Shown here: positions 1-64,000 of the stretch, piece after piece
How positions within the stretch are numbered: position 1 is the stretch's first letter
How the letters are laid out: every line of letters starts with the position of its first letter
NCBI GenBank assembly: GCA_021234155.1
Contig: JAJEKV010000073.1
Span: 3,072,001-3,136,000, forward strand
From: Isoetes taiwanensis
Lineage: Eukaryota; Streptophyta; Lycopodiopsida; Isoetales; Isoetaceae
DNA: 64,000 bases
Direction of reading: 5' to 3'
The notes under the pieces: model-generated
The model's database searches: none
Seen by the model: the letters and a program-made list of their open reading frames with translations, nothing else
Told to the model about the DNA's origin: nothing
Program-made: the position numbers and the translations under genes

Positions 1-120
1 CCACCACGGTGCCACATGCCACACCACATGTGGTGAATATGGCGCCATTTGTGGTGCAAAGTTTGTCATGATGGAATTTGTGGTGTGTAAAGTGGTGCTG
101 TTGTGTCATGTGGTACTAAC
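1..120. repeat. GTGGTG/CCACC-rich repeat, left edge
   Basis: The first 120 bases are dense in CCACC, CACCACA and GTGGTG words. The same words recur in arrays at 1.57-2.3, 3.34, 5.46, 7.7-8.2 and 9.24 kb, so this is probably the edge or subterminal part of one old element that continues beyond the window. Confidence 0.6.
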
Positions 121-537
121 CTTGGATTACTTTCGGTTGAATTCAACGGGACCTTTGGGAGAATGGATCAACTCTACAAGATCGAAGTGATTGATTGTAA
201 GGCAAGATCGGAAGTGATTGAGGTGTAAGTCCGCTTTCGACCTCTTGAGGTACTTCATAACAAAATTCTGAAGTGCTTAGTATAATTGTATTCTCATTGA
301 CAAATTTGCGTTCTCTTTGCGGGATTTGCAATCACTGCTACATTGCATTGAGAATTGTCATGAATTTTCTGACATGGGTACAAGCCTTAGGTGTGAGTAG
401 GGAGGATCAAAAGCAACTTCAAGCCTCTTGAGGCACTTACGGTGTGAGCACTTATAGGTAGCTTAGTTTACATGCTAAGGGCGATGTAAGGGACGGATGC
501 CAATTGGGATTAGTGGACTTCCTAATCTTTCACCCCG
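121..537. other. Non-coding stretch, nothing recognised
   Basis: No ORF with family resemblance is visible. A phrase containing gaagtgattga is repeated at about 185-225, suggesting a small local duplication. I see no RNA gene or promoter here. Confidence 0.4.
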
Positions 538-840
538 GCTTAGTCTCTTTTCGTTTGTCTGTTTGATGTATCTAATTTGCCCCCCTAGGATGAGGTCGGC
601 TCACTCATTTTAGGTGGCGAATTAGATACATCAAGTGAAACTCAAAAGAGAGTAAGCTTCGCTTAATCTCCTTAGTTTTCTGTTTCTTTGTATCTAATTT
701 GCCCCCTAGGATGACATCGCTCACTCAGGGTGGCGAATTAGATACATCAACGAGAAACTTCGAAAGGAGTAAGCGGACATAAAACAAGATCTGGCTGGCT
801 TAGTCTCTTTTGCTTCTCTGTTTTTTGTGTATCTAAAGTG
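538..840. repeat. Tandem foldback repeat, 2.5 copies
   Basis: Two adjacent units (about 538-656 and 659-774) and a left arm only (796-840) share one sequence. Each full unit is itself an imperfect inverted repeat. The outer arms read gcttagtctctttt and aaaagagagtaagc. The inner arms read gatgtatctaatttgcc and ggcgaattagatacatc, around a loop of about 30 bases containing ggctcactca. The fold resembles a small foldback element or a hairpin RNA precursor. No coding potential is seen. Confidence 0.75.
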
Positions 841-1567
841 CCAAGTCAAGTGAAGCTCCGATGGGTGCTCAATTTGGACAACAATCGCCGGATCGGCGGA
901 TGCATTAAGTCATGCTCCACACCAATCGCCAAATCAGCCGGATGCATCGGGGTTATGATCCCGAACAAATCGTTTGGTGAATGTAAGTCACAAGGTAACT
1001 TCCAACCTTTGTGCCTGTCTTCTTTTTAATTTGACCCATATAGTTACCGAATCATTAAATTTTTGCAGGTGGAAATGTCTCGGAGAAAAAAAAGCAAGAG
1101 AATTCAAGCAAAAAGACACCTCCAAGACATGCGAAGCATATATGTGTCTTGCTATATGTGTCTTTGTAAAGCATGTTGTGGGCTGCGATGTCTGAGGCTT
1201 GGACATACTATCCCAATGCAAGGTGAGTTAAGTAGAATTTGAAGGTATTACTCATCCAATGTGAGGCCTGATATGTTTGTTGAGGGGTGTACCAATTTCT
1301 AGTTCGAAAATTTGGACCTTGTGAGAATGATGATTGATGTTGTGAAACCGATTCTTTGTAGTAATGAAGGCGGGGTTGACGGATCAATAGATCTTTACTT
1401 GTAATCACATGTTTGTATTATTGTAACCAAAGAGGTTATTCTTGTAACCTATTCTTTCATTGACACTCTAATGTACATTGTTGTATACTATTGTATACAA
1501 TAGACTTTTTCCGGCTGACGAGCAACACTACAGTGGAGTTCAAATCTCGGAAGAAATTGATGTATTC
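841..1567. other. Non-coding stretch, nothing recognised
   Basis: Short ORFs of 60-77 codons overlap one another on both strands without any recognisable motif, so I treat them as chance. At about 1476-1502 there is a short duplication of ttgtatac. Nothing else is seen. Confidence 0.4.
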
Positions 1568-2310
1568 AAAGATTCATGACAATGTGGTGTTACATGTCGT
1601 GATAGATGTGGTGATGCAAATGGTGCATGTGGTGAATCATGTGGTGCGTTTGGTGAACCATGTGGTGAATCATGTGGTGAATCATAGGTGGCATCTTTGG
1701 AGCTTACGTGGCATGTTGGAGCCTAAGTGGCATGTTTGAGCCACCTTGGCATGTTTGAGCCTAGGTGGCATATTTGAGCCATCTTGGCATGCTTGAGCCT
1801 TTACATGACCTTTGTTACATGTTTGACTTTCATTGACCAACATGTTTGGTGATGCAAATGGTGCATGTGGTGAATCATGTGGTGCATTTGGTGAATCATG
1901 TGGTGAATCATAGGTGGCATGTTGGAGCTTACGTGGCATGTTGGAGCCTAGGTGGCATGTTTGAGCCACCTTGGCATGTTGGAGCCTAGGTGGCATATTT
2001 GAGCCACCTTGGCATGCTTGAGCCTTTACATGACCTTTGTTACATGTTTGACTTCCATTGACCAACATGTTTGGTGATGCAAATGGTGCATGTGGTGGAT
2101 CATGTGGTGCATTTGGTGAATCATGTGGTGAATCATGTGGTGAATCATAGGTGGCATGTTGGGGCTTCATTGGCATGTTGGAGCCTAGGTGGCATGTTTG
2201 AGCCACCTTGGCATGTTGGAACCTAGGTGGCATGCTTTGGTCTATGTGGCATGCTTGACCCTTTCTTGTGGCATGTTGGAGCCTAGATGGCATGCATGCA
2301 AGCGTCCCTT
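1568..2310. repeat. Minisatellite with ~230-bp higher-order unit
   Basis: Three higher-order copies start near 1610, 1848 and 2073. Each begins with ggtgatgcaaatggtgcatg, continues with several catgtggtgaat words, and then alternates ggtggcatgttggagcc with gagccaccttggcatg. Because most subunit lengths are multiples of three, one minus-strand frame (1682-2359, 225 codons) stays open through the whole array and gives a Cys/His/Met-rich repetitive peptide. I read this as a by-product of the repeat rather than a gene. Confidence 0.85.
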
Positions 2311-3339
2311 TCCTCTTACGCCTCATTTCCAAAATCGTATGGATGCCTACGATTTGCATCCCTTTATTCCCAAAATTACGCCTGCGGCTTCATTCCGTCC
2401 ACATCGTCTATTTCGCCATCTCCTTCACTCCTTCCCCATTCCGTCCATCTCCTTCACTTCCGCCATGGCTAAGTTCAAGACTACACTCCCTTGGGAACAC
2501 TATCCCGGTCATTGTGCGCTCGCTCCCGCGACCGGCCGCGGTCGAGAATCCGTGGCTTCTGCGGAGGATCCGTGTCTTCCTCCACCGGAGGAGGCCGCCC
2601 GATTCTGATGGTGGCCAAGTTCCTCCACCGAGGTGGAGAAGCTCATCATGGATCATCAAGGCATGCCGCCGTTGCGGGTGCTTTCAGTGGGTGCATGGGG
2701 GTTATGATGGCGAGGGGCGACTCCTCGAAATGAAGATGTATACTGCGAGGGGCGACCTCCATATAGAGCTCAAGATGGCCCCACCGATTAGTTTAGATTT
2801 GTATTGTAATCCACGGTTTCAATTTTTTGGCAATAGTCCTTGTGACTATTCTTTGTAAAGGCTTTTCATTAATGAGAACTTGTTTTGCAATAGTCCTTGT
2901 TTTGCAATAGAACTTGTTTTGCTTTTAACTTTGTTCTCTGAGTTTCCCTTTGTTCTTTCGGTTTAGCTGAACTTTTTGTCATTAATTATAAAATGCAAAC
3001 AAAGGAATTTGAAGGTGCGAGAATCTATGATCGCACACTAACAAAATATGGTAACCCACTAAACAAATAGGAAAAATATGAGATGGGTGGCTCGGGTTCA
3101 AAAGAAATAGAGTTCAAAAAGCGAAAAGAAAAACGAAATTCCGAAGCAAAAGTTAGTGGCCTTGCAAGAATCTTTGCACAAAGCGAGCTCAATGAATTTT
3201 GGCCTCATATCAATTCAGGGACCTAATTTGGGATCCATATATTCTTTGTCACCAAAAATCAGTCAAGATACTATCGGGGAAATCGAGAGCCATTCCATTT
3301 TTAACCGGGTCAAAAATGGTCAATGCCAGCTGATTATGG
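2311..3339. other. Mostly non-coding stretch after the minisatellite
   Basis: The interval starts with pyrimidine-rich DNA, has a short GC-rich island (about 2500-2650) and then AT-rich DNA with repeated tccttgttttgcaatag phrases near 2880-2920. Apart from one doubtful small ORF at 2465 I see no gene. Confidence 0.4.
2465..2608 (+). CDS. Small doubtful ORF in a GC-rich island
   Basis: The ATG at 2465 sits in a favourable plant context (gccatggct) and opens 47 codons starting MAKFKTTLPWEHYPG and ending PPPEEAARF. It lies in the only GC-rich island of the region, where overlapping frames are also open. I recognise no family, and the composition alone could keep the frame open. It could be a first exon, a captured fragment or chance. 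Confidence 0.12.
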   Translation: MAKFKTTLPWEHYPGHCALAPATGRGRESVASAEDPCLPPPEEAARF

Positions 3340-3405
3340 TGAAATCGTGGTGAAATTTTGTGGTGAAAAATGTGGTGAAAACGTGGTGAAGTTTGTAGTG
3401 ATGCA
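3340..3405 (+). repeat. GTGGTGAAA short array
   Basis: About six tandem words of type gtggtgaaa follow each other. They belong to the same GTGGTG family as the arrays at 1.6-2.3 and 5.5 kb and have the same orientation. Confidence 0.8.
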
Positions 3406-3514
3406 AGCGTTGTTTTATATTTCAAAGGAGAAAAATACATATGGAAATCTACCACACCCGGTAGAATAGTTCATACTTCTTATGAAATGAAGTATGCAAA
3501 AAAATCAGGGAAAA

Positions 3515-3814
3515 CTATAACCCTGAGCTTCTAGTATTATCAAAATGCAATAGAGATATAATAATAGCTGTTTTGAAGAGGTTAATGATGACATCTGATT
3601 CTTGGGCCTCAATCGGATCCTGCATTTTGAGATCTCGTAACTCTTCTTCTTCAAGTATGTCCAAGATTTCATCAAGTTTTTCTGCTGAATAGTTGGTGAA
3701 ATCCAGCAACACTAAAACATGAGCTTCTCGTTTCTGCTCCCACTTATGATACAGATTCACAAAGTATTGTCTCAGGTTGTTGTGTCTCCATGCATTTGGC
3801 AGCCTGTTGAGCAC
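3515..3814 (-). pseudogene. Unrecognised acidic/helical coding fragment
   Basis: A 99-codon minus-strand frame reads like real protein: LPNAWRHNNLRQYFVNLYHK near the start, then a Leu/Glu-rich helix with LDEILDILEEEELRDL. It lies inside the GTGGTG-array region and on the same strand as the transposase-like gene at 5.8-9.0 kb, so it may be an accessory ORF or captured exon of that element. DNA upstream (higher coordinates) is interrupted by stops. No family is recognised; chance is possible but less likely given the composition. Confidence 0.3.
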
Positions 3815-4639
3815 TTTTTAATGGCTGAAGCATGGATCATTTCTGCTTTAGTTCGATGAACATATCCTCTTCCTCAAGCATGGGGAGAGCTGCGAACTCA
3901 TCCTCGAGAATCATCGCCACCCCGAACCACATCCGTTTGCACCAGCTCTGTTAAGTCTCGGCGCATCGTGTAAAACAACATCATTAGTAATAAGAAAGGC
4001 AACCGCCCATCTTTGCCTTGGCTTCTAATTCTTTAAGCCCATCGAGGAATTAACCTATGTTTTAAGCCTAGAATACCTCGAATTCATGGGTCCTCCGCTC
4101 CTCTAATATCGCCTCTGTTCGGTTTATTTGCTCCGGTATAGGTCTTACCGGATCATTTGCATTTGAAGCTGGCGAAATTGTTTGTGCCGTGTTCTTCTTA
4201 CTGTTTTTCTTCCGCCATTTGGATGGGATAAGCCAATATGCGCATGCAAAACTAGATTTAGGGTTTCCCTCAATCTTTCTGCCGACCGACTTTTGAATGA
4301 TTGAACTTGCATTTGATGTGATGATTTCCGGTGGTGGGTTTCATCATGTGTTTCTCTGTCCCATTAGTTCATCCTTAATGTAATTTTTTCGTGTGTCACT
4401 TTCACCTGTCAATTAAGCGGTAAAGATTGAAGAGTGAAGATTTATATTAAACATATAAAATGATTACATAAGGTTACATTTCAGATTATATACACTTGTT
4501 TTTATTCGTGGGTCTATCAAAAGAGATCACGGGTCGGCTCCTCCTCGTCATCTTCTATGATCACCGGATCGGTGGCCACGGGTCGGCTTCCCGACCTATT
4601 TGCTCCCATTCGGAGGGAAAGCAAAAACCATAATGGTGG
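3815..4639. other. Degraded stretch, nothing recognised
   Basis: On the minus strand a lysine-rich piece (about 4110-4225) is open over some 35 codons and then stops. No family is recognised on either strand, and no RNA gene is seen. Confidence 0.35.
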
Positions 4640-5110
4640 AGTGTTACCAAAGCGGAATAGCGACTTCTCCATGTCCATCCAAGGCCTTGTGATGATAGTA
4701 CATATCCACGAAGTGAAGGAATTGGTCCTCTGTAAACAACCTATCATAACAAAAGAGGAACTTTTTTAGCGTAAAGGCTTGGTAGCCATTAAGCGAGAAA
4801 AAGTCTCAACCTTTGCGGATCCTGGTCAATAGTATGAGGAGCGGGCCAAAGATCTTTGGTGTGTAAAAATTTCGATGGAGGAGAGTAAGTTGAGAGGTAA
4901 GGGAGCCGTGGTGTACAATTCAACCTCTGGTGAGAGTTTTCAGCATTTCGTGGTCATATTCTCATCCGGTGAATAGAGTAATTTTACGTATCCGAGCATG
5001 TCCATCCATTCGCATGGCTGAAAATCGGGACAGACGCCTAGGTATTATGGGCTCTTCTTCTCTGGTCACATTGTCCCATTCCAGGCACTCCATCATTTTG
5101 CAAGCATCAA
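4640..5110 (-). pseudogene. Broken unrecognised coding fragment
   Basis: Read on the minus strand, one frame gives protein-like text broken by stops: a stretch beginning LGVCPDFQPCEWMDMLGY, then ELYTTAPLPLNLLSSIEIF, and finally LFTEDQFLHFVDMYYHHKAL ending at a stop near 4648. The pieces hold together in order and show aromatic-rich blocks typical of a folded enzyme, but I cannot assign a family. It has the same strand and setting as the 3515-3814 fragment, so both may derive from one lost second gene of the surrounding element. Confidence 0.3.
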
Positions 5111-5461
5111 GAGGTGAAGTTGGCCATGTCACATGTAGTATTGTTGTAAGGTAAAATCAGGAAACCGCTTCCCACCCGGTATGTAAATCAGTATGTAAAT
5201 CGCTTCCCAAGGACACTTGGCAGAACATGCTCCCCCGGGCTTTGTAATAAAGCTGTAAACTTCGATTGGGGAGCAAGAAGAATGGCATCTTGGGCCTTTT
5301 GGGTTGCCCGAGGTCATTAATTTTGCCATCCCATAATGATTTTCGAATGCGGTATCGGCCCCAAAGGATGATGAGAGGAATTGATGAGGCCGAGAGAATT
5401 TAAGGAAAAGGAAAGCATTCGATAGAAAAGGCTGCTTGGAAGGATCTATCTGTGTCGGGAG

Positions 5462-5562
5462 AAGAGACAGAAAGTGAAACACGTGGTGAAACATGTAGTG
5501 AAACACATGTGTCACCACATGTGGTGAAACACATGTGGTGAAACATGTGGTGAACCTGGGGC
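5462..5562 (+). repeat. GTGGTGAAACAT array with inverted core
   Basis: Tandem acatgtggtgaaac words with one inverted word in the middle (tgtcaccacatgtggtga), making a local palindrome centred near 5520. Same repeat family as the other GTGGTG arrays. Confidence 0.8.
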
Positions 5563-5821
5563 ATGTTACATCAGGGACATCAAAATACAATTACATATTA
5601 CATCAGAAGCAAACATATTACATTGAAACAAGGGACATCAAAATACAATTGAGCATGGAATTGAGTTTCTTATATTATTCCCAAACAAGGCAAGACACAA
5701 CAACATATTCAAAATTTCGAATCATTTCCTAACACAGAAGAATGTGTTCAGCTATTCTTCATCGGACATGCTATCTTCATCGGATAAAACCTCGGGCAAG
5801 TTTTCTAGAATCTTTTCCTCA

Positions 5822-8800
5822 TCACTTTGGTCTAGCACATAAGCAGTTCGAGCACCTTTCTTGATCTGCTGCATGGGAACTTCGAATAGCACAAATTTGA
5901 GTAGAGAATACAAGTGACTTTGGCTCGTTTGTCAACAACTCATACATCACCTTTGACCGAGGCTTCTTTCTATAGTAAATGCCCTCCACAACGGTTTCAC
6001 CTCTCATAAACAAGTTTCCGTTCTGCTTGAAGTCATTTTCAACTTCAAATTTTGGCTTGGTGCATAGCAACATCAAAATCTGAGAATCCTCCTCGTTCCT
6101 TTAGGTGCGTGCAAGCGCAAAGTGTCTCCTTCTCTAAGTGCTTACGCAAAAGTACATTTGCCAAGGTTGAGTATAGTGGCCTGGTAGACTTGGGGGTCTC
6201 TTCCACATCCGCATGAACATTGGAGGATGGTTCAGCGACTACAAGGTCCCATTCATCTACATACAATTCGTTCTCACACATGTCCCATTTTCCATCCAAA
6301 CAATTCTTTGCAAAAACATGATAGCTTTACGGTATGTAGGCGTGTGTTGGATTTCATCTTGAATCCATGAATTTGAATGAATTTGCCTGGTTTCTGGAAT
6401 TGTCTCTGCACCCCAAGCCTTTTTCCTGTTGATATCCTCAGGTTTTATTTCCCAGAAGTATCTCCGAACTTTTCTTCCATTTTCAGTCCACTCAGATGTA
6501 CCACATTGAAATTGTTTCTCTGCAATTTTCACCACATCATGGGCATTATCTAGTTTAATGTCAGGATGTTTAAGCTGTAGACCTCGTATCCATCTTTTCA
6601 ATTCTCTTTGCCTTCCCATCATGTTCACCTTTTCCATGGTTTGATCCAAAGAAGTTCCACATCATGTTGACCTCTCGTATCACTGGCTGTACCTTCCAAC
6701 AAAATAAAATGATCTGGCTGCTTTGAATTGTGATGCAGCACCATCTGAAAATACATAGTGCTATTTGGGGACATTGCCTTTCTGCTTTAAGTACTCAAAA
6801 TGTTTCATAAAACAATGTTGAACAAAAAGTGTGTCATGTTCCCTATCATCCGACACATAGTAGTGTGTTTCCTTCTCAATGGTGTGCAATGCGTGGATCA
6901 ACACGATAGGTTATTTGAACAAATATAGTTATCGGTTGTTGACCAATAGCATGGGGTGAACTTCATTCGCTCCTTAAAAGTATAATTCTCTGCTTGAAGT
7001 CAACCACGGATAGGTAAGCATCTCCGGGCAAGTTATCAAGGAGTTCTTTGTCTTGGCTTTGCGCCACTTATATCACGAAGTTGTGTAAAGGAAAATTTGG
7101 AAGCTTCTCCAACATTTTGTTCACCGATGGAAGACTTGCGGTTTCATTGTGTTGGTGAGCGAGCTTAGACTTCTTCTTTGCCATCTCTCGAATCTGAGTT
7201 TTTCATAGTCTAGGTATTCCCACTTCACCATGCCACTATCACTAGATTGTTCATGTGGGCAGATAGGGAACTTCTTAATCCCACACTCTTTACACTCACC
7301 CAGAATGCATTCCCTCTTATGGTAAGGTTGGAAGCTAGTTTTCTCACATAAAATTCCCTGCCACAGACTTCTTGTGCTACTTATTTTGTATTCAGACGCC
7401 CTGCATTCACCATATATGTCTGACCTGCAAAGCTGACAAGTGCAGTTGCAGCTTTTTGGGTGCTTAGTTCTCATACTATTGAAGCCATCTATTAGCATCT
7501 GCATTCTAACATGGTATATACAGCAGCAACTATTGAAGTCCTTTAATTTTACAACAAACCATGGTTTCAGCTTTTCAAACATCCTCTGTTTGATCATAAC
7601 ACTAGGATGTTCCGTCTTGAATTTCCTGAACAATTGCAACTGCAAGGAAGATAACAAGGTGATCAGCATATTTATTGCACACTACATTTTCCACCACACT
7701 AGGCACCACATAGCATATATTACAGACATTCATCTTACACCTCCTTATTCACCACACTAGGCACCACAACGCATATATTACATAATTTATTGTACACCAT
7801 ATTTTTCACCACACTAGGCACCACATAGCATATATTACAGACATTCATCTTACACCTCGTTATTCACCACACTAGGCACCACATAGAATTTATTTTACAC
7901 CATATTTTTCACCACACTAGGCACCACACTAGGCACCACACTGGCACCACACTAGATACCACACTAGGTACCACACCATGTTATTCACCACACTAGGGAC
8001 CACATAGCATATATTACAGCATTTATTTTACACCATGTTATTGACCACACTAGGCCCCACATAGCATATACAAAGATGTATTTTACACCATGTTATTCAC
8101 CACACTAGGCACCACAAAGCATATATTATTGACATTTATTTCACACCACGTGCCTCACCACAGCAACCACATATCACAAGCAATCACTAACCACATACCA
8201 CATACCACATTAACAATAAAAAATGTGGTGAAGATGAAGAAATGAAATAACCTGTGATTCTTCCAGATAGTGAGTGGCATGATTCTCTCTTACATTTCGT
8301 TCCAATCTTTGAACTTAACATCCTTTGCATTTGAGAGACCCTCTTGTTTTGGGTCCAAAATTGCTGCACAAGTTCTATGATGAGAATTGGGAATTGCATG
8401 ACCGCTCTTCTAACTCTTTTGTACAAAATCCATTTCCCCCCTTTGCAATCTATCTCTTCCCTCTTCAATTTTGCTTTGGTAAGATTCCTAGGATGAACAC
8501 CCAGCAGTTTACCAAAACCCCGAGCACTGACAGGATTAGCACTTTCGGTATTAATGCTTCCTCTTACGGCCATAGCAAGGCAACTACTCTTGGTCGCTAA
8601 ACCATCATTGCTGTTAGACTTCTTCACAAGTTGAATGGAAGCCACGAGGTTCTGACCACAATGCTCTTGGCTTGCAAATCTTTCAGCTCTTCGCCAAATG
8701 CATTTGTCCATTGTGTCATCCTGCGAGATAATCTAGTAAAACCTCTTTCTTATCATTTGTTAGACAAGCCTTTAGTGGTGCTCTGAAATGAAGATAACAA

Positions 8801-9046
8801 TTTTAATACCATCCGACGCCTAGTAGAGGCCGTTCTGGTGGATCCTCCCTCTGCTGATGCAATTTTTGCTAATTCTTCTTTAGCTTCCCTTTGTCTTTTC
8901 CTTTGGCGTCTTTTATGATCCCGTTCTTGTTCTGGAGTTCTCTTTCTCTTACCTGTGCTCCGGTTTGACATTTTAGGCAGATTTGCTTCCAAATTAAATG
9001 ATTGAAGGTATGAACCGGATTGATCCACAACCGGATTAAGCGCCAT
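5822..9046 (-). pseudogene. Decayed transposase-like gene of a DNA transposon
   Basis: The gene runs from high to low coordinates in broken pieces. (a) 9046-8753: a basic start, KRKRTPEQERDHKRRQRKRQ. (b) 8711-8250: a segment with FGKLLGVHPRNLTKAKLKR. (c) 7669-7121, after an intron-like repeat array: KPWFVVKLKDFNSCCCIYH followed by a Cys-rich domain with CNCTCQLC and CILGECKECGIKKFPIC, probably zinc binding. (d) about 6850-6660: SDDREHDTLFVQHC, then an in-frame stop, then HYVFSDGAASQFKAARSF; the D of SDGA is a candidate catalytic Asp of an RNase-H-like fold. (e) 6649-6257, 6299-6045 and 6076-5822: C-terminal pieces ending with a GETVVEGIYYRKK module. Frameshifts and stops make it inactive. I recall the same domain order from repetitive genes of bryophytes, lycophytes and ferns, but cannot name the superfamily. 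The GTGGTG arrays around it look like the element's subterminal repeats. Confidence 0.6.
7684..8232 (-). repeat. CACCACACTAGG array inside an intron-like gap
   Basis: About 550 bases of caccacactaggcaccaca words alternate with catagcatatattacagaca phrases, giving a higher-order unit of roughly 60-130 bp. The array separates two coding pieces of the transposase-like gene. It is the reverse-complement orientation of the arrays at 1.6-5.6 kb, as expected for subterminal repeats of opposite element ends. Confidence 0.85.
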
Positions 9047-9235
9047 AGCCGTGTGCTTTAGGAAAGGCGCGGGTGGGTCGTGGGTTTAGAAATCGGTTCG
9101 GTGGAGATTGGAATGGGACGGGTGGCGTAGGAAATTGGAATGGGACGGGTGGCATAGGAATTGGGTTATTGCAGTTCAAGAAATGATTGAATCCGGGCAG
9201 TACATGCACTAGGCGCCAAACAAACATTTAAAATC

Positions 9236-9316
9236 GCACCACAAATTTGATATCTCCCACCACATTTTTAGGGGGGACAGGGGGGACACCCAGAGTGTTC
9301 CACTACAACATGCTTT
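9236..9316. other. Junction between CACCAC element and gypsy relic
   Basis: The last CACCAC words (9238-9270) are followed by a G-rich stretch (ggggggacaggggggacac) and then directly by decayed gypsy pol sequence read on the minus strand. This marks the truncation point of the gypsy element or the edge of the GTGGTG element. Confidence 0.5.
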
Positions 9317-10339
9317 CACCCCATCTCAAACCTCAAAACGATCATAGTTTGATCGCATTTGCTGAGAAGATGATGCAGAGCCAAGGTGTGAGAATACATC
9401 TTGAGCCGATGGATCGGAGGGCAGAGATGCACGAACAGACTCCAACAAGGCTGCATCTCGAACAAAGGGAGAGCAATAAGCTAGAACCGATCAGGCCCTA
9501 GAATAACCTGTGATTGCTGATCAAATGCAGGATCACCTAGCTTGGGCTCAAGGTAGGAGCGTCGAGACAAGACATCAGGCTTCCCTTGGAGGGATCCAGG
9601 ACAGTACTTGATCACGAAATCAATATGGGATAATACTTGAGTAATGCCACTGGGCCTAGCGACGGTTGAGCACTCGAGTAGACTGAAAATACTCTAGATT
9701 TCGATGATGTGTATAGACTGTGACCTTATAAGGAGATCCCTCCAGGAAACATCTTCACTCCTCGAAAGAATCCACTATTGCCAACAACTCCTTGTCATAA
9801 ATGGGATAGTTGATTTCAGCAGCCTGAAACTTCAGTGAGTGATAGGCAATTGGATGCAATTCATGGTCCTCCCCTTCCTGTGACAGTATCCCACCAAGAG
9901 CAAAATCAGAAGCATCTGCTTCTACAACATATGGGCGCAAAGGATCTGCATGAGCAAGAACTGGCACCGTGGTAACGAAAGCAGATTCCGCTTCCACACT
10001 CCATTCAAATGGTACGTCCTTAACCATGAGGCGTATGAAAGGAAGGACAATCTCCGAATAATCCCGAATGAAACGCCGATAGGCAAACTCAAGAAAACAC
10101 TGAACGTCTCGAATGGATGAAGGTGTTTGCCACTCCAAAACAGTGTTGACCTTTTCGGGATCCATAGAGACTCCCTGTGGAGTGATATGATAGCCAAGGA
10201 ACTCCACATTATCCTGCTCGAACTGACACTTCTCAAGTTTGACATATAACCCGCGCTCAGGAAGCTTCTGAAGGACCTGTCGAACATGCCTCTCGTGTTC
10301 TTCGAGAGTCTTAGAATAAATCCAAATAGATGATAACAA
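9317..10339 (-). pseudogene. Gypsy RT thumb, RNase H and connection, broken
   Basis: The frame continues with the thumb (HERHVRQVLQKLPERGLYVK, VEFLGYHITPQGV) and RNase H (YVVEADASDFALGGILSQEG, INYPIYDKELLAIVDSFEE). After a frameshift near 9755 it reads YKVTVYTHHRNLEYF and KYCPGSLQGKPDVLSRRSYL, the end of RNase H. A connection segment with HLGSASSSQQMRSNYDRFEV follows, where sequence similarity stops near 9317. An in-frame TAG is at 9656-9658 within the NRR-A-W motif. Integrase is absent. Confidence 0.88.
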
Positions 10340-10939
10340 AAGTGTCTAAGAACTCTCAAAAGACATCATTGACCATATGTTGGAATACTGCTGGAGCATT
10401 GGTAAGTCCAAACGGCATAACTATGTACTCAAAATGGCCATACCGAGTATGAAAAGCTATTTTCCATTCATCACCCTCCCGGATCCGAATAAGATTATAG
10501 GCACCTCGAAGATCAATCTTCGTGAAATAATGCACACCTTGGAGTCGCTCCAACAACTCTGGGATCAGAAGAAGCCGATATCAATTCGGCACTGTGATTT
10601 TATTGAGGCCACGATAATCAACGACTAGACACAATGAATCATCCTTCTTTTTGACGAAGAAGATAGGCGCTCAAGCAGGGGACTGCGAATGTCGAATGAA
10701 ACTAGTGGCTAGATTCTCTTCAATATAATCCCGCAAAACCTTCAACTCAGCAGGAGATGGACAATATATTGGACCATATGGCAGCATTGTCCCAGCTGCA
10801 AATCAATAGGACAATCGTATGGACGATGCTCTGGGAGCTTGCTGGCCTTGAATTTGTCAAAAACATCAGAGAAGTCGCCATATTTATCTGGGAGCATTGG
10901 AGCAGACTTCACTGGTGCCGAGCTAGCCGACGGGTGAAC
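10340..10939 (-). pseudogene. Gypsy reverse transcriptase, broken
   Basis: Minus-strand fragments in order are: [80 protein letters not shown] and [20 protein letters not shown]. These are RT blocks 1-4. The next block should be the catalytic YLDD, but near 10320-10340 only YLD remains and 11 bases are lost, which also shifts the frame. In-frame stops are at 10671-10673, 10581-10583 and 10356-10358. The enzyme cannot be made. Confidence 0.9.
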
Positions 10940-11735
10940 CTAGATTGCAAATACTGAACCCTGATCTTCCAGATTTAACAAACTCGCTGAGAGAAATCTT
11001 CGAGATATGAAACTGAGGACATGAAGAAGCCCTCTAAGTAGGAGGGAGCAGGAAGGGAGCGGGAGTAGGAGGAATTTGGAGCAAGAAGCGGAGCGGGGGA
11101 CTGGAGCAAGAACTAGAGCAGGGCCCGGAGCGTAAGCGAGAACCGAACCGGAGCAAGAGCGTAAACCGAGCTGGAGCTGGGACATCATCGAGAATATGGT
11201 CATAATCTGGGCCATGAATTGAAGCAGAGGCAAGAGTCGAATCAGAACATGGAGTAGACACAACAGCCAGGACAGAATCAGGGGCCCACGATACTGCACG
11301 GATCGAAGTCGATGTTGGTGTAGAGACCTGAATTGCAGATGAACTAGAACTAGAGCTAGAACCAGCAAATCGAAATGATCTAGTATGCCAATCAATTTGT
11401 GGGTTATGTAGCTCGAGCCAGGGCCGACTCAAGACTATTGGCGCATGTGGGCTGAGATTGAAGGAAATACTACAAGAAACTCCCTCGAACAAAACCTGAA
11501 GAGGCGCAGATTCTGTGACAGCAGAGGAGATCTCCCATCCATCAATCACTTCGACAGAACCGGGTTGATCAACCTTGCTTCTAGGGATGGTGTGCTTAAT
11601 GACGAACACACTATCCATAAAGCAAGCATTTGCACCACAATCAAGTTGCGCCAACGCTTCCAATCTTTTAACCTCTGATTTCAATGATATAGAAATGAAG
11701 AATGTCTTGCTGACCTTATCCAATGGAATAAACAT
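10940..11735 (-). pseudogene. Gypsy aspartic protease region, broken
   Basis: After a start resembling MFIPLDKVSKTFF the frame carries ALAQLDCGANACFMD, a retropepsin active-site motif of the D-C/S-G-A type, and then HAPIVLSRPWLELHNPQIDW, the usual protease C-terminal Leu-Gly/Trp block of gypsy elements. After this comes a low-complexity linker rich in Ser, Pro and Ala (11034-11340). The linker is open in two frames, which explains two overlapping long ORFs. The region connects to the start of reverse transcriptase near 10900. Confidence 0.85.
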
Positions 11736-11791
11736 GTGAAGAAGTGTGGAAGGAGTTTGAGAAAAGGCGGCCAGCCGACGAGAGGCTTCTA

Positions 11792-12639
11792 CTACTCAGA
11801 CCAGCCCTTGAAGTTTTCCGACTGATTTGGGCGCTTCACAGGGCATCCGCGAGCAATATGTCCAGTTCCTCTATAGTAGAGGCAAAGTTTAGCCTCTCTC
11901 TGACGCTGCTTCTCATCTGCCCGATCACTCTTCATAGGCTCAGGTCCGGACCTGCTGGATTCTACAGGTGAGACCGGGAAAGGTGTAGCGACAAGCGCTT
12001 GTGTGATTGGGAAGACCTGACTACGTCTCTCTTGCCTACGTTCGAAGAGCCGATCTGAGGGTCCTCCATAGACAATAGCATATCTTTGAAATCCTCGCCT
12101 AACCCCCTTCGGAAACAACCTCGAAGTGCAACATCATCCCAGACAGTATCTACCGCAATTTGACGAAATTCTGATGCATATACTGAAGCTGGACGAGAGT
12201 CTTGCCTTAGATTGCAAAGTTTTGTGACGGTTGTGCGCTGACGATCAGTGTCTCCAAAGCATGCCTCGAGCTCTGCAGTGACAGCAGCAAAATCTTGCAA
12301 CTTTGGGGCTCCTTTCTCCAACAAAGGAGCAAACCAACTTAGAGCTGGCCCTGTGAAGAGAGAACCAATCGGCTCAACTTGTTCCTAGGCCATGGGATAT
12401 CTATGAGGGTGGAGCTAGATCACAAGCCTGATTTGATTCAAAAAACCATGGAGCTTGGACCGAGCGCCGTCAAACTTCTCTGGTAGGCTGATCTTAGGCT
12501 CTGATAGCCTCAATCCAGAGCTAGAAGCAAATTCATGTGAAGCAACACGTTCCTTAAGCTCTTTATTGTCCAACTGCAACTGCTGGCATACTTGAACAAG
12601 CTGTTGGACCTACTGTAATAAAGTCAAAACCTCCTCCAT
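11792..12639 (-). pseudogene. gag: Gypsy gag (capsid and zinc knuckle), broken
   Basis: The frame starts at an ATG at 12639 (MEEVLTLLQ) and passes a coiled-coil-like part (VQQLVQVCQQLQLDNKELKE), the SEPKISLPEKFDGARSKL motif typical of retrotransposon gag, and the capsid helices with LQDFAAVTAELEACFGDTD and SVYASEFRQIA. It ends with a nucleocapsid knuckle reading CLYYRGTGHIARGC. In a normal CX2CX4HX4C knuckle the second position would be Cys; here it is Tyr (TAT for TGT). Three in-frame TAG stops lie at 12610, 12415 and 12385. A frame change occurs near 12070. Confidence 0.85.
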
Positions 12640-12915
12640 AGATATAAAATTGCCAAATACGAGCAAGAAAATGCTTAGGATCAGAGCAGGCAAGAACCGG
12701 TAAGGCATTCCAGTTCAAACTGTCATGAAGCTACGCGAAAACAAGGAAAATACGCAAAAAATACGGAATAAATACGCCAAGATCGGCAAAGAATCTGATA
12801 TATGAACAGGAATCAAGAGTACAATGACCCGAAGGCAAGCAAGAACACGAGACAGATGCCTAGAAGGTTCAAGACTGGCGTTGAACCGGAATGGTTCGAC
12901 AAGAAGGAGGTGCCT

Positions 12916-12926
12916 CCTTATATATC
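12916..12926 (-). promoter_or_regulatory. TATA box in gypsy LTR-like region
   Basis: The minus strand reads GATATATAAGG about 280 bases upstream of the gag ATG, a good plant TATA box. It lies where an LTR promoter should be. Confidence 0.5.
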
Positions 12927-13061
12927 TAGGCCAACGATCAGGATCGCGCCACTCCAATGGATGAGATCGTGCCAAGTATCGCGCATGCATTTAGGTTCTA
13001 GAATATTTTAGAACCTCCTGGAGATAATCCCACATATGAAGAAGACGTGAAAAATATTCAA

Positions 13062-13140
13062 CAAATATTGGTGGCGCACTCGGCAAGAGGGTGTGACTCG
13101 TAACTGAAAGGTTGCGAGTTCAAACCTTGTCTTGTGCAAC
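13062..13140 (+). repeat. tRNA-derived sequence (SINE head or tRNA relic)
   Basis: The stretch contains an A-box-like word (tggcgcactcggcaagag, from 13071) and, 28 bases after it, a B-box-like word (ggttgcgagttcaaacc, 13110-13126), in the order and spacing of an RNA polymerase III promoter. The centre (gactcgtaact) resembles an anticodon arm. The 3' part does not pair cleanly with the 5' end, so it is not a working tRNA gene. It may be the head of a short interspersed element. Confidence 0.55.
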
Positions 13141-13156
13141 TACCCTTTTGCATCCG

Positions 13157-13225
13157 TGTGACGACCATCTTTTGTACATACGAGTATAATATTCATATGA
13201 TACGAATATCCGTATGGTCGTCACA
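13157..13225. repeat. 69-bp stretch with perfect 12-bp inverted ends
   Basis: tgtgacgaccat at 13157-13168 is repeated as its exact reverse complement atggtcgtcaca at 13214-13225. The piece begins TG and ends CA. The interior (cgagtataatattcatatgatacgaat) is also nearly self-complementary, so the whole can form a long hairpin. It abuts the start of the gypsy LTR-like region. Confidence 0.75.
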
Positions 13226-13256
13226 GGGAAGACAAAAAACAGAGGGTGCAGGGGCT

Positions 13257-13278
13257 TTCTCGATTTGCGAGTCGAGAA
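13257..13278. repeat. Single CTCGA...TCGAG palindrome
   Basis: ttctcgatttgcgagtcgagaa is a near-perfect palindrome and the same motif as the array at 21.2-22.0 kb. It lies just outside the split unknown gene on the opposite side from that array. Confidence 0.8.
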
Positions 13279-13382
13279 TGGCCCTGGTGCAGGCTGAGTA
13301 AAATACCTTATGTAGCTGGCACTTGTTGTTATTGTATTCTGACAGTGGCTAATGCTGACAAGCTTGGTGGGTGGTGTATCTG

Positions 13383-14231
13383 CTAAGAGAACTCTGCACT
13401 CCCATTAGAATACCAATCCTTAATACTCCGTGGGACCTCCTTTTCTGTCTGCAGCACTTGTGCTGCCCTCACGGAATGCTGAACATCCACGATCCAGAAC
13501 CTCACATCTTTACCCTTCAGGTCTTCCTCAGCGCTCCACCTGAACAACTCACCTGTAGCTCTGCTGAATGGTATAACGTCCGTCGGCATTAGATCTGTGA
13601 CAGGATGATGCACCATGAGATTCAGTGTCTCTAGCATGTGAGCTGGATTGAATTCCCTGTGGTTGAAGAGGACTGCATCACAGTGCAAACCTTCAAGCGT
13701 CTTATATCCAGTAGCAACTTGTGGCCAATCCCAGTAGATAAAACTGAGCCAGTCGCTCCATCTTTTGGGCCCCCCTCTGTGACCTCTTTATTTGGTCATC
13801 TAGATTCAAGAACTGAGAGTCTACCATTTCATCATCTTCCGCATCGGAATCCTCTGGAGTGCTTTCAGTTTTTCCACGTGCACTCTTCTCTGGACTTTTC
13901 TCCCTCTCAACAACAATCTTCGCAACTGTTGAGTGATTTAAACTCTTAAACACATTGTATGTGAACATCCTTGTGTTAAAGAGCTTCTCCCTCACCCTGG
14001 AAATTTCCATGTCGAGCTCCCTTTAAGTGAGCGACCCAGCCTCCTTCATCCCTTCCAAATCCTTCCAGCCCAAGTTCTGGCAATTTAGAGGCGTCGGCCT
14101 TTTGTCAGTCCCCTTGGCCTTGCTCATCGACGTAGAAGAATAATTTGAGACTGATAATTTTCTAGTGTGGTAAAATTTTTCATTCGGCACGTCATCCACA
14201 TACAAAAGTGACATGTCTTAGATCTGGGGCA
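13383..14231 (-). pseudogene. 3' part of a gene split by the copia element
   Basis: Three minus-strand pieces follow the insertion site: 14214-14023 (MSLLYVDDVPNEKFYHTRKL), 14010-13702 (VREKLFNTRMFTYNVFKSL, then an acidic linker ESTPEDSDAEDDEMVDSQ) and 13688-13383 (FNPAHMLETLNLMVHHPVTD, then KDVRFWIVDVQHSVRAAQVL). The last motif resembles the D-G-Q-H-R/S element of DGQHR-type proteins, with V in place of G; this link is tentative. Frames change between pieces, either through introns or indels. The 5' part lies beyond the retrotransposon at 19777-20135. Function unknown; it may itself be a mobile-element protein. Confidence 0.5.
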
Positions 14232-14312
14232 GCAATAGATATGACCGCACCGACCTTCTTATACTTGTCGCCAGAACTTCTTTTGTCCTTGTGCCAGAAA
14301 AACAGATCTTTT
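14232..14312. repeat. 81-bp direct repeat flanking copia, left copy
   Basis: These 81 bases are identical by eye to 19777-19857 and end exactly at the first base of the left LTR. The sequence is part of the coding exon of the split gene (minus strand DLFFWHKDKRSSGDKYKKVG). It behaves like a target-site duplication but is about sixteen times longer than the 5 bp usual for Ty1/copia. Confidence 0.95.
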
Positions 14313-14888
14313 TGAAAAACTTTGAATACAATAAGAACAATCTATCTTTTTGGATACTAGAGCAACTTGCAAATATAGATATGATCAATGCATCTTTAAA
14401 CAAGCTTCACGAAGCATACCATGTGCATATATTCAACCATTGAAAATAAAGTAATATTCAAAATTGAATCATATCGGCATTACTGGATCATATCGTAAGT
14501 TCAGCTTCAAGTCTATATGAATAAGAATGAATCACTATACTTCTTGTGTTATAGGGCCGGATCCTACCGTTAAGGCATGGTTCCGGCCGCTCAGGGGTCT
14601 CGTGTGCAGTCCTCCTTGCTCACAGGGACTTTCTATAAATTCGAAGATGCATTTCCCTCCAATATCCGTTCTTATCCAACTGCAATAACATTTTCATTCT
14701 GCCCTTTTAACCTTCGACCATTCAAACTTATTTCAATGATATCGTAACCTAGGTTAACCATGCATTTCATTTTTCTTATGCATTCCCAATGGTTAACCAT
14801 TGCAACCATTGTATCTCTCACTTGCATTATTATCTGATCAGAGATCTTCTGTGTAAACCTGTGTGGTGACCTACTCAGATAATTTACA
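14313..14888 (-). repeat. Copia 3' LTR
   Basis: 576 bp from tgaaaaactttg to gataatttaca on the plus strand. It matches 19201-19776 base for base as far as I can compare by eye. On the minus strand it starts TGTAAATTATCTGAGTAGG and ends GTTTTTCA. Confidence 0.97.
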
Positions 14889-15870
14889 CTCCTCCTTCAA
14901 CACACAGGTTGACAACTTTTAGCTTATCTCTGAAACCTGTAAACTTCTTTTCAACTAAAGCCTTTGTAAATATGTCAGCAATCTGCAAATTTGTGTTAAC
15001 ATAACACATTTGTATGTATCCTTTTTCTGCCATGTCTCGAATAAAATGAACATCTAGTTCAATGTGTTTAGTTCGCTCATGTTGCACAGGATTTTTTTAC
15101 AATTGCTATGCAGCTCATACTATCAGTCATAATCACAGTTGGCTGATTTTGTTTAAAGCCAAGTTCTTCCAACAATCTTCTCAACCAGACAAGTTCTTTA
15201 GATAACAATGAACTATTTGCATATTCGCTTCGGTGATGACATAGCTTCTGGCGTTTTGTTTCTTACTTCTCCATGTAATTACTCCTCCTCCAAGAAAAAC
15301 AACATATCCAGAGGTAGACTTTCTTGTGCTTCTGTCCCCTCCCCAATCTGCATCACTATAGCTATTTAGATTTAGATCATCGGAGGTAAATGTGATCCCA
15401 TAGTTTTCAGTCCCTTTAAGATATCTTAATATATGCTTTGCTGCTTCCCAATGCATTCTGGTTGGATTGCTACAATATCTGCTAAGAACATTAACTGAAT
15501 AACAAATGTCAGGTCTCGTATTGTTTGATAGATAGAGCAAGCAACCTATGATTTCCACAATATGGAATATTTTCCATTCCTTTTATATCTGCATCCGTGC
15601 GAATATGATCGGGTTAATTTGTGACCAGCCGCAATTGGTGTTTTTGTTGCTTTGGCATCTTGTAGATGAAATCTTTTTAGCATATTCTGTACATGCCTTC
15701 CTTGCTTTAGTGTCAGAACACCTCTTGCCCTGTCTCTCCATACCTCAATTCCCAAAAATTGCCTCAACTCTCCAAGATCCGTCATTTCAAACCTGTTTTT
15801 CAATATTCCTTTACCTTTGGGCTAAAGTTCTACGATTATTAGACATCATTATACAGTCGTCTACATATAA
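14884..15870 (-). pseudogene. Copia RT C-terminal part and RNase H, broken
   Basis: The catalytic block reads LIALYVDDCIMMSN (about 15860-15830), so the YVDD residues are intact. Downstream come MKNRFEMTDLGELRQFLGIE (15803 onward), [39 protein letters not shown] (RNase H) and MQHERTKHIELDVHFIRDMA with QIADIFTKAL near the end. Three frames are needed (15803-15546, 15558-15181, 15087-14884), so at least two indels interrupt it. The usual TEAEY motif is altered to ITEANMQIV. The stop codon lies a few bases inside the 3' LTR. Confidence 0.93.
14889..14898 (-). promoter_or_regulatory. Copia polypurine tract
   Basis: The minus strand reads GAAGGAGGAG immediately before the TG of the 3' LTR, the expected primer site for plus-strand DNA synthesis. 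It overlaps the last codons of the RNase H frame (EGGV, then a stop inside the LTR). Confidence 0.85.
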
Positions 15871-15934
15871 GGCAATCAAGCAAAAATTCTCTCCATCTTT
15901 AAATTTATATAAGTTGCCATCATTTTGCAATCTC

Positions 15935-16513
15935 TCAAATCTTTGTGCTCTTAAAAAACCGTCTATGCAAAAATACCATTCCACGGGTGATTGCCTCAGC
16001 CCATACTTTCGCTTTTCTTAACTTCCAAACACTTGAAATATTATCTTCATAACCTGCAGACTGCTTCATGAAGATATCCTCCTTAAGGTCAGCATTTAAA
16101 AAAGCCGTTTTCACATCCATATGATGCAATTCTAGATTCAATGCATTTGCAATTGCTAAAATCACTCTTAGACTTGTCAATTTAACCACTGGAGAGAAAA
16201 TCTCGTTGTAATCTTTCCCTTTCTTCTGAGAAAAACCCTGAGCTACTAATCTTGCTTTGAATCTTTTTGAGCCATCACTATTTGTCTTAATTCTGTAGAT
16301 CCATTTATTTCCTACAATGTTTGTATTTTCTAGCTTTTGTACAACATCATATGTACCAGTATCATTAAAAGACTTTATCTCCTCCTTCATTGCCTGGATC
16401 CACAGATCTTTTTCAGTGCTGTTCATTGCTTCTTCATACGATGTTGGGATAATATAATCTTCTAAAATTGCCAATATTTGTTCTTGATCAGGTATTTCAG
16501 CCCGACTTCTCAA
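15935..16513 (-). pseudogene. Copia reverse transcriptase N-terminal part
   Basis: The 192-codon frame carries PTSYEEAMNSTEKDLWIQAM, NKWIYRIKTNSDGSKRFKAR, LVAQGFSQKKGKDYNEIFSP and HHMDVKTAFLNADLKEDIFM, the standard first blocks of copia RT. The first catalytic Asp, in the MDVKTAFLN motif, is present. After WKLRKAKVWAEAITRG the frame degrades, and the YVDD block follows in another frame. It is separated from the integrase ORF by a frame change and a TAA near 16520. Confidence 0.95.
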
Positions 16514-16535
16514 TTAAATACGCTTCTTCCACTAC

Positions 16536-18395
16536 CTAATGCGCCGTATTCTCCCCGCTAGTGGTAGATCTTCCTTTAACTTTTCTACTTGGGTTTTCTT
16601 CTTTTGTTTTTCTTCTTTGCACATCTTGAGTACTGTTATTGGCAGATTTGTCCAAGTTCCCACCATCCCCTTTTTCTTCACTTAAGCTTGCTTTCGTTTC
16701 TTCCGTATTCTCCATTCCTTTGTCATTATTTTTCTGATAGTCATCATCATTGTCCACAACCCTGAATCCTTCTGCTTGCATCTGATCAGTCCGCTTATTA
16801 TTATTTACTTTTTCCTTCTGTCTATCTTTGTAATAAGTTTGTTCATCAAAAACCACATCACGACTTATCACAATTTTATTCACAAGCGGCACAAACATTC
16901 TATATGCTTTGCTTTGCTCATCATATCCAACAAAATATCCTATTTCAGCTTTATTATCCAACTTCTTCCTCAACTCTTTTGGCACATGAATGTATCCGAG
17001 ACATCCATAGCATTTGAACATGTCATAATCTGTATTTTCTTTGTTTGACCAAACAACCTCTGGTATATTACCTTTTAGGCTTGCAGTTGGAAGCCTATTT
17101 TGCACATAAATTGCTGTTTTCAAAGCTTCCTCCCACAAATAATTTGGCAGACCTGAAAACTTCAACATTAATCTAACTGCATCAAGTAATGTCCTATTCT
17201 TCCTCTCGGCAACTCCATTTTGTTGTGGTGTGTACCTGCATGTCAGTTGTCTTCTGATTCCTTTTGTCATGCAATAAGATCTAAACTGTGCAGATAAATA
17301 CTCTCCTCCTCTATCTGACCTTATGCACTTTAATTTTCTGTTTGTTTGCCTTTCCATTTCTGAAACATACAATTTTAAAGCTTCAAGAGCTTGTGATTTT
17401 CGAGCCAAGCAATATGCTTTGCATTTTCTACTATGATCGTCTATAAAAGTTATGAAATATCTTTTTCCAGTTTTACCTCTGACATTTAGAGGGCCACACA
17501 AATCTGTGTGTACCAAATCCAGCACTCCTTCAGCCCGTTTACATGTTTTTGGAAAAGGCAATCGGGTTATCTTGCCTAGCATACATCCTTCACATATGCA
17601 TTTATGATTGTCCTCCACATTGCATGCTATAAGTCCCTGTTTTGCCATGAATTTCACATTATTATAATGTGTGTGTGCAAGTCTGTTATGCCAAGTATCC
17701 AAATCAGTCAACATTACTGCATTGATTCCATCAATAGAGCCATTTTCAATTTGAAACAAATTTCCAACACGTCTTGCCAAAAATTTCAGTTTATTCTCCA
17801 TAAAGATCTTACATATTTTCTTCTCAAAGAAGATTTTGTAACCAAGATCTACTAATTGACATACTGAAACAAGATTCTTTATCAAACTAGGAACACAGAG
17901 AACATTTTCAATATTTACAACATTTCCATCAAGGTCCAATAGCTGCAACATTCCACATCCTTCAACAGCCTGCAATTCTCCATTCCCTACTTGCACATGT
18001 TTTGATTTGGCTGATTTTTTATCCTTGAGCATATCCAGAGATCTTACTACTGATCTCTCAGCTCCACTATCAACTACAATCACAGAATTTTTCTCATTAG
18101 TTTGTGAATCAATGGTATTTAATGAGCAAATACAATGTACCTCATCATCACTTGTTTCTTCCTTTTCTTTTACTTCAGTCTTCTCCTGAGTGATATGTAT
18201 CCCAGCTGCTCCTCCTCTCTTTCCAGAAAAATATCCTCTTCCTCTTGTATCTCGTCCTCTTCCCCTTCCCCTGCCATACTCTTTTTCCTTTGGACTAGGA
18301 CATTTGGCAGCTATATGTCCTTTCCCTTTACAATTATAGCACATAATCTCTGTTTTAAGTTTAGGGCAGTTTGGTTTGATGTGCCCCTGCCTCAT
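16536..18395 (-). CDS. Copia nucleocapsid, protease and integrase ORF
   Basis: The 619-codon frame starts within a damaged first zinc knuckle (GHIKPNCPKL), followed by an intact CX2CX4HX4C knuckle CYNCKGKGHIAAKC and an RGRGRGRD basic tract. The protease is at about residues 105-120 with VIVVDSGAERSVV (D-S-G active site). The GAG-pre-integrase part is DTWHNRLAHTHYNNVKFMAK, with zinc-finger residues H, H, CICEGC. The integrase core has HTDLCGPLNV, FITFIDDHSRKCKAYCL and a D,D,E triad ending at CRYTPQQNGVAERKNRTLLD. The chromodomain-less C-terminus has VWSNKENTDYDMFKCYGCLG. It then runs into an acidic linker. This is the longest open frame of the window. Confidence 0.95.
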   Translation of the reverse strand: MRQGHIKPNCPKLKTEIMCYNCKGKGHIAAKCPSPKEKEYGRGRGRGRDTRGRGYFSGKRGGAAGIHITQEKTEVKEKEETSDDEVHCICSLNTIDSQTNEKNSVIVVDSGAERSVVRSLDMLKDKKSAKSKHVQVGNGELQAVEGCGMLQLLDLDGNVVNIENVLCVPSLIKNLVSVCQLVDLGYKIFFEKKICKIFMENKLKFLARRVGNLFQIENGSIDGINAVMLTDLDTWHNRLAHTHYNNVKFMAKQGLIACNVEDNHKCICEGCMLGKITRLPFPKTCKRAEGVLDLVHTDLCGPLNVRGKTGKRYFITFIDDHSRKCKAYCLARKSQALEALKLYVSEMERQTNRKLKCIRSDRGGEYLSAQFRSYCMTKGIRRQLTCRYTPQQNGVAERKNRTLLDAVRLMLKFSGLPNYLWEEALKTAIYVQNRLPTASLKGNIPEVVWSNKENTDYDMFKCYGCLGYIHVPKELRKKLDNKAEIGYFVGYDEQSKAYRMFVPLVNKIVISRDVVFDEQTYYKDRQKEKVNNNKRTDQMQAEGFRVVDNDDDYQKNNDKGMENTEETKASLSEEKGDGGNLDKSANNSTQDVQRRKTKEENPSRKVKGRSTTSGENTAH

Positions 18396-18576
18396 AGTGA
18401 GTTATAACAAAACTGTTTTATCACCCCGAGGCTTTTTCTTCCTTCCAAAGATATAGAATTTCAGCAAGCATTATCTTCTTCCCTCATCAATTTATTACGT
18501 TGCTTTGTTCTTAGCATGTTTTTACGCTTCTTCCCTACTCTTAGCCACGTTTCTAATCAAAAGAGATAGTTGAGCA

Positions 18577-19179
18577 TTAAAGCTTCATTGCTCTAGCAAT
18601 TGCTAATACCAAGTACCTTTCGGACAAAGCAACTCCCCGCACCCATCTAAATGCTACAAGATTATCAAACTTATTGAAGAAATCTAAAACTTCCTCATCT
18701 TCATTATATTTCAAATTTCTCAATTCTTTCTCTAAAACATCAATTTGTGATGAAGTTTTACTTTCATAGTGCTTAAGCATGTAAATCCACATCTGTCTAG
18801 GAGACATACCTCTGAGTTTCAGCTGAATTGTTGGTCCAACTTTACTTGTAATTATACCTCTTGCTTCTTTAACTTTTGTAGAAAGCATGCCTCCTGTTTG
18901 TACAGCTCTTTCTGCAGCTACAGTCCTTGCAGCAGACCTACCACCAGAGGTCTCAGAACTAGCATCATCACCTCCAACAGCTGACTCTACAGCTGCTATA
19001 TTACTGGATGTGCCACCTGCACTAGTATCTACCACATCTGCCTTAGTGGGATCAACAATTTCCCAAAGATCCTCAACATCTAAAATATGTTGAATTTGAT
19101 CTTTCCACACCTGGAAACCAGAACCACCATTGTACACCTGCACTGCACTTAGTAATCCTGCACCAAACCTTGTTGCCAT
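18577..19179 (-). CDS. gag: Copia gag N-terminal part
   Basis: The start codon is at 19179, eight bases after the primer binding site, a common place for copia gag. The 200-codon frame begins MATRFGAGLLSAVQVYNG, contains FQVWKDQIQHILDVEDLWEI (UBN2-type capsid start), a Ser/Gly/Ala-rich insert and YMLKHYESKTSSQIDVLEKE. It ends prematurely after VLAIARAMKL. The rest of gag (18576-18400) continues in other frames with further stops before the zinc knuckles, so at least two indels separate it from the next ORF. Confidence 0.93.
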   Translation of the reverse strand: MATRFGAGLLSAVQVYNGGSGFQVWKDQIQHILDVEDLWEIVDPTKADVVDTSAGGTSSNIAAVESAVGGDDASSETSGGRSAARTVAAERAVQTGGMLSTKVKEARGIITSKVGPTIQLKLRGMSPRQMWIYMLKHYESKTSSQIDVLEKELRNLKYNEDEEVLDFFNKFDNLVAFRWVRGVALSERYLVLAIARAMKL

Positions 19180-19186
19180 TGTTCTG

Positions 19187-19198
19187 GCTCTGATACCA
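19187..19198 (-). promoter_or_regulatory. Copia primer binding site (initiator Met-tRNA)
   Basis: The minus strand reads TGGTATCAGAGC, the exact complement of the 3' end of plant initiator Met-tRNA. Two bases separate it from the end of the 5' LTR at 19201. Confidence 0.97.
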
Positions 19199-19200
19199 AA

Positions 19201-19776
19201 TGAAAAACTTTGAATACAATAAGAACAATCTATCTTTTTGGATACTAGAGCAACTTGCAAATATAGATATGATCAATGCATCTTTAAACAAGCTTCACGA
19301 AGCATACCATGTGCATATATTCAACCATTGAAAATAAAGTAATATTCAAAATTGAATCATATCGGCATTACTGGATCATATCGTAAGTTCAGCTTCAAGT
19401 CTATATGAATAAGAATGAATCACTATACTTCTTGTGTTATAGGGCCGGATCCTACCGTTAAGGCATGGTTCCGGCCGCTCAGGGGTCTCGTGTGCAGTCC
19501 TCCTTGCTCACAGGGACTTTCTATAAATTCGAAGATGCATTTCCCTCCAATATCCGTTCTTATCCAACTGCAATAACATTTTCATTCTGCCCTTTTAACC
19601 TTCGACCATTCAAACTTATTTCAATGATATCGTAACCTAGGTTAACCATGCATTTCATTTTTCTTATGCATTCCCAATGGTTAACCATTGCAACCATTGT
19701 ATCTCTCACTTGCATTATTATCTGATCAGAGATCTTCTGTGTAAACCTGTGTGGTGACCTACTCAGATAATTTACA
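19201..19776 (-). repeat. Copia 5' LTR
   Basis: 576 bp with the same ends and, by eye, the same sequence as the 3' LTR. The minus-strand promoter would lie here, but I see no sharp TATA box that I would mark. Confidence 0.97.
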
Positions 19777-19857
19777 GCAATAGATATGACCGCACCGACC
19801 TTCTTATACTTGTCGCCAGAACTTCTTTTGTCCTTGTGCCAGAAAAACAGATCTTTT
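19777..19857. repeat. 81-bp direct repeat flanking copia, right copy
   Basis: Starts at the first base after the right LTR and equals 14232-14312. It is followed by more exon sequence of the split gene (ttcttttccacaag), which is absent at the left side, so the duplicated segment is exactly bounded by the element ends. Confidence 0.95.
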
Positions 19858-20135
19858 TCTTTTCCACAAGATGTTACTTCCACATACCACCAGCAATCTG
19901 CTGCGGTTTCCAGCAGCTCTGTCTCCAATCCTTCAAGAACTAAGAATGGAGTTCTACCAATGATGACGAGTGTCTCTGTCGTAAATGCTGCAAAGCTAAA
20001 ATATCGTCAGAACAGGTAGACGAATCGAATCAAAATTGAGTGCTTACCGGGAGGCATAGCCTTTCGTTTCTTCGTGCCACTAGAAACGAAGAAACGAAGA
20101 GGCATGGCGCCCCGCTTCTTTGTTGGAGTCGCCAT
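19777..20135 (-). pseudogene. 5' exons of the gene split by copia
   Basis: Exon 1 (20135-20048) starts MATPTKKRGAMPLRFFVSS and ends at a good donor (cccg/gtaagc). A 60-bp intron ends in tttgcag. Exon 2 begins at 19987 in the matching phase and reads AFTTETLVIIGRTPFLVLEG, LETELLETAADCWWYVEVTS, GKEKDLFFWHKDKRSSGDKY. Exon 2 runs into the copia LTR after ISIA; without the insertion it would join the sequence at 14231 and below. In that left flank the frame soon meets TGA (14192-14194), so another intron or an earlier mutation is likely. I do not recognise the family. The clean intron argues for a formerly expressed gene. Confidence 0.55.
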
Positions 20136-20962
20136 GCCTTGATGCTGGCACTGTCTCTTGCTGCTCGAATTCCCTTCTAAGCTTAGTCTCTTCCAGAACT
20201 TTGTGATTTTGGAACTGCACGTAAAAATAGGTTCCAGCGTGTTTTTAAATTTGAAATTAAGGGCATACAATCATTCAAGGGACTAGAGCGGGCTAAGGGT
20301 ACAGCACGGCCGTCTTTAGCCCACCCAAACACTAATTCGAACTTTTACATTTCGAGAGACTAAGTGTATCGGACACAGAGGAATGTATCGGGTCTTAGCA
20401 GTCGGAGGCAAAGAGAGATTTCGAACGACTTCTCGGCATGGCGCCACGATGCTCTAAGCTCCTAATAGCGATTTAATCTGTTGCTCCGTCTAACTGAGTG
20501 TTTTGTTGAAACTAGATGATTTGATCGATGTACATGGGGCCAAGGTAGCAGCAGGATGAGTAGAGGATACGAGCACTCTTCACTGCAGCGCCATGGAGAA
20601 AGGATACACAAGGATCGCTTTAACACAAGTTTTTGATGGAGATGCCTTGTTGATGCGGCCGACAGAAGAAGCAAAGACTCTCGGAGAGGCTGCAGGATCT
20701 GTGATACAATGGCCCAAAGAATACTTGCGATAAGAGGTGAGTGCTTACCACTATTTTATTAGGATACTTGTTTCAAAGATCCTGTTAGGCATATTAGATT
20801 TATTTAGAATGTGGAACTGCTCGAAAGCTCGCTCGATTGGTTGTTTCCTTGTTGAGCATATTTCAACGTCGAGACACTCTCTGTGTTGAGAGATGCTGAG
20901 CAAGGGAGCAACCAATCGGAGTAACTCGCGAACAGCTACATGTTTTGGTAGTTTTGGTTGGA
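20136..20962. other. Intergenic stretch upstream of the split gene
   Basis: This would be the promoter side of the minus-strand gene starting at 20135. I see no convincing TATA box. Small ORFs near 20462-20674 show no family resemblance. Confidence 0.35.
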
Positions 20963-21402
20963 ATGCATTCCCCTGTGGTTAGTTGCAGAGGCCTCCACCT
21001 AGTCTGAGCCCCTCCCTTTGCAATACTCGAGGAAGATGGTTCAAAGAAGAGTGGCTCTGACTGGGTAGAGGCACCTGCAACTCGACACTGGAGAATGCAC
21101 TAGAGCTTGGGCAGGTGAAGGGAGGATGTGAGATAAGTATTATGCATTACTTGCTGTGTGTAAGACTCGAGGGTCTTCTCGACTCGCAAGTCGAGAAAGC
21201 CCCCCCAACCCTCCTTAGGGATGGAGTTCAAATGCATTTCCCTGTGGTTAGTAGCAAAGGCCTCCACCCAGTCTGAGCCCCTCCCCTTCGCAATATTCGA
21301 GGAAGATGGTTCGAAGAGAGTGGCTCTGACTGGGTAGAAGCACATGCGACTTGACACTGGATAATGCACTAAAGCTTGGGCAGGTATAAGGAGGATGTGG
21401 AA
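20963..21402. repeat. Two direct copies of a ~175-bp segment, 269 bp apart
   Basis: The segment 20963-21150 recurs diverged at 21232-21402: both contain ccctgtggttagt, aggcctccacc, gtctgagcccctcc, gaggaagatggttc, gagtggctctgactgggtag and gcttgggcaggt. A CTCGACTCGCAAGTCGAG palindrome (21176-21197) lies between them. No coding potential is recognised. Confidence 0.85.
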
Positions 21403-21965
21403 TATGTAGTCTGCATTGATGTACGTTGGACTAAGTCGAGAAAGCTCCTCTCGACTCGCGTACCTAGTATACGACCACCAAGACTGAGCCCCTATCCTCA
21501 AAGGTCCTGGAGTAGAGGGATCCAGTCTAGATGGCCGCATTCTCGACTCGAGAGACAAGAGTCATGGAGTAGAGCATTTTTGTTATTTGTTGTATTTTCG
21601 ATTCGCGAGTCGAGAATAGGGGGAATAGACTAGTGTTGGCTGGCTGAGGCATTCTCGACTCACGAGTCGAGAATAGGGAGTGTAATAGCGGTGCTTGCTG
21701 GATGAGAAATTCTCGACTCGCGAGGCGAGAATAGGGGGAGTAGATCCTGTAGTGTTGGGTGGGTGAGGCATTCTGGACTCGCGAGTCGAGAATAGGAGGA
21801 GTATATAGTGTTGGCTGGGTGAGGCATTCTCGACTCGCGAATTTAGAGTAAGAGCCGGTGTTTGTTGGATGAGAAATTCTCGACTCCCGAGGCGAGAAAA
21901 GGAGGAGTAGTTCGTGGAGTGCTGGCTGGGTGAGGGATTCTCGACTCGCGATCGAGATTGCAGGG
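21403..21965. repeat. Array of CpG-rich palindromes (ATTCTCGACTCGCGAGTCGAGAAT type)
   Basis: The core array spans 21539-21965 with about seven units of 50-70 bp. Each begins with attctcgactcgcgagtcga followed by gaatagg, a full 24-bp palindrome in its ideal form, then a spacer of type gggagtagtgttggctgggt. Units differ by single changes in the palindrome (for example gaggcgagaa, ggactcgcgag), and two units keep only one arm. Degenerate single copies occur at 21437-21455, 21176-21197 and 13257-13278. The motif holds XhoI-like and NruI-like cores and many CpG sites. Confidence 0.9.
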
Positions 21966-22330
21966 TGTAGACTGTACCTTTCTTGCAAGGGAGAATGTAT
22001 TACGTGTTAGAAAGGTTTGTGCAATGTTTTAAACTACCTAACATCTTCAAAGTTCAATCAAATGAAACATTCATAGTTGTTTCTTTTGTGTACTTGCTTG
22101 CTCTACAATGTTTTCCTTCTATCACCTGTTTTTGGAGGATTCCTAGTCGGCAATTTCGGTTGCTTGTCATTATTCGGAGTTATGATTAAATGATAACAGT
22201 GATGCATTCAATTAAATAATATAAACAAAGAACATGAAACTGCCTTCCATTAAAAAAAAACAGAACACAATGATCATGGTCCTGACCTGACCTGAATAAA
22301 AAAAAAAGATAAGCTAAGGAAAGAACGTAC

Positions 22331-22365
22331 CTGGCAGATTTGTTGGAAGAAGATGCAGGTTCCAT
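22331..22365 (-). CDS. Possible first exon MEPASSSNKSA with donor site
   Basis: The minus strand has an ATG at 22365, eleven codons (MEPASSSNKSA plus two bases) and then a strong donor ccag/gtacgt. The same exon is at 23779-23813 in the second tandem copy. It points away from the plus-strand TATA box at 22461, so the two form a divergent pair. No downstream exon has been identified, so this is only suggestive. Confidence 0.25.
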
Positions 22366-22460
22366 GTCTGATTCCTTGCTTACACAGGCACTTGCAAATC
22401 GAGAATAGGGGTTTGTCGGGCTTGAAATTGTATCAGGGGATAGTAAGATCCTCTAAATAC

Positions 22461-22468
22461 TATAAAAG
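22461..22468 (+). promoter_or_regulatory. TATA box upstream of a 39-codon ORF
   Basis: tataaaag, followed by aagcaggaagcaagaat and, 83 bases after the box, the ATG at 22544. The second copy is at 23909-23916. The spacing allows a leader of about 50 bases. Confidence 0.45.
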
Positions 22469-22543
22469 GAAGCAGGAAGCAAGAATACAGTAAAGCATAG
22501 AAGAATATAGGGTTTTATTTCTCTGGCGTTTAGGCTCAAAGCA

Positions 22544-22663
22544 TGTCGATGCAGCAGGCGGTTATGGCTGCTTTGGCGGCTCCATGCTTATGTAGGCACT
22601 GTGGCGGCTATGGCGACTCCATTTTTTCTGTAGGAACTATGGCAAGTATGGCGCTTCTGTAGG
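22544..22663 (+). CDS. 39-codon ORF with CLCRHCGGYGD motif, copy 1
   Basis: The ORF reads MSMQQAVMAALAAPCLCRHC, then GGYGDSIFSVGTMASMALL, then a stop. It is the first ATG downstream of the TATA box. The CxCxxC spacing could bind metal, but the underlying DNA (ggcggctatggcgactcc) is itself repetitive (GGC-TATGGC words), so the peptide may be incidental. No known family recognised. Confidence 0.25.
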
Positions 22664-23624
22664 AACTGTGGCAGTTATGGCGGGTCGAGTTTTTTTTTTT
22701 TTTTTTTTTTATTTATGATTTATTATTTGAAGCATACTCTCCGTCTTCCCTAAGCTTGGGAGTATTTTTTAAAAACCGAGTACTAAAAATGTGTGCGTGG
22801 TGTATAGCATAAAGTCGGGCACAAATTATACCATGGTGTGACCATGTGGGTTGCTTAAGCAAGTTAAAGGTAAAGTTTACAGCTTGCATGTAACCTTTGA
22901 AAATGTTGTGGACTTGGGGGTTACACAAAAAAACAACATGAAGTATGGCATGGGTAAAGCTAGACTATATCTGCAAATGCAAATACGGAATACAAGATAT
23001 GAAAAGAAATTTGCAGATATGAATTATAAAGCATGATCTGGCTGCCAATATTCAAGTCTCATGGGCAGTTTTCTTCCTCAATAGCCGATCTCTAATTTTT
23101 AGTGGTCGCATTATCTGAACAAAGACATTTTTGCAGCCGATTGTTACAGATTTATATGAACAAAGACATTTTTGCAGCCGATTGTTGCAGATACCAGCGT
23201 CGCAGCCGATAGCTCACCATTGTGGTCTCCTGATCAGGCCTAACAAAGACATCTTAAAGCAAGATTGGCCGGTTTTCCACTGAGGTTTTCCGCGGTTTGA
23301 TAGGCAGGGGTCAGGCCCGAGTTCATTGTTTTATGGAATTTGTTCATGTTCAAGCTATGGGCTGAAACAAAATCGGTTTTTTCATCATGTTCTTTCTTCT
23401 GCACGGTTCCTCCTTGAAACTCAGTCCTTGAAACTCAGGGCAAAGTTGATCTTAGGAGAGGTTTCATATGACCATGCCTTGAACTCCATTTCTACTCTGT
23501 AAAAAGACATCCATATAACTCAAGCTGATGGAGATCCATATAAATCAAGATGATGGCGATATGGGCTTCGACTCAAACGACAACCAGGTTTTATTATATC
23601 TTATTAAATGTGAGTGTCAAACAT

Positions 23625-25058
23625 GGAGTTATGATTAAATGATAACAGTGATGCATTCAATTAAATAATATAAACAAAGAACATGAAACTGCCTTCCATT
23701 AAAAAAAAACAGAACACAATGATCATGGTCCTGACCTGACCTGAATAAAAAAAAAGATAAGCTAAGGAAAGAACGTACCTGGCAGATTTGTTGGAAGAAG
23801 ATGCAGGTTCCATGTCTGATTCCTTGCTTACACAGGCACTTGCAAATCGAGAATAGGGGTTTGTCGGGCTTGAAATTGTATCAGGGGATAGTAAGATCCT
23901 CTAAATACTATAAAAGGAAGCAGGAAGCAAGAATACAGTAAAGCATAGAAGAATATAGGGTTTTATTTCTCTGGCGTTTAGGCTCAAAGCATGTCGATGC
24001 AGCAGGCGGTTATGGCTGCTTTGGCGGCTCCATGCTTATGTAGGCACTGTGGCGGCTATGGCGACTCCATTTTTTCTGTAGGAACTATGGCAAGTATGGC
24101 GCTTCTGTAGGAACTGTGGCAGTTATGGCGGGTCGGTTTTTTTTTTATTATTATTATGATTTAGCTGAAGCATGCTCCGTCTTCCCTAAGCTTGGGAGTA
24201 TTTTTTTAAAAAACTGAGTACTAAAATGTGTACGTGGTGTATAGCATAAAGCTGGCACAAATTATACCATGGTGTGACCATGTGGGTTGCTTAAGCAAGT
24301 TAAAGGTAAAGTTTCCAGCTTGCATGTAACCTTTGAAAATGTTGTGGACTTGGGGGTTACACAAAAAAACAACATGAAGTATGGCATGGGTAAAGCTAGA
24401 CTATATCTGCAAATGCAAATACGGAATACAAGATATGAAAAGAAATTTGCAGATATGAATTATAAAGCATGATCTGGCTGCCAATATTCAAGTCTCATGG
24501 GCAGTTTTCTTCCTCAATAGCCGATCTCTAATTTTTAGTGGTCGCATTATCTGAACAAAGACATTTTTGCAGCCGATTGTTACAGATTTATATGAACAAA
24601 GACATTTTTGCAGCCGATTGTTGCAGATACCAGCGTCGCAGCCGATAGCTCACCATTGTGGTCTCCTGATCAGGCCTAACAAAGACATCTTAAAGCAAGA
24701 TTGACGGTTTTCACAGGTTTTCACGGTTTGATAGGCAGGGGTCAGGCCCGAGTTCATTGTTTTATGGAATTTGTTCATGTTCAAGCTATGGGCTGAAACA
24801 AAATCGGTTTTTTCATCATGTTCTTTCTTCTGCACGGTTCCTCCTTGAAACTCAGTCCTTGAAACTCAGGGCAAAGTTGATCTTAGGAGAGGTTTCATAT
24901 GACCATGCCTTGAACTCCATTTCTACTCTGTAAAAAGACATCCATATAACTCAAGCTGATGGAGATCCATATAAATCAAGATGATGGCGATATGGGCTTC
25001 GACTCAAACGACAACCAGGTTTTATTATATCTTATTAAATGTGAGTGTCAAACATGCA
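23625..25058. repeat. 1.45-kb tandem duplication, copy 2
   Basis: Repeats copy 1 from ggagttatgattaaatgataa to gtgagtgtcaaacat and then leaves the repeat with gcatatattgcaagttcg, a sequence that also follows the module in the 35.8-44.1 kb array. Copy 2 is therefore the one closer to the ancestral context. Confidence 0.95.
23991..24110 (+). CDS. 39-codon ORF, copy 2
   Basis: Same sequence and promoter setting as the ORF at 22544. Its reading frame is preserved, but the duplication looks too recent for this to mean selection. Confidence 0.25.
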   Translation: MSMQQAVMAALAAPCLCRHCGGYGDSIFSVGTMASMALL

Positions 25059-28000
25059 TATATTGCAAGTTCGAAATAATATGTCTTGCATTCTAGCAGG
25101 ATATTCTGGTTATGGCTTATATAGATCTACTAGAAAAAGTGCCCAGCGTTGCTTGGCTTTTCGTTGGGATTATTCGAAATATATAAGGATGTCGTGAGAA
25201 CGTTTAGTTGGGCATATACAATCATTTGTTTTAAATTGAAGTTGAATATTGCCCTTATAAAGTGTTTTATTTATTGAGTTTAAAGCTTGAACATAAGTTA
25301 TAAAGTTTTAGAATGATCATAGCAATTCTCTTGCATTCATCGTGCAAGTGAATTTGTGTGTCGACTTCAAGCATTGTTTTTTAAAGCTTTCCTACCTATT
25401 TAGTTCTCTTTGATCTTTTGCACTTTTTTCGAAGTGGCTTTCACTCTTCGATTTTTGCATATTTTCAATTGCGATGAGTGAATGCCAACATTTGTTGATG
25501 ATTTGTTGTAAATTGGCATCAACGATCTTGGAAAAGGTGACTGCACATTTATTAATGCACAAGAACACATTTTTTCTCATGACCTTGCAAATCACCATGC
25601 AAAACATATGGAGACGTGTTTTGCATTGCAAATATAAATCACATTTTAAGCATATGTTACATGGAAGCAACAATTTTATCTTATTTATTCACCTTAAATC
25701 ACTAAATATCGGCCATAGCTGAAGGTGCAAAGTCCTAGAGATCAATATGCCTTGACATCTCATGAAGAAAGCTAAGCAGAGAACCTACTCTAAAAACTGC
25801 AACAAATATCCAGTGACCCCAGCCAGTTCGATAGCACTCTAGAAGTAGAAAAGGACTAAGCAGTATGGTCAGAATTGAAGACTTAAAAATCATTCACAAA
25901 ACAATATCCAAATTAGATCTACCGTTGCAGATGCAGTTTATTCCTTTTCAATAGTGAGAATTTCACTTTCAATACAACAACAGATTGTTAGAACAGATAT
26001 GACAGACAAACTGTGTTCCTTGTGTCATCTCTGCACACACTATACAATGATTAATTGTATAGACAAAGACAATAGAATACGTTTAACAAAGACCTCTCTC
26101 AATCTCCTTTTGAATTCAAATGCAGCTAGAAAAGCTAGAGCAGGGAAACTCAGAGACCAAAGCCAAAGGCAACAAACCCGGCAAGCATATCAAACACAGT
26201 AATAATTTCATTGGGTCAGTGCATTGGCTCAGAATCAGTGAACGCTAAATGAAAGCCCACTATGTGTGCAGCCATTCTTCAACAATTTGTCTTCGAGTTT
26301 CTGTTGTCACAAAATCTACAAAGGGCATACCTGTCCCTTAACTCAGCTTGGGTCACAACGTAATTTGACCATTTAAAATCACTAAATATCGGCCATAGCT
26401 GAAGGTGCAAAGTCCTAGAGATCAGTATGCCTTGACATCTCATGAAGAAAGCTAAGCAGAGAACCTACTCTAAAAACTGCAGCAAATATCCAGCACCCAT
26501 CTCTTTTTGCTTTATGCTCTGCCTTCTCTTCTTTCTTTGATCTGTTACCTTAAAAATGCCCCTCTATCAGGCCATCTACATTACATGATCATTTCTTGTA
26601 AAATTATCTACAGAACATTAATGATGTTCAGCAAACCAAAAGTGCAGATCATTTCCTTCAATGAACAACCGATGAAATTCCTTCAAACATGTGGAACAAT
26701 ACTCCTTGGTTTTACTTCTTCAGATCTTCTCCCTAATGCGACGGTCCAGTCTCCACTGAGTTTGGATCATTTCAGGCTCGATTTTGGTTCTCATTCAAAC
26801 AAGTTTGAATAGCATTGGCAGTGAATGCATGTCGTTTTTCAAACACTTCATCTCTATTAAAACACAACATGATCTTGACACACCATCAGCCAGTCATTGA
26901 ACTACTTATTTATGTAAAGAGATAACCAGACCAGGAATGCCTAGACTATTTGTATGGATAAACTCTAGCTAGGCTCAGGGATGTATTAGCATCCTTTGGC
27001 CCGTAACAGATAGCCTAGGTCACACAGAATGTGTATCAATTTGAACCTGCACTGAATAACCACCATACAGATTTTGCAGGTCAACTACCTTCAACAGATG
27101 CATCAACATCCGGATTTGGACAGTTGACTGACAAAGCAGCAGCAGGGTTAGAAAGTCAGAGTACACCACCTTGTCAGATTTAAAACATCTATAACATGCA
27201 AGAAAAGTCACATGCACTCCTTCAAAAAACATGGTCGCTACACACTTGTACCCTAACTCTATTACTCTCTGGTCCGCTGTGGCCGATCTCTGCAGATCCA
27301 GTCAGCAAGAGATCTGGAAAGAATAACATGGGGAAGCATCCTATGCATTACTTCCGGGAATGGGCTGTGAGAAAACAATCTTGCTGGATTTGAGAGAAAT
27401 ATAAAGTGGGATTTAAAACGTGGAAAACATGCAAGAAAAGTCACATGCACTCCTTCAAAAAACATGGTCGCTACACACTTCTACCCTAACTTTACTCTCT
27501 GGTCCGCTGTGGCGGATCTCTGCAGATCCAGTCAGCAAGAGATCTGGAAGGAATAACATGGGGAAGATCCATAGCCGCAATCCAAATTCGCAGAGTTCGG
27601 CACTAAAACTCAAATAGGATTCGGGCTCTTTTATTATCTCTTGATATGGCTCCAGTGCAGATTCTGCTCAATCAGATCGAAATATGTTAATTTAACAAAA
27701 CTTGCAAAATGGTTTTTCTCTGCATTTAGGGTCTGATGTACTTAACCTTTTCTCCCCCAAGAGGCATGCTATAGAAGCAAGTGTCTCTGCTGAAACTATG
27801 GCACTTGAACAGGGCATGTGTTTGCAAGAATTAGACAGCTTATAAAACATGTTACTGTTATGCTCTACTCGAAAGTTTTAAGAATAAACATTGCAAGACA
27901 TGCAGCCATCAAATTATAGTAGAGTTTTTGTGTGGCAGCATGAATCTCCTCACAGAAAAGAGCTAAAACATGATGTAAGATTTAATAGAACCCATATGAA

Positions 28001-28060
28001 TTCCCATGAAATAACAATAATAATAGAAATCCACAATAACGATTTGAATATTTGAATATA
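25059..28060. other. Intron-like or intergenic AT-rich stretch with local duplications
   Basis: Two direct repeats are visible. One is 25692-25812 against 26377-26494 (atcactaaatatcggccata). The other is 27194-27338 against 27427-27570 (agaaaagtcacatgcactcc), period 233 bp. A plus-strand acceptor-like site ttttgcag near 27080 is followed by an open stretch QLPSTDASTSGFGQLTDKAA that could be a stray exon. No family is recognised. Confidence 0.4.
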
Positions 28061-28069
28061 AATTCAATA

Positions 28070-28330
28070 CCTGGATGTGCTCAAGGATCAGTGGTTTGCT
28101 GGAATCAAGGATGAGGATGTAGAAAAACTGTCTTTACAAACTTCTCATAAGCAAATCCTAAAGCTAGATGCATGCATTAAGAGAAGCACAGATGATGCCA
28201 ATGTACCACTGCCTATGTGAGCTTGGAACCCTGCAACCATTATGGCAGAGCACCTCCATGTAGCCAGGGGCTAGAGCAGGCAAAGGTTAAGTGCATTGTG
28301 GCCTGGGTTAAAGCACTTCTTTTAGAATCA
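28070..28330 (+). pseudogene. PYRD: PYRD (RibD-type deaminase) exon fragment A
   Basis: From 28208 the plus strand reads TAYVSLEPCNHYGRAPPC followed by SQGLEQAKVKCIV. This is the zinc-binding second half of the RibD/PYRD deaminase active site (P-C-N-H-x-G-R-x-P-P-C). PYRD deaminates the pyrimidine intermediate of plastid riboflavin synthesis. Upstream (28070-28200) a second open frame LDVLKDQWFAGIKDEDVEKL is not recognised. Downstream similarity ends after AWVKALLL. A frame change just before TAYV and the lack of the other exons mark it as a fragment. Confidence 0.8.
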
Positions 28331-28539
28331 TTGCAGAGAGCACCAAGAATATAGACATGATGAAGTTTGCCGTCATGTCTAGCCCATCTGCATCCAAAGA
28401 ACAATCTATTTACCTTGAAAAATGAATCAATCAGAATCTATAATAACAAGATAGTAAGCAAAAACTTCAGCATATACTGCAAGAACTTTTTAATGGATCA
28501 ACAATAATAAAAACCTAACCTTTTATTGACAGCAAAGAT

Positions 28540-28800
28540 GTGGTGGAGTAAAAAATGCAGAAACAAACCACTCCAAATCCCATGGGGTTGGCTGCATAAT
28601 TGTTAAAAATGGGAGTATTATTGTGCACGGTTATCGTCCTAAGGCTGGAGAACCAGCACATGCAGAGGTAACTTAAAACTATCTTTACAAGACTTCTGAT
28701 GGGCAAATCCTAGAGCTTACAAATTTGTAGGTGCATGAATTTAAGAGAAGTAGAAAATGATGCCAATGGTGCCACTGCATATGTGAGCCTGGACACATAC
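28540..28800 (+). pseudogene. PYRD: PYRD (RibD-type deaminase) exon fragments B
   Basis: A second, adjacent copy carries the exon before fragment A: TTPNPMG, then in another frame VGCIIVKNGSIIVHGYRPKA and GEPAHAE, ending at a donor (gag/gtaact) at 28667. H-A-E are the zinc ligand and catalytic Glu of the deaminase. Two extra G bases (catgggg) between PNPM and VGC break the frame. At 28751-28790 EVENDANGATAYVSL follows, the start of the next exon, but it then turns into unrelated sequence. Fragments A and B share flanking DNA (tctttacaa...gcaaatccta), so the piece was duplicated locally. Confidence 0.82.
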
Positions 28801-29038
28801 TCCATTCCAATATCTGTTATTGGCATGACATAAACAGAACACATCAATACAGAGGCAAATGTATCTTCCAAAACAGCAGCAAGTTGTCTAACAGCACTGA
28901 GCTAAAGAAATAATTGCAGATGCAGAAACACAAGGTCTTTGAAGTATCCACATTACATGTTGAAAGAATACTGTATCTTTGATTGCATAAGAACACAATC
29001 CACACCAGATTATTTAGACCTTGTAAGTGCTTTAAAAA

Positions 29039-30255
29039 GGTTATCTTTTCAAAGGAGTCAGGCTTATAAGACTTGTTTCCGTCTAGCTCAACGTCTTGTT
29101 GTATTTCCAAGTAACTCCCATGAAGCATACAGTGCACGATTCCACAAAGCCCATAGGTATCAACCTACAAAATCATTAAGCAAGGCAAATAAACATAAAG
29201 AAGAACTATTAATAAACACACATTGTCTCTAACAATTTAGGCATTACAAAAAAGTATTACCTGAAATTTCCAAGCTCTATGTTCCTTCATTTCAATGCAC
29301 TGAAATGCTGATGTCTTGCGATCTCCAACAAACTCAACGTCGTCTGGAAGTAAAGTTAGATCAATGGCTCTCCCCAATCAATCAAGCACAGCCCCTAGAA
29401 TGGATCTAATCAGTCTTATCCTTATAACTAACATAACCATTAATACTATCACCTGGTCTTTCCAACAGCCGGGGCGGTTGTCATCCCAATTTTCACTGCA
29501 TATATTAAAAGTATTGAATTACAAAAGGTACTCCCAGAAAGTGCTATGCTAAAAGAGCTTTATACGTAACTGTTTATGCCCACCTTTCATGACGAATAAG
29601 AAGATTATCAGGTTTAAAGTCGCCATGAATAATACCAGCAGAATGTAATACCTCTAGCATTTGCAACATCTCAATGGCATAATACATGCACAAGATCTCA
29701 TCCATCTTTTGATCATTGGCCAAGTAAGCATTGATGACATCCTAAAGTATCCCAGAAATTTTCATGTAAGAACAGATGTAACACAAGTGAGACAATTTCT
29801 GTGGTAAACAAATACCTGTAAGGTTCCATGAGGACCATAATCAACAACCATTATACTGCAATCCGAGAAGGCATGCATTTTCCTCACTTTCCCAAAGCTG
29901 CTTCCCTGCATGAGTACCAGACATGAATTACTCAACATTATAAAAGATGGTACTATCAAATCAAGGAAAACAAACCTTGATGTAGCCCCTTACCTCCTCA
30001 GAAGAAATGCGTTTATCAAGTTGAGAATAAATATAGAATTCCCAAGTGCATGGTGGTCTTTGGACCTACAAAAGGGTTAAATTGAATTGCCATATGATAC
30101 ACGAACAAAAAAAACTATATCTCTGATGAATTACCCTTAGAACAATTGTACCATCGTAACCATCTTGCTCTGCTTGGTATACCTGTGCAAAGGCTCCTTG
30201 TCCTGTGCAACCTTTGATATGATATGAAGTATTACCTATTGGAAGGAAGGCAGGT
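29039..30255 (-). pseudogene. BUB1: BUB1-type spindle-checkpoint kinase domain, broken
   Basis: Seven minus-strand exons with good splice sites encode the kinase domain of a plant BUB1-like protein, which at kinetochores delays anaphase. They are 30255-30135 (GCTGQGAFAQVYQA glycine loop), 30065-29994 (VQRPPCTWEFYIYSQLDKR), 29905-29816, 29741-29584 (LHSAGIIHGDFKPDNLLIRH catalytic loop), 29495-29453, 29394-29261 (CLIDWG, then shifted) and 29164 down to about 29039 (VDTYGLCGIVHCMLHGSYLE). Two lesions stand out. The ATP-binding Lys of the VLK-VQ motif is Arg (VLR-VQ). The exon at 29394-29261 is 134 bp where phase needs 135, because one G is missing in the run after the DW of the activation segment. 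The N-terminal Mad3/BUB1 domain and GLEBS region are absent. It is probably a fragment of a larger gene copied as genomic DNA. Confidence 0.9.
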
Positions 30256-31110
30256 CTGCAGTCTGAAAACTTCAGCGATTGTTATGCTAAAAGCAAATGC
30301 TTTCTCCATGTCACTGTCACCTAGTTGGAGAGTTTTGTTGCGTGCATTGTTTTAAAGATCCATAAATGCTTCAATAAACAGCATACAGTTTACATGTGGA
30401 ATTGAACTCCGCATATGTTTTCTTCTTTCTATCTTAATCTTATACATGAAAAACATACTTGACAAAATAAAATTTACTATAGCCCATTTCTGCAATTTTA
30501 TACTCTGACAACTATGGGCATTCCGGAAGATATACTACTCACCAATGAGCTTCACAAAATTCTATGGGCAAATCTTTGGCAATCCATCTCATTTGGTAAG
30601 GAGTCTTGAACAACAACATCTCTGCCCTTAAACGGATTTGGCATGAAAGTCTCGTGATGTCATTCCTATTAGCAACCAAAACAAACAATGCCAAACAAAT
30701 CAACGCACTAAAATAATTTATGAAAAATCGATGTCTTCTCAAATGCTCTGCGTATTGGGATCGTGGACTAACTCTTGAGAAATCTAATTGTGCATAATCC
30801 GAACTGATTGCTTGTGTTTTATAAGAAGGCCCACCGGAAAATAACCCTGACCATAAAAGGCAAGAGGACGAAAAACTTACAAAAGAAGAAGGTCTTGGAT
30901 TAGGTTGCTCTCCGCATTCGAGTTTTCCAGTGGCACGATGAGCTCTAGTTATCGACAATGGCATCCTATTAACAACCAAAACAAATAGCTCGAAAGAAAC
31001 CGCTAAATCAACGCTCCAAAATAAGTTAAGAAAATCAAGGGTTGAGATTGCGCACAGACAAAATCAACGGTCGAGATGCTCTGCACAAACTACATTTTGC
31101 TTTTATTACT
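30256..31110. other. Upstream of the BUB1 fragment, nothing recognised
   Basis: A 146-codon minus-strand ORF (30979-30539) has no recognisable domain and is likely chance. The phrase atcctattaacaaccaaaacaaa occurs twice (near 30662 and 30965), a small duplication. No further BUB1 exons are visible. Confidence 0.4.
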
Positions 31111-31145
31111 ATATATAGATATAGATAGATAGATATAGATATTGG
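31111..31145. repeat. TATAGA microsatellite
   Basis: atatatagatatagatagat repeats over about 35 bases, forming the left border of the next repeat module. Confidence 0.8.
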
Positions 31146-31316
31146 TAGGAAGCTTTCCTAAAGTAACTGAGCTATTGTAGCTTGATTTTCCAATTGAAAA
31201 ACTAGAAACAAAACATATATTGGGTAGAGTATAGTCTAGTTCTGGCTTCCATAGTTCTACATTGGCATGAGCCGTATTAAAATAGTTAGAGAGATTGAGC
31301 AAGTTAAAGCTCGATT
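31146..31316. repeat. Solo module of the 35.8-44.1 kb array
   Basis: The 170 bp from gtaggaagctttcctaaagt to aagttaaagctcgattttt recur at 37617-37795, 40393-40570 and 43154-43332 inside the large array. Here the module stands alone next to the GPAT exon. Confidence 0.92.
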
Positions 31317-31517
31317 TTTGGGTTGCCCCTAAGGGGGCAAACCCTTGTTTATATGGGTTTATGGGATATTCCAAGTATATGCCAGTATATGCTTGGGATA
31401 TGCTAATGACTGCTAAAAACCCACTGTTGGCCGTAAACTGGCGGTCATTTATGTTGCAGGGGAGCTCCTCTGGGAACCGGTTAACTGGTGTTCTAATCTT
31501 GGTGTTCTAATCTGTAG

Positions 31518-31787
31518 CTCCAAAATGCTGGACTCAAGGTTTCGCAAATTGAGCAAGTTGCAGGGGCTGTTCCTTCCAAGTTTTACTCAGAAGATGTGCA
31601 TTCTCATGCCCTGCGGATTTTCTTATCTTGCGGGAAGAGATACGTCGTAACTGCAAACCATCGTATATTGGTTGAGGATTTTGCGAAGACCTACTTAGGG
31701 GTAGACAAGATTTTAGGAACTGAAATCGAAGTCACTAAGGGTGGAACCGCTACCAGATTCTTGAAAAAACCTGGGGTTTTAGTTGAG
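31518..31787 (+). pseudogene. GPAT: GPAT exon (glycerol-3-phosphate acyltransferase, cutin type)
   Basis: One 90-codon exon, phase 0 at both ends, lies between tctgtag and gag/gtatta. It reads NAGLKVSQIEQVAGAVPSKF, YSEDVHSHALRIFLSCGKRY, VVTANHRILVEDFAKTYLGV, then KILGTEIEVTKG and FLKKPGVLVE. This is the HAD-like N-terminal half of land-plant sn-2 GPATs (GPAT4/6/8 or RAM2 group), membrane enzymes that make cutin or suberin precursors. The preceding DGT exon and the acyltransferase exon are missing. No stop interrupts it, so the exon alone looks fresh. Confidence 0.87.
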
Positions 31788-31975
31788 GTATTACTTGCTG
31801 TTTTCCTGATAGAACAGAGCACTTTCTGAGTTATGCATCTTGACCTTTTCTTATCTGTGCAATAATGCTGGTTATCAATTCTAGTTTGTGCTATTTCAAC
31901 TAGCTGATGTAGTTTTATTGTTCATAGGCAGTTTCGTATAAGATATAACATAGTAACAGTAGCCTTACATTGCAG

Positions 31976-32251
31976 TGGCTTTGACATTAATTGGTGGAGT
32001 TCAACATGTGGATGCCTCTGGAACAAGAGTACGAGGGGAGTCACACTTGCTCCTTGTTGGGTATCCTGGTCTGATGCTTAGAATCGTCGACGACTAATTC
32101 AAACATCTAACAAGCAATGGAAAACTTCTGGCAGGTACTGGCAAGTCACAGTTTTTGAAGTATGCAGCAAAACTGAGTCATCGATCTGTCATTACGACTG
32201 GGCTTGGAAGTACTAGTGCTGGACTTACCGTGACAGCTGTAAAGGATGGGG
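31976..32251 (+). pseudogene. MCM9: MCM9-type helicase exons around Walker A
   Basis: Two exons (31976-32068 and 32135-32251) join in phase across a 66-bp intron (cctg/gtctga...ggcag/gtactgg). They give [40 protein letters not shown] and [20 protein letters not shown] with [11 protein letters not shown]. This is the start of the MCM ATPase core. The pattern [15 protein letters not shown] and the [16 protein letters not shown] block match MCM9, a DNA-repair helicase partner of MCM8, better than MCM2-8. The Walker A motif reads GYPGTGKS, where MCM proteins have GDPGTGKS. No earlier or later exons follow; a PPR array starts after 150 bp. Confidence 0.88.
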
Positions 32252-32397
32252 GTGAGCAAAGACAAGCTGACAACAAAGCCATGTGTAGCCAAGCCAAAGT
32301 TCTGACTGTTGCATCCTTTTTCTAGACATATCGTTGGTGCCTTGTGTGTCATCCTTGTTATTCTTGCTCTTATGTCTATCTTCTCTGTCATTACTTA

Positions 32398-33688
32398 AGA
32401 GTTCATGGAACATCATGATTGCTGCATATGACCTTCAAGGACTTCTCAAGGAGGCATTTGAACTTTTTGAGCAAATGCCGCACAGGAATGTGGTGTCATG
32501 GACAACCATGATTGGCGCATTATGTCAGCATGGTTATGTAAAGAAGGCCATGGAACTTTTTAAAGAGATGCCTGAACGAAACGTGGTATCTTGGAATGCA
32601 ATTATTGCAAGGTATGCCCAACAGGGCTGTATGGAAGAAGCTCTTAAACTTTTTGAGCAAATGCCTGAACGTGATATAATTTCATGGAATGCAATGATCT
32701 CAGGTTATGCCAGACAAGGGAATTTTGACATTGCCTTAACTTTGTTCAAACAGATGCCTGAGCATGATATAGTTTCGTGGAATGCCATGGTTGCGCTTTA
32801 TGCACAGCAAGGAATGCTCAAAGAAGCCTTTGGTCTTCTTGCAGAAATGCCAGAACCTAACATTGTGACATGGAATACCCTTCTTGTAGCTCATGCCAAC
32901 ATGGGCAGTTCAGACAAGCATCTGAAATTTTTGAACAAATGCCTCAAAGGGATGTTATCTCCTGGAATGCCATGATTACAGCTTATGCTCAGGAAGGATA
33001 TTTCATGGATGCCCTTGAAGTTTTTGAGAAAATGCCCCAAAGGAATATGGTCTCTTGGAACTCTATCCTTGTAGTCTATGCCCAGCAGGGATTGTTTGAT
33101 GAGGCTCTTAAAATTTTTGAAACAATGCCTCGGCGGGACATTGTATCATGGAATACCATGATTTCAGCATATGTCCAGGAAGGAAACTTGAAGGAGGCCT
33201 TTTACCTCTTTAAACAAATGCCTGAAACGAATGTAGTTTCATGGAACATCATGGTTGCTGCATATGCACATCATGAATATCTCAAGGATGCCTTTGAGCT
33301 CTTTAAACAAATGCCTCAAAGGAACACAGTTTCGTGGAATGTCATACTGTCTGCTTATGCTGACCATGGATTATCTAAAAAGGCCATCCAGTTCTTCAAT
33401 GAAATGCCCGACAGGAATATCATTTCTTGGACAATAATGATCAGCGTGCATGCCAGGCAAGGCAACTTCAATAAAGCCTCCCAACTTTTTGAGGAAATGC
33501 CTTGGAAGGATGTTGTTTCATGGTCTTCCATGATAGCTGCATATGCGCAGCATGGTAATGGTAAGGGTGCGGTTAAGATTTTGCATAAGATGGTGCAAGA
33601 AGGGACCAGACCAGATGCAGTGACTTTGGACAGTATTATCTTTGCGTGCGCTGCTATGTTCGGGCTCAATACAAGATATTTCATCTGA
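32398..33688 (+). pseudogene. PPR protein, 13 consecutive 31-residue motifs, frameshifted
   Basis: The array begins abruptly at SSWNIMIAAYDLQ (no plausible N-terminus or transit peptide) and continues with MPHRNVVSWTTMIGALCQHG, MPERNVVSWNAIIARYAQQG, MPERDIISWNAMISGYARQG and so on. Twelve nearly uniform 31-residue (S-type) motifs and a final longer one (QEGTRPDAVTLDSIIFACA) end at 33688. PPR proteins bind organelle RNA, one base per motif; residue 5 and last-position combinations are mostly N/D types. One base is missing near 32897 (gccaac), so two ORFs are needed (to 32975 and from about 32897). No E or DYW domain follows. The start joins directly to MCM9-derived DNA. Confidence 0.93.
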
Positions 33689-33909
33689 AACATTATCCAC
33701 CATAGCTCTCGCCTGACGAACCAATTGGCTCAAGCTATAGGCTGCCGGTGTAATCAGAATTATCAGAGTTAAGCTACTCTTCCAAGTGCACTCTTAAATT
33801 CAAAACGCAGATTGATGCAATTGGAACATGTAAAGACAGAGTGAAAACTTGTTTGGACATGAGGAGTTTAAATGTAAAGCTTAATATCTTAGATTCTATT
33901 GCGTAACAT

Positions 33910-34810
33910 TTGTGTGTTGCAGATATTACCTGTCTCTTGCAAAGATGCAGGAAAGAGAGAAGCTTAGATTATGGAAAGCGTTTGCACATGCATATTCTTA
34001 ATAACGGGCTTGAGATTCATAGATATCTTAGAACCCACATTGGTCCTGACAAAGGTGGATCTTCTGTAGAGGCACCAGACACTGCCCATTAGAAACGTTG
34101 TGTTCCTTGTGTTATACAACTCATTACTTGCAGGAAATGCAAAAAATGGATATGGTCGTGAAGCACTGAAATGTTTTGAAGAAATGAAACAGGAGGGCAT
34201 TGCTCCAAGTGCCGTCATATTTGTTTGCACCTTAAAAGCTTGTGAAATCATGGCGAATATTGATAGGGGTCGTGATTTACATAAGCAAATAGGGCAAAGA
34301 GGACTCGAAACAGATCCTTTTGTTGGAAACACTTTAGTTGACACTCCCCGAAGCATAGGATTTTTGACAATATGCCTGTCAGGTCAGGGATGTGGTCTTA
34401 TGGAATGTGCTAATAATATCAAGTTATGCGGTCTTATGGAATGTGCTAATAATATCAAGTTATGCTGAAAATGGGCTGGGACTAGAAGCTCTGAAATGCT
34501 ATAGAGATATGCAATTAAATGGGATAGCCCCAAATGCTATAACATTTTCTAGCTCACTCAAGACATGTAGCAATGATTTTTCCCTTGAAATGGGTCGAGA
34601 AATACATTTAAAAATTGCACAGGAGGGATTGGAGGCCGACATCTCTACAGCAATATGTGAATTGTGGCTCTCTTGCAGGGGCACAAGAAGTTTTCAACAA
34701 GCGCAGTATTCCAAATTTGGTGTCATGGAATACACTAATTACGGGATATATCGACTGTGGGCTTTGTTGGAAAGCATTAAAATGTTATCAACAGATGGAA
34801 CTTAGGGGGA
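33910..34810 (+). pseudogene. PLS-type PPR protein remnant, several frameshifts
   Basis: Pieces in order are: DITCLLQRCRKERSLDYGKR with LHMHILNNGLEIH (33925-34020), then NSLLAGNAKNGYGREALKCF, MKQEGIAPSAVIFVCTLKAC, LHKQIGQRGLETDPFVGNTL (34110-34340), NGLGLEALKCYRDMQLNGIA (34460-34530) and QYVNCGSLAGAQEVFNKRSI with PNLVSWNTLITGYIDCGL (34650-34770). This is the P-L-S motif order of plant organelle RNA-editing factors, unlike the uniform array upstream. At least three frame changes and a missing SLI-MYAK motif mark it as dead. No E or DYW end is found. Confidence 0.88.
34394..34465 (+). repeat. 36-bp in-frame tandem duplication in the PPR remnant
   Basis: ggtcttatggaatgtgctaa plus 16 more bases occur twice back to back, duplicating 12 codons (VLWNVLIISSYA) at a PPR helix. 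Confidence 0.92.
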
Positions 34811-35845
34811 TAACTGGAGATGCCATTACTGTTCCTGTCAGTGTGAACTGGGAAATTCATTTTGTACTGGTATTTCAATTTGCTAATTGCTTTTTACGTG
34901 CATTTATAATTCTATTTTATTACGAGCCACTTTTACAAGGGTGGATGTGGAATTACTGGTATGCCTGGCCTGCCAGCTTCTGTCTTCTATCCCTCTGCCC
35001 CACACCAGTGTTGGGGAATGTTTTTGATCTTAATAGGAAAAATTCCTACTACTTTTGAGGGCATTCGAAATTTACAAATTCTAATCGGAAGCTTCCTTCA
35101 ACCGAATTTTGATAAACTAAAATTAAGTTTTATATTGAGCCCTTTCTGTGATATAACAAAGCATGTAATATGCAGAAACAAGAAAAAAGGGTTGTATTCT
35201 TGTTTAAGGCACAATAGAGATAGACGAGATTCTGATCTTTGACATACAAGAGTTGCATATAAGAGCAAACAAAATCTATCTTGTATTCTCAACTGTGCTC
35301 TTCCTTTCATGACATTATTTTCTTTCATCCTACAAACGAGGATTTAATTGATCGGCCATAGCCTGTGGTTGTGATGCTTAAGAAATAACACACATATAAA
35401 TGCCGTCCCCTGCTCTGCAAGGCGGCAAGAATCTGAAATCACTCAAAAATTGTGCGGGATGGGTTCCGTTAGGTTTCCATGCCATACTGATAACTATTAA
35501 TGTTGGACTGTACACCTACTGTCTCTGGGGGAACTTCCCCAGTGCTGCCCCACACATCGATAAACTAATGGAAAACATACCCCAATTATTAAGTACTGCC
35601 CTTATTTTCTTTTCCTTACCACACCCACTATTATATCATAGGTGGTTCATTATTTCTTTCTGCAATACTTCTTCCATGTCGAGCACCAAAGATTTCTTCA
35701 AGCCAATTCTCATAAAGTCATGGTATCAAGTATTCTATTGTCTTGATGTAGCAATTTGAATTGATTGTCAAGACTTTGAACTATCATTTAAGCCACTTCA
35801 CCCTCCGGCCATGGAGGGCAACCCTCCGTGCGCAGCACCTTGTTT
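34811..35845. other. Downstream of the PPR remnants, nothing recognised
   Basis: Open frames here (for example 35400-35759) lack conserved motifs. A short Cys/Pro-rich stretch near 34960-35010 is not recognised. No RNA gene is seen. Confidence 0.35.
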
Positions 35846-37795
35846 GTGAGCATTGAAGGCAGTAGCCATTAAATTCTTACTTCATATCCTTTCTTGCTCA
35901 AATTAACTAAGGGCAAAAGGCACAGTGGGTGATCAGTGATAAACTGAGAGTCCCAATGTACCTTTTGGCCCTTGCACGTTTACCATCATCATGCTAATCG
36001 TGTATTGAATGGCTGCAGGTACCGGACTCTCCTCTCATTGTGTCTTATGCTTTCAAAAGGTTTGTTTGGCTTGAAGGAATATGAAGATTTTGAAGAGTAA
36101 CAGGCCAGAGATTTGCTATTTCAAGTCTTTGTGCAACTATGGATAGATCTTAAATTGTTTTAAGTACACTGAATGATAGTGAGCTATAATCTAGAGTTTG
36201 TGGTAAGCTTTATGAATTTTTAGACAAGGCAGCTTGATGGTTGATAGCCAAATATGAAACATGAATCAATTGAAAGGTTGTTTTTGATATTATGAACATG
36301 GCTGTGCATCTAAAATAAGAAATGCTGAATGCATGCATTATTAACTTGTGTAATAAGTACTTTATTACACTATAATATTATGGATTCAATTTCTAAAGGC
36401 ATATTGTGCATTGAAATGGCTTACTTGGCAATTGATTTAATTCCAGGGATTTAAAATGTAACATGCTTCACAGGCAAATATTGTGAGAAAGTTTATTGCT
36501 TATGCTGACTAATGTTTCTTTGATGTGGATGGGACATGGGGTACCATGCTATTCTATTCTAGTAATGGGAGGATAATACTGCCAAGGGATTGACCAAGGC
36601 AGATGTCTGGTCTAGTTTTAACTAGTTCAGGCGGGGTTTTTTTTAGGAACTTCTTCTCATTGGTACATATAGTGTTGCCGCATGTTCCTTTGACGTTTGT
36701 CATGAGCAAGGTATGTTTTCCTAGGATACTACCTAGGAGCGAAATTGTTGACACCATATAATCATTAAGTTTAAATAAATATGATGGATTGATCGGATAG
36801 AATTGAATTATTTCTTTATCTACTTGGCTAAATGCAATTTACTTACATCTTTATCTACTTGGCTAAATACAGGGCTACTGCACAAAAGGAAAATGTGCAA
36901 AAGGAAAATATTCACCACTAGGTCTCATGGGCAGTTTTCTTCCTAAATAGCTGATCCCTAATTTTTAGTGGTCGCATTATCTGAACAAAGACATTTTTGC
37001 AGCCAATTGTTACATATTTATCTGAACAAAGACATTTTTGCAGCCGATTGTTGCAAATACCAGTGTCGCAGCCGATAGCTCACCATTGTGGTCTCCTGAT
37101 CAGGCCTAACAAAGACATCTTAAAGCAAGATTGACGGTTTTCACAGGTTTTCACGGTTTGATAGGCAGGGGTCAGGCCCGAGTTCATTGTTTTATGGAAT
37201 TTGTTCATGTTCAAGCTATGGGCTGAAACAAAATCGGTTTTTTCATCATGTTCTTTCTTCTGCGCGGTTCCTCCTTGAAACTCAGTCCTTGAAACCCAGG
37301 GCAAAGTTGATCTTAGGAGAGGTTTCATATGACCATGCCTTGAACTCCATTTCTACTCTGTAAAAAGACATCCATATAACTCAAGCTGATGGAGATCCAT
37401 ATAACTCAAGATGATGGCGATATGGGCTTCGACTCAAACGGCAACCAGGTTTTATTATATCTTATTAAATGTTTGCTATGGAAGCTCATTTCGAGTTTAA
37501 TATAAAGTATCTGAGTACTTGGATTACTTTGATCTGTGTCAAACATGCATATATTGCAGGTTCGAAATAATATGTCTTGCATTCTAGCAGGATATTCTGG
37601 TTATGGCTTATATAGATCGGCAGGAAGCTTTCCTAAAGTAACTGAGCTATTGTAGCTTGATTTTCCAACTGAAAAACTAGAAACAAAACATATATTGGGT
37701 AGAGTATAGTCTAGTTCTGGCTTCCATAGTTCTACATTGGCATGAGCCGCATTAAAATAGTTAGAGAGATTGAGCAAGTTAAAGCTCGATTTTTT
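35846..37795. repeat. Large direct-repeat array, copy 1 (1.95 kb, shortened)
   Basis: Starts gtgagcattgaaggcagtag. At 36917 the copy jumps from ttcaccactaggt directly to ctcatgggcagttttcttcc, skipping about 0.8 kb that is present in copies 2 and 3. It ends with the aagctttcctaaagtaactg module before copy 2 begins at 37796. Confidence 0.95.
36019..36100 (+). pseudogene. Possible captured 3' exon inside the array unit
   Basis: After a good acceptor (ttgaatggctgcag) an 82-bp open stretch reads TLLSLCLMLSKGLFGLKEYE then DFEE and a TAA. The same exon is at 37969-38050. In copies 3 and 4 (about 40744 and 43505) 19 bases are deleted. I do not recognise the protein. It could be the last exon of a gene that the repeat unit once contained. 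Confidence 0.3.
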
Positions 37796-40570
37796 GTGAG
37801 CATTGAAGGCAGTAGCCATTAAGTTCTTACTTCATATCCTTTCTTGCTCAAATTAACTGAGGGCAAAAGGCACAATGGGTGATCAGTGATAAACTGAGAG
37901 TCCCAATGTACCTTTTGGCCCTTGCACGTTTACCATCATCATGCTAATCGTGTATTGAATGGCTGCAGGTACCGGACTCTCCTCTCATTGTGTCTTATGC
38001 TTTCAAAAGGTTTGTTTGGCTTGAAGGAATATGAAGATTTTGAAGAGTAACAGGCCAGAGATTTGCTATTTCAAGTCTTTGTGCAACTATGGATAGATCT
38101 TAAATTGTTTTAAGTACACTGAATGATAGTGAGCTATAATCTACAGTTTGTGGTAAGCTTTATGAATTTTTAGACAAGGCAGCTTGATGGTTGATAGCCA
38201 AATATGAAACATGAATCAATTGAAAGGTTGTTTTTGATATTATGAACATGGCTGTGCATCTAAAATAAGAAATGCTGAATGCATGCATTATTAACTTGTG
38301 TAATAAGTACTTTATTACACTATACTATTATGGATTCAATTTCTAAAGGCATATTGTGCATTGAAATGGCTTACTTGGCAATTGATTTAATTCCAGGGAT
38401 TTAAAATGTAACATGCTTCACAGGCAAATATTGTGAGAAAGTTTATTGCTTATGCTGACTAATGTTTCTTTGATGTGGATGGGACATGGGGTACCATGCT
38501 ATTCTATTCTAGTAATGGGAGGATAATACTGCCAAGGGATTGACCAAGGCAGATGTCTGGTAACTAGTTCAGGCCGTGTTTTTTTTAGGAACTTCTTCTC
38601 ATTGGTACATCCAGTGTTGCCGCATGTTCCTTTGACGTTTGTCATGAGCAAGGTATGTTTTCCTAGGATACTACCTAGGAGCGAAATTGTTGACACCATA
38701 TAATCATTAAGTTTAAATAAATATGCTGGACTGATCGGATAGAATTGAATTATTTCTTTATCTACTTGGCTAAATGCAATTTACTTACATCTTTATCTAC
38801 TTGGCTAAATACAGGGCTACTGCACAAAAGGAAAATGTGCAAAAGGAAAATATTCACCACTAGGCCTGACACAAGTCCATTGCCAGTTGGATGGACATTA
38901 TGCACAATTAGGAAAATGTTTGGCCAGTAGGCCAGACAATATTCCATTGCCAGTTGGCTGCCACTTGGTTGTACACTATCTACAAGGATTTCCACTTGTA
39001 TGGATTTTTGATGAGATTTATGCACAATTAGGATAATGTTTGGCCAGTAGGCCAGACAAAATTCCATTGCCAGTTGGCTGCCACTTAGTTGTACACTATC
39101 TACAAGGATTTCCATTTATATGGATTTCTGATGAGATTTACTGCAATTATGCAGACTACCACATGACAACACAGCGGTGTTGCAATTGCTAAATCTTTAG
39201 TAAGGTATGATATCACCCTTTTGAAAATATAGGCTAATATGGGATGTGGCATAACCCCTACTGTGATAGTGGGGGTTAGCCATCCCCATGTCTACAGTTA
39301 ACTAAATTGGTGTTATGCCCATATCCCACGGTAGGTGGTAGGGTTTTTTTTATTATGATTTAGCTGAAGCATGCTCCGTCTTCCCTAAGCTTGGGAGTAT
39401 TTTTTTAAAAAACTGAGTACTAAAATGTGTACGTGGTGTATAGCATAAAGCTGGCACAAATTATACCATGGTGTGACCATGTGGGTTGCTTAAGCAAGTT
39501 AAAGGTAAAGTTTCCAGCTTGCATGTAACCTTTGAAAATGTTGTGGACTTGGGGGTTACACAAAAAAACAACATGAAGTATGGCATGGGTAAAGCTAGAC
39601 TATATCTGCAAATGCAAATACGGAATACAAGATATGAAAAGAAATTTGCAGATATGAATTATAAGGCATGATCTGGCTGCCAATATTCAAGTCTCATGGG
39701 CAGTTTTCTTCCTAAATAGCCGATCCCTAATTTTTAGTGGCCGCATTATCTGAACAAAGACATTTTTGCAGCCAATTGTTACATATTTATCTGAACAAAG
39801 ACATTTTTGCAGCCGATTGTTGCAAATACCAGTGTCGCAGCCGATAGCTCACCATTGTGGTCTCCTGATCAGGCCTAACAAAGACATCTTAAAGCAAGAT
39901 TGACGGTTTTCACAGGTTTTCACGGTTTGATAGGCAGGGGTCAGGCCCGAGTTCATTGTTTTATGGAATTTGTTCATGTTCAAGCTATGGGCTGAAACAA
40001 AATCGGTTTTTTCATCATGTTCTTTCTTCTGCACGGTTCCTCCTTGAAACTCAGTCCTTGAAACTCAGGGCAAAGTTGACCTTAGGAGAGGTTTCATATG
40101 ACCATGCCTTGAACTCCATTTCTACTCTGTAAAAAGACATCCATATAACTCAAGCTGATGGAGATCCATATAACTCAAGATGATGGCGATATGGGCTTCG
40201 ACTCAAACGGCAACCAGGTTTTATTATATCTTATTAAATGTTTGCTATGGAAGCTCATTTCGAGTTTAATATAAAGTATCTGAGTACTTGGATTACTTTG
40301 ATCTGTGTCAAACATGCATATATTGCAGGTTCGAAATAATATGTCTTGCATTCTAGCAGGATATTCTGGTTATGGCTTATATAGATCTATATTGGCAGGA
40401 AGCTTTCCTAAAGTAACTAAGCTATTGTAGCTTGATTTTCCAACTGAAAAACTAGAAACAAAACATATATTGGGTAGAGTATAGTCTAGTTCTGGCTTCC
40501 ATAGTTCTACATTGGCATGAGCCGTATTAAAATAGTTAGAGAGATTGAGCAAGTTAAAGCTCGATTTTTT
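37796..40570. repeat. Large direct-repeat array, copy 2 (2.78 kb, complete)
   Basis: Full unit in order: gtgagcattgaagg start, exon-like piece, 120-bp internal duplication at 38876-39120 (attccattgccagttggctg, twice), an inverted pair around ggcataacccctactgtgat and ccatatcccacggtagg (39245-39340), the 0.9-kb module shared with 22.7-25.0 kb (39345-40240), and the aagctttcctaaagtaact module at the end. Confidence 0.95.
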
Positions 40571-43332
40571 GCGAGCATTGAAGGCAGTAGCCATTAAATT
40601 CTTACTTCATATCCTTTCTTGCTCAAATTAACTGAGGGCAAAAGGCACAATGGGTGATCAGTGATAAACTGAGAGTCCCAATGTACCTTTTGGCCCTTGC
40701 ACGTTTACCATCATCATGCTAATCGTGTATTGAATGGCTGCAGGTACCGGACTCTCCTCTCATTGTAGGTTTGTTTGGCTTGAAGGAATATGAAGATTTT
40801 GAAGAGTAAGGTTTTAGATTTGCTATTTCAAGTCTTTGTGCAACTATGGATAGATCTTAAATTGTTTTAAGTACACTGAATGATAGTGAGCTATAATCTA
40901 CAGTTTGTGGTAAGCTTTATGAATTTTTAGACAAGGCAGCTTGATGGTTGATAGCCAAATATGAAACATGAATCAATTGAAAGGTTGTTTTTTATATTAT
41001 GAACATGGCTGTGCATCTAAAATAAGAAATGCAGGATGCATGCATTATTAACTTGTGTAATAAGTACTTTATTACATTATAATATTATGGATTCAATTTC
41101 TAAAGGCATATTGTGCATTGAAATGGCTTACTTGGCAATTGATTTAATTCCAGGGATTTAAAATGTAACATGCTTCACAGGCAAATATTGTGAGAAAGTT
41201 TATTGCTTATGCTGACTAATGTTTCTTTGATGTGGATGGGACATGGGGTACCATGCTATTCTATTCTAGTAATGGGAGGATAATACTGCCAAGGGATTGA
41301 CCAAGGCAGATGTCTGGTCTAGTTTTAACTAGTTCAGGCCGGGTTTTTTTTAGGAACTTCTTCTCATTGGTACATATAGTGTTGCCGCATGTTCCTTTGA
41401 CGTTTGTCATGAGCAAGGTATGTTTTCCTAGGATACTACCTAGGAGCGAAATTGTTGACACCATATAATCATTAAGTTTAAATAAATATGATGGATTGAT
41501 CGGATAGAATTGAATTATTTCTTTATCTACTTGGCTAAATGCAATTTACTTACATCTTTATCTACTTGGCTAAATACAGGGCTACTGCACAAAAGGAAAA
41601 TGTGCAAAAGGAAAATATTCACCACTAGGCCTGACACAAGTCCATTGCCAGTTGGATGGACATTATGCACAATTAGGAAAATGTTTGGCCAGTAGGCCAG
41701 ACAATATTCCATTGCCAGTTGGCTGCCACTTGGTCGTACACTATCTACAAGGATTTCCACTTGTATGGATTTTTGATGAAATTTATGCACAATTAGGATA
41801 ATGTTGGGCCAGTAGGCCAGACAAAATTCCATTGCCAGTTGGCTGCCACTTAGTTGTACACTATCTACAAGGATTTCCATTTATATGGATTTCTGATGAG
41901 ATTTACTGCAATTATACAGACTACCACATGACAACACAGCGGTGTTGCAACTGCTAAATCTTTAGTAAGGTATGATATCACCCTTTTGAAAATATGTTTT
42001 CATTCCAATTAGGTAGGCTAATATGGGATGTGGCATAACCCCTACTGTGATAGTGGGGGTTAGCCATCCCCATGTCTACAGTTAACTAAATTGGTGTTAT
42101 GCCCATATCCCACGGTAGGTGGTAGGGTTTTTTTTATTATGATTTAGCTGAAGCATGCTCCGTCTTCCCTAAGCTTGGGAGTATTTTTTTAAAAAACTGA
42201 GTACTAAAATGTGTACGTGGTGTGTAGCATAAAGCTGGCACAAATTATACCATGGTGTGACCATGTGGGTTGCTTAAGCAAGTTAAAGGTAAAGTTTCCA
42301 GCTTGCATGTAACCGGGGTTACACAAAAAAACAACATGAAGTATGGCATGGGTAAAGCTAGAGTATATCTGCAAATGCAAATACGGAATACAAGATATGA
42401 AAAGAAATTTGCAGATATGAATTATAAGGCATGATCTGGCTGCCAATATTCAAGTCTCATGGGCAGTTTTCTTCCTAAATAGCCGATCCCTAATTTTTAG
42501 TGGTCGCATTATCTGAACAAAGACATTTTGCAGCCAATTGTTACATATTTATCTGAACAAAGACATTTTTGCAGCCGATTGTTGCAAATACCGTGATAAT
42601 CATGGTAGATAGCTCACCATTGTGGTCTCCTGATCAGGCCTAACAAAGACATCTTAAAGCAAGATTGACGGTTTTCACAGGTTTTCACGGTTTGATAGGC
42701 AGGGGTCAGGCCCGAGTTCATTGTTTTATGGAATTTGTTCATGTTCAAGCTATGGGCTGAAACAAAATCGGTTTTTTCATCATGTTCTTTCTTCTGCACG
42801 GTTCCTCCTTGAAACTCAGTCCTTGAAACTCAGGGCAAAGTTGATCTTAGGAGAGGTTTCATATGACCATGCCTTGAACTCCATTTCTACTCTGTAAAAA
42901 GACATCCATATAACTCAAGCTGATGGAGATCCATATAACTCAAGATGATGGCGATATGGGCTTCGACTCAAACGGCAACCAGGTTTTATTATATCTTATT
43001 AAAATGCTATGGAAGCTCATTTCGAGTTTAATATAAAGTATCTGAGTACTTGGATTACTTTGATCTGTGTCAAACATGCATATATTGCAGGTTCGAAATA
43101 ATATGTCTTGCATTCTAGCAGGATATTCTGGTTATGGCTTATATAGATCTATATTGGCAGGAAGCTTTCCTAAAGTAACTAAGCTATTGTAGCTTGATTT
43201 TCCAACTGAAAAACTAGAAACAAAACATATATTGGGTAGAGTATAGTCTAGTTCTGGCTTCCATAGTTCTACATTGGCATGAGCCGTATTAAAATAGTTA
43301 GAGAGATTGAGCAAGTTAAAGCTCGATTTTTT
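40571..43332. repeat. Large direct-repeat array, copy 3 (2.76 kb)
   Basis: Same order as copy 2 with small differences: 19-bp deletion in the exon-like piece, loss of about 20 bases near 42313 (aaccggggttac), and an insertion-like change at 42594 (gataatcatggtag). The start has gcgag instead of gtgag. Confidence 0.95.
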
Positions 43333-44110
43333 GTGAGCATTGAAGACAGTAGCCATTAAATTCTTACTTCATATCCTTTCTTGCTCAAATTAACTGAGGG
43401 CAAAAGGCACAATGGGTGATCAGTGATAAACTGAGAGTCCCAATGTACCTTTTGGCCCTTGCACGTTTACCATCATCATGCTAATCGTGTATTGAATGGC
43501 TGCAGGTACCGGACTCTCCTCTCATTGTAGGTTTGTTTGGCTTGAAGGAATATGAAGATTTTGAAGAGTAACAGGCCAGAGATTTGCTATTTCAAGTCTT
43601 TGTGCAACTATGGATAGATCTTAAATTGTTTTAAGTACACTGAATGATAGTGAGCTATAATCTACAGTTTGTGGTAAGCTTTATGAATTTTTAGACAAGA
43701 CAGCTTGATGGTTGATAGCCAAATATGAAACATGAATCAATTGAAAGGTTGTTTTTTATATTATGAACATGGCTGTGCATCTAAAATAAGAAATGCAGGA
43801 TGCATGCATTATTAACTTGTGTAATAAGTACTTTATTACATTATAATATTATGGATTCAATTTCTAAAGGCATATTGTGCATTGAAATGGCTTACTTGGC
43901 AATTGATTTAATTCCAGGGATTTAAAATGTAACATGCTTCACAGACAAATATTGTGAGAAAGTTTATTGCTTATGCTGACTAATGTTTCTTTGATGTGGA
44001 TGGGACATGGGGTACCATGCTAGAAAGGCTCATTCTAGTAATGGGAGGATAATACTGCCAAGGGATTGACCAAGGCAGATGTCTGGTCTAGTTTTAACTA
44101 GTTCAGGCCG
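43333..44110. repeat. Large direct-repeat array, copy 4 (partial)
   Basis: Follows copy 3 for about 780 bp and stops after gttttaactagttcaggccg in a run of 18 T, beyond which the sequence is unrelated. A short replacement (agaaaggctc) occurs at 44023. Confidence 0.93.
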
Positions 44111-45104
44111 TTTTTTTTTTTTTTTTTTGTTGCTTGTTAGTCTATTTTGACAATTCAGCTTACAAAGGAAAGGAAAGGAAAGTTCGGATGGAATTTGTCA
44201 TCGAAAAACAGGGGTCGTGGCCATGGGTTGTTGGGCGCAAGACCCTGCTTGTTCCGGCATGATTCTGCAGTGAAGAGCATAAGATGGGCTGTAGGTGTGT
44301 GAATCCTGCTTCCACCTCCAGATATTACTTTCGCATCTCTGTGAAAGGGCGCCATAGCCGGAAGGGCATGAAGAAAAACTGTCGGAAATGCTCTATATTT
44401 GATGAGATGGAAGGAGGGACAGATAACCTCATGTTTTCACCAACGTTTTTGCCTTGAGAGTTTTTGCATGACCTATGTTTTCCTTCTGTATTACAGACGA
44501 AAGGAGGAACATATTGCCTTGAGGGTTTCTGGATAATCTATGTTTTGCAGGGGTTGATCACTGTTGCAGCTGATCCTTGCCATAGCCACAAAAGAAAAAC
44601 TTATTGAAGATCTTCAAAGGCTGGTTCATCGGGTAAGCTAAGGGCATAAGATTCTTGTTGGGGTTCAATTTCCCAAGCCCTGGTCTGTTGCAAGTCTGAG
44701 TTGTATCAAGATCATAAATTAAACTGGATTGTGAAGGTTTAGATAAGTTTAAGCGTGGCTGTCATAAAATTTTGCCGCGCTGTTGTTCGTAGGTCGATCG
44801 CCTTGCAGGAGATGCTTGTAGAAAGAACAGAGGAGGATGAAGAGCTGCGAAAAAACAGAGGAGGATGAATCGGAACAGAGGAAGGGGAAGAGCGCAGTTA
44901 TTTCTGGCTACACCCTCGATCCTCGAAAAAGTGCCTTAATGAATGTCTGGCATGTAAGGCCATGTCATGCATGACGTGGCTGTCCGGATGGCTAACGTGG
45001 CCATGTCAGCAGTCGCTGAGGAATCGACACGTGGCCACAGGAATGTCTTATGGTTCTATGGTTTAAATATTATGGTTTTAATATTTATGGTTATATGGTT
45101 ATAT
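44111..45104. other. Stretch between the two repeat blocks
   Basis: A plus-strand frame near 44563-44633 reads LLQLILAIATKEKLIEDLQR LVHR up to a donor-like gtaagc and could be a stray exon; no family is recognised. The rest looks non-coding, and it ends in an AT-rich run (ttatggttatatggttatat) leading into the first satellite unit. Confidence 0.35.
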
Positions 45105-46889
45105 ATATACAAGTTATTGTACTATGAGGGACTGTACAAATTCGACTAGAAGCCAAATGTAGTGCCTTCCAACGAAGATCCTATAAAGATTCTCCTAGAT
45201 TCTTCAAGACTCTAGAAAAAATTCTCTAGATACTATGAGATTCCATCAATGTTCGCTTATATTCCCCAAGATCCGAGGATTATTCCTCAAGGAATTGTAC
45301 AAATTCGAGTAGAAATCAAATTTAAAGTCATGCGATGAAGATTCTATAGAGATTCTCCAAGATTCCACCAAGATTCTTTAGATACTCAAAGATTTTATGA
45401 GGATTCCCTGAGATTCCTTTTAAGATTCTCTTGAGATTCCCCTAGATTCCCATAGATTATCTTAAGATTCCTCAAGATTCCCTGTAGATTCTTCAAGATT
45501 TCCTTAGATTCTATGAAGATCCCCCTGTAGAACACACCTAGTATCAAAGATTCCCCTAGATCCCCTTGGACTCCCCCTAAATTCCCTAAAATTCCATAAA
45601 CATCCCCTAGATTCCTAAGGTTCTACAATCTGAAGATTCCTTTAGATTCCTTAAGATTATATGTAGATTCTCCTAGATTCCCTTAAATTCTACCAAGATT
45701 CCAATAGATTCTCTAAGATTCCATCAAGATTCCCCTAGATTCTCAAATATTGTTTGCAGATTCTCTTAGATTCCCCTATATTCTTTTGATTCCCATAGAT
45801 TCCTTAAGATTCTCTTCACATTTTCTTGATTCCAAAGGTTGTCCCAAGATTCCTCTAGATTCCTTTAGATTCTTAAATATTCTCTTAAGATTCCCTTAGA
45901 TTCCCAAATATTATCCTAAGATTCCTCTAGATTCTCCAAGATTCCAAGTAGATTCTTCTAGATTCCCTTAGATTCTATGAAGATTCCCCTGTAGAACACA
46001 CTTACTGTCAAAAGTTCCCCTAGATCCCTTGGAATCTCTCGCGATTCCCTAAGATTCCACAAAGATCCCCCTACATTTTTAATGTTCTATAAAGATTCCT
46101 CTAGATTTTCAAAGATTATTTGAAGATTCATTTAGATTCTCCAAGATTCTATGTAGATTCTCCTAGATTCCCTTAAGTTTTATGAATATCCCCTTAGATC
46201 TCTAAGATCCCATCAATATTTCCCTCGATTAGTAAACCTTTTTTGAAGCTTTCTTAGATTCCCCTAGATTCTTTTGAGATTCCCATAGATTCCTTAAGAT
46301 TCTCTTGAGATTCCCGTGACTTTCAAAGATTATCCCAAGATTCCTCTAGATTACATAGATTCTCTTAGATTCCCTTAGATTCTATGAATATTCCCCTAGA
46401 TTATCCAACATTGCACGGAATGATGCCAAACCACTACTCATTGGAAAGCATTTGATGAGAGGAATCCAATGGCATTGGTCCCACTTTGATCCGAGACCTC
46501 CACCGCAAGATAAAGTCGTTTGAAGGCGACGCAAAAAAAGAAGCTTCCAAGAAAGCTTCATAATTAATGAGTTGCCACCTCACTATCTTTTCATTAAATA
46601 AAGGGTGCCACCTCACCTCCTTTAATATAAAAAATTCTAATTTAATAAGAAATTGAATGGCCATGATTTCGCCTCCCCTTTTGATCCGATGGTCCAGGGA
46701 TGTGTTGCATGCCTTCATGTGGCCATGCATGCCCCATGCATGACTCATCCATAATCCAATGGCTCACGTCGCGCCACTCAATCAATGTCCCCAATCCCAC
46801 GGTAGAGAAGCGTGTTACATATTTTTAACATGTCATATACACCATGGGTACATCGTTTTCAAGGCACACATAGAATAATCTTATACATA
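45105..46889 (+). repeat. Composite GATTC satellite unit 1
   Basis: Head (45105-45175: atacaagttattgtactatg, gagggactgtacaaattcga), body of degenerate agattcccctagattctcaa words (45176-46410), and tail (46411-46889) with ccaaaccactactcattgga, tgagaggaatccaatggc, the AT-rich part and gtacatcgttttcaaggcac. The body is the longest of the set. Confidence 0.93.
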
Positions 46890-48640
46890 AACAAGTGATT
46901 GTACTATGAGGGAGTGTACAAATTTTGAGTCATTCAGTGAAGATTCTATAATGATTCTCTAAGATTTTCAAGGCCTAGAAAAAATTTCCCTAGATTCTCG
47001 AAGATTTCACGAAGATTCCCTTAGATTCCTCTACATTCTCTTGAGATTCTCATAGATTCTTTAAGATTCTCTTGAGTTTCCCTTAGATTCTCAAAGATTA
47101 ACCCAATTTCCCTCTAGATTCTCCAAGATTCTATGTAGATTCTCCTAAATTCCCATAGATTCTATGAAGATTCCCTGCAAAACACATCCAATGTGAAAGA
47201 TTCCCCAAGATTCCACAAAGATTCTTAATATTCTACAAAGATTCCTCTAGATTCTCTAAGGTTATATATAAATTTTATGTAGATTCCCCTAGATTCTTTT
47301 AGATATTATGTATATTGCTCTAGATTCCATTAGATCTAAGTACATTCCCCTAGATTCTCCAAGATTCCATTAAAGATCACGTAGATTCTGAAAGACTTTA
47401 CGAAGATGCGCTTAGATTCTGCTAGATTTCCTAAGATTCTCTTAAGATTCCCATATATTCCCTAATTTTGTTGAGATTCCTCTAGATTCCCCAAGTTTCT
47501 ATGTAGATTCTCCTAGATCCCCTTAGATTCTATGAAGATTCCCTTAGATTCTTCAAGATTTTATCAAGATTCCCCTAGATTCTCAAAGGTTTTATAGAGA
47601 TTCGCTTAGATTCTTAAAGATTCTCTTGTGATTCCCATAGATTCCTCAAGATTCTATTGAGATTCCTTTATATTCTTTAAGATCCTATGAAGATTCCCCT
47701 AGATTCTCTTAAATTTCCATAGATTCCATAAAATTCCAAGATTTCAAGAAGATTCTTAGTATTCGATCATATTCGCTTCAACTATGACGAAACGATATCA
47801 AAGCACTACTCATTAAAAAGCTCTCGATGAGAGGAATCCAATGGCATAGGCCTCACCTTCATCCGACCCCTTTGCTGCAAGTTACGGGCCTTTGAAGATA
47901 ATTATAAAGAAAAAGCTTCCTCAAAATTCCTTTCATAAATGTTGGTGCCACCTCATTACTTTTTTATTAAATGAGGATGCCACCTCAACTCCTTTAATAA
48001 ATAAACTGCAACTTAATAAAAAACTTAATGGCCAAGATTTCTCCTCCCCCTTTTGATCCAAGGGCCGAGATTGGCCACACCAAAAAGCACTTTTAGGGAC
48101 CTTCCTTGCACCTTCCATAAAAAAAATGAAGGGCACTACTCATTGGAAAGCTCTCGACGAGAGGAATCCAATGGCGTAGGCCCACCTTCATCCGACCCCT
48201 TTGTTGCAAGTTACGGGCCTTTGAAGATGATTACAAAAAAGAAGCTTCCTCGAAATTCCTTCCATAAATGTTGGTGCCACCTCATTACTTTTTTATTAAA
48301 TGAGGATGCCACCTCAACTCCTTTAATCAATAAATTGCAACTTAATAAAAAATTTAATGGCCAGGATTTCTCCTCCCCCTTTTGATCCAAGGGCCGAAAT
48401 TGGCCACACCAAAAAGCACCTTTAGGGACCTTCCTTCCACCTTCCCTAAAAAAATCAAGGGCTACGATTTTGCCTTCCCCCCTTGATCCGACGGGCTAGA
48501 GGCATGGTGCATGCCCCATGCATGACCCCATGTAGATCCTAAGGCCATAGCTGTGCCACCTCATTGGCCCCCAAATAGACGGCCTAGATTGATTTGAATA
48601 TGTAAACAATCCATGGGTACATCGTTTCCCATGGACACAT
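46890..48640 (+). repeat. Composite GATTC satellite unit 2 with doubled tail
   Basis: Head at 46890-46960 (gattgtactatgagggagtg), body 46961-47770, then two tails in tandem: a shortened one (47771-48127) and a complete one (48128-48640), both with ggaaagctctcgatgagagg-type starts and aattggccacaccaaaaagc parts. Confidence 0.92.
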
Positions 48641-48870
48641 AGAAGATACTCCTTGTGAACGTTGCTGAACCTTGACTTCTTATGGCTGAACAGCTCCAGG
48701 CTTTGGCTCTTGCTGCACACATTGCTATGATGGTTGCCCACTAATGCTTCAACAAAATTCACTTGCAACTGCATCTAAAAACTGGACACTTGATCATACT
48801 AAATTTACGCTAGAAAATACCATTGAGACTAATTCTAGCTATGGTTATGTTTGCTCCAGAATGCGAGCCA
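48641..48870. other. Foreign 230-bp insert between satellite units
   Basis: This piece lacks GATTC words. One plus-strand frame reads LATASKNWTLDHTKFTLENT, but no family is recognised. It may be a fragment of a retroelement or host gene trapped between units. Confidence 0.4.
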
Positions 48871-50119
48871 ACAGTTTCCCCTAGATTCTCAAAGATTAAC
48901 CCAAATTATTTCTAGATTCTCCAAGATTTTATGTAGATTCTCCTAAATTCCCATAGATTCTATGAAGATTCCCCTGCAAAACACATCCAATGTGAAAGGT
49001 TCCCCAAGATTCCACAAATATTCTTCCAGATTCTTAATGTTCTGCAAAGATTCCTCTAGATTCTCTAAGATTATATATAGATTTTATGTAGATTCCCCTA
49101 GATTCCTTTACATATTATATATATTCCCCTAAATTCCATTAGATCTAAGTACATTCCCTTAGATTCTCCAAGATTCCACTAAAGATCATATAGATTCTCA
49201 AAGACACTACGAAGATGCACTTAGATTCTGCTAGATTTTCTAAGATTCTCTTACGATTCCCATAGATTCCCTAATTCTGTTGAGATTCCTCTAGATTCCC
49301 CAAGTTTCTATGTAGATTCTCCTAGATCCCCTTAGCTTCTATGAAGATCCCCTTAGATTCTTCAAGATTTTATCAAGATTCTCCTAGATTCTCAAAGGTT
49401 TTATAAAGGTTCGCTTAGATTCTTAAAGAGTCTCTTGTGATTCCCATAGATTCCTCAAGATTCTATTAAGATTCCTTTACATTCTTTAAGATCCTATAAA
49501 GATTCCCCTAGATTCTCTTAAATTCCCATGTTCCATAAAATTCCAAGATTCCAAGAAGATTCTTAGTATTCGATCATTTCGCTTCAATTACGACGAAACG
49601 ATATCAAAGCACTACTCATTGGAAAGCTCTCGATGAGAGGAATCCAACGGCGTGGGCCCCACCTTTATCCGATCCCTTTGCTGCAAGTTATGGGCTTTTG
49701 AAGACAATTACAAAAAAGAAGCTTCCTCGAAAGTCCTTCCATAAATGTTGATGCAACCTCATTACTTTTTTTATTAAATGAGGATGCCACCTCAACACCT
49801 TTAATAAAATAAATTGCAACTTAATAAAAAACTTAATGGCCAGGATTTCTTCTCCCCTTTTTGATCCAAAGGGTGAGATTGGCCACACCAAAAAGCATCT
49901 TTAAAGACCTTCCTTGCACCTTCCCTGCAAAAGTCAAGGGCTATGATTTTGCCTTCCCCCCTTGATCCGACGGTCTAGAGGCACGGTGCATGCCCCATGC
50001 ATGACCCCATGTAGATCCTAAGGCCGTAGTTGTGCCACCTCATTGGCCCACAAACAGACGGCCTAGATTGATTTCAATATGTAATCTATCCATGGGTACA
50101 TCGTTTCCCATGGACACAT
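48871..50119 (+). repeat. Composite GATTC satellite unit 3
   Basis: Body 48871-49570 without a head, then a full tail to cccatggacacatag. The tail contains a 67-codon minus-strand ORF (49891-49688) that recurs in other tails and is treated as incidental. Confidence 0.93.
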
Positions 50120-51236
50120 AGATTCTTCCAGATTCTTAATGTTCTGCAAAGATTCCTCTAGATTCTCTAAGATTATATATAGATTTTATGTAGATTCCCC
50201 TAGATTCCTTTATATATTATATATATTCCCCTAAATTCCATTAGATCTAAGTACATTCCCTTAGATTCTCCAAGATTCCACTAAAGATCATATAGATTCT
50301 CAAAGACACTACGAAGATGCACTTAGATTCTGCTAGATTTTCTAAGATTCTCTTACGATTCCCATAGATTCCCTAATTCTGTTGAGATTCCTCTCGATTC
50401 CCCAAGTTTCTATGTAGATTCTCCTAGATCCCCTTAGATTCTATGAAGATCCGCTTAGATTCTTCAAGATTTTATCAAGATTCCCCTAGATTCTCAAAGG
50501 TTTTATAAAGGTTCGCTTAGATTCTTAAAGAGTCTCTTGTGATTCCCATAGATTCCTCAAGATTCTATTAAGATTCCTTTACATTCTTTAAGATCCTATG
50601 AAGATTCCCCTAGATTCTCTTAAATTTCCATGTTCCATAAAATTCCAAGATTCCAAGAAGATTCTTAGTATTCGATCATTTCGCTTCAATTACGACGAAA
50701 CGATATCAAAGCACTACTCATTGGAAAGCTCTCGATGAGAGGAATCCAAACGGCGTGGCCCCACCTTTATCCGATCCCTTTGCTGCAAGTTATGGGCTTT
50801 TGAAGACAATTACAAAAAAGAAGCTTCCTCGAAAGTCCTTCCATAAATGTTGATGCAACCTCATTACTTTTTTTATTAAATGAGGATGCCACCTCAACAC
50901 CTTTAATAAAATAAATTGCAACTTAATAAAAAATTTAATGGCCAGGATTTCTCCTCCCCTTTTTGATCCAAGGGCTGAGATTGGCCACACCAAAAAGCAT
51001 CTTTAGGGACCTTCCTTGCACCTTCCCTTAAAAAAGTCAAGGGCTACGATTTTGCCTTCCCCCGTTGATCCGACGGTCTAGAGGCATGGTGCATGCCCCA
51101 TGCATGACCCCATGTAGATCCTAAGGCCGTAGTTGTGCCACCTCATTGGCCCACAAACAGACGGCCTAGATTGATTTCAATATGTAATCTATCCATGGGT
51201 ACATCGTTTCCCATGGACACATAGAATAATTATATA
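50120..51236 (+). repeat. Composite GATTC satellite unit 4
   Basis: Starts directly in the body (attcttccagattcttaatg, repeating part of unit 3) and ends with tail and tatatatatta. The last 1 kb is nearly identical to units 5, 8 and 9. Confidence 0.94.
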
Positions 51237-52262
51237 TATATTATGATTCCCCTAAATTCCATTAGATCTAAGTACATTCCCTTAGATTCTCCAAGATTCC
51301 ACTAAAGATCATATAGATTCTCAAAGACACTACGAAGATGCACTTAGATTCTGCTAGATTTTCTAAGATTCTCTTACGATTCCCATAGATTCCCTAATTC
51401 TGTTGAGATTCCTCTCGATTCCCCAAGTTTCTATGTAGATTCTCCTAGATCCCCTTAGATTCTATGAAGATCCGCTTAGATTCTTCAAGATTTTATCAAG
51501 ATTCCCCTAGATTCTCAAAGGTTTTATAAAGGTTCGCTTAGATTCTTAAAGAGTCTCTTGTGATTCCCATAGATTCCTCAAGATTCTATTAAGATTCCTT
51601 TACATTCTTTAAGATCCTATGAAGATTCCCCTAGATTCTCTTAAATTTCCATGTTCCATAAAATTCCAAGATTCCAAGAAGATTCTTAGTATTCGATCAT
51701 TTCGCTTCAATTACGACGAAACGATATCAAAGCACTACTCATTGGAAAGCTCTCGATGAGAGGAATCCAACGGCGTGGGCCCCACCTTTATCCGATCCCT
51801 TTGCTGCAAGTTATGGGCTTTTGAAGACAATTACAAAAAAGAAGCTTCCTCGAAAGTCCTTCCATAAATGTTGATGCAACCTCATTACTTTTTTTATTAA
51901 ATGAGGATGCCACCTCAACACCTTTAATAAAATAAATTGCAACTTAATAAAAAATTTAATGGCCAGGATTTCTCCTCCCCTTTTTGATCCAAGGGCTGAG
52001 ATTGGCCACACCAAAAAGCATCTTTAGGGACCTTCCTTGCACCTTCCCTTAAAAAAGTCAAGGGCTACGATTTTGCCTTCCCCCGTTGATCCGACAGTCT
52101 AGAGGCATGGTGCATGCCCCATGCATGACCCCATGTAGATCCTAAGGCCGTAGTTGTGCCACCTCATTGGCCCACAAACAGACGGCCTAGATTGATTTCA
52201 ATATGTAATCTATCCATGGGTACATCGTTTCCCATGGACACATAGAATAATTATATATATAC
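51237..52262 (+). repeat. Composite GATTC satellite unit 5
   Basis: Body starts at taaattccattagatctaag and the whole 1.02 kb copies unit 4. After the tail the head word acaagtatttgtactatcag appears and then the array ends. Confidence 0.94.
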
Positions 52263-53892
52263 AAGTATTTGTACTATCAGTGGGATACATTTTATTCTAT
52301 TGAAACATTTTGACTTGAATTACCCCATTGTTTCTAGGTAGCTTGGCATAAGTTGATCGTCATATTAATGATGTTGAGGATATCATTGTAGATCTTGCAA
52401 CCATGTTGTATGTAACCATCAAACAATAAAGTTTTACGACACTATGACCACATAGTGTCCATCTTGGACACATTGTGGGCAATCAATTCCATGGGCTACC
52501 ATTTTCAAAATTCCTTGAAGATTACTTCATTTTAATATTCCTTTCATTCAAGCTAGAATATACATCTAGACCACAATCATGCATGCTTAAACTAATCAAT
52601 TTCATGAGGCCAATGGAAATCAGGTAGAATGTTGGGGAGTCTAATGCAATCTAAAAGAATCTCGATATAATCTTAGGAAGTCTATGACAATCTAGAGAGC
52701 CTCGAGAAATCTTCAGGGAATCTTACGAAATCTAATAGATATGTAGTTGAAATTGTCATTTTTTTCCTTATGTTTTGAATTTATTTTTATTAGGCAATTT
52801 CGCATGGCAAACTATATTTTCTAATGGTGCATTCTACATTCTTTTGGCAAGTTTTTTTTTTGAAGGAACATAACGTTTGGTGAGATTCGCTTTCGTACTA
52901 ACACAAAGATCAATAGTATTTTCTAGGCATGACTGGTCCTAAAATCCTTGAATTTCCAAAGGAACTTTGGCATAGTGGCATTATTCTTTACTATTGAAGA
53001 TTCAAATTCTCACCTTTCCCATACAAAAAGACATTCGACACTCCTAGGTGCTAATTGCAAAATGTACTACACAATTCAACTATTTTGCCTTGCAAATTAT
53101 TACTCAAGGGGTAGTCTTGAGAGCGGAAAGCAAGGCATCTTATTATTTCCTTAGCAATTTGACACCACTACTCTTCATATGAAATGCCCTTCAAGGACCC
53201 ATGGTCATGGGTGCCTAATATTAAACATTTGAATCAAAAGTGGACAAAACCTGTTCAAATGCTTCTAAATTATCTAAATTTTTAAAATATCCTGTAAATA
53301 GCATGACATTATTCACTACCAAATACATCTTCACATTGTAGTAGTGGCATCTCTGCACTTTTAAATCAAGTAGCAATACATAATGATCTAAAAGCTTAAA
53401 GGCTAGTTCATGAGGCATCTCTATGCAAGCTCAATTAAATAAGCGTTGCCCTTTCTTTAACCTGCTTCACTCAAGTGTAAGGCATTTCTTTGCTCCCAAA
53501 AATGCTAAATTTTTGCGACATCATTTCCAGGCTTCTGCAAACTAGAACGAATTTAAGTACAGCCATATGTACCTCGAAGAAATTTCAAAGAGAATGAGTG
53601 AAAATAACTATTGTCTGCAAACTAGAGACACAAACAATAATGTTGACAATGATGTCCTGCTTCCTTCTCATGCTTCCTCCTCAATACTAGAAACGTTTAA
53701 ATCAATGATGAGGTGAAGCTCATATTATAATTATGGTTTATCTAATATTGACCTTCACTGCAAGAGAAGTCACAAACAAATACGATGTTGGGATAGCATG
53801 AAAACATATGACAAACCCACATAAGAGTGTCCCTGGCCATAAATAATAAGGGTAAAATAGAAGTTAGCACCATTAGCAGTTCATCATATCAA
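52263..53892. other. Non-repetitive stretch after the first satellite block
   Basis: Mostly AT-rich without recognisable coding. At 52640-52735 a few inverted, degenerate satellite words (aatctcgatataatcttagg) survive. Small ORFs (52948-53154, 53418-53221) show no family resemblance. Confidence 0.4.
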
Positions 53893-56800
53893 TCATAAAA
53901 ATAACATCAAATTCATCTCCCTAAAGCATTCTTGCAGCAAATATCTACATTGGAATCCCTTAAACAGAAATAGTAACTCCAATGAGCTCTTTGTGCCTAC
54001 AACAAAACTACCAATTAGATTCGTAATGGGCCCAGACAGCCAGATCCTGAAAGCATGTAACATATTTTCTCCATCTCCATCTCGTTTTGACAAAGCCGGT
54101 TCTTTAAACTGTCTCATAGTTGTACACAAATCATCATAGTCTAGGAAGCTATGTAACACACCACTGCGCCCAAGTAAAATAGTCAAACTACATTGGATAT
54201 AATCCATAGATCTGAACTCGATGAAGCTGCCAAGTTTGAGTATATGCAAATTTATAAACATTCCCTGCAGGCAAAGTGAAGAATAAGACGAAAAGCACAT
54301 GGTACAATACTTATGTGGAGCTGGGAAATAGAAATACGAAGCATCAAGTATCCAAACAAAAAAAATATGAACAAAACATGCATATCCACTGCCAAACTCC
54401 ATCTTGTTTGAAGCAAACCAATGGAATAGATTACGATTTTCAGATGCCAGCTATTTTATGTGGTCAACTGTATCAGGGAAATGAAGCTGCAATATCCTGA
54501 AGAAGATCATTTGTACTTCGCATTCTCGCACAGAATAAAGATTTCTGCTCTGAGCTTCAGCTATAACGGTAAGAAACCCAGTTAAAGAGGCCGGAATCAC
54601 CATTAAAGGGCTAATGACCACCTCTTCAATTTCGTTTTTCAAAGACATGAAAATCGAAAAGCATCTTTCTGGCTATAGGCGCAGCGCCTCTGCACTGTCT
54701 GATCCGGAACATGCAAATCCAGAACATTTTTTATTCTGTATTTTCCGATTAGCCACTGCCAGAATAGTCGTTTGGTGCCAAGGCCTTTGGCCAGACTGAC
54801 CAAATATCTGTATTTAGGGCAACCACTATGGAAAGGGCGTCTATCTGTGGCTTCTACACGAAATTACAAAACCTTAGCCTCTTGCAAGAAACAAAACCGG
54901 AACTTGCCATCTCTCACGATGCCAATCACCACTCTTCCATTTAATATGGCGTCCATAAGCCAGGTCTGAAACAGCGACGGACCAGAAGTGGAACCTTTTA
55001 AATATTCATCTCCGAATTGAAACTGACCCAAGAGCCACACATGAGCCATGTCTATATGCTGGTTGGATTGTAGGCATCTCAGTGTGACGAAACTAGCATC
55101 AACATGCCCCACAAGACGTGCAGAATTTGACGACTTGTTTACATCTCCACAAACTGCCTTTGTTTTCTGTATCCTCATCTGAGATGTCTGCACATGTGAT
55201 GTCACAGGGCCATAGTAACAATGAAGAGCTTCTGTCAAAGCATGCATCAGCGATTTGAAATAGCACAATAATATAAGCAAAGGTCCTCTGGCTTCTTCCA
55301 CATGTAAGCCCGAACTGTTGCTAGACTCATCTCTGGGGGTAAGACCTAGATTTATGTTGATCAATATTCAAGCAGTGAGTCCATAAAATTTCACATATTA
55401 AAAAGCTCAAATAATCTGCCCACCTGCTGATTGCATAAGATCTCTATCACAGGTTTAGGCTGCTGCTGCCAAGACCATAAACTTGATCAATAGGTAGCAA
55501 GAGCACTTCCTGCCTGCTGTTGGCCCAACTGTGCAAAGTTTGCTGCTTGTTCACTGCCACTTTCCTCTGCAGGTTTCTCCACAACCAACTTTTCCAAAAC
55601 ATAGTTAACAACCTGTACACAAGCAATACATTAATTCGATTTTCCATAAGAATGCACAACCTGAGCTCATCTAAACAATCTGTACCCTTTGTATTCTCAA
55701 AAAACGTGGCGCACTAAGCTTGCCCTGCGTAAGAACCTGCAATGAATTTCCCTCAAAGGACCTGCATAAAAAAAGAAACCTCAATTATGCACATCATCCA
55801 TCAGAACCTGCAAACAACAGGTCAAATCTTTCAGTATGCTAGTTTAAAGATTATTTCATGTAAGTCAAACAATAGCGCTTGCACCTTAGAAGGCAAAGCC
55901 ATCATGGAGTACAACAGACCATCTCAAAATGCAAACGCATTGGTCTATGCATATTCTTATAAAACCAAAAATAAAGAATTAATGACTCTTACTGCTGTAA
56001 AGAGTTTCAAAAAGTCAATGAAATGCCGAAGAATGCTGCGAGAAGCACTAATGCCTTGAGGAGATTGCACTCCAACTGCACAAATGTATCATAATAATGT
56101 GATAATTAACTATTTTTTTCTTGAAAATAGCAGCAATACATGCACAAACCATGTGCATAGCATAGAATCTCTTACCACAATGTGTTTGACATAATTGCCA
56201 TCTGCAGTGTTAAGCTTCTGGCAACTTAATCCATGAAGATATTGTTACGCAATAACTCCAACCAGTGCAACGATCGTGTAGCCAAATTGTGTGAGCCCCA
56301 TTTTGAACAAAAACTAGTTGTGAGAAGCATGAAGGGTTGGCTGGAATAAATAACACCCATTGACCAGAGAGTGAATATTGCAGTAGCCAAACCTTCCAGT
56401 TGCCAAGGTGGAGTATGTAGCATGAAAAGGTCTTCTGCTTTACAATCCAATTTCGTGATCAAAATCTAGATATCCCATCCATAAAGTTTTGTTATTTTTG
56501 AACACAATATAAGCTTCACATCTATAAAAGCACAAAACTTGTCAGCCTGCAATCAAATGTAAAGTGTGTTCAGCCAAAACTTAATAAGCGAAATACCAGC
56601 TGAGAAATCTTGCTCCACATGGCAATACATGCATTCCGGCCAAGCTTTGGCCATGGAAGACGGATTTAACCGATGCAGAAGCAAATCTTTGTAAAAGGCG
56701 CCATTGTTTCTCACACTTTGTTGATCCATGGATGACCCTAGCCACTGACAAAGCATGGACATGAATACAGAATGCCGATTTGCTTGCTGGATTTACCTGC

Positions 56801-57660
56801 TATATATCTGCAAAACAGGAAACAAACGCAAGACATAAGCATATATCAGCTAAGCTTGACATCACGTCTGTCAGAATTAGATCAATATGGCTTGTTGAAT
56901 CCTCTAATTTGGTCCAAGCTTGAACCACACCTGCAACTGATATGGCCGGCAAAATGCACATGCAACTAATAGGTCAGATTCAGATGTCTACTTCTATTAA
57001 GCACCTGATTCCCATGATAATATCATATAATAATATACATCCAAAGAGGATTGAGTCCTCAAAACTTCCATGGAGTTTTAATCCACACATCTAATCTAAG
57101 ATGAGATCAAATGTCCACAAAACACATTTTCTATCTTGTTAAACGTGCAAGTACTTATAAACAACAAGACGCTTCTACAGAGTAGAGATTTTAATGAACT
57201 TGAACTCAAGGAGGAACCATGACGATACCTCTAGTGCTGTAAGATAATCAACTAGGTCATTTTCAAAATCAGAACTCTCCATAATGCCGGTATCCGCCTT
57301 CAATGGAAAGTCTTGCATCTCTTTAGGGGTTCCAACACAAACAGGCACAACATGTATGCTGTACCACCATTCTCGAAGACGTCTATTGAAGCGCTCTGAA
57401 CTCCTCACGTCTGACATTCATTTGCCTCGTAAAGATGTCCAAAAATAATATCAATCCAATAATTATGAGTGGAAGAACTGGTAGAACTAATGCTACACCT
57501 CTGGTAGCTGGGATAATATGAGTGCACGAACTTTCAACAGACAAATGTTAGCTGCTTGAATAATAGCCTCAACTTGTGATATTGCCTGCTGAAGTCGCAT
57601 CAGCTGTTCCAAAGTGCTCTGTCCAGGTGGTGGTGGAACTAATATCTCATGATCTCAAGA
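53893..57660 (-). pseudogene. Unrecognised multi-exon gene, minus strand, at least one stop
   Basis: Protein-like exons with matching splice sites occur in minus order. About 57640-57495: PPPPGQSTLEQLMRLQQAIS then QVEAIIQAANICLLKVRALI. 57412-57239: RRLREWWYSIHVVPVCVGTP and FENDLVDYLTALE. 56075-55993: GVQSPQGISASRSILRHFID. 55761-55686: SFEGNSLQVLTQGKLSAPRF. 55612-55424: VVNYVLEKLVVEKPAEESGS and FAQLGQQQAGSALATY, then TGA (55487-55489), then SSLWSWQQQPKPVIE. Further frames at 56800-56553, 56462-56226, 55364-54864 (AHVWLLGQFQFGDEYLKGST), 54648-54451 and 54402-53893 may be more exons. Exon lengths and phases agree for the last two joined exons. I cannot name the family. The stop could be a true lesion or a misplaced splice site, so the gene may be alive or recently dead. 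Confidence 0.5.
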
Positions 57661-58004
57661 GATCAAAAACTACCGTATCCAACAAGTAACAAAGTTACAG
57701 TTCAAGTCCACTTCGCTGCTCGGCCGAAGCCAAGGACTGCTAGTCTAGATCCTCGAAGCTGTAATGGTGCACCTGGCCTTGCTATTGCTCGATATCCGCA
57801 ATATCAGGTTCGATCAGGAACTGAAAATAAAATCGCCAAATTTCTTGGCGTCCCGGAACCTAGGTGAAAACTCGAACCTCTTGTTCCTCTGCTGCGGCTA
57901 TCCTGCCGGAACAACATCGACAAAACCCATTTGCCGAAGAAAAGCACGACAAAACCTAAACAATACACCAAGCGTAAATGGACGCTCCAGATAAAACGCC
58001 CCAA
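57661..58004. other. Upstream region of the unrecognised gene
   Basis: Both strands carry short open frames (plus 57649-57867, minus 58004-57804) without known motifs. This would hold the first exon or promoter of the minus-strand gene. Confidence 0.3.
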
Positions 58005-58440
58005 ATTCTAAGGGCCAAGATTAAAAGCCCCAAATATTTGGGATCGACGGTTTAGATGAAATGCCCCAATTTCAAGGGCCCAGATTAAAAGCCCCAAATA
58101 AGGGGGGCTGCTTGGGGAATAAAGGTCCCTGCATCTGGGCCGTCGATCTTGCACATTCGACGGCCCAGAATGATCTGGATTAAAAGCCCCAATTCTATCA
58201 CCTTCCCTGCAACTTCCTATCCAAAATTGACGGCCAAGATTTGACCTTCCCTTTTAATCTGACGGCCCATAAGCCCCAAATAATTTTAATCGACGGTCTA
58301 GATAAAATGCCCCAATTTCAAGGGCCCAGATTAAAAGCCCCAAATAAGGAGGGATGCTTGGGGTGTTACGAGGTGGCACCGTCTGGGCCGTCCATCTCAG
58401 AGATGGACGGCCGAGATCAATCTCTACACCATTGATGCAG
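58005..58440. repeat. Short direct repeats with GCCCCAAA words
   Basis: ggtttagatgaaatgcccca with the following cagattaaaagccccaaata occurs at 58049-58110 and again at about 58285-58350. Related words tgggccgtcgatcttg and gacggcccagaatgatc lie between. No coding is seen. Confidence 0.75.
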
Positions 58441-60290
58441 ACCTCCATATAATTGTATAAATATAGTGATATAAAAGTTTTTGTACTATGAGCGGTTGCA
58501 CTATGAGGGACTGTACAGATTCGACTAGAAGCAAAATGCAGTGCCATCCAACAAAGATTCTATTAAGATTCTCCTAGATTCTCTAAGACTCTAGAAAGAT
58601 TTCCCTAGATTCCATCAATGTTCGCTTATATTCCCCAAGATCCATTGATGATTCTTGGAGGGATTGTACAAATTCGACTAGAAGTCAAACTTAAAGTCAT
58701 GCAATGAAGATTCTATAGAGATTTTCCAAAATCCCATCAAGATTCTCTAGATACTCAAAGATTTTATGAAGATTCCCTAAGATTTCTTTAGATTCTAAAG
58801 GATTCTTTTGAGATTCCCCTAGATTTCCAAAGATTATCCTAAGATTCCTCTAGATTCCCCAAGATTTCATAGAGATTCTTCTAGATTCCCTTAGATTTTC
58901 TACAGATTCCCCTATAGAACACACCTAGAGTCAAAGATTTCCCTAGATTTCATTGGATTCCCCCTAGATTCCCTACAATTCCACAAAGATTCTTAGATTC
59001 TTAAGGTTTTTACAAAGTTTTCCCTAGATTTTCAAAGATTACTTAAAGATTCTTTTAGATTCTCCAAGATTCTATGCAGATTCTTCTAGATTCCCTTAGA
59101 TTCTATGAAGATTCCACTAGATTCTCTAAGATTCCATCAAAATTCTGTTAGATTCTCAAATATTTTTTGAAGATTCTTTTAGATTCTCCTATATTCTTTT
59201 GATATTCCTATAGATTCCTTAAGATCCTCTTTATATTTCCTCGATTTCCAAAGCTTATCCCAAGATTCTTTTAGATTCCCTTAGATTCCTTTAGATTCAT
59301 GAAGATTCTCTTGAGATTCTCTCGATTCCCTAAGATTCCACTAAGGTCTCCCTATATTCTTAAGGTTCCATATAAAGACTCCCCTAGATTTTTAAATATT
59401 ATTTGCAGATCCGTTTAGAAACCTCAAGATTCTATGTAGATTCTCCTAGATTCCCTTAAATTCTATGAAGATTCCCCTATATTCTCAAAGATTCCATCAA
59501 GATTTCCCTAGATTCTTAACCATTTTTTGAAGATTCTCTTAGATTCTCCTAGATTCTTTTGAGATTCCCATAGATTCCTTAAGATTCTCTTGAGATTCCC
59601 TTGATTCCCAAATATTATCCCAGGATTCCTCTAAGTTCCCCAAGTTTCTACATAGGTTCTTTTAGATTCCCTTAGGTTCTATGAAGATTCCATTAGATTA
59701 TCTGAGGTTGCACGGAATGATGCCAAACCACTACTCATTGAAAAACATTCGATGAGAGGAATCCAATGGTGTGGATCCCACTTTGATCCGAGATCTCGAT
59801 CGCAAGATAAAATCGTGTGAAGGCAGCACAAAAGAAGGAAGCTTCCATAAATGCTTCATAATTAATGGGGTGCCACCTCATTACCTTTTCATTAAATAAG
59901 GGTGACACCTCACCTCCTTTAATATAAAATACTTTAATTTAATAAAAAAACGAATGGCTAGGATTTCTCCTCCCCCCTTTGATCTAATGGTGGAGATTGG
60001 TTACACAAAATCCACTTTGGGAGGAAGCTTCCTTGCACCTTCTGGTAAAAATCAAGGGCCATGATTTTGCCTCCCCTTTTTGATCCAATGGTCCAGGGAT
60101 GTGTTGCATGCCCCCATGCATGGCCATGCATCCCCCATGCATGACCCATCCATAATCCAATGGCCCATGTTGCGCCACACAACTAGTGCCCCCAATCCGA
60201 CGGCAAAGAAGCATGTCACATATTTTTAGCACATTATATAAACCATGGGTGCATCGTTTCCCTGGGACACATAGAATAATTTTATAAATA
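58441..60290 (+). repeat. Composite GATTC satellite unit 6
   Basis: Head 58480-58545 (gtactatgagcggttgcact, then gagggactgtacagattcga), body to about 59705, tail to 60290. The tail is the unit-1 subtype (ccaaaccactactcattgaa, gtgttgcatgcccccatg). Confidence 0.93.
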
Positions 60291-61648
60291 TAATGATATT
60301 ATGAGCACAGCTATGGCCTTAGGATCTACATGGGGTCATGCATGGGACATGCACCATGCCTCTAGACCGTCGGATCAAGGGGGGAAGGCAAAATCGTAGC
60401 CCTTGATTTTTTTAGGGAAGGTGCAAGGAAGGTCCCTAAAGATGCTTTTTGGTGTGGCCAATCTCGGCCCTTGGATCAAAAGGGGGAGAAGAGATCCTGG
60501 CCATTAAATTTTTTACTAAGAGCAATTTATTTATTAAAGGAGTTGAGGTGGCATCCTCATTTAATAAAAAAAGTAATGAGGTCGCACCAACATTTATGGA
60601 AGGATTTTCGAGGAAGCTTCTTTTTTGTAATTATCTTCAAAGGCCCGTAACTTGTAGCAAAGGGGTCGGATGAAGGTGGGGCCTATGCCATTGGATTCCT
60701 CTCGTCGAGAGCTTTCCAATGAGTAGTGCTTTGATATCGTTTCGTCGTAGTTGAAGTGAATATGATCGAATACTAAGAATCTTCTTGGAATCTTGGAATT
60801 TTATGGAATCTATGGGAATTTAAGAGAATCTAGGGGAATCTTCATAGGATCTTAAAAATGTAAAGGAATTTCAATAGAATTTTGAGGAATCTATGGGAAT
60901 CACAAGAGAATCTTTAAGAATCTAAGCGAATCTTTATAAAACCTTTGTGAATTTAGGGGAATCTTGATAAAATCTTGAAGAATCTAGAGGAATCCTCGTA
61001 GAATCTAAGGGGATCTGGGAGAATCTACATAGAAACTTGGGGAATCTAGAGGAATCTCAACAGAATTAGGGAATCTATGGGAATCTTAAGAGAATCTTAG
61101 GAAATCTAGCAGAATCTAGGCGCATCTTCGTAAAGTCTTTGAGAATCTACGTGATCTTTAATGGAATCTTGGAGAATCTAGGGGAATGTACTTAGATCTA
61201 ATGGAATCTAGGGGAATATACATAATATCTAAAGGAATCTAGGGGAATCTACATAAAATCTATATATAATCTTAGAGAATCTAGAGGAATCTTTGTAGAA
61301 TATTAAGAATCTAGAAGAATCCTTGTGGAATCTTGGGGAATCTTTCACATTAGATGCGTTTTACAGGGGAATCTTCGTAGAATCTATGGAAATTTAGGAG
61401 AATCTACATAGAATCTTGGAGAATCTAGGGGAAATTTGGGTTAATCTTTGAGAGTCTAGGGGAAACTCAAGAGAATCTTAAAGAATCTATGAGAATCTCA
61501 AGAGAATGTAGAGGAATCTAAGGGAATCTTCGTGAAATCTTCGAGAATCTAGGGAAATTTTTTCTAGGCCTTGAAAATCTTAGAGAATCATTATAGAATC
61601 TTCACTGAATGACTCAAAATTTGTACACTCCCTCATAGTACAATCACT
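60291..61648 (-). repeat. Composite GATTC satellite unit 7, inverted
   Basis: The unit lies in reverse orientation: tail first (60300-60765: tagaccgtcggatcaagg, gagctttccaatgagtagtg), then a body of gaatctaggggaatcttcat words, then the inverted head (gtacactccctcatagtaca) to 61648. The first about 90 bases of the tail end are missing. Together with unit 6 it forms a large imperfect inverted repeat. Confidence 0.93.
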
Positions 61649-62660
61649 TAGATCTAAGTACATTAGATCTAAGTACATTCCCTTAGATTCTCCAAGATTC
61701 CACTAAAGATCATATAGATTCTCAAAGACACTACGAAGATGCACTTAGATTCTGCTAGATTTTCTAAGATTCTCTTACGATTCCCATAGATTCCCTAATT
61801 CTGTTGAGATTCCTCTCGATTCCCCAAGTTTCTATGTAGATTCTCCTAGATCCCCTTAGATTCTATGAAGATCCGCTTAGATTCTTCAAGATTTTATCAA
61901 GATTCCCCTAGATTCTCAAAGGTTTTATAAAGGTTCGCTTAGATTCTTAAAGAGTCTCTTGTGATTCCCATAGATTCCTCAAGATTCTATTAAGATTCCT
62001 TTACATTCTTTAAGATCCTATGAAGATTCCCCTAGATTCTCTTAAATTTCCATGTTCCATAAAATTCCAAGATTCCAAGAAGATTCTTAGTATTCGATCA
62101 TTTCGCTTCAATTATGACGAAACGATATCAAAGCACTACTCATTGGAAAGCTCTCGATGAGAGGAATCAACGGCGTGGCCCCACCTTTATCCGATCCCTT
62201 TGCTGCAAGTTATGGGCTTTTGAAGACAATTACAAAAAAGAAGCTTCCTCGAAAGTCCTTCCATAAATGTTGATGCAACCTCATTACTTTTTTTATTAAA
62301 TGAGGATGCCACCTCAACACTTTTAATAAAATAAATTGCAACTTAATAAAAAATTTAATGGCCAGGATTTCTCCTCCCCTTTTTGATCCAAGGGCTGAGA
62401 TTGGCCACACCAAAAAGCATCTTTAGGGACCTTCCTTGCACCTTCCCTTAAAAAAGTCAAGGGCTACGATTTTGCCTTCCCCCGTTGATCCGACGGTCTA
62501 GAGGCATGGTGCATGCCCCATGCATGACCCCATGTAGATCCTAAGGCCGTAGTTGTGCCACCTCATTGGCCCACAAACAGGGCGGCCTAGATTGATTTCA
62601 ATATGTAATCTATCCATGGGTACATCGTTTCCCATGGACACATAGAATAATTATATATAT
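61649..62660 (+). repeat. Composite GATTC satellite unit 8
   Basis: Starts with a small duplication of ttagatctaagtaca at the junction with unit 7, then copies units 4, 5 and 9 almost exactly. Confidence 0.94.
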
Positions 62661-63688
62661 ATTATGATTCCCCTAAATTCCATTAGATCTAAGTACATTC
62701 CCTTAGATTCTCCAAGATTCCACTAAAGATCATATAGATTCTCAAAGACACTACGAAGATGCACTTAGATTCTGCTAGATTTTCTAAGATTCTCTTACGA
62801 TTCCCATAGATTCCCTAATTCTGTTGAGATTCCTCTCGATTCCCCAAGTTTCTATGTAGATTCTCCTAGATCCCCTTAGATTCTATGAAGATCCGCTTAG
62901 ATTCTTCAAGATTTTATTAAGATTCCCCTAGATTCTCAAAGGTTTTATAAAGGTTCGCTTAGATTCTTAAAGAGTCTCTTGTGATTCCCATAGATTCCTC
63001 AAGATTCTATTAAGATTCCTTTACATTCTTTAAGATCCTATGAAGATTCCCCTAGATTCTCTTAAATTTCCATGTTCCATAAAATTCCAAGATTCCAAGA
63101 AGATTCTTAGTATTCGATCATTTCGCTTCAATTACGACGAAACGATATCAAAGCACTACTCATTGGAAAGCTCTCAATGAGAGGAATCCAACGGCGTGGG
63201 CCCCACCTTTATCCGATCCTTTTTTGCAAGTTATGGGCTTTTTTGAAGACAATTACAAAAAAGAAGCTTCCTCGAAAGTCCTTCCATAAATGTTGATGCA
63301 ACCTCATTACTTTTTTTTTTATTAAATGAGGATGCCACCTCAACACCTTTAATAAAATAAATTGCAACTTAATAAAAAATTTAATGGCCAGGATTTCTCC
63401 TCCCCTTTTTGATCCAAGGGCTGAGATTGGCCACACCAAAAAGCATCTTTAGGGACCTTCCTTGCACCTTCCCTTAAAAAAGTCAAGGGCTACGATTTTG
63501 CCTTCCCCCGTTGATCCGACGGTCTAGAGGCATGGTGCATGCCCCATGCATGACCCCATGTAGATCCTAAGGCCGTAGTTGTGCCACCTCATTGGCCCAC
63601 AAACAGACGGCCTAGATTGATTTCAATATGTAATCTATCCATGGGTACATCGTTTCCCATGGACACATAGAATAATTATATATATATT
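62661..63688 (+). repeat. Composite GATTC satellite unit 9
   Basis: About 1.02 kb after unit 8 and nearly identical to it, with length changes only in T and A runs (for example ttttttttttatta near 63309). Confidence 0.94.
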
Positions 63689-64000
63689 ACAAGTCTTTGT
63701 ACTATGAGCGGTTGCACTATGAGGGACTGTACAAATTCGACTAAAAGCAAAATGCAGTGCTATCCAACAAAGATTCTATTAAGATTCTTCTAGATTCTCT
63801 AAAACTCTAGAAATATTTCCCTAGATTCTATGAGATTCCATCAATGTTCGCTTATATTCCCCAAGATCCATTGATGATTCTTGGAGGGATTGTACAAATT
63901 CGACTAGAAGTCAAACTTAAAGTCACGCAATGAAGATTCTATAGAGATTCTCCAAAATCACATCAAGATTCTCTAGATACTCAAATATTTTATGGAGATT
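63689..64000 (+). repeat. Composite GATTC satellite unit 10, cut by window end
   Basis: Head gtactatgagcggttgcact and the beginning of a body that follows unit 6 closely (tccaacaaagattctattaa). It continues beyond the window. Confidence 0.92.

Follow-up and report, generated by a model that had tools for sequence, protein, structure and literature searches.

Two adjacent rolling-circle transposons very probably account for a mosaic of captured gene fragments in Isoetes taiwanensis

Results

Organization of the fragment block

We analysed a window of 64,000 nucleotides of the Isoetes taiwanensis genome (contig JAJEKV010000073.1, positions 3,072,001 to 3,136,000 of the forward strand), to which all coordinates below refer. 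The block of gene fragments in this window very probably consists of two adjacent non-autonomous rolling-circle transposons, which inserted independently into the same unit of a 2.77-kb tandem array. On this reading, element A is a canonical Helitron that lies on the minus strand and holds PYRD and BUB1 pieces, and element B is of the Helitron2 type, lies on the plus strand and holds GPAT, MCM9 and PPR pieces. Direct evidence for A and B comprises their ends, empty sites and copy families, intron-bearing captured DNA (PYRD, BUB1 and MCM9), and the joining within B of two B-family lineages, P at the ends and Q in the interior.

A sequence-only reading had set the limits of the block at 28070-34810; they lie instead at 25130-31139 for A and ~31320-35842 for B. 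The genes that it named (PYRD, BUB1 kinase, GPAT, MCM9 and two PPR stretches) were each recovered in their places by profile or PDB matches, in the mixed orientation it described (BUB1 minus, all others plus), and its proposal of gene capture by Helitron-type elements was borne out by the ends, empty sites and copy families. Compared with other loci, the captured pieces showed 84-98% identity over stretches of 260-1,576 columns that end at sharp breakpoints, which excludes chance. The divergence from source-like loci, a check proposed in that reading, was thereby measured against nearest copies rather than proven parents; L018, L014 and L020 are the nearest copies of the BUB1, PPR1 and PYRD pieces, and parentage is not implied. 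The captured pieces probably encode nothing functional.

Host array-unit sequence (31140..31319), 96-97% identical to the units at 37609, 40378 and 43140, separates A from B. Pieces of several genes adjoin within 7 kb, as would be expected of one large gene-capturing transposon across the whole block, the form favoured earlier. Against such a transposon, the two parts belong to differing classes, termini and an empty site were found separately for each of them, and among the matches listed only the window itself spans both. The two empty sites and the intervening host sequence rule it out, and we regard it as highly improbable. Because A and B each have an empty site of their own in neighbouring array units, decay of a gene cluster in place, named earlier as the case that would speak against capture, is argued against. 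The closest relatives of the pieces are spread over different contigs, no support for decay was found, and its probability is close to nil.

Pack-MULEs are recognized by long terminal inverted repeats and target duplication, and they carry intron-containing gene pieces. The last property would suit uptake of the fragments by a Pack-MULE or another TIR transposon, which had also been suggested. However, no inverted repeat pair of at least 30 nt with a 14-base exact seed occurs within 20-44 kb, neither empty site shows a target duplication, and the ends are Helitron-type. This origin is refuted for A and B, which lack both such repeats and target duplication, and we assign it a negligible probability.

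Ends and cargo of element A

Element A (25130..31139, minus strand, 6,010 bp) has a TC start, a CTAG end, host A and T flanks, and empty sites. Its 3' terminus (25130..25157, minus) consists of a hairpin (family form GCCCAGCAACGCTGGGC), the 7 nt ACTTTTT and CTAG, and is supported by genome matches of the family form and by folding; it corresponds to the canonical CTRR end with a hairpin ~11 nt from the terminus. The family form folds into a perfect stem (z -3.5), and the window copy has one stem mismatch and a z of only -1.0. The canonical 5' TC is present as well: the 5' terminus (31045..31139, minus) begins with TCTATATC at 31139 and was recognized from a repeated end stretch that stops in a TATAGA tract. 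The 5' ends of five fetched copies stop at differing points of this tract, and the TC start was fixed because of the empty site. At that site the joined flanks match the array units at 40325 and 43085 (two of three compared; the third, at 37555, has a 6-bp deletion at that spot), with insertion between A and T and no target duplication. The CTAG boundary was identical in all five fetched copies, and in all five a plus-strand A precedes CTAG, which on the element strand means that T follows CTAG. Genome-wide, 5,362 matches (2,643 + 2,719) to the family form of the 3' end were found at up to three mismatches, against 0 for the control. An alternative placement of A on the plus strand, with a TC start at 25126, was dropped, since the empty site and the hairpin with CTAG place A on the minus strand. 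The Helitron ends anticipated earlier (TC, and CTRR with a hairpin) were thus found on A, whereas B has no TC/CTRR ends.

The PYRD segment of A (RibD-type deaminase; 28108..28796, plus) contains two exons with introns and is 84.5% identical to L020 and 84.4% to L028. Its exons at 28196-28351 and 28530-28673 (both plus) matched PDB RibD chains with E values of 4e-9 and 7e-5; the Pfam match was weak (dCMP_cyt_deam_1, E 0.03, under its cut-off). PYRD had been counted as captured twice. Because the nearest loci, L020 and L028, already carry the exon duplication, it is a single contiguous segment of 689 bp. These two loci are 99.3% alike and probably not independent of each other. The adjoining BUB1 kinase segment (28797..30358, minus), with exons and introns, is 96.3% identical to L018 over 1,576 columns and is supported by exon frames and a BUB1 match; BUB1 was the top PDB match (3e-7) for its exon at 29577-29741 (minus), and Pfam gave Pkinase (E 3e-8). 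Three other loci, C1035, C1032 and C1007, share most of a further segment (30506..31058), and more loci share part of it; it is 94.8% identical to L019 and 90.1% to L029. The Pfam scan of its ORF returned no family, and the segment may be Helitron-borne and not derive from a host gene.

Ends, target site and copy number of element B

Element B (~31320..35842, plus strand) measures 4,523 bp from GGG to CTTG, with probably two terminal T in all, and is delimited by its ends and empty sites; because it sits in a T-run, its exact terminal T count cannot be fixed. The 5' terminus (31320..31344) carries an asymmetric terminal inverted repeat, GGGTTGCCC (31320-31328), within the hairpin GGGTTGCCCCTAAGGGGGCAAACCC. 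At the 3' terminus (35803..35842), the partner repeat GGGCAACCC (35816-35824) is followed by a small hairpin, GTGC-GCA-GCAC, and CTTG. Both termini are supported by folding and genome matches. The repeat is 9 bp long; its 5' copy stands at the element end, and the final G of CTTG lies 18 nt beyond its 3' copy and is followed by terminal T, in agreement with Helitron2 spacing (5' repeat 0-2 bp and 3' repeat ~20-30 bp from the ends). The 5' hairpin, which contains the 5' repeat, has a predicted DNA fold of -10.6 kcal/mol (z -2.3); the 3' hairpin, downstream of the 3' repeat, appears in the best fold with a z of only -1.6 and a differing centroid. As predicted folds, both occupy the positions expected for Helitron2.

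The empty site, CTCGATTTTTTG(T/C)GAGC with six T, was present in all three array units, and no target duplication was seen, in keeping with Helitron2 insertion in a T-run (TTTT^T). At least four T precede 19 of the 21 5' ends compared, the other two (L001 and L013) being degraded, and at least two T follow all 16 of the 3' ends compared. From the 5' set two wrong-strand palindromic rows were dropped, L009 lies outside it, and a degraded second copy in L006 went unmatched. Certain of the loci (L007/L008, L010/L013 and L011/L012) have common flanks and do not represent independent insertions.

At up to three mismatches, the genome holds 6,037 B 5' ends (2,971 + 3,066), with no site scored on both strands as checked in the fetched loci, and 3,801 B 3' ends (1,877 + 1,924); both controls gave 0. 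Seven other elements with both B ends have mainly those ends in common. Ten of the 16 ORFs (at least 130 aa) listed in them were scanned with Pfam: two matched PPR and eight had no match at E 0.01.

Captured pieces and chimeric structure of element B

As judged from its relationships to other loci, B is itself chimeric, with a GPAT-MCM9-PPR1 piece from a second B-family lineage (Q) set between P-lineage ends. Its 5' part (31315..31525, plus) belongs to the PPR2-carrying P lineage (89.6% to L005, 88.6% to L009). Next comes a captured GPAT exon piece (31526..31785, plus), 96.9% identical to L027 over 260 bp and matching HAD_RAM2_N (Pfam, E 7.5e-13). It overlaps by TTG with an MCM9 piece with introns (31783..32401, plus; 97.1% to L016, 96.6% to L017), which has an MCM domain (Pfam, 4e-14) and MCM9 as its top PDB match (4e-16). 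The frameshifted PPR1 piece (32402..33649, plus), a PPR match, is 98.4% identical to L014, gap-free over 1,248 bp; L014 shares the frame change and is therefore not an intact source. The P lineage resumes at 33650..35845 (plus) with PPR2 (~33715-34810), again a PPR match, at 92.3% to L003, 93.4% to L004, 90.8% to L005 and 90.1% to L007 over the stretches that each covers. Q-lineage loci retain sequence upstream of GPAT that is absent from the window, and two P-lineage loci continue differently past 31525.

The fragments had been described as lacking their other exons while keeping introns and splice phases. This stood in part: GPAT and MCM9 are incomplete relative to L027, which holds nearly the whole HAD domain, and L016, which holds further MCM and lid exons, and AG/GT exon ends were read by eye for PYRD, MCM9 and one BUB1 exon; the GPAT and PPR1 pieces, however, are cut within exons.

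Where both source sequences were comparable, junction overlaps measured ~0-3 bp. Such overlaps suit ordinary double-strand-break repair, in which filler DNA was stitched together and the elements merely carried the result. Yet the same composites, bounded by the same ends, turn up as whole units at scattered loci, and we hold this explanation improbable; from the kind of junction, break repair within a transposing element cannot be told apart from capture in the course of transposition. Given the separate empty sites, the block as a whole can be explained without the repeated break repair suggested earlier, which may still describe how fragments were joined inside the elements. With A and B taken as rolling-circle transposons, capture would proceed by copying past the element end or by template switching at DNA breaks during rolling-circle copying, over several rounds.

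RepHel genes and candidate partners

A RepHel protein supplied in trans would move A and B via single-strand rolling-circle copying. RepHel genes exist in the genome: all 150 places listed for PF14214, among 1,813 candidates, scored over the cut-off, and the four RepHel ORFs scanned (L021-L024) hold both Helitron_like_N and PIF1. An A-like hairpin with a CTAGT end occurs at three of five RepHel loci scanned (no shuffle control); L021 and L023 have GCCCGGCAACGCCGGGC followed by 7 or 9 nt and CTAGT, L024 has a related end with another loop, and none is identical to A. B ends were found at up to nine mismatches in none of six fetched RepHel pieces (9.5 kb each, two with 1,000 and 4,000 N). When Helitron2-like ends of any kind were sought by structure, the scan found none in five of these pieces and detected all three positive controls; it omitted L025, of whose 9,501 bases 4,000 are N. 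With 150 of 1,813 PF14214 candidates scored and six pieces fetched, the lack of an autonomous B partner is a weak negative.

B might instead derive from a Helentron, whose RepHel is fused to an AP-type endonuclease, and be HINE-like rather than a Helitron2 in the narrow sense. Thomas et al. 2014 (PMC4067079) describe for Helentrons, HINEs and DINE-1 several traits shared with B: a TT or T-rich target (in B a T-run), variable terminal T strings, palindromic subterminal repeats, high-copy non-autonomous members and some gene fragments. The 3' repeat lies nearer the end in B, however: at 18 nt it comes near the 20-30 bp stated for Helitron2 (PMC3627910) and falls short of the 38-60 bp stated for mite HINEs (PMC4067079). 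No endonuclease-bearing partner was seen; the four RepHel ORFs scanned (L021-L024), all from loci without B ends, gave no endonuclease domain at E 0.001. We consider a Helentron derivation unlikely and retain the Helitron2-type assignment of B.

Discussion

Gene-capturing Helitrons are an already known kind of element; that a lycophyte holds a gene-capturing Helitron2-type family thousands strong was less to be expected. The size of this family in a vascular plant contrasts with Helentrons, which, according to PMC4067079, have not been identified in most plants. Software that seeks canonical ends overlooks Helitron2, as described in PMC5148889.

Such elements may have brought false or chimeric genes, above all PPR genes, into the gene annotation of I. 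taiwanensis. From the P and Q lineages the order of capture events can be read, and the array supplies empty sites internally, so that Helitron DNA pick-up becomes testable on sequence alone. It is conceivable, if rather doubtful, that this family of thousands of copies acts as a main gene-shuffling engine of a lycophyte genome and assembles chimeras step by step from pieces of its sister elements, as with the Q interior between P ends. RepHel proteins of canonical Helitrons would then possibly move it in trans; this last point is raised because no partner of B's own type has been seen yet.

Among titles and abstract openings of open-access papers, no paper was found on Helitrons in Isoetes, Helentrons in lycophytes, Helitron gene fragments in Selaginella, plant HLE2 or Helitron capture of pentatricopeptide genes, and the paper on the I. 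taiwanensis genome has 0 occurrences of "helitron" in its main text. In element names, SMo stands for Selaginella moellendorffii. Helitron2 examples named in PMC3627910 come from an alga and others, and include Helitron-5_SMo.

Element A resembles canonical Helitrons (Helitron1), as defined in PMC4067079 and PMC5148889, in its TC 5' end, 3' hairpin ~11 nt from the end, CTRR end and A^T insertion without target duplication. It also shares with them intron-bearing gene pieces, and differs only in the particular genes carried. With FoHeli of Fusarium oxysporum (PMC5148889), B shares non-canonical Helitron2-like ends, asymmetric repeats and hairpins; FoHeli has other terminal sequences, another insertion context and a fungal host. 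The account of Helitron2 in Bao & Jurka 2013 (PMC3627910), with a TTTT^T/C target in Chlamydomonas, agrees with B in asymmetric terminal inverted repeats, a 5' hairpin that includes the 5' repeat, a 3' repeat that lies ~20 bp from the end and precedes a hairpin, and T-run insertion without target duplication. Relative to that account, B, which is classed by its ends and not by a linked Helitron2 protein, is distinguished by carrying several gene pieces and by being built from two lineages.

Results

Two insertions in one tandem array

Units of ~2.77 kb form a tandem array at window positions 22176–44120 (22.2–44 kb), which harbours two insertions, each with its own ends, family and captured DNA: element A (25130–31139, minus strand) and element B (~31320–35842, plus strand), parted by a host stretch of 180 bases. 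The sequence-only reading had proposed that a large gene-capturing transposon or repeated break repair built a block at 28070–34810; gene capture held up, but one element did not, since A and B are separate insertions. Host sequence stops at 25129 and picks up at 31140, and the joined flanks of A match the array units at 40325–40455 and 43085–43215 with no gap where they meet. The unit at 37555 carries a 6-bp deletion exactly at the A insertion point. At B, the array is broken inside a T-run and continues after 35842, and the uninterrupted site, with six T, was found in all three neighbouring units compared (CTCGATTTTTTGTGAGC in two, CTCGATTTTTTGCGAGC in one).

The array units were 90–98% alike in most stretches compared, and array-related copies also occur elsewhere in the genome, some as short arrays. 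Elsewhere in the window, long ORFs at 16536–18401(−) and 9755–12384(−) look by eye like Copia-type and Gypsy-type retrotransposon polyproteins, respectively. Degenerate 10/21/31-bp AGATTC-type tandem repeats run in long stretches through 45411–63062, some coming back at ~1 kb spacing.

Element A

Element A is a 6,010-bp insert lodged between host A and T, beginning with TCTATATC on the minus strand; its 3′ end on that strand consists of a hairpin followed by 7 nt and CTAG. Such termini and site are the marks of a canonical Helitron, so A is assigned to that class on its sequence; a search for Helitron ends, as suggested earlier, succeeded for A at both termini. The identical CTAG boundary following an A on the plus strand was present in all five A copies fetched, and the 3′ end had 5,362 genome matches at ≤3 mismatches (control, 0). 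The family form of the 3′ hairpin folds well (z −3.5); the window copy has one stem mismatch and folds poorly (z −1.0).

The cargo consists of a PYRD segment (28108–28796; 84.5% to L020, a locus elsewhere in the genome), a BUB1 segment (28797–30358; 96.3% to L018 and, in part, 78% to L048) and a third segment of no assigned identity (30506–31058), most of whose length is common to three other loci. Also inside A, a direct repeat of 131 bp occurs at 25683 and again at 26363 (94%), and a discrete 664-bp repeat (25830–26493) has 17 nearly full-length matches (76–93%); 25683–26493 may be a small LTR-type element that is nested within the Helitron.

Captured gene pieces

The gene names given from sequence alone were upheld: Pfam recovered the GPAT, MCM and PPR pieces, and PDB sequence searches recovered BUB1, MCM9 and PYRD, the last in the sense of RibD deaminase (weak by Pfam alone, E 0.03). 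The introns noted earlier are present in PYRD, BUB1 and MCM9 and travelled with them, which means that these pieces were captured from DNA, not mRNA. Searched against the whole genome (1,658,258,908 bases, 1,110 contigs), 28070–34810 gave at least 63 matches, with 40 of 5,227 candidates scored. Among the matches listed, ends recur at 28796/28797, 30358, 30506, 31058, 31526, 31785, 32401/32402, 33649 and other positions.

Element B

Element B starts with GGGTTGCCCCTAAGGGGGCAAACCC after a T and ends with GGAGGGCAACCCTCCGTGCGCAGCACCTTG. Its 9-bp inverted repeat lies at the very 5′ end yet 18 nt short of the 3′ end. The 5′ repeat sits within a predicted hairpin (−10.6 kcal/mol, z −2.3), and the best fold places a small hairpin downstream of the 3′ repeat (z −1.6 for the stretch). 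At least four T precede 19 of 21 family 5′ ends compared, the other two (L001 and L013) being degraded and two wrong-strand palindromic rows being left out; at least two T follow all 16 3′ ends compared. By eye, the flanks listed for those ends bear no target duplication. The inverted-repeat placing, hairpins, T-run and absent target duplication are all features given for Helitron2 (PMC3627910); B may instead be of Helentron origin, though this is less likely.

Genome-wide, 6,037 B 5′ ends and 3,801 3′ ends were counted at ≤3 mismatches (control, 0 for each), and no site of the 5′ pattern was counted on both strands in the loci fetched. Seven further B elements, chosen for closely spaced ends among the 100 exact matches listed per end, have ~100–340 bp in common at their ends and little else at the threshold applied, apart from a small inner element present in both L043 and L046 and a segment of L042 that recurs in L014. 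PPR was found in two of the ten ORFs run through Pfam (from 16 ORFs ≥130 aa). In three of the seven (L042, L043 and L046) two B-type 5′ ends precede one 3′ end, through either nesting or read-through from the upstream end. At L001:1012–6975 a truncated B 5′ half is followed directly by a nearly full copy, an arrangement that would be expected of rolling-circle concatemers.

B was put together from two lineages. The 3′ part with PPR2 (~33715–34810) is present in the P-lineage loci L003–L009, five of which (L005–L009) also have the 5′ part; after 31525, L005 and L009, both aligned, continue into different DNA. The Q-lineage loci L010–L013 carry GPAT-MCM9-PPR1 downstream of B-type 5′ ends, degraded in L013. 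Sequence upstream of GPAT, absent from the window, is kept in the three aligned (L010–L012) and in L027. Because some loci duplicate one insertion, with shared flanks (L007/L008, L010/L013, L011/L012), there are fewer events than loci. P-Q-P composites comprise the window copy, L001 and L002, the latter two 94.7–95.5% to the window. Junctions between pieces are clean, with ~0–3 bp shared; GPAT is joined to MCM9 by TTG. The nearest relatives are L027 for GPAT (96.9%, with nearly the whole HAD domain), L016 for MCM9 (97.1%, with further exons) and L014 for PPR1 (98.4%). PPR1 (32402–33649) and L014:2062–3309 have the same frame change, with equal stop counts in two frames and no gaps, so L014 is no intact source.

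RepHel genes

The Helitron transposition protein RepHel (PF14214) was placed at 150 sites among the matches listed, of 1,813 candidates, all 150 over the cut-off, and PIF1 was also found in all four RepHel ORFs scanned. Three of five RepHel loci scanned (L021, L023 and L024) have a hairpin + CTAGT end similar to that of A, counted without a shuffle control. None of six fetched RepHel pieces carried B ends, which speaks against the mechanism proposed below, though as a weak negative with 150 of 1,813 candidates scored.

Discussion

RepHel acting in trans would drive rolling-circle copying of A and B, and capture would occur when copying runs on beyond the end or switches template at breaks. Among titles and abstract openings in the open literature, we found no paper on such a lycophyte case. 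Helitron gene capture and Helitron2-type ends are both already known; what is unusual here is the size of a gene-carrying Helitron2-type family in a lycophyte, capture from element into element, and two Helitron classes adjoining within a single array unit, the empty sites of both being kept nearby.
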